Shown here in pieces: positions 1 to 64,000 of a DNA stretch of 64,000 nt. Source of the DNA: Paragorgia papillata (Eukaryota; Cnidaria; Anthozoa; Scleralcyonacea; Coralliidae); contig JAWNZC010000088.1 in assembly GCA_035771165.1 (NCBI GenBank), forward strand, positions 2,545,001 through 2,609,000, given 5' to 3'. A program made the position numbers and the translations under genes. Every line of letters starts with the position of its first letter. Position 1 is the stretch's first letter. Under the pieces are notes generated by a model. It saw nothing but the letters and a program-made list of their open reading frames with translations, ran no database searches and was not told the DNA's origin.

Positions 1-504
1 AAGCGAATTCCGAAACTACAAGAAGATATTGAAGCTGTAGTGCTGGAAATTGCTCACAAGGAACAGATCCAAGTTTGCCAGTATATAATCGACTGCTGGC
101 AAGGACCATGCAATTTCTTGAAAGCACGCATATCTGACGTAAAGGACATGGCAAAGTTGTATGAATCAGCACTGCTAACAAACAAGAATGTTATCGACCT
201 ATTCCAAGCCAATCCAGTCAGTAATGCTGAGCGAGATGCAATCTCCTATTTAAAGCGCTATGTAAGAGGCCTGGAACCCGAGACATTAGCGAAGTTTCTT
301 CTATTCCTGACAGGGGCAACCATGATATGTGTAAAGCAAATTGAAGTGACCTTCACCTGCACGGATGGTTTGGCCAGACGTCCTGTGGCACATACATGTG
401 GTCCATGTCTTGAACTTCCTTGCACTTATCAAAGTTTTGCCCAGTTCCGCGAAGAAATGAATGGCATAATTTCCAGTGGATATTGGAGCATTGACTTTGC
501 CTAG
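1..504 (+). CDS. HECT E3 ubiquitin-ligase-like protein, C-terminal part (transposon A)
   Basis: The frame is open from base 1, so the N-terminal part lies outside the window; it ends at TAG/TGA-type stop 502-504. The last 90 residues are a HECT C-lobe: a 'YLKRYVRGL' helix region, then 'AHTCGPCLELP' in which the Cys after HT matches the thioester cysteine of HECT ligases, then 'YQSFAQFREEMNGII' as the closing helix. Known HECT proteins accept ubiquitin on this cysteine and pass it to a substrate; whether this copy is active cannot be seen. It converges with the transposase gene at 1450-2697. The same pairing occurs three more times in this window, so I assign it to a transposon rather than to a host locus. 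No frameshift is visible in the part present. Confidence 0.8.
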   Translation, partial: KRIPKLQEDIEAVVLEIAHKEQIQVCQYIIDCWQGPCNFLKARISDVKDMAKLYESALLTNKNVIDLFQANPVSNAERDAISYLKRYVRGLEPETLAKFLLFLTGATMICVKQIEVTFTCTDGLARRPVAHTCGPCLELPCTYQSFAQFREEMNGIISSGYWSIDFA

Positions 505-1449
505 AACTGTATTAGAAAGTTATTCCAAGTTGGCTTTTGTTTACAAGTTTCGAAGATATAGTTGGACTTAAAAAAACCTATATAAAGTTATGAATGGTAA
601 AATTCAAAACTGTAAAATGTTTATATTTTTGAGGAACATGAGCCGCTCTTAAAAAGCTTCATTTTTATTCTGTCGTTAACATGTGCAAATATATATTTAC
701 TGCAGGATATATTTTAGGTTGCTTGTTTTGTTATAAATGTACTGGTCGTTAACAGATTTGGTTGAATAATTATATGATTGACTTATTTTGTAACACAGAA
801 GTATCAAAGAACGTTTTTCTTCCTTTTTGATGACGTTTTTCTTCCTTCTTTGCCTTGCAGTCCAAGAATCTCGCAATATTATAGTCTTAGTTCCAGTATC
901 ACTAGTGATTTTTACGTAATGCAATTTATATTGTTCAATCATCTGTGAGCAACATGGCAAATACCACCAGTATCCGCATGTACGCAGCACGTACCTATTT
1001 TTTGGTATGTACAGTAAACTTTGACATCGTTATGATGTCATCCCTAGTGTCATCCTAAAAATTAATGCACGATTTTTGTCACTCGTAAAGACAAAATATT
1101 TAAAAAGTAATAAGATGTCAGAGCCAGAACTGTAATGGTTGATATATAAACCACAAATCGGCGCAAGCACCTTGTGAGCAACGAACCTGGTATAAGGAAC
1201 TCGTAATCGTTGTTACACGTTCTTTTAGCCATTTTAAGTGTCAACAACGATAACACGGACGTTCATTTATCTTATCTCGTAGACTTGTATACGTACTCGT
1301 ACGCGTTGACAAACCGACCTAAAGGCAACCTCCCCATTGTTTTTTTTCGAAACTCCCACAAAAACGTTGCAACCATTGACGGATGGAGTAATTAGCTACT
1401 GTTTTGTTTACAAAACCAATGTTTTTAGTTTTTAATAGGTGCAATTGTT
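505..1449. other. Spacer between two convergent genes of transposon A
   Basis: AT-rich DNA between the 3' ends of the HECT gene and the transposase gene. Presumably it holds both 3' UTRs. I see no long open frame with family similarity, no tRNA and no clear repeat apart from a short duplicated 'GACGTTTTTCTTCC' around 820-845. Confidence 0.6.
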
Positions 1450-2697
1450 TTACAATCCTAATTCCAATTCGTCTATTAATCGCAATATGTTAACGAACAA
1501 GCTTTCTGCTTCTGTCTCTGTGTTTGGCATCTGAAGTACCTCATCATCCATTATCATTTCCGCCAGCTCTCTGAAATGTGACGAACATCCTTTTGGCAGT
1601 GGAGCTCGTGCATGTTCTTCATAAGCGATATCGATATCATCATTACTCACAACAGTGATATAATCACGTGTGTTAGTTGACTGTGGAATAAAATATATGA
1701 CGTCAGGACGGCCACATGGCGAATTCTCATTGGTAGAAGGTCTAATGCGATGTGTGTTCCAATATGCGGCGGCCTTATGAAGATCCTTTTGTAAAAGATC
1801 CATATAACAAAATTTTAAACATTCTCTGTGAACAACGTTATCGTCACAATACAGCCCTCTGTCTATGAGATCTTTAAAATAGTTAATCCACCAGCCTGTA
1901 CATTGTCGTCGCAAAATGTTCCACCATTCCTCAATTCTTTGGTTAGCGGTTGACCTCCCGTACATGAAACTTTTTTCGCCTGCAAATGCGTCGTTAGATG
2001 ACGAGCGGAAGAAACGTTGAATACCATCAACATTTACATTTTCAGTACCGCGATCAGCACGAACAATGCGCGATGTTCCACCTAATTCTCGGACAGTAGA
2101 TAAGAAGTAATGAGCGACAATTCGAGGATCATTATTTGAATCAGATACCTCCAACCAGAGGATTCTGCGACTATACCCATCAATTGCCCCATGTATACAA
2201 AATCCAAACGGTTTTAGTTTATCATAGCCGTCCATATGCCATAGATAATTTGGACCTTTTGTGCTATATTTTCTGCGTCGTAACCGATTCCTGGATCGTG
2301 CTTCCACCCCCTCCGGATCCAGTATCTTCAAGGCTTGTCGGACAGTTGTTCTGGTAACCACTAGACCATGCTCGGTTGTCAATCGTTGATGCATTGCTTG
2401 GTAGCCAATGATGCTCCCAGAGCCACTTAGCTCACTTTCAATAGCTCGAATGACTTCGTTCAGATTCGACGGATCTTTTCTTCTTTTACATCCAAGTCGT
2501 TGAAGGATTCGTTTTAGTTGTCTTAAGCTTAGCACAAACCCATGCACATGTATTAAGAAGTTTAGGATTTCAGCGGGGGTAAAACCAAGGAAAAAATATT
2601 TCCTCACCGCTTCATCTCGGGAAAGAGCCTGTCTAGGTGGAACTGTACCGACTATACCAAAAGCCAAGTACAAAAAGAATAAAACTTTAAAAACCAT
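1450..2697 (-). CDS. rve/DDE transposase, IS3EU-like (transposon A)
   Basis: Intact 415-residue single-exon frame. An N-terminal helix-turn-helix ('GFTPAEILNFL...LSLRQLKRILQRLG') is followed by an integrase catalytic core: first Asp in 'LWHMDGYDKLKPFG', second Asp in 'VRADRGTENV', Glu in 'NQRIEEWW'. This is the D-D-E set of the retroviral-integrase/IS3 fold. It is the eukaryotic type I associate with the IS3EU superfamily; that name is from memory of the family. I start at the ATG whose A is at 2697, which gives MVFKVLFF; the open frame runs on upstream into satellite-like sequence to 3078, but that extension is satellite DNA and is not part of the gene. The first 20 residues are strongly hydrophobic and look like a signal peptide, as they do in the transposase of element C. 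It is the only undamaged transposase of the four here. Confidence 0.85.
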   Translation of the reverse strand: MVFKVLFFLYLAFGIVGTVPPRQALSRDEAVRKYFFLGFTPAEILNFLIHVHGFVLSLRQLKRILQRLGCKRRKDPSNLNEVIRAIESELSGSGSIIGYQAMHQRLTTEHGLVVTRTTVRQALKILDPEGVEARSRNRLRRRKYSTKGPNYLWHMDGYDKLKPFGFCIHGAIDGYSRRILWLEVSDSNNDPRIVAHYFLSTVRELGGTSRIVRADRGTENVNVDGIQRFFRSSSNDAFAGEKSFMYGRSTANQRIEEWWNILRRQCTGWWINYFKDLIDRGLYCDDNVVHRECLKFCYMDLLQKDLHKAAAYWNTHRIRPSTNENSPCGRPDVIYFIPQSTNTRDYITVVSNDDIDIAYEEHARAPLPKGCSSHFRELAEMIMDDEVLQMPNTETEAESLFVNILRLIDELELGL

Positions 2698-2991
2698 GCT
2701 GTCGCTAGACTCACATACGAGTAGCCAAAGAAGGGAGAAAGAGTTCAGTAAAAAGTCGCCATAAAAGTCGCCATAAAAGTGGACATAAAAGTCGCGGTTT
2801 AAAAAAAGTAGCGAGGTTTTTTGATGTCCCTTCAGAACCACCGCACGAAATCGTAAATAGCGGCCGCTATTTCCATTTTCATTTTCGTATGTATTATATC
2901 TGTCTTCTCCGAATGTTTTCCGTTTGCTTTTTTTTGGTGGGTTTTTGTATATAAATATAGATATAACATATATATATATATATATATATAT
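2698..2991. repeat. Probable subterminal repeats of transposon A and (AT)n
   Basis: Upstream of the transposase start, 2751-2797 holds about four direct copies of a 12-14-bp unit around AAAAGTCGCCAT. This matches in position the subterminal repeats of the other three elements. No TCCRTA-type right terminus was found, so the true end of A is probably lost. 2966-2990 is a TA dinucleotide run joined directly to the satellite. Confidence 0.5.
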
Positions 2992-5900
2992 GCTCACTAC
3001 CCTTGTGGAAGTTTGAGCACTCTGGGCCCATGCGCACTTCACGCTATCTGAATGTATTTCACCGATGCTTTCCCACATGCGGTTGTCACCGACGATCGCA
3101 TGTGTATAAGTAATGGGTGAAATTCATTCAGATTGTTCCAAGCTACACTGATGAGCTGTTGTACAGCGAAACACCGTGTCTGTAGATTGAACTATGTATG
3201 CTCCTTCACTTCGGTGTTGTTGAGCACTCTGTGAAGTTGCCGTGGGTACCTATTAGCGATAATGCAACGCTCACTACCCTTGTGGAAGTTTGAGCACTCT
3301 GGGCCCATGCGCACTTCACGCTATCTGAATGTATTTCACCGATGCTTTCCCACATGCGGTTGTCACCGACGATCGCATGTGTATAAGTAATGGGTGAAAT
3401 TCATTCAGATTGTTCCAAGCTACACTGATGAGCTGTTGTACAGCGAAACACCGTGTCTGTAGATTGAACTATGTATGCTCCTTCACTTCGGTGTTGTTGA
3501 GCACTCTGTGAAGTTGCCGTGGGTACCTATTAGCGATAATGCAACGCTCACTACCCTTGTGGAAGTTTGAGCACTCTGGGCCCATGCGCACTTCACGCTA
3601 TCTGAATGTATTTCACCGATGCTTTCCCACATGCGGTTGTCACCGACGATCGCATGTGTATAAGTAATGGGTGAAATTCATTCAGATTGTTCCAAGCTAC
3701 ACTGATGAGCTGTTGTACAGCGAAACACCGTGTCTGTAGATTGAACTATGTATGCTCCTTCACTTCGGTGTTGTTGAGCACTCTGTGAAGTTGCCGTGGG
3801 TACCTATTAGCGATAATGCAACGCTCACTACCCTTGTGGAAGTTTGAGCACTCTGGGCCCATGCGCACTTCACGCTATCTGAATGTATTTCACCGATGCT
3901 TTCCCACATGCGGTTGTCACCGACGATCGCATGTGTATAAGTAATGGGTGAAATTCATTCAGATTGTTCCAAGCTACACTGATGAGCTGTTGTACAGCGA
4001 AACACCGTGTCTGTAGATTGAACTATGTATGCTCCTTCACTTCGGTGTTGTTGAGCACTCTGTGAAGTTGCCGTGGGTACCTATTAGCGATAATGCAACG
4101 CTCACTACCCTTGTGGAAGTTTGAGCACTCTGGGCCCATGCGCACTTCACGCTATCTGAATGTATTTCACCGATGCTTTCCCACATGCGGTTGTCACCGA
4201 CGATCGCATGTGTATAAGTAATGGGTGAAATTCATTCAGATTGTTCCAAGCTACACTGATGAGCTGTTGTACAGCGAAACACCGTGTCTGTAGATTGAAC
4301 TATGTATGCTCCTTCACTTCGGTGTTGTTGAGCACTCTGTGAAGTTGCCGTGGGTACCTATTAGCGATAATGCAACGCTCACTACCCTTGTGGAAGTTTG
4401 AGCACTCTGGGCCCATGCGCACTTCACGCTATCTGAATGTATTTCACCGATGCTTTCCCACATGCGGTTGTCACCGACGATCGCATGTGTATAAGTAATG
4501 GGTGAAATTCATTCAGATTGTTCCAAGCTACACTGATGAGCTGTTGTACAGCGAAACACCGTGTCTGTAGATTGAACTATGTATGCTCCTTCACTTCGGT
4601 GTTGTTGAGCACTCTGTGAAGTTGCCGTGGGTACCTATTAGCGATAATGCAACGCTCACTACCCTTGTGGAAGTTTGAGCACTCTGGGCCCATGCGCACT
4701 TCACGCTATCTGAATGTATTTCACCGATGCTTTCCCACATGCGGTTGTCACCGACGATCGCATGTGTATAAGTAATGGGTGAAATTCATTCAGATTGTTC
4801 CAAGCTACACTGATGAGCTGTTGTACAGCGAAACACCGTGTCTGTAGATTGAACTATGTATGCTCCTTCACTTCGGTGTTGTTGAGCACTCTGTGAAGTT
4901 GCCGTGGGTACCTATTAGCGATAATGCAACGCTCACTACCCTTGTGGAAGTTTGAGCACTCTGGGCCCATGCGCACTTCACGCTATCTGAATGTATTTCA
5001 CCGATGCTTTCCCACATGCGGTTGTCACCGACGATCGCATGTGTATAAGTAATGGGTGAAATCCATTCAGATTGTTCCAAGCTACACTGATGAGCTGTTG
5101 TACAGCGAAACACCGTGTCTGTAGATTGAACTATGTATGCTCCTTCACTTCGGTGTTGTTGAGCACTCTGTGAAGTTGCCGTGGGTACCTATTAGCGATA
5201 ATGCAACGCTCACTACCCTTGTGGAAGTTTGAGCACTCTGGGCCCATGCGCACTTCACGCTATCTGAATGTATTTCACCGATGCTTTCCCACATGCGGTT
5301 GTCACCGACGATCGCATGTGTATAAGTAATGGGTGAAATTCATTCAGATTGTTCCAAGCTACACTGATGAGCTGTTGTACAGCGAAACACCGTGTCTGTA
5401 GATTGAACTATGTATGCTCCTTCACTTCGGTGTTGTTGAGCACTCTGTGAAGTTGCCGTGGGTACCTATTAGCGATAATGCAACGCTCACTACCCTTGTG
5501 GAAGTTTGAGCACTCTGGGCCCATGCGCACTTCACGCTATCTGAATGTATTTCACCGATGCTTTCCCACATGCGGTTGTCACCGACGATCGCATGTGTAT
5601 AAGTAATGGGTGAAATTCATTCAGATTGTTCCAAGCTACACTGATGAGCTGTTGTACAGCGAAACACCGTGTCTGTAGATTGAACTATGTATGCTCCTTC
5701 ACTTCGGTGTTGTTGAGCACTCTGTGAAGTTGCCGTGGGTACCTATTAGCGATAATGCAACGCTCACTACCCTTGTGGAAGTTTGAGCACTCTGGGCCCA
5801 TGCGCACTTCACGCTATCTGAATGTATTTCACCGATGCTTTCCCACATGCGGTTGTCACCGACGATCGCATGTGTATAAGTAATGGGTGAAATTCATTCA

Positions 5901-8900
5901 GATTGTTCCAAGCTACACTGATGAGCTGTTGTACAGCGAAACACCGTGTCTGTAGATTGAACTATGTATGCTCCTTCACTTCGGTGTTGTTGAGCACTCT
6001 GTGAAGTTGCCGTGGGTACCTATTAGCGATAATGCAACGCTCACTACCCTTGTGGAAGTTTGAGCACTCTGGGCCCATGCGCACTTCACGCTATCTGAAT
6101 GTATTTCACCGATGCTTTCCCACATGCGGTTGTCACCGACGATCGCATGTGTATAAGTAATGGGTGAAATTCATTCAGATTGTTCCAAGCTACACTGATG
6201 AGCTGTTGTACAGCGAAACATCGTGTCTGTAGATTGAACTATGTATGCTCCTTCACTTCGGTGTTGTTGAGCACTCTGTGAAGTTGCCGTGGGTACCTAT
6301 TAGCGATAATGCAACCCTCACTACCCTTGTGGAAGTTTGAGCACTCTGGGCCCATGCGCACTTCACGCTATCTGAATGTATTTCACCGATGCTTTCCCAC
6401 ATGCGGTTGTCACCGACGATCGCATGTGTATAAGTAATGGGTGAAATTCATTCAGATTGTTCCAAGCTACACTGATGAGCTGTTGTACAGCGAAACACCG
6501 TGTCTGTAGATTGAACTATGTATGCTCCTTCACTTCGGTGTTGTTGAGCACTCTGTGAAGTTGCCGTGGGTACCTATTAGCGATAATGCAACGCTCACTA
6601 CCCTTGTGGAAGTTTGAGCACTCTGGGCCCATGCGCACTTCACGCTATCTGAATGTATTTCACCGATGCTTTCCCACATGCGGTTGTCACCGACGATCGC
6701 ATGTGTATAAGTAATGGGTGAAATTCATTCAGATTGTTCCAAGCTACACTGATGAGCTGTTGTACAGCGAAACACCGTGTCTGTAGATTGAACTATGTAT
6801 GCTCCTTCACTTCGGTGTTGTTGAGCACTCTGTGAAGTTGCCGTGGGTACCTATTAGCGATAATGCAACGCTCACTACCCTTGTGGAAGTTTGAGCACTC
6901 TGGGCCCATGCGCACTTCACGCTATCTGAATGTATTTCACCGATGCTTTCCCACATGCGGTTGTCACCGACGATCGCATGTGTATAAGTAATGGGTGAAA
7001 TTCATTCAGATTGTTCCAAGCTACACTGATGAGCTGTTGTACAGCGAAACACCGTGTCTGTAGATTGAACTATGTATGCTCCTTCACTTCGGTGTTGTTG
7101 AGCACTCTGTGAAGTTGCCGTGGGTACCTATTAGCGATAATGCAACGCTCACTACCCTTGTGGAAGTTTGAGCACTCTGGGCCCATGCGCACTTCACGCT
7201 ATCTGAATGTATTTCACCGATGCTTTCCCACATGCGGTTGTCACCGACGATCGCATGTGTATAAGTAATGGGTGAAATTCATTCAGATTGTTCCAAGCTA
7301 CACTGATGAGCTGTTGTACAGCGAAACACCGTGTCTGTAGATTGAACTATGTATGCTCCTTCACTTCGGTGTTGTTGAGCACTCTGTGAAGTTGCCGTGG
7401 GTACCTATTAGCGATAATGCAACGCTCACTACCCTTGTGGAAGTTTGAGCACTCTGGGCCCATGCGCACTTCACGCTATCTGAATGTATTTCACCGATGC
7501 TTTCCCACATGCGGTTGTCACCGACGATCGCATGTGTATAAGTAATGGGTGAAATTCATTCAGATTGTTCCAAGCTACACTGATGAGCTGTTGTACAGCG
7601 AAACACCGTGTCTGTAGATTGAACTATGTATGCTCCTTCACTTCGGTGTTGTTGAGCACTCTGTGAAGTTGCCGTGGGTACCTATTAGCGATAATGCAAC
7701 GCTCACTACCCTTGTGGAAGTTTGAGCACTCTGGGCCCATGCGCACTTCACGCTATCTGAATGTATTTCACCGATGCTTTCCCACATGCGGTTGTCACCG
7801 ACGATCGCATGTGTATAAGTAATGGGTGAAATTCATTCAGATTGTTCCAAGCTACACTGATGAGCTGTTGTACAGCGAAACACCGTGTCTGTAGATTGAA
7901 CTATGTATGCTCCTTCACTTCGGTGTTGTTGAGCACTCTGTGAAGTTGCCGTGGGTACCTATTAGCGATAATGCAACGCTCACTACCCTTGTGGAAGTTT
8001 GAGCACTCTGGGCCCATGCGCACTTCACGCTATCTGAATGTATTTCACCGATGCTTTCCCACATGCGGTTGTCACCGACGATCGCATGTGTATAAGTAAT
8101 GGGTGAAATCCATTCAGATTGTTCCAAGCTACACTGATGAGCTGTTGTACAGCGAAACACCGTGTCTGTAGATTGAACTATGTATGCTCCTTCACTTCGG
8201 TGTTGTTGAGCACTCTGTGAAGTTGCCGTGGGTACCTATTAGCGATAATGCAACGCTCACTACCCTTGTGGAAGTTTGAGCACTCTGGGCCCATGCGCAC
8301 TTCACGCTATCTGAATGTATTTCACCGATGCTTTCCCACATGCGGTTGTCACCGACGATCGCATGTGTATAAGTAATGGGTGAAATTCATTCAGATTGTT
8401 CCAAGCTACACTGATGAGCTGTTGTACAGCGAAACACCGTGTCTGTAGATTGAACTATGTATGCTCCTTCACTTCGGTGTTGTTGAGCACTCTGTGAAGT
8501 TGCCGTGGGTACCTATTAGCGATAATGCAACGCTCACTACCCTTGTGGAAGTTTGAGCACTCTGGGCCCATGCGCACTTCACGCTATCTGAATGTATTTC
8601 ACCGATGCTTTCCCACATGCGGTTGTCACCGACGATCGCATGTGTATAAGTAATGGGTGAAATTCATTCAGATTGTTCCAAGCTACACTGATGAGCTGTT
8701 GTACAGCGAAACACCGTGTCTGTAGATTGAACTATGTATGCTCCTTCACTTCGGTGTTGTTGAGCACTCTGTGAAGTTGCCGTGGGTACCTATTAGCGAT
8801 AATGCAACGCTCACTACCCTTGTGGAAGTTTGAGCACTCTGGGCCCATGCGCACTTCACGCTATCTGAATGTATTTCACCGATGCTTTCCCACATGCGGT

Positions 8901-10115
8901 TGTCACCGACGATCGCATGTGTATAAGTAATGGGTGAAATTCATTCAGATTGTTCCAAGCTACACTGATGAGCTGTTGTACAGCGAAACACCGTGTCTGT
9001 AGATTGAACTATGTATGCTCCTTCACTTCGGTGTTGTTGAGCACTCTGTGAAGTTGCCGTGGGTACCTATTAGCGATAATGCAACGCTCACTACCCTTGT
9101 GGAAGTTTGAGCACTCTGGGCCCATGCGCACTTCACGCTATCTGAATGTATTTCACCGATGCTTTCCCACATGCGGTTGTCACCGACGATCGCATGTGTA
9201 TAAGTAATGGGTGAAATTCATTCAGATTGTTCCAAGCTACACTGATGAGCTGTTGTACAGCGAAACATCGTGTCTGTAGATTGAACTATGTATGCTCCTT
9301 CACTTCGGTGTTGTTGAGCACTCTGTGAAGTTGCCGTGGGTACCTATTAGCGATAATGCAACCCTCACTACCCTTGTGGAAGTTTGAGCACTCTGGGCCC
9401 ATGCGCACTTCACGCTATCTGAATGTATTTCACCGATGCTTTCCCACATGCGGTTGTCACCGACGATCGCATGTGTATAAGTAATGGGTGAAATTCATTC
9501 AGATTGTTCCAAGCTACACTGATGAGCTGTTGTACAGCGAAACACCGTGTCTGTAGATTGAACTATGTATGCTCCTTCACTTCGGTGTTGTTGAGCACTC
9601 TGTGAAGTTGCCGTGGGTACCTATTAGCGATAATGCAACGCTCACTACCCTTGTGGAAGTTTGAGCACTCTGGGCCCATGCGCACTTCACGCTATCTGAA
9701 TGTATTTCACCGATGCTTTCCCACATGCGGTTGTCACCGACGATCGCATGTGTATAAGTAATGGGTGAAATTCATTCAGATTGTTCCAAGCTACACTGAT
9801 GAGCTGTTGTACAGCGAAACACCGTGTCTGTAGATTGAACTATGTATGCTCCTTCACTTCGGTGTTGTTGAGCACTCTGTGAAGTTGCCGTGGGTACCTA
9901 TTAGCGATAATGCAACGCTCACTACCCTTGTGGAAGTTTTGAGCACTCTTGGCCCATGCGCACTTCACGCTATCTGAATGTATTTCACCGATGCTTTCCC
10001 ACATGCGGTTGTCACCGACGATCGCATGTGTATAAGTAATGGGTGAAATTCATTCAGATTGTTCCAAGCTACACTGATGAGCTGTTGTACAGCGAAACAC
10101 CGTGTCTGTAGATTG

Positions 10116-10119
<4 letters not shown>
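2992..10119 (+). repeat. 277-bp hammerhead-ribozyme satellite array, left (about 25.7 monomers)
   Basis: Head-to-tail monomers with exact 277-bp spacing: the landmark GCTCACTACCC starts at 2992, 3269, 3546 and so on. Near-identical copies differ by a few substitutions. Three separate variants (ATCCATTC at 5061/8108, AACATCG at 6217/9264, CAACCCTC at 6312/9359) recur exactly 3047 bp apart, which is an 11-monomer higher-order repeat. Each monomer contains a type I hammerhead ribozyme and an 18-bp inverted repeat. The array is bounded by TA runs on both sides. The last monomer carries an extra T near 9940. Short open frames inside (for example 4868-5113, 7915-8160) recur with the array and are not genes. 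Confidence 0.95.
3143..3185 (+). ncRNA. Type I hammerhead self-cleaving ribozyme (first of 26 in the left array)
   Basis: All parts of the hammerhead fold are present. Stem I pairs CTACA (3143-3147) with TGTAG (3181-3185), five perfect pairs. The core CTGATGA lies at 3148-3154. Stem II pairs GCTGT (3155-3159) with ACAGC (3163-3167) around loop TGT. GAA lies at 3168-3170. Stem III pairs ACA (3171-3173) with TGT (3177-3179) around CCG. C17 is 3180, so cleavage is predicted between 3180 and 3181. The short stem III is typical of animal retrozyme and Penelope-type ribozymes. Further copies follow every 277 bp, with cores at 3148 plus multiples of 277; the last core is at 10074, shifted by a 1-bp insertion. 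Two monomers (near 6217 and 9264) have TCG instead of CCG in loop III, which keeps the stem. Confidence 0.88.
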
Positions 10120-10153
<34 letters not shown>

Positions 10154-10230
10154 CAGATTTATAACATATATTATATATTATAATTATATAATATATGCAC
10201 ATATTTAGAATATTTATTATATATTATATA
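10120..10230. repeat. AT-only simple sequence
   Basis: (TA)n followed by imperfect ATATATT sequence, joined directly to the end of the satellite at GATTGAACTA. No gene. Confidence 0.9.
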
Positions 10231-10525
10231 TGAGCGACCAATCAAAATGTGAATACTACCTAAATGACGTAATCTTTTTACAGTCGTGTCGCCGATGGCA
10301 ATGATCAGCGTTATTCAGCGGTATGTGGCTATAAAAAGGACGACGCACTTTCAATCCCGTCATTATTGCTCAGTTGTTCTTCGCAATCGGTTGTATTTTT
10401 GAGTCGTTCTACATATCATTTAATTAAAATATATTGCTATTTTACTTTTCTATTCTGAATTATAGTTTGAAATATTCTTTTAGTTAAAGGATAACTACTT
10501 AGTTTAACGCGTTGACGATTAGGGT
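10231..10525 (+). promoter_or_regulatory. Repeat-unit flank with promoter-like motifs
   Basis: CCAAT lies at 10238-10242, a TATA-box-like TATAAAAAG at 10330-10338 and TCAGTTGTTC at 10370, a plausible initiator. No gene follows; the sequence from about 10375 to 10531 belongs to the same repeat family as 26940-27110, 28650-28750 and 29860-29960, and transposon B has inserted into it. It could be a remnant promoter of the repeat (LTR-like or Penelope-like). The promoter reading is inference only. Confidence 0.3.
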
Positions 10526-10531
10526 AGACTT
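10526..10531. repeat. Target-site duplication of transposon B (left)
   Basis: AGACTT directly precedes the terminus TATGGAGGGTG; the same six bases directly follow the right terminus at 26810-26815. Confidence 0.9.
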
Positions 10532-10579
10532 TATGGAGGGTGATGCCCGCCAATATTAATATTTACATTTTGTGTTCTA

Positions 10580-11953
10580 CAATCGTGGACAAAATTGTTG
10601 GGCCACTTTGCCGATTTTGACGATTTTCGCATAGTGTCCCAAGCACTTTTGTCCAGGATTGTCTGAAAATGACGAATTAAACAAAATCGAAGAAAAAAAC
10701 AATTTGGGGCAGCGAATCTGCGCAGTTTGCTCGAAAATGACATAAATACGCTCCCACATGCATGAACAACAAATTGTTTGTGGGGTATAGAAGGTTTGGT
10801 GAATATGCAAATTAAATAGAGCTCTCGTGCGGGTGGTACCGGTGCGGGTGGGAACTCTGCAGAGACTCTGCTCCAGTGATCCCTTCCCCATTGAGGGGGT
10901 AAGGGGGAGCAGAGATGGGGGCTCTTTTATTAAACTGTATATCTTTTGCAATGTTACAAAGCTAAAAAGCTGTGTTTTATTGAAAAATCATAAACTCGTC
11001 ATTTTCAGACAATCCTGGACAAAATTGTTGGGCCACTTTGCCGATTTTGACGATTTTCGCATAGTGTCCCAAGCACTTTTGTCCAGGATTGTCTGAAAAT
11101 GACGAATTAAACAAAATCGAAGAAAAAAACAATTTGGGGGCGGCGAATCTGCGCAGTTTGCTCGAAAATGACATAAATACGCTCCCACATGCATGAACAA
11201 CAAATTGTTTGTGGGGTATAGAAGGTTTGGTGAATATGCAAATTAAATAGAGCTCTCGTGCGGGTGGTACCGGTGCGGGTGGGAACTCTGCAGAGACTCT
11301 GCTCCAGTGATCCCTTCCCCATTGAGGGGGTAAGGGGGAGCAGAGATGGGGGCTCTTTTATTAAACTGTATATCTTTTGCAATGTTACAAAGCTAAAAAG
11401 CTGTGTTTTATTGAAAAATCATAAACTCGTCATTTTCAGACAATCCTGGACAAAATTGTTGGGCCACTTTGCCGATTTTGACGATTTTCGCATAGTGTCC
11501 CAAGCACTTTTGTCCAGGATTGTCTGAAAATGACGAATTAAACAAAATCGAACAAAAAAACAATTTGGGGGCGGCGATTCTGCGCAGTTTGCTCGAAAAT
11601 GACATAAATACGCTCCCACATGCATGAACAACAAATTGTTTGTGGGGTATAGAAGGTTTGGTGAATATGCAAATTAAATAGAGCTCTCGCGCGGGTGGTA
11701 CCGGTGCGGGTGGGAACTCTGCAGAGACTCTGCTCCAGTGATCCCTTCCCCATTGAGGGGGTAAGGGGGAGCAGAGATGGGGGCTCTTTTATTAAACTGT
11801 ATATCTTTTGCAATGTTACAAAGCTAAAAAGCTGTGTTTTATTGAAAAATCATAAACTCGTCATTTTCAGACAATCCTGGACAAAATTGTTGGGACACTT
11901 TGCCGATTTTGACGATTTTCGCATAGTGTCCCAAGCACTTTTCTCCAGGATTG
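10580..11953. mobile_element. Tc1/mariner-like tandem MITE array in the left end of B
   Basis: Four copies of an 82-bp module (starts 10580, 11010, 11441, 11872; period 430-431) are separated by three near-identical 349-bp spacers. Each module has imperfect inverted ends, CAATCSTGGACAAAA and TTTTGTCCAGGATTG. The outer ends are flanked by TA (10578-10579 and 11954-11955). The right TIR of transposon B shows the empty site with one TA, so this is an insertion with TA duplication as expected for Tc1/mariner. Spacers begin TCTGAAAATGACGA and end with its reverse complement. No transposase is encoded. Small open frames here repeat with the array and are not genes. Confidence 0.85.
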
Positions 11954-12645
11954 TAGTTTCACGTTTAGTTATTCTAGTAATGTATTATGACATTTAAGAG
12001 TCGAATTATGATATTCACGCTTTACATTCTATTCTTAAACATTCCATTGTGATGACGTCACATGATGTCTGGCACTCAGAACACGAATTCCGAACGTGAA
12101 ATTAATGATAATTTATTTCCCGCAAAAAATTGTAATTATTTCTTTCGGCTTCGAGCCCTGCTTCGAATTCGATCATGGCGGAAAACCGATCAAAATCACA
12201 CGAAGCAGCAGCGTTGTTACGACGAGCAGCCAGTATTCTAACAGAAGAATCGCATTCGACTGTTTCAGTGACAACATGAACCTTCCATTTCAACCACGAC
12301 AGCAAGAAGCAATATAAACACGAGCAGCCCTGTGGTACTTTCTACATTCACACCTTCAGTGTCCTTATCACCAGCCGACTGTCTTCCAGCTAATGAAGAG
12401 TTTCGGCGCCTCTTTGCCCCGTATAACACTGCTAATAGGGACTTTAAGCATCGACGGTTTCAGGGACGGCTACGGTGACCGGATGTTGAAATTTATCACG
12501 AGGGGACTGGGAAGTAATGCACCGTAGCCGCGAAAATTTAATTCATTAAGCAACAAGTGTATTAAAACGCTTCTTACTACGGTTGAAAATCGTATCCAGA
12601 GCTAACATTTCTTCTGAGCAAATAAAGCCTGACAAACATAACGAA

Positions 12646-14337
12646 ATGTCGTTTAGAAGAGCTAGAGAGCGGCTGCTACTTGCTTTTGATGATAATCTTA
12701 TCTCAGAAGAATAATTTTTACTGTTGTATGATCTTAATAGTTCACAAAACTTAGATTTTCCATACGAACAGTACTCGCGTTTTGACATGGACGATATGGA
12801 GAACGAGTGTTTGGCTGAGTTTCGTGTCAAAAAACACGACTTGCCGCTGCTTGCAGAAGCGTTGCAAATCCCTCCAGTGTTTATTTGTGATCAAAGAAGT
12901 GTTGTGGATGGAATGGAAGGGCTGTGTATGCTCCTTAAGAGGCTTACTTACCCCTGCAGGTATAGTGATATGTTGCCGCGATTTGGCCGTCCTGTTCCTG
13001 TGATGTGCATGGTTACAAACTGCGTTCTCGACTACATCTATGATGTCCATCATCGACGAATTTTGCAGTGGAATGCCAACATATTAAACCCAGCTGCTCT
13101 TCAATCTTATGCGAATGCTATTAGTGGAATGGGAGCTCCACTAGAAAACTGCTTTGGGTTTATAGACGGCACTGTAAGGCCCATAGCTAGACCTGGGAGG
13201 AATCAACGAGTCATGTACAATGGACACAAACGGGTCCACAGTATAAAATTCCAGTCCGTAGCAGTCCCAAATGGTCTAATTGCCAATCTCTATGGTCCAG
13301 TTGGTAGGTATATAAATTTTTCTACTATAATGTAACGCCCTAATCCCACCCCTGGCATGCTCCACTGAGTGGCGTAGCTAAGGGGGGGAGGCAATCCCCC
13401 CCCCCCCCAATGTCTCCAAGACCGTTCTTGTGAAGAGTTTAAATATGTGGAGAAACTTGTAGAGGGGGGGGGTTACAGTTGTTTTAAGGCCAAATGAGTA
13501 GACAGTGATAATGTGTTTTAAATATTACAGGCATGCATATGCTATAAATTATAAATAATTTTTTACATTTATGCTAAAGATATTCTGACATGTATCATTC
13601 TATGTTCTGGTTTGATTTCAACAAAATTATGTAACTTATGGCTTTCAAATTACTCTTAAATACTTACCTCAAAATGCATGAAATAATGTTTCAGAGACCC
13701 TAGAAATTCAAAATTTTCTGGGGGAGCATGCCCCCAGACCCCCTTAGAGATCGAGGTTCTTACCCCCCCAAAAAAAAACCAAAAACCCTGGCTCCACTTT
13801 TATTTTAAACTTTTTTTCATTTAGTTATCTGAGAAAGTTCCAATGTTTTAATACTTGCATCGGTTATATTCTAAAATATTTTTTCCCCGAAAAGACTAAA
13901 ACTTGTCTTTTTTTTACTTTTTAGAAGGGAGAAAACATGATGCAGGGATGCTTGCAGATTCTGGATTGCTAAATGCATTAGAACAAAATGCATTTTCACC
14001 GACTGGGCAACCCATGTGTGTTTATGGCGATCCAGCCTACCCACTCCGTGTTCACCTCCAGGCACCATTTCGCAATGCAGCAATGGCTCCCCAAATGCGT
14101 GAATATAATACACGAATGAGTGCAACCAGAGTATCTGTAGAGTGGTTATTTGGAGACATAATTAACTATTATAAATTTATGGACTTCAAAAAAAACCTGA
14201 AGCTTGGTTTGAGTAGCATAGGAAAACAATATGTAGTGTCAGCTATTTTGAGAAATGGCCTCACATGTATGTATGGAAACCAGACGTCTAGGTTTTTTGG
14301 GCTTGACCCCCCACGCCTTGATGAGTATTTTGCATAG
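12646..14337 (+). pseudogene. PIF/Harbinger DDE transposase (DDE_Tnp_4)
   Basis: ATG 12646 starts MSFRRARERLLLAFDDNLIS; an in-frame TAA at 12712-12714 follows, after which the same frame runs open. Exon 1 ends at donor 13303, exon 2 begins at 13925, and the phases agree so that 'YGPV' joins 'EGRKHDAGML'. Catalytic residues: Asp in 'GFIDGTVRP', Asp in 'YGDPAYPLR', Glu in 'VEWLFGD'. The early stop probably replaces a Glu codon and kills the gene unless translation begins at a later ATG (12787). The intron (13304-13924) holds a C-rich MITE-like insert, about 13371-13800, beginning AGTGGCGTAGCTAAGG. Confidence 0.85.
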
Positions 14338-14947
14338 GGATGCCTTTAAAGTTTAACTTTTGTATAAAATAATTTTTACAAATATGAAGGAAAAAGACAT
14401 ACATGAATCCAAGGCAAGCAAATATATTAAAAAGTAAACATTAACAAAACAATAAAAACATCAGTCTATAAAATGATGAAATAACAGTAAATCAACAATG
14501 GATAACCTTTGAAACACCAATACAGTAAAAACCCATCTCAGGCCAAATGTAACACCTTGCACTTATAAAAACCTCAGACTGGAATTTACAAAGTTGAGGT
14601 ACTTTAATTGTATATGTATATTGTATATTTATATTGTACTGTATCAATGGTTTCATCCTTAGTAAAATTATTAAGAACCTGTTTATGAAGAATCTATATA
14701 ACACCCTGATTTTCAATTATAGATATCAAATAATTAAGAACCTATTGGACACTGGTTTGGTAACCGGTTAGGTTACCGGTTAGGTTCGTATCAAAGGGTG
14801 TTTACTGTATGGTTAATTAATAGTAATTTACTTACACAATAATGTTTGTAAATACAGGAATATAATTTAACCTTAATTAACAATGGTAAAATGTTATGTA
14901 AGGCACAAGTAACACAGTAAAAGATGCCTTATTATGGTGTTTGTCTA
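14338..14947. other. Spacer between convergent Harbinger genes
   Basis: AT-rich. A small repeated GGTAACCGGTTAGGTTACCGG lies near 14757-14780. Otherwise I see nothing. Confidence 0.5.
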
Positions 14948-16288
14948 TTAATTTTGCTTTTTAGCTAATTGGTCTATTAACGCCAGTATTGCTGTGGTTT
15001 GTTGTTGCTGTTGCTGCATCAACAGAGTTTGCATGTTTTGAGCTTGCACTTGCTGCTGATTCATCACATGTAGCATATCTTGCATCTGTTGCTGAGATTC
15101 TGCACTTCTCTTTGCTTGCTCCTGAACTTCTGCCTTTTTTATATCTAGCTCTTTTTTTCTAATGCTTCTTTCTATTTCTGATTTTTCTCTTAAATACTCT
15201 AATGTGTCATTTCCACTTCTCCTTTTTTTTCTTACCTTCACTGTCAGCTCCTTGATCCTTTAGTCTCTTTTTGGTTTCACCTACCCTCTCCATAGCCCTT
15301 AACCTAGCTTCTTCAGCATTTGCTCTGTCTCCTTCTGTTTTCTTTCTATTAGCATCATTTCCTATGGAAAACTCCTCAGCTGCGATTTCCCTTTCACCTA
15401 TTTCCTCCAACAGCATGTCTAGCTCAGTGATCTCTGCAGATGTACCACTGCTATTTACATCTTCCTTAACTTTCTGCTTAAACTTGGTTTGTAAGAGAGT
15501 AAACCTTTCTCTGACAGACCTCTGGTTGACTCTAAACTTTAGCTCATTTGCATTATTCAATGAGTCAGCTATTAAGTTCCAATGCCTACCCCTTTCTGTA
15601 CTGCCCTTTTTAAATTTAAATGGCTCTACCACTAATATTTCTCTGCATAAGTAAACATCATGTTGTTTTGTCCACTCCATAGCTGATCTGAAAAACAAAA
15701 CAATCTTGAGTAAAATAATTAGATGTAAATAGTTGTGAAAACGGTTGTAAACTGTAAAAGAACAAAGACAATATACAAACAATTTCCTATGTACAACTAT
15801 TTATTTTTTGCATATACTAAGAAGTTTATTCTGGTGCAGTAAAAAAACAAAAGCTCGATTGCTTGATTGCTTGATCTTTATTTCTAAGGTTTTATAGCAA
15901 GAAAAGATCTTAAGTATACAGTAAAATTATGTGTATATTATATAAGTACTGTATACAAGTGCACGATACTCAGACATAGCTCCATGTCAGTTTGTCATGA
16001 TCACTCGCTTTTCAGTATTAAAAACCAGTGAATCACATAAAAAAACTCACTGCAATTTAGGCCTATCTATATAAAATGATGAGCTTATGAACATTTGTTT
16101 ATGCTGATTTGCATTAGATTCGGTACATGAAAAGTTCGACGTTTGACCTAGGCCTTAGTAACAAATCAACACAAAATACCTGATAAAATTTTTAAAAAAG
16201 ATTTTAAAGCAACTGAAAAAACAAATGTGACTTACTGACTTCGCTTGTTCGGAGTCGCACATGATGTGGACGTCGCACTAGCAGCCAT
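14948..16288 (-). pseudogene. Harbinger Myb/SANT-like DNA-binding protein
   Basis: Exon 1 (16288-16236) encodes MAASATSTSCATPNKRS and has a GTAAGT donor. Exon 2 begins at 15687, in phase, and encodes a Myb/SANT-like domain ('MEWTKQHDVYLCREILVVEP...RGRHWNLIADSLN') followed by a long charged, Gln-rich coiled coil. At about 15207-15241 the frame changes within a run of eight A (coding strand); the second frame continues to a stop at 14948 with 'NDTLEYLREKSEIERSIRKK' and a poly-Gln stretch. In Harbinger elements this protein normally helps the transposase reach the nucleus and bind the ends. The A-run shift is either an indel or a sequencing or assembly error. Confidence 0.75.
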
Positions 16289-17529
16289 GTTCTATTGGAA
16301 TTAAAGCGAAATTAAATGAATTAATCATTCATACATTTAGTGATAGCTTATATAATTTAAATTGTCCCCCCAAAAAACGACAAAAAACGACATAAACACT
16401 CACATGAATCTTGCGTAGTAGCCACAACGTCAAACTGCACGACTTGCCGTACCACACGCTCGAGCTACGGCGGACAAAGGAAAACACTGCAAACGTACGC
16501 ATGCGCACAAATACTTTTTAGAAAATATTTATTTCCGGTTGCCGTAGCCGTTCCTGAAACCGTCAATGCTTAAAGTCCCTAGTAACAGCAACCTTGTACG
16601 GCAACCTCCAGCAAAGCGTGGTCGAGCAAATTGTTGGGACCCAACACGTCGTTATAAACCGCATGATTCTTGGACGCACGAATTCTTCTGTTTGGCTAGC
16701 CATTTGCAGAAATGTACCCCAACCAGAGCTCAAATGATGAATCTGCAGAAAGCTGGTCTTGGACGCAAGCGAATTGTGTTTCAAAGAAAGGATGACTCTT
16801 CACAAGTTAAAATTAAGCTCGAAGAGGCTTATCCAAAACTTGCCACAGGAGGGGGATTTGAATTGTTAAGAAGCAGTGTGACACCCCGCGATTTGGAAGT
16901 CGTTGAGCCTCCAAAAAGTGGATATTCTGTTCCATTTTTACGTGATATCTCTGGGTTGGGCCAAGCAATTGCGTACGTTAGGCCTCTTCAGCGAGATTTA
17001 AGCACGACGGCATTGCTGCCAGAAGAAATTTGTCACGGAGACCAGACAATCGAGGTAAGAAAACTGTCATGTAAAAATTATAAATATTTGTAATTGTTTT
17101 TATTGCAAGTTTCAGTTCCCTCTATATAAGTATATTAAAATTTTGTTTGTCTTGACAATATTAAGCAGTGGCGTGGACACATCCCCCCATTTTTTTTTAT
17201 AATGTTCAGAATTCTGTAAAATCTCAATATCAGAGACTCTAGATTATTGTCACATGAATGTGCCCTTGGCCAATCACATCTCGCCAATCCCACAGTGTTG
17301 GCTTAAATTTAGAGCATGTTTTGATGGGCAGTGTACACGCTTACAGTAGGTGCCAACGACTGTATATACTGTATATACTGTATATACTGTATGTATATAT
17401 ATATATATAATAAATGCAGTATATAATATGGATTGCATTTTTTTAAGACTTCACAGGTTTAGACGTTTGACTTTGGGTTTATTTTGCATCATGAAAAAGG
17501 CAGTTACAGTACTTGTGGGAGGTTGTTGA

Positions 17530-18006
17530 GATCCTTTACAACTTTTTCGTATCTTTCTGTGTTTTCAAGATATTTCAATTTGTTTGATATGTAAATGAGA
17601 TGGTCTCTGACTTCAGGTGTGGGGTAAAATATTTTCACATGTAGTAAAACCAGTTATATCTCTAAGTTATGTTCAGTGAAATCATTTGAAACTGTGCACA
17701 TAAAAACTCCTTGCGACGCTGAACATTTCATGTTAGATATGTAAGTGATTTTGCTTTGTATGAAAATATTTTACCGCACTCCTGACGTCAGAGACCATCT
17801 CATTTACATATCAACTTGAAATATCTTGAAAATGCAGAAAGATACGAAAAAGTTGTAAAGGATCTTCTATTACAATTTTATGAGTTCTTTCAAATTGAAA
17901 TATCTTGAAAATGCAGAAAGATACGAAAAAGTTGTAAAGGATCTTCTATTACAATTTTATGAGTTCTTTCAAATTAGACAAACTTAATTTTTGTTGCCAA
18001 TCCCCT
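17530..18006. mobile_element. Palindromic MITE in a HECT-gene intron (B)
   Basis: Long inverted repeat: AGATCCTTTACAACTTTTTC near 17530 and GAAAAAGTTGTAAAGGATCT near 17848, with arms continuing through GAGATGGTCTCTGAC and its complement. The right arm contains a tandem duplication of about 77 bp (around 17816-17892 and 17893-17970). The right edge CCCCTTTAA suggests a TTAA target. No coding capacity. Confidence 0.7.
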
Positions 18007-19164
18007 TTAATATGATTTTTTGCTGGTTATGGTACCTCGTACTTTAAAAACTTACTCTTTCTCTTTAATTTTATATAGTCACCGATTCTCCCCACTGCAA
18101 CTCACCAGCATATGTAGAAAGTTCTGACTCAGATAGTGATTGGTGGGACAGCCCATTGTCCAGAAGAATAGTAGTTCCTCAAGGTTGGTTTAATTAATTA
18201 ATTTATTTACATGTACTGTATTATATAGGTGATGTCCTGTTCACAGTTCAGCATAGGCTGGTTTGAAAGAATTAGCCCTGTAAATTTACAATGAAAACAC
18301 TCTGTATAATTGATAACTTCTGTACACATGGCTATCATATTTTCTTTCTATCTTGTAGATGAAAAGCAGGATATCATTAAGCAATATCAAGCACAAATGA
18401 TAACGGAAGGGCCTTCATACCGAGTATATGTTAACAGGATGATAAGCGACTTTGCCAATGATGTATTGGCCATTTACAAAACACCAAATAAGAAACTGTG
18501 TTATCCTTTCTGTGTCAAGTTTGAAAATGAAACCTCAGTTGGTGTAGGACCTGTTCGTGAGTTTTTCAGCCTTTTGATGTCGATGATCATGAATGGCTTT
18601 CCAGTTGATGGAGAAGCAAAGCCCCTCACACTTGTATTTGAAGGAGAAGTTGATCATAAGACTCCAGTAGCCAACTCCTTGATGAGGAGTACTGGTTTTT
18701 ATAAAGCAATAGGCAGAATGATTGCACATTCTTTTTTGCATGGTGGACCACCTGTATTTGGTTTATCCAAAGCAGTCATTGAGTATTTGGCAGCAAAGGA
18801 TCATTGTGGTATTCCAAATTTGGAAGTTGCTGATATTCCCGATATTGATCTAAGGAATGCATTGACTGAGGTACAGTTAAATTTCTTCAGGGTGTGCATA
18901 ACAGGGCTGGATTTCTGGCAGGGAAAATGGGCCCCCACAAAACATTGTCTAAGGGGGGGGGGGGGGGGGCTCAACAAGATTGTCTTACAGTAAGTTACTG
19001 TATTATATAAATCTTAAATTGCAAACGAAGTAAAACTTTAATTAATTTAATTTCTTTAATTATTACAAGCTGAATGTTATGCTCACAGCATATTAGATGA
19101 GAGTTGTCTCTTTACAAGGAGTGGACTGTGGCTCTAACACATTCCTTAATCTAGCAGTATGATT

Positions 19165-19688
19165 TTAAAGGGCCTATGCAGCAAAAAATAAGTTCGGGAG
19201 AGACGTTCTTATTTAAAATAACTTTTGAACTTATAAAGATGGAGGTTTGCAGCTCTTCCATATCTCACTACGTTCTTGCAATATTGAGATTTCTTTTATA
19301 TGTAAATAACATCACTTAGATGTCACAATGAAAATCATAATGAAAATAATTGAATTTTCATTCATAATGAAAATCTTGAATATCGATTTGAGGTTATTTA
19401 ACGACATCACTTTTAACTGTGCATGTGCTTCTTCTGTGTATCACAGGACACTATACACTGTACATGAAAAGTTTAAAGTGATTTACTAGAATTATTGCAA
19501 AAATAGACATGATTTTCCAACAAGTCATTATACAGTGTGACATCTGAGTGATGTTATTTGCATATCACACAAATCGCAATATCTAAAGAACGAAGTGAGA
19601 TATGGAAGAACTGCAGATGTCAATCTTCATAATTTCAAAAGTTCTTTGAAATAAGAAAGTCTCTCCCAAACTTATTTTTCGCTGCTTA
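19165..19688. mobile_element. Palindromic MITE flanked by TTAA (B intron)
   Basis: Arms begin GCAGCAAAAAATAAGTTCGG at 19178 and end as the imperfect complement CTTATTTTTCGCTGC at 19684. TTAA occurs at 19165-19168 and 19685-19688, fitting a Kolobok-type or piggyBac-type target. Non-coding, about 0.5 kb. Confidence 0.65.
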
Positions 19689-20929
19689 AGCTAGAGTACA
19701 GTACTTGTTTCATTTTATTACTTTAATTTTCATATAGGCTTTCAGATATTTTTTTTACATTTTCATATTTATATTTAGCTTGCACACCTAGACAAAAACG
19801 AGAGTCCATCTGAGGAACTTACTGAATTCCTGACACCATACAGAGAAGATGCATCAATTATTGATACATCACTAACTGGTGAGAACAGGCACATTATCAT
19901 TCAACAAATCATTGTGCAATTGGAAGATCTAGCAGAAGGAATGAACGAACTTGGCCTTATTGATTTGCTGTGCAAAAACAGTGATTATGTCCAATCTGTA
20001 TTGTTCCCCAGAAATGCAGAGTCATATATTGATACAAAGGATGTAAAGTCACTGATCAAGCTTGATGAAGAAAATTCTGCTAGTACCCAAACATTGGAAT
20101 TTCTGTGCCAGTATATTGACCTCTTGGGAAATGAGGCACAAGGTACAGTCAATATTACAACTTATTAAATCATTAATAATTCATATGGAAAATTCAAAAG
20201 AAAGAATGTTTAATCAATATTTGTAAACTAGTGGCTCAAATTCAGCTTTTTCTGACTTAAAAATGATCTTATCTAACCTTTCCTGAAACTTTTATGAAAC
20301 AAAGTGTTCATCACTTACACTTACAATTTGATAAGTAAGGTAAATAATGATCAGCCACTCATGTTTTAACTACTACATCTACATGTATTATGGTCAATAA
20401 ACTGCCTAGGTATATACAGTATATATATTATTTTTATATGCTCTTACTCTGTTTCATCAGTTTTGGGGGATATTTATCTACTACATAAAACTGTGATATT
20501 AAATTGGTTTCAATTGGGTTTTACAAATAACTGACACCTGTAATTTCCCCATCGGTACATACGCAACATTAATCTTCCTCTTGAAACAAAGGATTTTGAG
20601 GTGATTGTGCTATTTACTTGAGATATCACACAATTGACCTTAAAATGTTTTAGAATAATTTTTTCTGTTCCATTACAATTAAATATTGTATTATCATAGG
20701 GCCAACTGTCAAGGATTTACTGTCCTTTTGGACTGGAGTAGGAAGACTTCCTGGTAGTGGAGAATTTCTAACTGTGAAAGTAGACTTGGAAAAGTCATCC
20801 GAATTGCTGGCAGAAAGCAAAACTTGTTTCCTCGAGTTAATATTACCAGTTTACAACAACTTCGATTCATTCAAAGAGATGATGAACAAGTCATTGACAT
20901 ATGGTAGTAAAGGATTTTCACTTATCTAA

Positions 20930-22647
20930 AGGCAGTCAGCTTTTTCTTTACTGTAATTTTCTTTTTTCAGTTTTAAGATTTTACTGAGCATGCAGTTTGT
21001 TTTTATAAGCTCAGTAAATGCATGTTTCATTTTAATACTACATTCAAATTTCTTGTAAGCCATGTTTATGTTCAGCAGCCAGCACACAACAAACACATAA
21101 ATTTTTCTTGTTAATGTACCAGTGCTAAATTACATTACTATTTAATTTTGCTTTTAAAGCAACTTTGAATGACAGTCAGCTTTTATTGGTATTGTGCAAC
21201 TTTGAAGCCATTTTCTGTTGCTTTTGTGTAACTTTGAAGTTAAATTTTATTATTATTTTTTAGTTAATATGGTAACAGTGACTATTATTGTTCTTACACA
21301 CACCCCTTATGTTACCATACAATGTAAATAAACCTTGTACATTGGAATATTAATGCAATTGGTACATGTTCCATTTAACCGACAACTACCATATAGTACA
21401 CAATAAGATAAGCATGCAAGTACAGTACAGTACAGTACAGGACAGTGATAATAAGAACCAGGGGTGAAAAAAAAATTTTCTTCCTGGGAGCACAACCCAG
21501 AGTTTCAAAATTTCCTGCAGACTTGTAGGCATAGGGTATATTTGTGTTAAATTGAATCACTGCCCATATCAAGAGTAATTTAAAATTTAAAAGCCTGACT
21601 ATCTAAATTGACTATCTTTTCCACCCCTGATAAGAACAATAAGTGATAACGTTTACTCTGAAGGCACTGTGTGCTGTACTTTTCAATAAATGTATTTAGT
21701 ATAAATGCACCGGTGATTATAGAAAATCACGCACTCTGATTGGTCGAGCTACTTCGGATTAATTCTCGATAATCACCTACAGCGTTTATTCAAAATGGCT
21801 GCCAGCCAAGTTGTCAATGCGACAGATGAGGAAATTAACAATTCTAAAGCTAAAAGTACGAAAATGTGTATTTATACTAAAACAATTATTCGCCTCAGGC
21901 TGTGAATATCGGTGAATAATAACCTCGACTTCGTCTCGGTTATTATACATCGATATTCACCTCGCCTTCGGCGAATAATTGTTAAATAATCCAGACTGAG
22001 GGCAATATTACATGTGTATTTGCCAAAGCGGAAAGCTGAGGTGGATAACATTGACCAAGATTGGAATAATTCCTGATATCATGTGTAAGGATATCGTGGT
22101 CTTTTTTGGTGCTTTTGCTGTCTTTCTCTAATATCAATTTTGTCTTCATCAACAGAGGCAAATCTACTACAAACCACTTTCTTATATTTTTTTGTAATTT
22201 TTGGGTGCTTAGAGGTAGTGATGTCATCAGTGTGCCATTACAATATCATCCTAAATACATGTATACGTGACTATTTTAATTTTGTGGTTTTGTTATTTGT
22301 GGACTGTATTTGTAGTATGTAATAGTGAAAAGGTGGTACATAAACTGCCACGATTTTTAGTAATGAAAAAGTGATTTGAGCAGAGCTAGCCCTTCACCGA
22401 GTGAAATGTGAGATGAAGGGCTCTGCTCAAAATGTCAGTTTTTCTTTATTATATTAAAATTGCAGCAGTTTACTAACTTTTCACTTTGCCCTGTTTAAAA
22501 CACTGCCTACATATGCAACACTTTTTTACACTCTTGTATTTGTGGTGTGTTTGTAGTTCTGTTTATATTGGACTGCATTGTACACACAATTATATGCACG
22601 CAAGAAATTTACATTGTTACACGATTTACTGTATATATGTGTTCAAA
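20930..22647. other. Spacer between the convergent genes of transposon B
   Basis: Mostly AT-rich 3' flanks. It contains a fold-back at about 21880-21985 (arms ACAATTATTCGCC and GGCGAATAATTGT) within a larger MITE-like stretch from about 21705, and a hairpin at 22372-22435 (TTGAGCAGAGC and GCTCTGCTCAA). I see no gene. Confidence 0.6.
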
Positions 22648-25600
22648 TTAAATTGAGAGCCTTGCATGTAGGAATTGGAGAACTTCCAAATAAATATCCA
22701 CACCATTGTGATCTGAGGGCCTCAGTGGATCAATAGTTTCTTTGAGTTCAATTAAATGTCCTTCATCCAATGCAATGCTGGTCTTTGGGATTGTCACATG
22801 CTGTGACTCACAGATTTTAACCACACTTTCATCTACATGTAAATTGAATCTGTATGATTGGTCATTCTGTGGTAAAAAACCCCAACATAAGCACTACCAG
22901 TAAGTACTAGTATGCATCATAGAAAAGCATGTTTTGTATTATTAAAGGTTACGTGTTTAAGTTGACTGAATAAAAGGGTTTTATAAGTACAGTAATAACT
23001 TAATTGAAATGAGAACTCTATAACCCATAGTCATCACATTGTCATAGTGTAAGTACAAGAATGACTTGTAACCAGCTTATATTTTACTACAAATGAAAAA
23101 ATCACTTATAATTAGCATTGCTGAAAATTCTTGTGACAGCCTAGATGTAGGATCTGATAAACCAAAACCCTGTATCCACAGTTGCTCTGGTGATAAATTT
23201 CTTTCTGTTCGAATTGGAGATCTGTTGTGACCTTGTTGAAACACAGCCAGATTTCGGTTGATAATAGGAAGAAAGACATAATGTAAAGAAAATAAATGTG
23301 CCTCATTTGATGGGTCCAATATACCAGAGGTTTCCATGTGATTAAAGAGATCATAAAATAGGCCTGTGCAGCCTGTAAACAGATCTCTCCAAAACCTTTG
23401 AAAAAGAATAGATAACCTGGAATTTAATTTAATCACAAGTTTAAAAGCTAACTTGTTGAGTAAATGTGAACAAAATAAATTAAACTATTAAGACCAGGCT
23501 GAAGCAATTGTAGAAAACCACCCACTTTTGAATGTCTTTAAAGACACAAATACTGTACAAGCCAGAAGAATTCCTTAAAAACTCTTCATTTACAGCCAAT
23601 TTCTTTAATTATATGTGTTTATGATAAAGTTAATCAGGTAATTTAAAGAGCGAGACAATTGTATGTAGTAAATTTCTCAGTTATAAACTGATCCTAACCA
23701 TTAACATAATTATGGCAATCATGAAAGTTGACAGGTATTCTATAATTTTAATTACAGCCCATGTAAATTTGTCTACATGTACATCTAAGCATAGTGCCCT
23801 TTACAATTTCCCCCCTTGCTACATGTAACACCAGACAATTTTATTCAGCTACAGGAAAAATATGTGCGTCTAAAATACATGAGGCTATGCAAGCATGATC
23901 ATGACATGTCATAGAGCATTCAGACATTAATTCTGTTATAAAATAAATAGAAAATCAAATTTCTCTGTGTTTACAGAATATACTACAGAGTGATACAGTT
24001 ACTTGAGAGTGAGTTTGGCAAGAATTGGAAAGTACAGTACCCAATATAATGAGTCTCCTTATTTCCTTTAAATTAGTGCTGTTGAATCAATTTGAAGTAT
24101 AAAATGCTGTATAAAAATAAATGACTATAAAGTACACTTCAGACTTCAAATGTGCATTTGTTGTAATTATGACTGCTATATGCATTGTTCACAGTACAGC
24201 AGCAATAAACATTAAAAAAAAATAGGTCGAGTTGGGTTTTTTGTACCAAGTATTTCTTTTGCTTGGCTTTATTCAGGAAAATAAGCTAATTTGTCACTAC
24301 TGTCTATATGCATTATGAATGAGCTTAGATATTGCTAACTTATTATGGTATAAGTAATACCATGACATAAGGGATATTAGTGGTTATTAATTAAAATGTC
24401 CCCCAAAAGTTGAGGGAGGCAGAAACTTGAGGGGAATTTAAGCACTGATACATGTATCCGACATGTCATGGTATTAGTTTGTAATATCATGATTATCAAA
24501 AAAGTGTAATTTTATTGTTTAAAATTCTTTTGAGTTTTAGAATGAGAATATTTGTTGAATTAGGGGCTATTTATATAAGCTGAGCTAGCACTTTAGGATG
24601 CTTTTATAACAAAACTATATAATTCTTCATTGCAAATTTATTTCATGCAAGTTTTCAAGTCACAGTAAGGTCATAATGAAACAGGCCAGCCTGGCTTATC
24701 TAAAACAGCCCTTAATTTAATGTTAATAATCTGCTTTTGGAATGCTCCTTTAATGTTTACTCATGCATGTTAGTAGGGAAAAAATTAGAAATTTTCCCTC
24801 GGAGGAGAATTTAGAGAAAAAATCTTTTCAAGAAAACAATAGAATTGGAGGTACAGTAATCATGGTATAATGAAAAAGTAATGTGGATCACCTTTCAATT
24901 CTTTGATTGTGTACACTTCTTCCGGTAATATGGCTAGCCCGTCCAGGACCTCGTAAAGGATGATTCAACATATATTGGGCAATAGCAACATTCTCTCCTC
25001 CTTTATCTGTTCTTACCCTTGATGGCAACCCATAGGAACAAACACCATTATAGAAAGTGGAAAAAACTGTCTCAGCTCTGTTGTTAGTGCTGCACTGGAT
25101 AAATACAAGCATTCGTGAGTACCCATCAATTCCTGCATGAACAACAAACCTCCATCTAAAAAGATTTATACTATAAGCTAAATGTTTTGCACGTTTTCAT
25201 TGGTCGAGAGCCATGATCTATTACTGGACAGATGCACGGATTTCATCACAACTTGTTCTGATAGCTGTGAACCAATGAAAATCACCACTCCAATGTCACG
25301 AACCAATCATATTGCTTGTTTTGTATAGATCATAGATCACTTCAGATGGCGTGCTTCATCTTTTTCAATGCCCCGGAAGTTTGGTGGGAAATTCAATGAA
25401 TCTTATCAGAAGTGTTTTTTTTTGTTAACAAATAGATTCCATTTTTTTCGTTGTCTGTTCAGTTATAGATGCACAGAGAACGTCACAACGTGGTAAGAAC
25501 ATCAGTGACCCACTCGACTATGTCTCGTGGGCCACTTTTTTGTTCTTACCACGTTGTGACGTCATCTGTGCATCTATAACAGGAACAGACAACGGAAAAA

Positions 25601-26475
25601 TGGAATCTATTTGTTAAATACATTTCTGTAATTCTGGTGAAAATATTTATAAAGTCACCAAAAGATATAGACGTCACATAAACAAATTATTGTATTACTG
25701 AATCTAGATACTAGTATACTTGTATAGTTGTATAGTCTGTATATAACTCTACATGACCTGATAAGTTTATGATTTCTGTATAATATAACTCTACCTTATC
25801 AGTTTATGATTGCCATCTACGTGCCAAAGTGCTAATGGACTTGAAACGTTATAACTTCTCCGATGTACGACCCTCAATGACAAGGTTCGGAACAAAGTTC
25901 CAGCGGGATCGACTCTCCTCATCACTTCACGAATTCGGTTTTGTTGCACTCTAAGTCCACGACAAAACAACAATCCTGTCATTCGTTTGTACCCAGTGTT
26001 TGGAAATTGTTGTATAACGCTTCTAACTGTTTCTTCAAGATCATGATCATCGATGTCGGAATAATAATTACCAATTCGCAAACCGAATGTGTTCATTCTC
26101 CGTTCGACAGTTCGTTTGCTTACTCCGAGAAGGGTTGCAATATCTTTGACAGTAAAGCGCTTGTCCAACAAAAACTGTAAGATCTCCTCGGGCACTTCGA
26201 ATTTCGGTCGTCCAGGTTGGCCAGTGAATAGCTTTTGGCACTCAAATGCGCCGTGTTGGGTGCCATCATATTCAGAATACAAATCTCGCGCATCGCATAT
26301 CAACTGAACCAAGGATTCATCTATATCGAACTCCCTGTATCGTAGCGTAGTCTGATACAGTGTGTCGAGACGAAAATAGTTATAGTCTCGATCGGGATCC
26401 CAATTCTGATACACAATTTAAAATGCAACTTCGAAAAAGGTTTTTAAAGTCTGTTCTTTCTCTCTCCTCCGCCAT
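22648..26475 (-). pseudogene. rve/DDE transposase of transposon B, four or more exons
   Basis: A start at ATG 26475 (MAEERERTDFKN) needs one frame change before the main frame of exon 1, which ends at donor 25795. Exon 2 is 25155-24892 and exon 3 is 23395-23106; all phases fit between these. A last exon at about 22869-22648 encodes 'FNLHVDESVVKICESQ' and ends TAA; its phase to exon 3 does not fit. Domains: HTH 'FTVKDIATLLGVSKRTVERR'; catalytic Asp in 'LWHVDGNHKL', Asp in '[10 protein letters not shown]', Glu in 'NQRIERFWRD'. It is closely similar in layout to the transposase of element D but has introns that D lacks. The intron 25156-25794 carries a MITE. Confidence 0.75.
25423..25617. mobile_element. 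Palindromic MITE in a transposase intron (B)
   Basis: Inverted ends TTAACAAATAGATTCCATTT at the left and the complement AAATGGAATCTATTTGTTAA at the right; the arms also include CACAACGTGGTAAGAAC and its complement, so nearly the whole 195 bp folds back on itself. Confidence 0.8.
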
Positions 26476-26494
26476 GTTGTCGTTCGGAAGAACG

Positions 26495-26809
26495 AAATAA
26501 TTACAATTTTTTGCGGGAAATAAATTATCATTAATTTCACGTTCGGAATTCGTGTTCTGAGTGCCAGGCATCATGTGACGTCATCACAATGGAATGTTTA
26601 AGAATAGAATGTAAAGCGTGAATATCATAATTCGACTCTTAAATGTCAATACATTACTAGAATAACTTAACGTAAAAACTAGAACACAAAATGTAAATAT
26701 TAAATAACTAAACGTGAAACTAGAACGCAAAATGTAAATATTAAATAACTAAACGTGAAACTGGAACACAAAATGTAAATATTAATATTGGCGGGCATCA
26801 CCCTCCATA
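26495..26809. repeat. Right terminal inverted repeat of transposon B with subterminal direct repeats
   Basis: Reverse complement of 10532-10577 joined to 11956-12142. Includes three direct copies of a 42-47-bp unit (26675-26790). Terminal CACCCTCCATA ends at 26809. Confidence 0.9.
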
Positions 26810-26815
26810 AGACTT
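26810..26815. repeat. Target-site duplication of transposon B (right)
   Basis: AGACTT, identical to 10526-10531. Confidence 0.9.
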
Positions 26816-27218
26816 ATCCTCATTTTCATACAATTTACGTTTCTTTAGAAATTTCTCATTTAGGTGCTATTATATTATATACATATTTATAATATATATA
26901 TATTATATATATATATTATATATATAGAGTTTGGCTAAGACGAATTGCTTCGCTTGCTGTTGTGTTTCAAGTGTTCCTACACATATCATTTACTTGAAAT
27001 ATCTTGCAATTTGCACATTGCAAATTCTGAATTATACTTTCCAATATTGTTTTAGTTAAAGGAGAAGTACTTACTTTACCGGGTTGACGAGTAGTGTCGA
27101 CTTCTTCTCATTTACATACAATTTACATTGGTTTAGAAGTTTCTCATTTACATATATTTATAATATATATTATATATATATATATATATATAACACGTTT
27201 GGTGTTACCAAACGCGAC
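26816..27218. repeat. AT-rich copies of the target repeat family
   Basis: Two diverged stretches of the sequence into which B inserted, separated by (AT)n runs near 26885-26930 and 27160-27192. 27084-27110 is the paralogous unoccupied version of the B insertion site. No gene. Confidence 0.65.
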
Positions 27219-27270
27219 ATTCACCTGATGAGTGTGGTAAGCTTCGCTTGCCATACGAAACAAGTTTGTA

Positions 27271-27276
<6 letters not shown>
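27219..27276 (+). ncRNA. Second type I hammerhead ribozyme, at the start of the CT-rich tandem units
   Basis: Core CTGATGA at 27225-27231. Stem II is an 11-bp helix, GTGTGGTAAGC (27232-27242) with GCTTGCCATAC (27246-27256), loop TTC. GAA at 27257-27259. Stem III pairs ACAA (27260-27263) with TTGT (27266-27269) around GT. H17 is A at 27270, so cleavage is predicted between 27270 and 27271. Stem I pairs TCAC (27221-27224) with GTGA (27271-27274), then a mismatch and one more pair. The repeat unit that recurs at 29388 and 30590 (TGATTAAAAGTTCAAATG) begins two bases after the predicted cut, as in Penelope-like elements and retrozymes. The stem III loop is only two bases, so monomer activity may be weak. 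Confidence 0.75.
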
Positions 27277-31005
<3,729 letters not shown>

Positions 31006-33360
31006 ATTAACCCTTATGAATGGAGCTTTCCTTTTCCCGAATGGCTTAAATCTGCACGTGAGCTAACAGGTTGTGGACCCACTGAACTTGCAGGTTTGGA
31101 AACAATTCACATCAGTCATGTTCTAGAACAACTCGTTCGTGGATACATGTGTGGTTCAAACACACAAACGTGGAGTCGTCATTTGTTAAATTATAATAAC
31201 TTACCACAGCGTAAAAATATTAACACCTATTTCTATAGGTTTGAATTCCAACAGCGTGGTACTGTTCATTTACACTTGGTAGTTTGGCTAAAAAATATTT
31301 CAATGATTCAACACTCATTGATAAGAGCAGATATTCCATGGGAAAATGCAAACAGAGCTTTTCTTGTCAACAAACTACAACCTTCTGACAAGACATGGCT
31401 ACATGAAAACAACAGTCCAACAACAGTTACGGAACATGATGATAACTGCAAAACACTTAACTTGTACTATCCAACTGAAGCTTTTGCAGTGAATTTGAGA
31501 GGGTACATAACGACAGTTCTTCCAACGTTAAAATGCAGGATGGATTTCCAAGTTACTGATGGAAGGTCAATGATCTTACACTATGTAACGTCCTATGTTT
31601 CAAAATGGCATGACGCTTACTCTAACGAGGCATTATACTCTACCCATGTTCTTCCATACCAAGCTGCATACCGACATCTTGTCGAACTCAAACCATGCGA
31701 ACCAGAGATGTGGCTGCACATGTCACCTCTCAAATTTTCATGGTCCAGCAGCAGAACGAAGGACTTTTTGACATCAAGAAGTGAAAATGTTGCGGAAAAT
31801 AAAACCCATCAAAAATATGTCCAAAGACCACGTACAATGGAATGTCTATCTTTCATTCAATGGCTCAGAGAAGTTGACCATAATCCCACCAATCCTAAAT
31901 GTTACAGCCGAGGTAGCACTCTCGTGTCTGTTAGCCGAATTTCTCCAATCAACGATGAGCATTATTTCCAAGAGCTTTTAATGAATTACCCACATCGCTC
32001 TATTCATAAATTCCAACACCAACGTTTCAGTGATCTTCCTATCCAGATACGTTATTTCGCATCTGCTTTGTCCACGATGCCAACACTTTGGGAAAATAAT
32101 CAGGCGATTAGAAGGCGATTTCAAAGACAGGGCAACAAAGAATTTTATGTAGACACTGTAATGTCTCACATTTCTAGTTTACGTGACACATTGTACTTGT
32201 GGAAAATTCAAGTTCTTTCTACTCAACAACTTTGTAGTGCTAGTGCATGTTGTTTACAAGATCAAACGTGGCCTTTAGATCATGTCGAGAATGGTATCCA
32301 TGAACAAATCATGAATTTTTTACAACAACGAGAACAACATTACGAACGCGATTTAAGTTACTATAGTTTGTCAGACGATGAGATGGATGAAGAAGATGAA
32401 CCGTTACAACTCTCCGATCCAACTTTTACCACTTCGTAAAACTCTTGGACGAAATTCACCTTGATCACTGGAGAAGCCGGTTCAGGCAAATCGCAAGTTG
32501 TATGTGCAACAATACAAAAAGCTGTCCGTGAAAACCGTAGAGTGCTCGTGGCTTGCCCCACAGGAAATCTAGCTGCTGATTATCGCCATAAATTTAATTC
32601 GACAAATGTTGTTTGTGAGACAATTCACAGCGCCTTTAAATTTCCATTTGATACAAGTGAATCTCCAAAAGTTAATTGGAATATTTCCCAATTTGATCTT
32701 GTCATTCTTGATGAGTTGTCTATGGTTTCACAAAGAATTGCCAGACATGTGTTTCGCACAATCAATGAAGTAACTGTTAGACCAGTTGTGCTTGTCACTG
32801 GAGACCCTCAACAGATACAGCCAATTGAAACTGTTGATAACAAAATTACCGTAAACAATATTTTCCAAGAGAAAGACTTCTTCAAACTTGTTAATCACTA
32901 TTCGTTGAAAAAACAGTACTGAGTTCTTGACATTGAGTATTGGCAACCTTCTCAAAAATGATACACGACTTGGTCATAAAACATCCAGATGCCACGTTTC
33001 TTACGTTCACCAGACATGCTACCACAAGAATCAATAACATAATTATTTCCTCACTTTTTGCAAATGCCACTGCACTAGCTACAATTCAGGTTGACTATGA
33101 AATGGGCCCAATATCGATTTACAAGGATATGCGGGTGATAATCACGCAAAATAGAAACAAACATTTAAACATTGTCAATGGACAACAAGCCACTGTACAC
33201 TGTGTCCAAAACGTATCTATTTTCTTGAAACTCCGTGATGGCACAATTGTAAATACTTACCCTGTCACTTACGTCGACAAGGAAAATCAGCGCTGTACTT
33301 GCTATCCCTTTACTCCATCCTATGCTCTCACAATTGCCAAGGCCATAGGACAATTGATAA
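31006..33360 (+). pseudogene. Helitron-type Rep/PIF1 helicase fragment, decayed
   Basis: Coding similarity starts immediately after the CT tract (frame '[20 protein letters not shown]'). The HUH nuclease motif is in '[17 protein letters not shown]' and a Tyr-containing motif in '[13 protein letters not shown]'. A TAA at 32437-32439 interrupts, in frame, just before the helicase: Walker A 'GEAGSGKSQV', Walker B 'DLVILDELSM', then 'VVLVTGDPQQIQPI'. A TGA follows near 32920 and a frame change near 32940; the C-terminal helicase part has 'NGQQATV' and 'YALTIAKAIGQ', after which similarity stops. Both ends are missing, so this is an internal piece of a Helitron or related gene. It cannot work as it stands. 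Confidence 0.8.
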
Positions 33361-35968
33361 CCAAGAGCAGCCTATTATTAACCGTGAACAGCCTATTAAT
33401 AACCATGAACAGCCTATTAATAACCATGAACAGCCTATTAATTACCGTGAACAGCCTATTAATAACCGTGAACAGCCTATTAATAACCGAGAACAGACAA
33501 GCAACTTGCACGAACAGGTTAATTCTACCAGTGTACAACCACAGGTCAGTACTAACCGTGAACAGGCCAGTGATGCAATTTGACATTCCACCATCTCAGG
33601 TAGACAGGAAAACAACACTGAACAGCAACCCCACAGTGCAAACAGTCAGCCTACTTTCAGTAGAGGTGACATAATTTACTTAGGAGATGGCATTGAGGGA
33701 CCCATAGATAGTATTGACAAGCTTAACAACATTGTTTACAATGTGGTCAACTACTGCAAGGAGAATAACATTGCAAGTACCAAGGAAGTTCTGTGGTTAA
33801 TGCAATCTCGGGTAATGCAAGGTAGAAGTCTCGACATAGAGAGTGAAGATACATGTCCAGATGGTGGAGCCAACTATATCATGGTTGATCGAAACAACTT
33901 GCTAGATACTGCATTGGAAGAGATAGGAGCCCTAGAAAATCTCTTCCTTACATTGGATGTGCAATTTTATGGAGAGGTATGATACTATAATTTATTTTTT
34001 TCATAGTTCTGTGTCAAAATCTTGTAATGGGGCTTATTTACATGTCTTATGGCTGTACACTTGAGAAAGGCTCCAAGTTTATGTTACCAGAATGACATTT
34101 TGAATACTGTATTATTATTGACTTTTAGAAGTGCAGAAATGATTTCTCATTTGCTCCCCTCTTTTGAGTTATCAAAACAGCTAACTTCAATCCATCTGGA
34201 ATGCTCAGTTCTTTAAAATTGAAAATATTAATTCTATTTATGTAGCAAGCTCAAGATTATGGAGGACCAAGACGAGAATTGTTTCGATTAGTTTTATTGG
34301 AAATTAAAGAAAAATATTTTGATCATGGTTTGCGAGATCTTCTGGCAGACGAATATTGCTGTGTAGGAACTTTAATGGGTATGTTCATTGTAACATAGTT
34401 AATTGTAATTGTTAATCATCACTAGTTTGTTGTGATTTTATAACAGTCCTTCCAGTGTTTCTTTCAGAATATTTAACAAGGGGGGGGGGGGGCAGGCAAT
34501 ACTCACTATGTAGGGGGCAGGGGAGCACCAGTCAGGATTTAAAATTTTCAAGGAGGGGGCAAAACATTTTCAAGAGAGCGCAAAAACCTGCCTTCACCCC
34601 CCTAAAAGAAACCCGTAGTCCTTCCTTAACTTTTCTAAATTCAAGATTATTTGTAATGTACAGTATACAGTGCTCAATATTAATTGCCAAGTAATTGTAT
34701 GGAATCCTCTTCACAAGCCCTGGCCCCCTTCCCCCAGTCTGGTATTATAACCCCATTTATTTGTTGATAGAAAATATATTCTGTTAAGTTTCTGAACATA
34801 GAACCACTCACCTACTGTAAAAACCATATTGAATGTTAAGAAGACAGTTGTCTTCTTAACACTTTGTCTGTCAACTGTTTTTAGAAACATTTATCTTTCT
34901 AATTGTTTATATTGCACTACTGTAGTTAATGTCCCTGTACACCTGTCCTGGAAATAGGGAGGCATTTAACTTGCACTTAGTTCAAAATAATGTTGTTTGA
35001 AGCACTGCATCCCAAGGCATTTTTTTTATCCTAACAGCTAATGCCCTGATTAAGTGGCCTGTTTCTTTAGAAACTAGCAGAACACTCGCCTTCTTCCCTT
35101 CAGGAAATTGGCAGTCTATGCACTGTATTCTTACAGTGACATACTGTGACTGGACCTTCGGATTCTCATTTGTGTAGGTTTAAGCATTCTTCAAAATGGC
35201 AAACTTCCCCAGTTTATGTCTGAAGACATCACAAATGGCATTTTTAACATCAACAATACATCACCCTGCCTGGTTAATTTGAGAAAAGGTCTACAAAAAG
35301 TTGGTATATTTCAAGTAATAAGAACATTCACATTATTTCATTGTTTGCTTATCTAGATGTACACGCACATGCTATAGAATAAAACTCTTCTTCTTCTAGC
35401 ATTTTCTAATTTTTTAAAAATGCATTTATTTTATATTTTGTCATTTTCTACATTTTCTAGATTTGTGAGCAAATGCAATCACTCCAAGAAATTTTCAAAC
35501 CAAACCCAGCATCTGTCCTCACCATCCAGAAACTGAATACATTGCTGATTCCACAATTTAGTCCTGTGGGCTCTAACAAAAGGCGGTACGAGACCGCTGT
35601 TTATACTGCATTCTGCAAGTACATCAGAGAAGTTGCTGGTATGTATTTTGCTTAAAATGTTTCTTGCCAGTGTTACAATGCTTATTGGGTTGTTATTTGC
35701 TTTATAAGGTGGAAGAAGAGGCAACATTACATTGGCCCACATCCTGCAGTTTGGAACAGGATGTGATGAAGAACCATTGTTAGGGTTCAAGTTGGCACCA
35801 TCTATTAGATTTAGTGAAGTAACCACTTCATTCATACCTATGGCCAATACTTGCATAAATGCAATGACATTGCCATGTACATCAAATAACACACAGCTGC
35901 CATCTAACGAAGAACTTTGGAATTTCTATGATTATGCATTTTCAAATTCTTATTTTCGAAATTTGTAG
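33361..35968 (+). pseudogene. HECT E3-like gene of transposon D, N-terminus lost
   Basis: The first recognisable exon runs from the Helitron junction to donor 33976 and includes a 21-bp repeat region, an in-frame TGA at about 33581-33583, and 'GDGIEGPIDSIDKLNNIV'. Later exons are 34246-34378, 35178-35314, 35461-35638 and 35709-35968; all four junction phases fit. HECT N-lobe signature 'DYGGPRRELFRLVLLEIKEK' lies in exon 34246-34378. The C-lobe with the catalytic Cys is 'MANTCINAMTLP' near the end. Apart from the missing start and the one stop, the HECT part is well kept. It converges on the transposase at 37076-38424. Confidence 0.8.
33366..33490 (+). repeat. 21-bp tandem repeats inside the HECT gene of D
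   Basis: About six units of CAGCCTATTAATAACCRTGAA, encoding a repeated Asn-Asn-Arg/His-Glu-Gln-Pro-Ile stretch. The length is a multiple of three, so the frame is kept. Confidence 0.85.
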
Positions 35969-37075
35969 GTAAACAGTGTACATGGGGCATGGTAACAATT
36001 TCTTTTTATTTTTTGAGAAGTTGAGCTAAATTTGCTTAACAATCTGATTGCTCATAATACTGTATTTTGTTATGAGAATTCAGATATTACAGTTAGAAAT
36101 GCTGCAACACTTTCAGTAATGTTGTATTTCTACTGCACATTTTTGCCTGGATTATGGGTTATAAATATTTTTGTTTGTCATGCTACATGTCATAATATGT
36201 AAGGACATTCTGTAAAAGTATCAGAAAACAGACACATTTGTGTGCTGTTTAGTTGAAAATATCTTGTTTTATTATTGATAAAGACACCTCAACGTATCAT
36301 GTGGGTGTACATGTACAGTACTTGTACTGACAAAAAGACATACCATATTTTCTCCATTAAGTCTTATCTTTCGATTAAGCTTTTTAAACTCTTCACTAAT
36401 AATCCACCATTAAGTAAAGGTAAAAAATACACCCCCTCCCTCCATTAACAAAGCACCCAAAAGTTTAAAAATACTTTGTCTCCAATTATGGAGAATGAAT
36501 TGAAGCTGTCAAAGTTTAGAAGCTTGGCATGGTGATGTTTTAATAAATTAAACCAAACGTTTGCGGTTATACACCATGTTTATTTTTACAAAAAACTTGT
36601 TTAATCGAGCTATTTGTAAAAATAGACATGGTATATAACCGCAAACGTTTGGTTTAATTATAAATTGAAGCTGGTTTAAGATTGTTTTTCCTTACTCTGA
36701 CTTAGAATATTAAAAAGCTCTCTCCATCTATAAAAACTCAACTCGCTAAAAAACCTCCCCTTGAATGGTCTTAAATTGATACATGTTAGATGTAAGCGTG
36801 GACAAGCCCAATGAGCTTAATGAAGTAAAATTAATATGGTATATTTTATTTATTTCAACATTTATTGTTTCATTTAATGTTGAAAAATGTTAAAGTTTTG
36901 TTAATATACTTTAAAATGCAACAGGAAAGAGACATGTTAGGGTTTAAACATTTTAAAGTCATATAAAGACATCCCCTGTAAAACTCAACAGAAAGAGACA
37001 TTTGGGTTTTGTCTACAGTTTTTGAAAATGTATTGTTTAATGTTTATTGATCTACATTAAATACTGTACTTCAAT
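35969..37075. other. Spacer between the convergent genes of transposon D
   Basis: AT-rich. It contains a near-perfect palindromic MITE at about 36544-36661 (arms TAAACCAAACGTTTGCGG and its complement). No gene seen. Confidence 0.6.
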
Positions 37076-38424
37076 CTATTGCGTATGCCTTTTAATAATT
37101 TCAAGAGCTAACAAGTAGTTTTCTATTCTATAGTTAGTTGTACTTGGTACTATAGAATCAAGCTCCAATTTACAATTGTCACTAAGTTCAAGCAAGGGTG
37201 GTGAAAAAATTGGTCGACCAGTTTCTTCCCAAACTTCACTAGGGTCAACCACACCCTCCACTCCATATTCTTGAACTTCATCTACCAACAGATTAAGTCC
37301 AACAGGATTCTGAACTTGCCCAGCTATCCATAATCTTTTTGACCATGACTTCATTGACCATGCTTTTTGCCACATTTGTAGCTTGCTATTTATCTCACTC
37401 AGGTATGCATGATGCAGAGCAGCGATGTGTTGATCATTTAATGGGTCAAGTAAGTTTTGATCCTCCAAAAAATAAAACAAGTGGTAGTAATAGCTCAGAA
37501 CACCTTGAAAAACATCCCTCCACAACCTCTCAATCCGCTGGTTGTGTGTGCTGCGACCAGTGATTATGCTTCCACGATCAGTCCCTCTCTTTTCAATCAT
37601 GTAATCTGCAATACGGACATTTTCTAAACCTTTATCCGTTCTAACTCTACTTGGTAAACCATATCCAGAAACTGAATTTACAAAACATGAGAGCAGAGTT
37701 TCGGCCTTGTTGTTATTAGTGCAGACCAACATGACAGGCAAACGACTAAATCCATCAATTCCGCCAACAACAATGAAATTCCATCTGACCAGTTTATGGT
37801 TTGTGTCTACGTGCCATAGTTGATTAGGGGTCCCTTCACGTTGTACACTCTGCGATGCAGTCTTCTTTTCTTCCTGTTTTCAACACCGTGCCCGTCCACC
37901 CTGTGGATAGAATCTCGTAACCTCATTCTCTGCACTTTTATACCTTTCTGTTGGAGTAAATGCTTGAACAGTCCCTCACCGCAAAACGGAAATTCTTTTG
38001 CAATGTCACTTGCGTAGATATCTAACTGATCATCTGAAATATCCGAAAAGTTAAGTTTACTCAGACCGTAACATCGCATTCGGCGGTAAATGGTGCTCTC
38101 TGATACTGAAAACATCGTTGCAACTTCGGCGATCGTGAAATCTTCCTCAAGATAACTTTGGAGTACTTCTTTAGGAATTTCGTACTTGCAATGACCAAAT
38201 TCGTCTTGGCTCATTACAGGTTTACCACTTCCATATTTAGTGCATTCAATCCTCAACGCCATTATTTCACTGTTGTCATGCAAACCTAATCGATTAAAGT
38301 CGTATAAGGAGAGCTTACAGACTATATCTGGACTGATCTTTTCTTCTTTAAAGCGCTCGCTCAGATTGCGAAGCTTAAGTTTTTCCAAAACAATCGACAT
38401 TGCCGACGAAGACGCCATTTTCAA
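37076..38424 (-). pseudogene. rve/DDE transposase with N-terminal SAM-like domain (transposon D)
   Basis: Single exon with one frameshift near 37810-37830. The start MKMASSSAMSIVLEKLKLRN leads into a SAM-like domain (residues about 8-60: 'LEKLKLRNLSERFKEEKI...LSLYDFNRLGL'). An HTH follows ('FTIAEVATMFSVSESTIYRR'), then the catalytic core: Asp in 'LWHVDTNHKL', Asp in 'VRTDKGLENV', Glu in 'NQRIERLWRD'. Length is about 430 residues. The frameshift lies just before the first catalytic Asp and would separate the DNA-binding half from the catalytic half. It resembles B rather than A or C in its core motifs. Confidence 0.82.
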
Positions 38425-38499
38425 TTTTGGAATCGGGCTAGTTTCCAGGTTTTTTCATACACTGGGCACCATATAATGAAATTACAGCAAACGTTTTTA

Positions 38500-38830
38500 C
38501 ATATAAAGAAGTAAGCACCGCATATAATGTTGTTAGCACCGCATGTAAAGAAGTAAGCACCGCATGTAATGTTGTTAGCACCACATGTAAAGAAGTAAGC
38601 ACCGCATATAATGTTGTTAGTACCGCATGTAATGTTGTTAGCACCGCATGTAATGTTGTTAGCACCGCATGTAATGTTGTTAGCACCGCATGTAAAGAAG
38701 TAAGCACCGCATGTAATGTTGTTAGCACCGCATATAATGAAGTAAGCACCGCATATAATGAAGTAAGCACCGCATATAATGTTGCAAGCACAGTATGTAA
38801 TGTTGTAAGTACAGCATATAATGTAAATTA
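38500..38830. repeat. Subterminal tandem repeats of transposon D
   Basis: About sixteen units of 20-21 bp around GCACCGCATGTAATGTTGTTA, with variants ending AAAGAAGTAA. They lie between the transposase start and the right terminus. Open frames across them are repeat translation. Confidence 0.9.
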
Positions 38831-38982
38831 ACCACTGAAGACAGTCCTGGCTTTCCATAGCTTTTACCCTTTTGTTCTACATGAGATTTCCGTTCTCATT
38901 GAGCTCACCTTAGGACACCTGCGTTATCATTTGACAGTCGTGCCGCCCCAGCCAAACTCCCAACCTGACAGTGTCTTCGGCT

Positions 38983-39306
38983 CGAAAAGTGAAAAAAAGT
39001 GAAAAGTGAAACAAAGTTGAAAAGTGAAAAAAAGTGAAAAAAGTGAAAAGTGAAAAAATGTGAAAAGTGAAAAAAAGTGAAAAGTGAAAAAATGTTTAAA
39101 GTCGAAAAAGTAAAAAGTGAAAAAAAGTGAAACAAAGTGAAAAGTGAAAAAATGTGAAAAGTGAAAAATGTTTAAAGTCGAAAAAGTGAAAAAAAGTGAA
39201 ACAAAGTGAAAAGTGAAAAAATGTGAAAAGTGAAAAATGTTTAAAGTTGAAAAAGTGAAAAGTGAAAAAAACTGAAGTGAAAAAAAGTGAAAAGTGAAAA
39301 ATGTTT
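38983..39306. repeat. GTGAAAA-rich tandem repeat
   Basis: Irregular repeats of AAAAAGTGAAAAGTG with interspersed ATGTTTAAAGTCGAAAAAG. This is the DNA into which the left end of transposon C inserted. Confidence 0.85.
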
Positions 39307-39359
39307 AAAGTCTACGGAGCCCCTAAAGGGACATGTAACGCAAAAACTTAACTAACTGA

Positions 39360-39595
39360 TACTAGCACTTATAACTAGCACTGCTATTTATTTATTAATT
39401 GGCACTGTCATTTATTAAGTAGCACTGCCACTTATTAACTAGCACTGCCACTTATTAACTAGCACTACCATTTATTAACTAGCACTACCATTTAACTAGC
39501 ACCGCCACTTATTAACTAGCACTGCCACTTATTAACTAGCTAGCACTGTCACTTATTAAGTAGCACTGTCACTTACTAACTAGTGGCAGGCTGCC
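39360..39595. repeat. Left subterminal repeats of transposon C
   Basis: About ten units of CACTTATTAACTAGCACTGC with small variants. The right end holds the same unit in inverse orientation. Confidence 0.9.
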
Positions 39596-40572
39596 AGCGC
39601 CAGACTCCAGTTAGAAAAGTTGCGGGGCAAGTGTGTGTGTGTGGTGTGACTGGTCAACATGGAAAGTAAACGGGACGTCGAACAGGTACGAGTATATTAT
39701 AATATATTCAATATATATTGAAGCAAATAGAAATTAACATTAAAAGAATTGTAATTTTAATTAGAATTGTAACTTGGCATGGCAATTATTTCATACTAGG
39801 ATAAGGATTTATTGCGGCTACACCATGTTTTCTTTTATTTATATTACGTTTGATGCTAGGCAAAATTTTTATTTAGACGTCGTAAGTGCAAAATTTCTCG
39901 TTCTAATCTCTTGAAATAGATAAATTTACGAATTATGTAATTTGCTCTTGCATGTTGTGCCCTATATTAATTGTGGCGTTGATTTCATGTCAACACATTT
40001 ATATTATTAATATATGCTCTATTTTCAGGTCTGTCAGTTTTTAGCGAATCGTAACACCGAGGAGGAGGTAGTTAAGAAAATAAGAGAAGAAAAGGTACTG
40101 AGCGACTTTAATAGTTCACCATTCTTACAATATAATTTGCAATATCTATCTACGGTTTCCGTTTTAAATATCTATCGACGGTTTCCGTTTTAAATGTTTT
40201 GTTGTTGTTTACAAGCCAGCAAATTATAAACCCAACGAACCTTTGCCTCACCGTTAGAATGCATTATTAAAGCAATGATTAAAGACAATTAAAGTGAGTT
40301 CATTAAGATTTTCACAGGTTTTATAGCCAGCATATATTGCTGTTTGAAAATGATCAAACAGTTAGAAAAGATCTGGGAACCGAACGAAGTTTTAAATCGA
40401 ATCAAACATCACAGTGATATACAATACTTTATTATTTATTTTAGTCTGCTCTTTTACTGCAGCCTGCTGGTGTTCGTTTTTGCTTTTATATTTATACCTT
40501 TCTCTGAGGCTTCAAATATATTATTAATCCATCAGTGTTTTTCCATTTATACGAAATCTTAAGTGGTTATTT

Positions 40573-40851
40573 ATTACCAAAACCGATGATGCGCGGCATG
40601 GCCCCGAAAAAAACACGTCATCACGATTTCCGCCCAAAACATTGACGAATCCGTCTGCATTCCTAAACCTTTTTGGGCTGGAGAATTCAAAAGTAGCATA
40701 TGGACCAATCATATTGCAGTGTTCTCACGGTGTCAATTTCAAAGGCTAAGGAATGCAGTCGGATTCGTTAATGTTTCGGTAACCTGATGTTTCGGCGGAA
40801 AACATGACATGTTTATTTTGGGCCATGCCGCGCATGATCGGTTTTGGTAAT
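40573..40851. mobile_element. MITE in an intron of C
   Basis: Inverted ends ATTACCAAAACCGATGATGC and the complement GCATGATCGGTTTTGGTAAT, with arms extending through GCGCGGCATGGCCC. 279 bp, non-coding. Confidence 0.8.
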
Positions 40852-40940
40852 AGTAATATAGAATATAGTCAAGATATCTTCTTTTCCACCCGCGAGCATC
40901 TGTGACTCAGGCTAGTGCATGATTCACCAACTTAATCTAA

Positions 40941-41239
40941 TGCACGAATCAGTGTTAAGCCCGAGGGGAGGGGGGAGGCCGGGCAAAAGGTGGGGGATTT
41001 GAATTTTTTTTAAATGAAGTCTTCAAAAGAGCGACCCTGGAGCAGAGAATTATGATCAAATATAGGCAAATCGCTCTCTGCCTAGGGACGTTTGAAAATT
41101 TCCTTTCGAATATTTAAATGTCCCCACCCCGGGGTCGCGATTCAAGAGCAAATGCCGCAGGGTGGGGATAGAGATGTTTACCAAATCACCCACCTTTGCC
41201 CGGCCTCCCCCCCCCTCGGGCTTAACACTGATTCGTGCA
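40941..41239. mobile_element. G-rich fold-back MITE in an intron of C
   Basis: Arms TGCACGAATCAGTGTTAAGC and its complement GCTTAACACTGATTCGTGCA continue through G-rich and C-rich runs to AAATC and GATTT. About 299 bp, non-coding. Confidence 0.85.
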
Positions 41240-42402
41240 TAAATCGCTCTGGTAATGTTGCGAGATGTTTAATACGCCGACACGTTGCATATATATAGCA
41301 AACAAGCAAAAAAAACGAATAATGAAGAAAGAATTAAAAGATTTTGCCTTGTGTGTTATCTTTTCAGTTGCATTACTGTAATCAGTGTGTCTAGCTTGAG
41401 CTATTTGGTCACAGCTATTAATTGGTCAACAAGCCATTGATGTAGTTGTCTGGAGACGCGGCGAACATCAAAGCGGTTAACAATGAGCTACAATTTAGGT
41501 TGGCAAATAAGGTGCACAATCTTTTGTTTTACGTTCATTAATATTTATAAAGCAACGATGCTATTGGTTGATGCCATTACCTTTGTCAGGTTTTACAATG
41601 ACAATGTCGCTGTCATTCTTTAACTCATTCAGGAATATCGTTCCCAGAGCCCACCTTCCCCACCTGGGAAACGAGAGACTCTGGGATAATCCGTTTCAAA
41701 TCGTTACGTAATTGGCTGAATAGTGAGCATGAGTTGGTCTGAAGTGACCGGAAGTAGAATTAATAAAACCAAAATAACAAAGATGTCGGATGAAGACGTT
41801 GCCGCGATCGATATCTTCGCCGTATGTGTGTAGATGCTGTAATTCATTCAAGCTTCGCCAGCAACCCCATTGACTTGTTTAGGGAAAAGTCAAACAAGGA
41901 GAACATACTATCCAGATTCCACCATTATAAAAAAACGATTTCTTAGTTGTTTCTAGTCTAATAACATACATGAAAAAATATCTCGACTGTGATTGGCTGA
42001 TTCCAGTGCAGTTAATCCCAAACAACAGTGCAGAATTGTGTTATCACATACAGTGCAAAAATCTGTAATCACAGTGCAAAAATCTGTTATCACTAAGAAC
42101 CAATCAAATTGATTGTACAGCGGATTTTTCCCGACACAAAACAAACAAAGATGGCGGCAAAGATTAGGCGGTTTTGGGGATAATTTGTTCAAATTTGAAG
42201 CTAGTTATGCTTTAATATTGCCAAGTGAATTACCTACAAGAAGACCAGAAGCTTGTTTATGCCTCGAGTAGACGTTTTCAAGTAGTAAAGGAAGCGAAGC
42301 GTTTTTTAACAAATAAATATGCGAGGAGTGGACGGCTAAACACGTATACGTTAAAATGTTAGTACAGTTGTTTTGAACATTTTTTCATGTATATTATTAA
42401 TA

Positions 42403-42568
42403 CGTAATAGCATGGTTTCTCGTGCAATTTGGAAAAACATGCACTCGTGAGTTTTTCAAATACTTCAAATAGCACTCGTCCTTCGGACTCGGGCTATTTT
42501 GACAGTATTTGAAAAACTCACTCGTGCATGTTTTTTTCCAAATTGCACTCGAAACCATGCTATTACCT
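42403..42568. mobile_element. Palindromic MITE in an intron of C
   Basis: Arms AATAGCATGGTTTC and GAAACCATGCTATT plus TGCACTCGTGAGTTTTTCAA and its near complement; almost the whole 166 bp is one hairpin. Confidence 0.85.
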
Positions 42569-43480
42569 ATACTTATACCTCCTGTGTTTTGCATACAAAA
42601 CATATAATATAAATATATTTTGTATATGAATAACTTTTTCTAGTTGCTGTAGCTTACCATGGCCTATACATTTAATCATTTATTTTAAAAATCATTATCG
42701 TAATATTATATAAGTAATTTCCCTTTCAATTCCAAGATAATACTTATACAAATATCTCATTTTTAGATGGATGGAGCGGCGATCCTATCGGCCTCCACCC
42801 AGATGCTGAAAGAATGTGGACTTGTATTGGGCGATATTCTTGCTATAAAATTATTTTGTGAAAGCCCGAAAGACACTAGCAAAGAAGCTAGAGAAAGCAG
42901 AAAACAACAGCTTTTTCAAAGACTTTTTGGTGAAAAAAAGAAGTCAAAACTTGGTGCAACGAAAAGTCCGTCTGATCAAAATCAACCTACCTGTTTAAAA
43001 ATGGATAAGACAGTTAAAGTTTTTCTTGGATGGCAACACTTTGAACAATCTGAAAAACGATACAAGCAAGTTCGGCTAGTTAAAGGTGGTGGTATTAGAG
43101 AAATGCAATTGCCTTTATCAAGTAACTACAAAGAAATTCTGGATTTGGCAATTGAGACATTCTTTAAAGGTGGCATGAATACAACTGGATGTTCAGCTGA
43201 CATGGAATTTGGGCTTGGCAATTTTCAGTCTCAAATGATAAAGGAAGATCAGGAACATGGTTTCACACTGAAAATGTACCGTGATGCGTACAGTTTGCCA
43301 AGAGTTAAGATTTATCTTCTGTCAAAACAAAAATGCAGGTATGTATATGATCTAGTGACATACGGAAATATGATTTCTATATTCCTTTCAATAATTAATT
43401 TGGCCTGGTTGGCAGGCTGGTGATATTGATAATTTTTATAATACTATTTAGAACTATACATGTGAAAACAGAATCACCTA

Positions 43481-46400
43481 CAATCAGTGACAAAAGTGTT
43501 GGGACACTTCAACGTAAAGGACAATATTTTCCGCTCCAAATATCCCCCGGCCCCCCTGTTCAATGTTGGTGACTGTTTAGGCGTTCGTGTCAACGTTCAC
43601 TGAGTTCCTTAATTTAAATTCAACATTGAATAGGGAGGGGGAGGGAGGGATATAATTTACTACCAAAATAATTGAAAGAAATATTAGGTAAGTACCAACA
43701 ATGCGAGATGTCCCAAGGTATTTTGTCACTGATTGTCTGAAAAGCTATTTTCTTTATATTGTAAAAAATGCCGTTACAGTCAACTTAGGAGCGTACTTTA
43801 AAGCCAAGAAAGCTAAAGCAATGTTATTGTAGACTAAATAAACTATTTCTGTGCAAAATTCAGTAAGGAAATATGATATTCAATAATCAAAATGGCCCCC
43901 TGTTGTGCGTCTGTTCTGTCCACGGTTCTCACAACGGTTCTCACTACGGTTCTCACCAGAAAAACATGTATTAGAACGAAGATTGTGGTTTAAAATGACA
44001 TTTTCTGCACACCCGCCTTGTGATATGTTAGTTTTCAATAAGAAAATAATGCATATTTACAATTCACGCTCTTCAAATGCGTTTTTTATAACGATGCTCG
44101 CTATATTTATATAAATAACTTAATGCTATACTATATCTTTATACTGCGGAAGTGAGAACCGTCGCCGCTTTACCTCTAAATTATTTTATTTTGTCGATGC
44201 AATACCGGTTAAAACTCATAAAATGTAAAGTATACCATGCAGATGATATTAGAAAACAGCAGCACTGACTATTTGTAAAGAAACAAGCGTAAATTAGCAA
44301 ACTAACGTCCACGGTGTTCAGTGAGAACCGTGGTGAGAACCGTGATAACCGTGGACGTGGTGACATTTGTCATGACAACCGTACAGGCGTTCTATTACGT
44401 TATATCTCTCTAATAATTTTCCGCAAATATTTCGCGTTTTATCTTAGTATATATTAGTAATGTTGTACGTAATATGGTTGCTAATGAAAACCTAGAACAA
44501 GTTTCAATATGTTTTGTCCCTTTCGTGCCTTTAATAGACGTTGGTAGACGTTTAGAATTTCCGATTTTTAAACCTAGTATCACTTCTCTAATATTTGATT
44601 TTGTGCTGAAATTAAAGTACGCGTACGTTCTGCAGCAATTGTTAAAATAATAAAAGGCCCCTACCTCAAATAGCGTTATTGCTAATACCGGCGCAGAACC
44701 CGTTAAAGGTTGCGCAACTGGCTAAAATAAACACGTTTTAATTTTCGTTTAACGCGACGCCCGTTAGTTGAAGAGTGGTATTGCACAAGTTATACTCTAC
44801 ACATACATAAATAAATGCGCAATCGAGTGATTGCGAATATATTAAAACTTCGTTTTAGGTAAATCGAGCATTTTTAATTGCATTGCTGATAACGCACCTA
44901 TTTTAGACGAAATCTTTTTGCATAATACGTGCAAAGACGCCTTGAGCAGTAAACTGACTTTAAAACAACAAAACTGCCTATTTAATAGCTTGAAAATGCC
45001 CATAACAATTTTGTTAACAATAAATTGTGAACATCTTTGTCAAATATAACTATTTTTAGAAAAATAACTGACTAGGTAACTAGGTTTATTTTATGAACTA
45101 AAAATGTTTTCGCAGACAATCAGTGACAAAAGTGTTGGGACACTTCAACGTAAAGGACAATATTTTCCGCTCCAAATATCCCCCGGCCCCCCTGTTCAAT
45201 GTTGGTGACTGTTTAGGCGTTCGTGTCAACGTTCACTGAGTTCCTTAATTTAAATTCAACATTGAATAGGGAGGGGGAGGGAGGGATATAATTTACTACC
45301 AAAATAATTGAAAGAAATATTAGGTAAGTACCAACAATGCGAGATGTCCCAAGGTATTTTGTCACTGATTGTCTGAAAAGCTATTTTCTTTATATTGTAA
45401 AAAATGCCGTTACAGTCAACTTAGGAGCGTACTTTAAAGCCAAGAAAGCTAAAGCAATGTTATTGTAGACTAAATAAACTATTTCTGTGCAAAATTCAGT
45501 AAGGAAATATGATATTCAATAATCAAAATGGCCCCCTGTTGTGCGTCTGTTCTGTCCACGGTTCTCACAACGGTTCTCACTACGGTTCTCACCAGAAAAA
45601 CATGTATTAGAACGAAGATTGTGGTTTAAAATGACATTTTCTGCACACCCGCCTTGTGATATGTTAGTTTTCAATAAGAAAATAATGCATATTTACAATT
45701 CACGCTCTTCAAATGCGTTTTTTATAACGATGCTCGCTATATTTATATAAATAACTTAATGCTATACTATATCTTTATACTGCGGAAGTGAGAACCGTCG
45801 CCGCTTTACCTCTAAATTATTTTATTTTGTCGATGCAATACCGGTTAAAACTCATAAAATGTAAAGTATACCATGCAGATGATATTAGAAAACAGCAGCA
45901 CTGACTATTTGTAAAGAAACAAGCGTAAATTAGCAAACTAACGTCCACGGTGTTCAGTGAGAACCGTGGTGAGAACCGTGATAACCGTGGACGTGGTGAC
46001 ATTTGTCATGACAACCGTACAGGCGTTCTATTACGTTATATCTCTCTAATAATTTTCCGCAAATATTTCGCGTTTTATCTTAGTATATATTAGTAATGTT
46101 GTACGTAATATGGTTGCTAATGAAAACCTAGAACAAGTTTCAATATGTTTTGTCCCTTTCGTGCCTTTAATAGACGTTGGTAGACGTTTAGAATTTCCGA
46201 TTTTTAAACCTAGTATCACTTCTCTAATATTTGATTTTGTGCTGAAATTAAAGTACGCGTACGTTCTGCAGCAATTGTTAAAATAATAAAAGGCCCCTAC
46301 CTCAAATAGCGTTATTGCTAATACCGGCGCAGAACCCGTTAAAGGTTGCGCAACTGGCTAAAATAAACACGTTTTAATTTTCGTTTAACGCGACGCCCGT

Positions 46401-47007
46401 TAGTTGAAGAGTGGTATTGCACAAGTTATACTCTACACATACATAAATAAATGCGCAATCGAGTGATTGCGAATATATTAAAACTTCGTTTTAGGTAAAT
46501 CGAGCATTTTTAATTGCATTGCTGATAACGCACCTATTTTAGACGAAATCTTTTTGCATAATACGTGCAAAGACGCCTTGAGCAGTAAACTGACTTTAAA
46601 ACAACAAAACTGCCTATTTAATAGCTTGAAAATGCCCATAACAATTTTGTTAACAATAAATTGTGAACATCTTTGTCAAATATAACTATTTTTAGAAAAA
46701 TAACTGACTAGGTAACTAGGTTTATTTTATGAACTAAAAATGTTTTCGCAGACAATCAGTGACAAAAGTGTTGGGACACTTCAACGTAAAGGACAATATT
46801 TTCCGCTCCAAATATCCCCCGGCCCCCCTGTTCAATGTTGGTGACTGTTTAGGCGTTCGTGTCAACGTTCACTGAGTTCCTTAATTTAAATTCAACATTG
46901 AATAGGGAGGGGGAGGGAGGGATATAATTTACTACCAAAATAATTGAAAAAAATATTAGGTAAGTACCAACAATGCGAGATGTCCCAAGGTATTTTGTCA
47001 CTGATTG
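43481..47007. mobile_element. Second Tc1/mariner-like tandem MITE array (C intron)
   Basis: Three copies of a 255-bp module (starts 43481, 45117, 46753; period exactly 1636) are separated by two near-identical 1381-bp spacers. Module ends are CAATCAGTGACAAAA and TTTTGTCACTGATTG. TA lies outside both outer ends (43479-43480, 47008-47009). As in the array at 10580-11953, spacers begin TCTGAAAA and end TTTTCGCAGA. Each spacer holds a fold-back (43917-44356 and 45553-45992) bounded by GTCCACGGTTCTCAC and its complement. No transposase. The duplicated open frames 43905-44114/45541-45750 and 44181-44366/45817-46002 are repeat by-products. Confidence 0.85.
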
Positions 47008-47253
47008 TAGTTCATCGGAAGAAAATGACGATGATGCATTTCTTTTGCAATGAACATTTCTTGCTGTGGATGAGGATAGTACACCACAGCATGGAAATAA
47101 AAAGAGACGTATTGATACAAAAGAATTGAATGTGACCATTGATCTGACAAATGATTTACCTTCAAACAAAGACGAACCTAGTGGTTCTGGAATAGCCGAA
47201 TCAACAAACGCTCCTCAAAACTGCCCGAAACAGTTGATGGAAGATGATGTCAG

Positions 47254-48644
47254 GTATGTATTTACAGAAGTACTTTCAAATTTATTTAATAGCTATTGAT
47301 GGGCAATTTGCTCCAGGACTTTAAATTTCCACCCTTTGTGGTGCCTTGCAAAACGTTTTGCTACTAAGGTGTCTTCCTACAGTTTTCTGACCATGCTCTA
47401 GCTGGTTTCTAATTTAGCAGGGGCATTTAATACTGTATAATTGTGAAATTTTATGTTGTTAAATACGTTAAATCGCCACGTATAGTTTTGAAAGTTAGTG
47501 TAGTAATATTATACATATCGGATATCATAGCCTGAGTGTAAAAAAGAAACCAAGAGTGAAAAGAAAGTTGCTATGAAGCTATGCCCATGAATCCAAAAGA
47601 GTTGAAAAAAACGGTCTTATTTAAGAAATAGAAAACATTTTCCGTGTTTCCATAGAGTTATAGAAACACGAGTGGAAGTTTGGGAGAACGAGAAATTGTA
47701 GTCCCAAACTTCCACAAGTGTTTCTATAACTGTATGGGAACACAGAAAAAATGTTTTCTATTTCCTTTATAAAATAACCGGTCGAAAATAGGTATAGAAC
47801 GTAAAAATAATCACTGCATCAAAGCGTAAATTCTCCTTACTCTTCATAATGGCGTATGATGGCGTATAATGGCGTATCCTACACCGTAATGATGGCGTAT
47901 TGAATGGCGTGGACCTTGCCGTGTTTCCATAAAGTTATAGAAACACGGCTTTCAACCAATCGCCGCGCTTCTTTTTAAAATGTTATTTTATAAACTTATA
48001 TAGTAAATATAGTGAATAATTGTGTTTTAGTGATTATTTTGTATCTTTAAAATCAAATTGCTTCAAATAAACGGCCTGTACTATTGTCAGAAATTTAAGG
48101 TTTTACACTGATAACTGATACAGTTCATAGACAATCATTTATACATGCGGTTTTGCTTATAATTGTGTCAAGGTTTGGCTGATATTCTTTTTGACTAAAT
48201 GATTGGTTACCAAGAAGGACAATATTCTAGTTTATTATATGCCATTACGTCCGTACGTTATCTATTTTGGTGCACCATTAACTCTTTGTCTACCGTATCG
48301 TTCCATTTCAAACGAAGCAGACTTTAGTATTTTACTCTGTCTATAACGCCAGACGAGAGAAAGGAGAGAGGCCTCGGTGGTAAAGAAGTGAAACTAATGT
48401 GAGAAGTCGAGGTTGCCGAAACCTTTCATGTGAATGCGGTATTCTCTATGACTACGTGTGTGTATATATGACCCTTTTAGAATATAGTCAGTTATACTCA
48501 GCTTGTGCCCCAGACGACGCACGCCTCGTGTGTGGTCTGGGGCACAGGCTAGTCTACCACATTGTTTCAGGTGTAACAACAAAACGTAAATATGGAAACA
48601 TATTATCGTGCTGATACCTTTAAATATTTATACCTTTATTGTAG
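47254..48644. other. Intron of the C HECT gene with a palindromic MITE
   Basis: Contains a hairpin at 47626-47766 (GAAATAGAAAACATTTT and its complement, with a GTGTTTCCATAGAGTTATAG arm), a related half copy near 47920-47950, and a small hairpin at 48499-48549 (AGCTTGTGCCCCAGAC and GTCTGGGGCACAGGCT). Confidence 0.6.
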
Positions 48645-49288
48645 TGGTAGTGATGAAGAAAATTTATACCAACGCAGTGAAAGCACATCCGACGATAAGG
48701 TACTTACTACTTGTTCAGTTGTTGGTGTATATTGTTTGGATGTTTTCTGTATTCATGTGAAAATACGTGCATGGCATTTCAATTGATAGTGTAACAAAAA
48801 TTGTTGGAAAGATTAATATCTTTCCATTGCATGAAGAAAATCCGTCATTTTTTGCGGGGGGCTATCCGCTTTGACACTGGTGTGTGATAATTATAATTAT
48901 AAGAACGTAGCAATTTTGTCATGTATATACACATGTAATAAGTGTTGTTATATTCCGCTTATTGTACAATTAGTCAATTAGTACTGCATAACATTTGCAC
49001 ATAATTGTATATTTGATACAAACCCCCCTAGTCTGAATGAATAAATTAATTAACCCTGTTTATTCTTTAATTAATCTAGTGTGATCCAAGTTTCCATTTT
49101 CGACAAACGATTTTGCCACGCTTTTTAAAACCGCAAGGAATTCTAAAGGTTTGTTTGCACTTACTATAAACATTAATGTTCGGCATCCGTTTTAAATTAG
49201 ATTTCAACTTTATATTCTTTTTATTCAAATTACTCTATTCTTTCAAACCGACAAATCTTGAGTTCACCTGCAATGGAACTGGAAATGG

Positions 49289-49828
49289 AACCCCATTTTT
49301 TTTATTCAATTAAAAGATTGTGTCTTTTCGAGTACTTCTGTGCAAATATTTTTTGATTTGGTTAAATCCTCGATTTTCTGTGCCTTGTTGAAATACGGAA
49401 AATCGCGATAGAAGCGTCATCATATTTGGACCATGACCGAGTTCAAGGAGGAATGGGTCTACTAACTACTGTGACGTAATTCCAGAACTCAGTGGCATTC
49501 ATTCTTTAGTATTTTCATTGAGATAAGTTGTTGCGCGACTCAAAAAATGCGAAGAAATGCCAGATAGATGCGTTATAGGCGGCTGTAGCTGCACTCGGTA
49601 TATACCAGATGGTTGTTACATGTTATACCGTTTTACGGCGATAATCGTCGTTCTGGAATTACGTCACAACCCAACTCTCCCCAGATCTCCTTTACGCGGT
49701 TGTGGTCCAAATATGCGTTAACTTTAAAAAGGCACAGAAAATCGAGGATTTGACCAAATCAAAAAGATTTTGCACAGAAATACTCGAAAAGACACAACAA
49801 TTTATTTAATGGAATAAAAAATGGGGTT
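49289..49828. mobile_element. MITE of about 540 bp in C
   Basis: Outer arms AACCCCATTTTT and AAAAATGGGGTT. Inner arms include TTTTCGAGTACTTCTGTGCA and TGCACAGAAATACTCGAAAA, and ATCCTCGATTTTCTGTGCC with its complement. Non-coding. Confidence 0.85.
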
Positions 49829-50279
49829 ATGGGCACTTTAAAGACAATGAACAACACAACATCTATCCACTGAAGTCTTAAGGCTCTGTTCCACGTAGCT
49901 TTGTGGCTAGTGCATATTGCGTTGCCTAAAAAAGTGTAAGTAGCATTTAATTCAGGATGACACCCCCTCGTGTAACTGATTGTCAGTTTTGCAACTTAAA
50001 CGAAAAATGTATTTGTTTCCTACTTATGCAACAATACTTATACTTATCCGACCGGGTCTAGTTACCTACGTGATATAGGGCAAGTGGCATGCTTCTCAGA
50101 AATTTGCTAATATAGAACAAAAATGCAACAAGGCATACTAGTATTGCACTTGCAAATCAATGTTCTGAATTTCAAAATAGAATTATAAAATATTCTAAAG
50201 TAGGGCTATCCAGACCCGTCTAAGTACTCAATCAGTCAATAAATTCCCCCATGCAGCTATTGACTGTTCAGTACTAGTT

Positions 50280-50765
50280 TGCAGGGCGTTATTCTGCGGG
50301 TTGCAAGAAACCGGAGGACGCTGAGAAGCGTTTCTCAGCATGTCAACCCGCAGAACACCTGCCTTGCAGGCTAGTTCAGTACGGGCCTACTGTTTGTGTG
50401 GTCAATGCAAGGATTTGCTTTTGAAACGAATTTACAAATGAATAAATTATTTTATTAAACTAATAATTATAAATTTGAAATATCTTAAGGTTCTACTCTA
50501 GGTAGGCAAACTGTCTCTCACCCACACCCCTCAACGGTGAGCGGACCTTCTGCACGGACTAAAAGTTAGATTTGCGCAGTGCCGAAGTATGGAACTCTAA
50601 CATTTTCATATATTTCGGCAGTATATTGGTGGTCTGCAATCAATCCCTTGATATTTCCGAGACAAAGATACGGCGGTCATGTTGGAGAAAACATACTCCA
50701 AATACACTGATAGCTTTTATTGAGATTCTTTTGCTAAAGTTCCTCCAACATGACCGCCATGACGT
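50280..50765. repeat. Two short inverted repeats upstream of the HECT exon of C
   Basis: 50285-50372: TTCTGCGGGTTG with CAACCCGCAGAA and flanking TTGCAGG and CCTGCC arms. 50671-50755: GGCGGTCATGTTGGAG with CTCCAACATGACCGCC. They may be small MITEs; no coding sequence. Confidence 0.6.
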
Positions 50766-52022
50766 CAAGTGCAAACCAAGGTCCAAGAATACGTGTAAAC
50801 AAACATTTCTGTATTTCGATTTCTCTATCTCAACACACTCTTTACATGCAACAAACCCTTCTTATTTTGTATTGCTTTTAAAACTTGAAAAAAGCAATAT
50901 AATTCTGCTAATCTATGGTACTATACATGTGCGTTTTTTATATCATTATGGGAAAATAACATTTACGTTGAAGAAAGATGACTTGAAGTGTTAAGTTACC
51001 TCAAGGCTAACGGAACACACGAAGTTATTGTACGCAGGGAAGCAGTTTTTGATGATGTCATGCGCATATATAGCGACAAGGAAATGCTCACCAAGGATGT
51101 TACATTTTCCATACAAAACGAAGTTGGCGTAGACCTTCAAGGTCTTAAGAGAGATGTTTTTACGTCATTTTGGCAGGAAGGGAGCATGCACTTCCTGGAA
51201 AGTTGTGGTGGCAACTTCATTCCGCGTGCCAGTGGTCTTACAAGAGACCAGTATATAACACTTGGGCGAGTGTTATCCCATGGGTATATAGTGGCTGGCA
51301 TTTTCCCAGTATTCCTCAACCAAGCGTATATGCAGGCGCTCTTGTTTGGAGAAGCATCTATCACGGATGACGCACTGCTCCAGTCGTTGATCGATTTCCT
51401 GCCTGTATACGAGAGAGAGCGGTTATTGCGCATTTTGTGTGCAACTGAACTTGATCCAATGGACGGCGAATTTTTGCTTGATCTCGAAGATAGAGCTGTA
51501 ACGATGATGGCGACAATAAAAAATTGCAACACCATTGTGCAGTTCGTTTCACGTTCACTTCTGATTGAAGCGCCGATGCACACAATGACCAAAATCAAAG
51601 AAGGAATGATGCAGATTCCGCACAGCCAGCAGCTCTGGGAATCAATTACAACAGAGGAATTATTTAATCTGTATGAAGAACTACAACCGACACCTGGTAA
51701 AGTTGCTTCGCTTTTTAGTGTCATCTGTGAAACCCCAGAGGAGAATCGCGTTTTCGATTATCTGCAACGATATGTTAGATCACTTAGCCATGAAGATTGT
51801 GTGAAATTTCTTCGTTGGGTAACAGGTAGTGAGTGCCTGACCGTCCCTCGCGTTGAAGTCCAGTTTCACAAATCAGAAGAAAAGGAGCCCTTTCCGAGAG
51901 CCCACACATGCAGTGCGATGATTGACATTTCTTCAACGGGATACGCCACATTCAACGCTTTTCGTAACGCAATGGACTCAATCCTGAGAAATGACGAAGC
52001 ATTCAAGTTCACAACGGCCTAA

Positions 52023-53720
52023 ACTCAAACCGTATGTTTGTTCCAGGGAACTTTGCCGACATGTGTCATTACTATAGATCTCTCCTGTTGTTTTTACATA
52101 TATCAGTATAAAATATTCACATTACCAATATTATGCCGTGTCTCAGATCACTGTTCACATTCGAAGTGTTTACTGTTACAGAATTCCTGAGTTATGAGTT
52201 GTGTTAAGAATGCTTCTGAACTTGCAACAAACCATTTTCCTGTATTGGTGCATGTCGCTTACAAGCTCCTCTATTGCACTGTTCACATTCAAATTGTTTT
52301 CAGAATTTCTGTTTTATGAGTTATGTTAAGAATGGTACTGAACAACAAACTATTTTCCTGCATGTATTGGTGTCAGTTAGAAACTGATCGATTGCAAAAA
52401 ATACAAACGTCACTAAGACAGGTTGTTAACATTAAAATTTACTTTTTACAGCGCAGGTACAGCGTCGGAGTTTATTTCTTCTAATACTTGTTAAGGATGG
52501 TTCTCGTATGTTGTTGATTAGTAGGCGCAGTGGCAAAAGGCTTATACTATAATTGGGTTCTTATTAAGGAAATATGGAAACATATGTCGTTGTCGTATGC
52601 ATGCACTATATAGCTCATTCCTAAACTTCACTTTCTAAACTTCGTAGGTATGCCGGTGGCAACAATTCCTGCAGTAAACTTGAGAAGGAATTCTATACCG
52701 GCGACGATATCGCAGCACCGTTACATGTGATTGCAGGCATATACGAAAACCATGCAGGCTTTGCAAACTGTGACGTCCTCGTGTACATGCATGTGCCACT
52801 AATGTACATATACGTTCTTCAGGTTATCTACTTTCACATATTAACAACAAAACTAGAAAGTCACATGCAATTTCTATTTGTATTGTATAATCTAACTAAA
52901 ACAAGAATATCCGAATATAATATCAAAAATCTTTTTAGATCCCATTCACACTAGAACACACTAGAACAAACGTTATTGGATTCGTGACAAATCTGGAATG
53001 TGTTGGTACCCGATTCGTTTTGCTGTTTAGACACAAGAAAATGAATCCGGAATAAATCCTTTACGGTTTGATCACGTATCCGGAGATTTCGAATCCGGAA
53101 AAAAGTGGAAACTTTGTATCCGAATACTTTTGAATCAGAAACAATACGTACAGTGTGAACGGTTATAACGATAAATCCGGATACTAGTACTGTTGTCGTG
53201 TATCCGAATACTCGGTACGAAGTAAATCCGGAAACATTTACGAATCTGGAAACTTTTCCTCTAGTGTAAACGTAGTTTAGACTTCGTCTTCTTAGCTTAT
53301 TTTAAAACCATGCATGGCATTGTCATATATAATGTCACTGTAGCGTCCTCACTTAATATAGATCGAGGTTTAGAAAGCAAGCGAGCAAGAAGACTCCTCA
53401 ATACATACTTTGTAAACGTTGACCTCCCATACGGAAAGTAGATTCTGCATGGTATTGCATGGAATACGTTGACCTTGTTTCTATATATGCCGTTAATGTA
53501 AAAGCGAGTTTCTCGTCGTTGTCAACATACACATGCACAAACAAGAGATCCTTCAGTGAAAAAAACATTCAATGTAAACATTGGATAGAAGTGAATGGCC
53601 CGTCGACTCACATCTCGGTCGTTAAAAGTCTGCTAACTCCTCTGTTTTAAGCACATTCAACAAACAGATCCATATAAACGTAATGTTGAATAACTATTTC
53701 CCCAACTGAATACTTAATTG
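52023..53720. other. Spacer between the convergent genes of transposon C
   Basis: 3' flanks of the HECT and transposase genes. The stretch about 52945-53280, bounded by CACTAGAAC and the imperfect complement TCTAGTGTA and rich in ATCCGGA motifs, looks like a small non-autonomous element. No gene recognised. Confidence 0.5.
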
Positions 53721-54999
53721 TCATGCAAAATCATTAAAGTAAGATACCAAGTAAGTATAAAGTGCTTCACATTCTTCGTGATTTTGTGGTTCATCCAGCC
53801 CTTCATCCTCCATGATAAGGTGTGCCAATTCCGAGAACTCTGCGTTGTGGACAACAGATGGGTTTTCTCGATTTCGTAGAAGATCTTGCATTGCTTCAAT
53901 GTCAGGCATGTTCACAGGTTTACAGCAGTTTATACCACCAGAAAGTTCTGGTATAAAATACATCGTGTCGGGTCTACCAGCAGGGCTTTCTTGGTTCAAA
54001 CTCGGCCGAATCTGGTGCAAATTCCACTGAACAGCAACACGATTTAGCTCTTCTTGAATTAATGCCATGTAACAAAATTTTAAGCATACCACCTCACAGG
54101 ATTATCATCACAGTATCTCCCATTGTCTCTAAGGTCCTTAAAATAGTTCATCCACCAGTTTGTTTCGGTTTTCCTTAGGTAGCCCCACCACGCTTCGATC
54201 CGTTGATTTGCTACTGAACGCCCATACATGAAACTCTTTTTGTTGGCAAGTGAATCGCTGTGATCATATCTTAAATATTGTTGAATTTCTGATATGATGA
54301 CATTCTCAGTGCCACGGTCTGCGCGGATAACACTTCCCGTACTTTGATGCTGACGAACATATTCAAGAAAATAACTTGCGATTATAGTAGGATCTTTATT
54401 TGTTACATCGACCTTTAGCCACAGAATTCGACGGCTATAACCATCGATGGCACCATGAATTGAAAATCCGAATGGTTTTAGTTTGTCATATCCGTCTATA
54501 TGCCAAAGGAAATCGGGGCCTCTTGCAGAGTATTGCCGCCTTCTATAAGTCTCCGTTTTGAGCGCAGATCTACTCCTTCAGGATCTAAAGCTTTTAAAAC
54601 ATGTCTTACAGTTTCTTTGTTGACATGTAATCCATAATCTGAGCGAAGCCTTTGATGCATCAGCCGATAACCGACTGAGCTACCGCTACCACGCAACTCC
54701 GTTTCTACAGCTGCCATAATAGCTTCCCCGTCACTTTGTTGTCCTCTCCTATGCAGTCCATAACGGCGTAAAATTATTTTTAGTTGTCTAACGCTCAAAG
54801 CAATGCCATGCCCAATAGCGAGAAAGGCCGAAATCTCAGTATACTTTAATCCAAGGTTAAAATATGTTGCAATAAGATTATCTCTATCGTTAACGATATT
54901 CTCACCTTCACACGGCAGGTAAGGAGGTAATACACCAGAACTTGGGCTGAATAATATTATAACAAACGTAGTTCCAAGAAGAAAAAAAATGGACGCCAT
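53721..54999 (-). pseudogene. rve/DDE transposase of transposon C
   Basis: Single exon with two frameshifts, near 54535-54550 and 54085-54100. ATG 54999 gives MASIFFLLGTTFVIILF, a hydrophobic, signal-peptide-like start as in A. Then an HTH region ('LKYTEISAFLAI...LSVRQLKIILRRYGLHRR'), the catalytic Asp in 'FLWHIDGYDKL', Asp in 'VIRADRGTEN', Glu in 'NQRIEAWW', and a C-terminal region very similar to A ('CLKFCYMALIQEELNRVAVQ'). The catalytic residues are kept but the reading frame is broken, so no full protein can be made as read. Closest relative in the window is A. Confidence 0.85.
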
Positions 55000-55049
55000 T
55001 GTAACATGAATTCGAGCTCTCTGACTGAAACGACTATATTATTATGATT

Positions 55050-55269
55050 AATTAATAAGTGGCAGTGCTACTTATTAAGTGACAGTGCTACAAAAAGTGG
55101 CAGTGCTAGTTAATAAGTGGCAGTACTAGTTAGTAAGTGGCAGTGCTAGTTAATAAGTAGCAGTACTAGTTAATAAGTGGCAGTGCTAGTTAATAAGTGG
55201 CAGTGCTAGTTAATAAGTGGCAGTGCTAGTTAATAAGTAGCAGTACTAGTTAATAAGTGACAGTGCTAC
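55050..55269. repeat. Right subterminal repeats of transposon C
   Basis: About ten units of GCAGTGCTAGTTAATAAGTG, the inverse of the left repeats at 39360-39595. The run is cut at TTAA by the Kolobok-like element. Confidence 0.9.
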
Positions 55270-55512
55270 TTAAAGGGCAACTATACCTTTTGAGGTTATA
55301 TTGTTTTCCTTTAAATTCGAAAACGTGTAATTCAAAACCGAAGAAAAAATTAAAATCGGTCACTCGGTTCTGTTTTTATGTTCTGTCAAAGCTCGAGTTT
55401 TGGCCATTTTTCTGAACCATATTTAAACAACGACCGCGTTAAGGGTAGCTTGGTACTAGCAAACTTGTGACGTCATACCGGTAAGATTGAGTTCTCTTCG
55501 ATCAGAGTCAAC

Positions 55513-58500
55513 ATGCCAACCAGGTGCGTGCGTTGTTGCTGGCTGCAGCAACTTTCCCAATGCAGATAAAAGTGTTGCTTTTCACCAGATACCTTTTTTG
55601 GAGATTATTATTATTATTAATCATTTGAATAAAGAAGGGTGACATCTTTACCAACATGGGTATTATCAACGATGGCCCTCACAAAAATATATACAACTAA
55701 TAATAACTAATCTATTTACAGGTTTTTTTTAAAAAGTTGCAATTACATCAAGTTACAATTACATCGGACAACATGTTTACAGTTGTTGCAGGAAAGGTCC
55801 TCTAGATGATCAACCTCATCAACCATTGTCAGAAAAAATTCTTTCAGTTTATATTTGAATGTGGCATAAGAATAATTTTCAATTTCTTTTAGGTATATTG
55901 GAAGCGAATTATAGAGAGTAGCTCCGCTGTAGGTTATTTTAGATTTGGATTTTTCGGTTTTTACTTTTTCAACTTTAATATCAGTTTGTGAAGACCGTGT
56001 TGAAATATTAATTACACCATTAGTCTTTTGGAACAATAGTGATACCTCTATAGGTGCCATTTTCTTTAGTGCACAAAAAACAAACAATATTTTTTTCATT
56101 TTGATAATGGTATAAATGGGTAACCATTTTAGTTGTTGAAATAGGTTTACTGATGGTGTATCATAAGATACTCCATATATTATACGTGCTGCTCTCTTTT
56201 GAAGTTTTAATATGTCATGCAAAAGTTCATTTGAACAATTGCCTCATAGTGTTGAGCAGTATAATAAATGAGGATAGATTAATGCAGAATAATATGTTTT
56301 TCGTGCTTCAATCGGCAAATAATCTCTAACTCTTTTCAATAAATATAATCGACTTGATATTATTTTGTGGATATAGGAAACATGTGGCTCCCATTGTAAA
56401 TGTGAGTCAAAGTAAATACCTAGTAATTTTGCACTCTTTACTTCTTCTATATTTTTATTTTGTAGTTGATATTGCATTTTCGGATTGTCAGTGTATTTTC
56501 TTTTGGAGTATATTGTCATTGATTTAGTTTTTTTGCCATTTAATATCATTGTGTTATTGTTTGCCCAATTTGTGGTTTCTAATAGTTCATTGTTTATAAT
56601 TGTAGTCAGGTAACTTGTGTTACTAGAGTTTGCTAACAATGTAACATCGTCAGCAAACAAGTATTGTGACGTTTGTTTTAAAGATAGAGGGAGATCATTA
56701 ATATAGATCAAGAATAGCAAAGGTCCAAGTATTGATCCTTGGGGAACTCCACTCTCAATTTTCAATGTTTGTAACAGGGCATTTTTATATTTGACTTGTT
56801 GCATCCGATTTTCAACATAGCTTTGAAACCATTGTAAACTTAATTCCGTGATTCCGTACATAGAAATTTTCTTTAGTAGTATTTCATGATCAACTATGTC
56901 AAATGCTTTCGAAAAATCAAGTAAAACCATTGCACTTATTTCTCCTTTTTCAATGTTACGGATTAGATTTTCATGTCTTAATGCAAGAATAGTTTCACAT
57001 GAATGTTTTTTTCGAAAACCATGCTGATAATCAGATAGCAGATTATGACTATTTAGATATTGATAATACGAGGAGAAGACATGTTTCTCTACGATCTTTG
57101 AAAGTATAGAAAGTATTGACAGTGGTCTAAAATTTTCTCTAGATGTTATTAGGTCCCCTTTGTGGCCTGGTATTACTTTGGCCTTCTTCCATTTGTTGGG
57201 AAAAAGTCCTGTTTTTATGCTTAAATTGCAAAGGTGTGTAATTGAAGGGGTGACTGCTTCAGCTGCTAGCTTAAGGTGGTACGGGGTTATATCATCTAGG
57301 CCTTTTGCTTTTGTTGTGTCAATACTTTTCAGATATTCAAAGACCTTTTGTTCCGTTATAGTAGGTATTTGGAATTTTGTGTCTTTGGATTCTCGAATTT
57401 ACAAATTCCTCTATAATAGGCTGGACGTTTAGAGGCGAAAAAAAGACGACGAAGATGGGTGGATTTTGTTGGTTTAAGGCGCGGTAAGTGGGCACCGACG
57501 AAGTGGTCGTGTATCTGCTCAAATCATTTCACCGAAGAATGTTTTTCGAAAAAATACCCGGCCACAAGTTCCACCCCACGTCTTATAAAGGATGGCGTTG
57601 GTGTTTTAGTTTATCCAACAATACAGACAGTCAAAGAAGAAAGTTTCCAAGAAAAAGCTACGCCTCAACGGCCTCGTAGGCCAATATCAACCTGGAGGCG
57701 AAAAAGGGTAGGATTTCTTTTTGGCCTAGTTTCTTAATATATGAGGCAATTCTTCTTAATCTTCTATTGAGTTATTGATTTGAGAGAAATTTGTATATAT
57801 GGAATACAATTAATATATTGTCAATTTTACTAGATTGTAAAGGAAATGGAAAACCACTATAAAGACTCGTTAGCTGTGTCAAAAGAGCCTGCATCGACGC
57901 CATGTCTCGAGCCAACAGCGACAGAGGCACCGAAAGATCTAGAAGTAGAGGGAAATGCACCATGTCCCGAGCCATTGGAAGATGGAAGAACACGAAGATG
58001 CAGTCGAGAACATTGCCATTGGGGAAAAAGACGCGAAGGTATAAAGAAAACAATTGATAGTATATTCTTTTAGTATATTGATAGTATATCTTACATTGAA
58101 TAACAATTGATAGTATATATTTTTCATTTTTATACGAAGTTTTAAATGACTGTCACATTTCCATTCTCAATGTTCAGTTTAAAACTTTCACATGCCTTTT
58201 CAAACGAGATTGTTAAAAATGTGCTCAGTGTTTCTTTCTGAATTGTATTTTTTTTAAACTTGTTCTCTTTTAATACCTCGGAATACAAACGTTCTTTTTG
58301 TATAGGAACATGTGCAAAAACAAACTGATGACTGTGTTGATTGCAAGAATCTTTTACATCAAAACAGAATATCAAAAAATAAGATTATTTCATTGCGAAT
58401 GCTTCTTCGCAAACATCAAAAAGAGAAACAAAAGCTGTTGAGTAAGTTCATTTTTATGGTATGCATATTAATTGAGTACACCTTAACACTGATTCACAGT

Positions 58501-59421
58501 AATTAGATCATCTGTACATCTGTTCTCTAATAGATAATAATAATAATAATAATAATAATAAATTGAATTTATATAGTGCACGTATCCTGGAAAGGTCCAT
58601 GACACTTTACATTAAAGTAGAAATACAATATAACGAAAAATATAAAAAATATTTAGATCAGAATGAATCTAAGAGTAGACAATCACAATGACAATGATGA
58701 TGATGATGACGATGATAGAGTTGCTTGAGATCTACCAGTTTAAAATTTAGATTAGTCATAAATAGAAAGGCAGCCAGAAAAAAAAAAGGTCAGTCCGATA
58801 TATATAACTTAATTCTTATATTGTTTCACAGGAAAGATAAAAAGATTACAGAAAAGGAATTCCCCCCAAAAGAGAAATGAGGCACTATTAGGAAGTTCAC
58901 CAATGGAAATTGACAGCGAAGGCTCAGATGATGATGAAATGTTGATTGAGGAAAATGAATTGATGGAAGAAGAGGATGAGCAGTATGAGCCATCTGATGA
59001 AAGAGAAAGTGACTCAGATGATGATGTAGATCAAGAACATAAAATGTGAGAATTCTAATTTTTTTATTAGATTGCCAAAACTGTGGTCAGGTGATCGAGG
59101 TTTATAACCCAGATTGTGAAAGAGGCCATTATTGGTGGTTATCGCTCCCCACCCCCCTGCAGCATTTTTTTTTCAATTTTAATAACTAATTACATTATTT
59201 TATTAATTTATCTTCATATATAGATTTCACGCAAGTGATGGCAACCAGAGAACAGAGCCTAAATATATTGTGTTTTTGACACAGCTTCTCATGCTTTTCA
59301 AATTTTGCCATTATTGTAAGGCAGAAAACCCATTTTTAGAGGCAATACAGTCTGGCACAATGATAAAATCAAGAGCTCTTGTATTAATACGAAGTGTCGA
59401 AAAGAAGATATATGGTGTGGC
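55513..59421 (+). pseudogene. THAP-domain protein, Kolobok-like transposase N-terminal part
   Basis: ATG 55513 gives MPTRC; a small duplication (GTGCGTGCG) shifts the frame, after which 'VVAGCSNFPNADKSVAFHQIPF' continues the C2CH THAP finger. A LINE interrupts it at about 55604; the finger resumes at about 57423 ('RRRWVDFVGLRRGKW' then 'CICSNHF'). Later exons are 57834-58038, 58306-58441 (coiled coil), 58832-59045 (very acidic, 'EGSDDDEMLIEE') and 59224 onward ('EPKYIVFLTQLLMLFKFC'). The last exon is cut by the satellite. The order THAP, coiled coil, acidic, KY-VF-LL-F-C suits Kolobok-type transposases, but a THAP-bearing host gene is possible. Not functional as read. Confidence 0.6.
55604..57420 (-). 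mobile_element. 5'-truncated CR1/L2-like LINE with reverse transcriptase
   Basis: On the - strand: 'FRPLSIL', 'YQHGFRKKHSCE', 'LLDFSKAFDIVDHEIL', 'GVPQGSILGPLLFLIYINDL' and the catalytic 'YLFADDVTLL' are in order. The C-terminal 'LQKRAARIIYG' region (56222-55743) is separated from the RT part by a stop or frame change near 56235. The 3' end is an (ATT)n-like run at 55604-55618. No endonuclease is present, so the copy is truncated. TGGA occurs at both edges as a possible short target duplication. Confidence 0.8.
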
Positions 59422-62400
59422 GTGAAGTGCGCATGGGCCCAGAGTGCTCAAACTTCCACAAGGGTAGTGAGCGTTGCATTATCGCTAATAAGTACCCACG
59501 GCAACTTCACAGAGTGCTCAACAACACCGAAGTGAAGGAGCGTACATAGTTCAATCTACAGACACGGTGTTTCGCTGTACAACAGCTCATCAGTGTAGCT
59601 TGGAACAATCTGAATGAATTTCATCAATTACTTATACACATGCGATCGTCGGTGACAACCGCATGTGGGACAGCTTCGGTGAAGTACATTCAGATAGCGT
59701 GAAGTGCGCATGGGCCCAGAGTGCTCAAACTTCCACAAGGGTAGTGAGCGTTGCATTATCGCTAATAAGTACCCACGGCAACTTCACAGAGTGCTCAACA
59801 ACACCGAAGTGAAGGAGCGTACATAGTTCAATCTACAGACACGGTGTTTCGCTGTACAACAGCTCATCAGTGTAGCTTGGAACAATCTGAATGAATTTCA
59901 TCAATTACTTATACACATGCGATCGTCGGTGACAACCGCATGTGGGACAGCTTCGGTGAAGTACATTCAGATAGCGTGAAGTGCGCATGGGCCCAGAGTG
60001 CTCAAACTTCCACAAGGGTAGTGAGCGTTGCATTATCGCTAATAAGTACCCACGGCAACTTCACAGAGTGCTCAACAACACCGAAGTGAAGGAGCGTACA
60101 TAGTTCAATCTACAGACACGGTGTTTCGCTGTACAACAGCTCATCAGTGTAGCTTGGAACAATCTGAATGAATTTCATCAATTACTTATACACATGCGAT
60201 CGTCGGTGACAACCGCATGTGGGACAGCTTCGGTGAAGTACATTCAGATAGCGTGAAGTGCGCATGGGCCCAGAGTGCTCAAACTTCCACAAGGGTAGTG
60301 AGCGTTGCATTATCGCTAATAAGTACCCACGGCAACTTCACAGAGTGCTTAACAACACCGAAGTGAAGGAGCGTACATAGTTCAATCTACAGACACGGTG
60401 TTTCGCTGTACAACAGCTCATCAGTGTAGCTTGGAACAATCTGAATGAATTTCATCAATTATTTATACACATGCGATCATCGGTGACAACCGCATGTGGG
60501 ACAACTTCGGTAAAGTACATTCAGATAGCGTGAAGTGCGCATGGGCCCAGAGTGCTCAAACTTCCACAAGGGTAGTGAGCGTTGCATTATCGCTAATAAG
60601 TACCCACGGCAACTTCACAGAGTGCTCAACAACACCGAAGTGAAGGAGCGTACATAGTTCAATCTACAGACACGGTGTTTCGCTGTACAACAGCTCATCA
60701 GTGTAGCTTGGAACAATCTGAATGAATTTCATCAATTACTTATACACATGCGATCGTCGGTGACAACCGCATGTGGGACAGCTTCGGTGAAGTACATTCA
60801 GATAGCGTGAAGTGCGCATGGGCCCAGAGTGCTCAAACTTCCACAAGGGTAGTGAGCGTTGCATTATCGCTAATAAGTACCCACGGCAACTTCACAGAGT
60901 GCTCAACAACACCGAAGTGAAGGAGCGTACATAGTTCAATCTACAGACACGGTGTTTCGCTGTACAACAGCTCATCAGTGTAGCTTGGAACAATCTGAAT
61001 GAATTTCATCAATTATTTATACACATGCGATCGTCGGTGACAACCGCATGTGGGACAGCTTCGGTGAAGTACATTCAGATAGCGTGAAGTGCGCATGGGC
61101 CCAGAGTGCTCAAACTTCCACAAGGGTAGTGAGCGTTGCATTATCGCTAATAAGTACCCACGGCAACTTCACAGAGTGCTCAACAACACCGAAGTGAAGG
61201 AGCGTACATAGTTCAATCTACAGACACGGTGTTTCGCTGTACAACAGCTCATCAGTGTAGCTTGGAACAATCTGAATGAATTTCATCAATTACTTATACA
61301 CATGCGATCGTCGGTGACAACCGCATGTGGGACAGCTTCGGTGAAGTACATTCAGATAGCGTGAAGTGCGCATGGGCCCAGAGTGCTCAAACTTCCACAA
61401 GGGTAGTGAGCGTTGCATTATCGCTCATAAGTACCCACGGCAACTTCACAGAGTGCTTAACAACACCGAAGTGAAGGAGCGTACATAGTTCAATCTACAG
61501 ACACGGTGTTTCGCTGTACAACAGCTCATCAGTGTAGCTTGGAACAATCTGAATGAATTTCATCAATTATTTATACACATGCGATCATCGGTGACAACCG
61601 CATGTGGGACAGCTTCGGTAAAGTACATTCAGATAGCGTGAAGTGCGCATGGGCCCAGAGTGCTCAAACTTCCACAAGGGTAGTGAGCGTTGCATTATCG
61701 CTAATAAGTACCCACGGCAACTTCACAGAGTGCTCAACAACACCGAAGTGAAGGAGCGTACATAGTTCAATCTACAGACACGGTGTTTCGCTGTACAACA
61801 GCTCATCAGTGTAGCTTGGAACAATCTGAATGAATTTCATCAATTACTTATACACATGCGATCGTCGGTGACAACCGCATGTGGGACAGCTTCGGTGAAG
61901 TACATTCAGATAGCGTGAAGTGCGCATGGGCCCAGAGTGCTCAAACTTCCACAAGGGTAGTGAGCGTTGCATTATCGCTAATAAGTACCCACGGCAACTT
62001 CACAGAGTGCTCAACAACACCGAAGTGAAGGAGCGTACATAGTTCAATCTACAGACACGGTGTTTCGCTGTACAACAGCTCATCAGTGTAGCTTGGAACA
62101 ATCTGAATGAATTTCATCAATTACTTATACACATGCGATCGTCGGTGACAACCGCATGTGGGACAGCTTCGGTGAAGTACATTCAGATAGCGTGAAGTGC
62201 GCATGGGCCCAGAGTGCTCAAACTTCCACAAGGGTAGTGAGCGTTGCATTATCGCTAATAAGTACCCACGGCAACTTCACAGAGTGCTTAACAACACCGA
62301 AGTGAAGGAGCGTACATAGTTCAATCTACAGACACGGTGTTTCGCTGTACAACAGCTCATCAGTGTAGCTTGGAACAATCTGAATGAATTTCATCAATTA

Positions 62401-64000
62401 TTTATACACATGCGATCATCGGTGACAACCGCATGTGGGACAACTTCGGTAAAGTACATTCAGATAGCGTGAAGTGCGCATGGGCCCAGAGTGCTCAAAC
62501 TTCCACAAGGGTAGTGAGCGTTGCATTATCGCTAATAAGTACCCACGGCAACTTCACAGAGTGCTCAACAACACCGAAGTGAAGGAGCGTACATAGTTCA
62601 ATCTACAGACACGGTGTTTCGCTGTACAACAGCTCATCAGTGTAACTTGGAACAATCTGAATGAATTTCATCAATTACTTATGCACATGCGATCGTCGGT
62701 GACAACCGCATGTGGGACAGCTTCGGTGAAGTACATTCAGATAGCGTGAAGTGCGCATGGGCCCAGAGTGCTCAAACTTCCACAAGGGTAGTGAGCGTTG
62801 CATTATCGCTAATAAGTACCCACGGCAACTTCACAGAGTGCTCAACAACACCGAAGTGAAGGAGCGTACATAGTTCAATCTACAGACACGGTGTTTCGCT
62901 GTACAACAGCTCATCAGTGTAGCTTGGAACAATCTGAATGAATTTCATCAATTATTTATACACATGCGATCGTCGGTGACAACCGCATGTGGGACAGCTT
63001 CGGTGAAGTACATTCAGATAGCGTGAAGTGCGCATGGGCCCAGAGTGCTCAAACTTCCACAAGGGTAGTGAGCGTTGCATTATCGCTAATAAGTACCCAC
63101 GGCAACTTCACAGAGTGCTCAACAACACCGAAGTGAAGGAGCGTACATAGTTCAATCTACAGACACGGTGTTTCGCTGTACAACAGCTCATCAGTGTAGC
63201 TTGGAACAATCTGAATGAATTTCATCAATTACTTATACACATGCGATCGTCGGTGACAACCGCATGTGGGACAGCTTCGGTGAAGTACATTCAGATAGCG
63301 TGAAGTGCGCATGGGCCCAGAGTGCTCAAACTTCCACAAGGGTAGTGAGCGTTGCATTATCGCTCATAAGTACCCACGGCAACTTCACAGAGTGCTTAAC
63401 AACACCGAAGTGAAGGAGCGTACATAGTTCAATCTACAGACACGGTGTTTCGCTGTACAACAGCTCATCAGTGTAGCTTGGAACAATCTGAATGAATTTC
63501 ATCAATTATTTATACACATGCGATCATCGGTGACAACCGCATGTGGGACAGCTTCGGTAAAGTACATTCAGATAGCGTGAAGTGCGCATGGGCCCAGAGT
63601 GCTCAAACTTCCACAAGGGTAGTGAGCGTTGCATTATCGCTAATAAGTACCCACGGCAACTTCACAGAGTGCTCAACAACACCGAAGTGAAGGAGCGTAC
63701 ATAGTTCAATCTACAGACACGGTGTTTCGCTGTACAACAGCTCATCAGTGTAGCTTGGAACAATCTGAATGAATTTCATCAATTATTTATACACATGCGA
63801 TCGTCGGTGACAACCGCATGTGGGACAGCTTCGGTGAAGTACATTCAGATAGCGTGAAGTGCGCATGGGCCCAGAGTGCTCAAACTTCCACAAGGGTAGT
63901 GAGCGTTGCATTATCGCTAATAAGTACCCACGGCAACTTCACAGAGTGCTCAACAACACCGAAGTGAAGGAGCGTACATAGTTCAATCTACAGACACGGT
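59422..64000 (-). repeat. 277-bp hammerhead satellite array, right, inverted (about 16.5 monomers)
   Basis: Same satellite as 2992-10119 but in reverse orientation, 277-bp period (landmark GTGAAGTGCGCATGGG at 59422, 59699 and onward). Copies are more diverged from each other than in the left array. Variants GCTTAACAAC (60347, 61455, 62286, 63394) and CGCTCATAAG (61422, 63361) repeat at 1939 bp, which is a 7-monomer higher-order repeat. The array runs off the window end. It begins inside the last exon of the THAP gene. Confidence 0.95.
59556..59598 (-). ncRNA. Type I hammerhead ribozyme (first of 16 complete in the right array)
   Basis: Identical on the - strand to the motif at 3143-3185, with predicted cleavage between 59561 and 59560. 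Copies follow every 277 bp to 63711-63753, then a partial one at the window end. One monomer has a change in stem I (GTGTAACTTGG near 62640), which should weaken or break one stem I pair. Confidence 0.88.

Follow-up and report, generated by a model that had tools for sequence, protein, structure and literature searches.

The described systems closest to the repeat reported here are the non-LTR retrozymes of metazoans, which were found in Acropora, Mytilus and axolotl (PMC7229834) and consist of tandem repeats of ~170–400 nt with type I hammerheads and abundant circles (PMC7229834, PMC7761336; these and the papers below are cited for the parts of their text available to us). The primer, the template, the target and the partner of these retrozymes are left open in the available parts of both papers, and according to the available part of PMC7761336 the metazoan repeats show no conserved motif pointing to machinery. 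For Nematostella, 15-bp duplications are described (PMC4918200). The LTR retrozymes of plants differ in having type III hammerheads, LTRs, 4-bp duplications and a length of 600–800 nt (PMC4918200), and Penelope-like elements differ in encoding a reverse transcriptase (RT) together with GIY-YIG and in carrying a minimal hammerhead (PMC11167929).

We analysed a stretch of 64,000 nt from the octocoral Paragorgia papillata (hereafter the window), which contains two arrays of a 277-bp unit (Table 1), and compared these with related loci in the whole assembly. Where tested, the unit fits a metazoan non-LTR retrozyme by type (PMC7229834): it has a hammerhead of type I in which core and helix III are complete, repeats within the range of ~150–450 bp, and dispersed insertions without LTRs that we read as retrotransposed. 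Also shared with metazoan retrozymes are the lack of coding, the self-paired RNA and the presence of Penelope-like elements with a minimal hammerhead in the same genome (PMC7229834). The GC content of the unit (46.9%) lies below the 50% given in the text of PMC7229834 and above the 45% given in its figure legend. Circles and cleavage were shown for the metazoan retrozymes in the available part of PMC7229834 and are predicted for the 277-bp element, which differs in that its 3' end is nearly fixed, that (TA)n flanks it, that a candidate motif for priming can be seen and that it bears a signature of one-unit templates. Our main reading, to which we assign a probability of about 0.8, is that the unit is a non-autonomous animal-type retrozyme copied from RNA circles into (TA)n and later expanding into satellites.

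Table 1. Features of the window, with positions counted from its first nucleotide
Feature	Position	Strand	Details
HECT with uninterrupted rva_4 integrase	40–504 and 1450–2703	HECT +, integrase −	same pairing as in the element at 39353–55284
(TA)n microsatellite	2948..2991	.	adjoins 5' end of left array
Left 277-bp retrozyme array	2992..10119 (TRF: to 10125)	+	about 25.7–25.8 units, 26 complete hammerhead motifs
First hammerhead, 58 nt	3135..3192	+	GUUC..CUACA/UGUAG..GAAC, CUGAUGA, GCUGU/ACAGC, GAA, ACA/UGU, C at cut
Predicted cleavage, GUC^UGUAG	3180..3181	+	recurs every 277 nt (278 once)
TATGTAT (RNA UAUGUAU, unit 13–19)	3193..3199	+	directly 3' of hammerhead; candidate (TA)n-primer annealing site
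(TA)n microsatellite	10119..10148	.	adjoins left array 3' end; junction GATTGAACTA/TATATA, 2,791 times in genome
Complete 16.3-kb DNA transposon	10532–26809		inverted ends start TATGGAGGGTGATGCC; 6-bp duplication AGACTT on both sides
Three (CTCTCCCC)n arrays	27379–31004		between them copies of one ~0.84-kb segment (99.6%)
Helitron-like frames	31096–33674		weak Helitron_like_N (below cut-off), PIF1/AAA helicase
28S rRNA fragment	38832–38953	−	Rfam 89.1 bits; among minisatellites, beside integrase frame
Second large element	39353–55284		bounded by inverted 20-bp minisatellite arrays
1.9-kb segment duplication	43480–47008		direct overlap, 99.9% identity
Right 277-bp array	59420..64000	−	TRF 16.5 copies in window, 16 complete hammerhead motifs

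The predicted ribozyme and the two arrays

A sequence-only reading of the window had proposed that every copy of the repeat carries a complete type I hammerhead, and this holds for 26/26 copies of the left array and, on the other strand, 16/16 copies of the right array. The pattern CTGATGA-13nt-GAA with its flanks, in which CTGATGA, stem II, GAA, stem III and the C at the cut site all stand in place, was found 26 times on the plus and 16 times on the minus strand. The 5 bp given for stem I in that reading are present, but the helix is longer, with 4 further pairs (GUUC/GAAC) beyond an internal loop that reads CAAG/AUU in the sequence. A more general descriptor (CTGANGA, stem II, GAA, stem III closed by an A-U pair, H, and stem I of at least 4 bp) matched exactly these 42 places in the window (5/5/3 bp), with no motif outside the two arrays and 0 matches after dinucleotide shuffling of the window (200 shuffles). 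The same 57-nt hammerhead sequence is found in 39/42 copies; two of the remaining three are altered in loop III, and in the third a C to T change turns one pair of stem I into G-U, so the pairing is kept in all three. The window repeat is thus one that carries a predicted self-cutting ribozyme in every copy. The order is that of type I with stem I open, whereas plant-type LTR retrozymes have a type III hammerhead in their LTRs. The sequence has both an internal loop in helix I and a loop II. Stem III (ACA/UGU) carries a CCG loop, and the stem III segment is self-complementary at 8/9 positions, so that two units could together form a double hammerhead. A search for a minus-strand hammerhead found no CTGANGA on the antisense strand of the left consensus.

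No Rfam hammerhead model matched anywhere in the window at the gathering threshold, although the sequence-only reading had named such a match among its checks. A search with 721 bases of the left array returned nothing at E ≤ 1; one with 76 bases returned HH9 (18.8 bits, E 0.0086, below its gathering value of 52) and, also sub-threshold, RAGATH-1-hammerhead (15.4 bits, E 1.1). In the right array Hammerhead_3 matched with 16.1 bits (E 1.7, below its gathering value of 48.5). Apart from Rfam, every class feature that we tested fits, which supports the earlier proposal of a type I hammerhead tandem repeat akin to animal retrozymes and potentially giving 277-nt circles. Imposing the hammerhead fold takes 2.4 kcal/mol for the left circle and 5.8 kcal/mol for the right one (figures without tertiary contacts). 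The monomer RNA is stably self-paired (z −5.48 left, −3.38 right), but such a fold is not special here, since 3 of 60 random window segments (mean z −0.82) reach z −5 or below.

Across the window and the loci examined genome-wide we collected 250 hammerhead motifs, allowing at most 8/58 letters changed, a limit that misses worse copies. The core is intact in 243/250 and the core plus all 17 pairs in 223/250; excluding both window arrays, the counts are 181/188 and 161/188, respectively. Purifying selection on the hammerhead was considered and not adopted, the depletion of substitutions inside the motif being unclear (18/121 vs 25.3 expected, p 0.059; p 0.087 with CpG changes excluded).

According to TRF, the two arrays stand in opposite orientation. 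Their consensus units differ at 7/277 sites, and the left array keeps a spacing of 277 nt with one 278-nt unit. The right array goes on past the window edge to a total length of at least 29.9 kb, and its 3' end lies at unit 141. Both arrays are heterogeneous with variation in blocks: the left has a higher-order period of 11 units (lag-11 pairs identical in 12/13, p 0.002) and the right one of 7 units (lag-7 pairs identical in 6/8, 0/5000 shuffles), which calls for DNA-level expansion after insertion. No ORF of at least 110 aa is confined to either array, although an ORF at 1450–3078 (−) extends 87 bases into the left one; the unit holds no ORF encoding RT or GIY-YIG as a Penelope-like element would, and Pol III A and B boxes (strict consensus, either strand) were not found. 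Exact 26-mer scans of viral and genome contig collections, from which the window's own genome was perhaps left out, gave 0 matches, as did blastn against phages. The idea that the arrays are terminal repeats of one large element is disfavoured: the unit positions at which they end are not the same, and between them sits an inverted-repeat transposon (10532–26809) that is complete and has ends of its own.

Insertions across the genome and their (TA)n junctions

A two-unit query against the whole assembly (618 Mb, 473 contigs) gave 482 candidates, 40 of which were scored. The resulting 41 array loci include the left window array, part of the right array and 39 others outside the left array; as the 39 come from 40 scored of 482, they represent the loci most closely related to the left array. 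At 37/41 loci the 3' end falls shortly after the hammerhead (unit 11–19) and is followed by (TA)n (35/39 with both duplicate loci removed, L011 of L010 and L017 of L014), and 29/41 loci read GATTGAACTATATA exactly. Of the four exceptions, L018 has its 3' end at unit 2, likewise in TA; L030 ends elsewhere without (TA)n and so shows neither hallmark; the right window array ends at unit 141, also without (TA)n; and the 3' end of L046 lies outside the sequence examined. A TA run of at least 10 was found within 40 nt of 37/41 3' ends and 30/41 5' ends, as compared to 0.16% of 5,000 random 40-mers of the window and 6.7% of 1,845 locus-flank positions. The genome contains 2,791 exact matches to the 23-base junction CTGTAGATTGAACTATATATATA and 0 to its reversed-letter control. 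The two arrays are the long tail of thousands of insertions whose 3' end is near-fixed in (TA)n. Target-site duplications are invisible inside (TA)n.

After the hammerhead the unit reads GAAC-TATGTAT-GCTCC, and UAUGUAU in its RNA can form 6 Watson-Crick pairs and 1 G-T wobble with a (TA)n DNA end. The primer's own letters would take the place of TATGTAT and give TATATAT, the reading of most junctions; L038 retains TATGTAT ahead of its TA run, as with a start a few nucleotides further on. We infer that UAUGUAU could pair with a (TA)n primer and set the 3' end.

For the 5' side we sampled 40 junctions, hand-picked from listed places on contigs C1–C9 with close neighbours avoided and conditioned on the exact junction. 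Insertions of less than one unit make up 29/40 (shortest 0.12 unit), a further 10/40 span 1.01–1.86 units, and one spans at least 5.47 and runs past the sequence examined; these lengths are single best alignments, and that of L077 is perhaps understated, with more hammerheads upstream than its alignment spans. The 5' ends vary among the sampled insertions. TA of at least 6 nt stands directly at 22 of the 39 visible 5' junctions, which makes these testable, and 15/22 share TA microhomology of at least 2 nt with the unit (16% expected, p 6.6e-8). Target-primed reverse transcription, as known from LINEs, leaves insertions that are fixed at the 3' end, truncated to varying degrees at the 5' end and marked by microhomology at the 5' join. 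As all three are seen here, the insertions bear the signature of this process, and we are highly confident that the arrays arose by retro-insertion of a retrozyme. The insertions examined, including all 40 sampled ones, cross the hammerhead cut site (for these 40 the search pattern itself requires one nucleotide of crossing), which excludes a cleaved linear monomer as their template.

A bias of 5' ends towards unit 1–146 was seen in the arrays chosen by similarity (32/35, with the cut-off set afterwards and L011, L017, L046, L030, L048 and L015 dropped from the 41 loci). It was given up as a selection effect, because the junction sample shows no such bias (23/39, p 0.27).

Partner enzyme, template and target

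The enzyme that mobilises the retrozyme may belong to a Penelope-like element rather than to a LINE, a view that is compatible with our main reading and that we rate somewhat below even odds. GIY-YIG has at least 104 matches in this genome (150/540 candidates scored). Two loci chosen for long frames look Penelope-like: L093 matches both RVT_1 and GIY-YIG, and L092, 67% alike to L093 in DNA, has GIY-YIG as its one match at E ≤ 0.001. In both (2/2, by pattern) a short hammerhead-like core CTGATGA..CGACGAAAG lies 3' of the frame. Penelope-like elements share with the 277-bp element an internal 3' start, an AT-rich target and a type I hammerhead near the start site (PMC11167929). The co-existence of Penelope-like elements and retrozymes proposed in PMC7229834 holds here, while the target of the family that was checked does not fit. 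A search with the Penelope-like 3' region gave at least 58 matches (40/147 candidates scored), and in one family (L094–L113, of which L104 and L106 share one downstream flank) 0/20 3' ends have a TA run of at least 10 within the next 80 nt. This family thus differs from the retrozyme in its own 3' end outside (TA)n and in an optional tail of ~35 nt (GATATGCTGCTGAAGGACAACTTCAT...), which is present on 12/20 3' ends (11 by exact string), absent from the others, and resembles the tail described in PMC11167929. The Penelope-like copy of L093 lies inside a retrozyme unit. We rejected a template-switch chimera in this case, as the copy is flanked on both sides by an exact 10-nt direct repeat (TTCATTCAGA) and a nested insertion is simpler.

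The variants within insertions bear on the template. In 21 insertions with 3–8 complete units each (84 units), derived variants were found in all units 29 times, in one unit 26 times and in some units 5 times, as compared to means of 0.13, 129 and 14 when units were shuffled among insertions. Four of the 21 have no derived variant; not included were the duplicates L011 and L017, the long or incomplete L015, L029, L046, L048 and left window array, and all loci that hold at most 2 complete units. Adding 2-unit insertions (32 insertions, 106 units) changed the counts to 48, 57 and 5, and the distance within an insertion was 0.0053 vs 0.0149 after shuffling (0/5000). Since variants stand in all units or in one, and rarely in some, each insertion appears to have been copied from one unit and then mutated. 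Such repeated copying of one unit fits a circle, and would fit a linear multimer only if the source array were uniform; the genome-wide pattern adds evidence for circular templates, in which we have moderate confidence.

We regard it as unlikely that the same retroelement used uncleaved linear multimeric transcripts, with internal initiation fixing the 3' end as in Penelope-like elements. Uncut RNA would likewise cross the cut site, a Penelope-like element begins reverse transcription internally, and its hammerhead mutants insert in vitro all the same (PMC11167929). This template, however, demands a uniform source array of its own for each insertion, as 11 of the 29 all-unit variants are absent from every other locus examined (205 units in all), and both long window arrays are heterogeneous in blocks.

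That the insertions target (TA)n is held with good confidence. Rather than being a target already in place, the 3' (TA)n might have been added by the enzyme as a tail, in the manner of LINEs that end in simple repeats. In favour of such a tail, 11/39 sampled insertions with a visible 5' end have no 5' TA run of at least 10, and all have 3' TA, which the search pattern demands; against it, the 5' TA run is present in the other 28/39, and 29/41 arrays have TA on both sides, which leaves an enzyme-made tail quite improbable. MuTAnT and Micron, two TA-microsatellite transposons, likewise have most insertions flanked by (TA)n on both sides, but they are DNA transposons without an RNA step (PMC4486113).

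Ordinary satellite spread at the DNA level, by extrachromosomal circles and unequal exchange with the hammerhead incidental, would account for the higher-order periods and for the right array ending outside (TA)n, but we consider it very improbable, since the joining of DNA circles is expected to be random in phase at either side and not to give 2,791 identical 3' junctions with 5' truncation down to 0.12 unit in the sample.

For the retrozyme copied from circles, a route can be proposed. Array transcripts would be cut at each hammerhead into 277-nt RNAs, and ligation of their ends, for which the host probably supplies the enzyme, would close these into circles (after PMC7229834). A borrowed reverse transcriptase would then prime on nicked (TA)n, the 3' end of which would pair with UAUGUAU after the hammerhead and fix the 3' end of the insertion; the near-fixed 3' end and the TA flanks are the basis for this step. 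Travelling round the circle, mostly for less than one turn and at times for several, the enzyme would leave the varied 5' ends and place the variants of its template in all units, a pattern that is observed. TA microhomology, statistically supported in the sample, would join the 5' end to the microsatellite. A few multi-unit insertions would finally grow by DNA-level exchange into satellites like both window arrays, with the 11- and 7-unit higher-order pattern as the basis. With plant LTR retrozymes this route would share the ribozyme, the circular RNA (here predicted) and the borrowed reverse transcriptase (PMC4918200). The full account seems to us somewhat better than an even bet: RNA circles generated by the ribozyme would be reverse transcribed turn after turn, starting from nicked (TA)n annealed to the 7-nt site directly behind the ribozyme, and would thereby make thousands of insertions and found satellite DNA.

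If true, it would be a complete, sequence-defined route from a 277-nt RNA circle to satellite DNA, and a concrete origin of a satellite by reverse transcription of RNA circles followed by DNA-level expansion. As compared to known retrozymes, what is new is how clearly the insertions are marked, by a single main 3' end, a single target and templates of one unit. For animal retrozymes, this genome supplies a start site that hardly varies, a target, and a sequence pattern indicative of circular templates. In the literature that we searched (mainly open-access articles) we found no animal retrozyme that targets (TA)n or has a fixed 3' end.

Other elements in the window

The 16.3-kb transposon contains pieces of DDE_Tnp_4 and of rva_4 integrase, and its frame at 18310 is HECT-like by eye with no Pfam match. 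Its left inverted repeat is broken by a 431-bp × 3.2 array and its right one by a 41-bp × 3 array. The second large element includes a HECT frame (50988, +) and integrase-like frames (53721–54999, −), for which Pfam gave a weak HTH_21 match only; the segment 54065–54525 shows 66% similarity at the DNA level with the rva_4 frame at 1800–2261. Among the articles listed by a literature search on the pairing of integrase and HECT, none was fitting. Perhaps these elements are members of one transposon family in which an integrase is combined with a domain of ubiquitin ligases. The integrase has 1,238 relatives, with Montipora capricornis at 58% among the best 120 listed.
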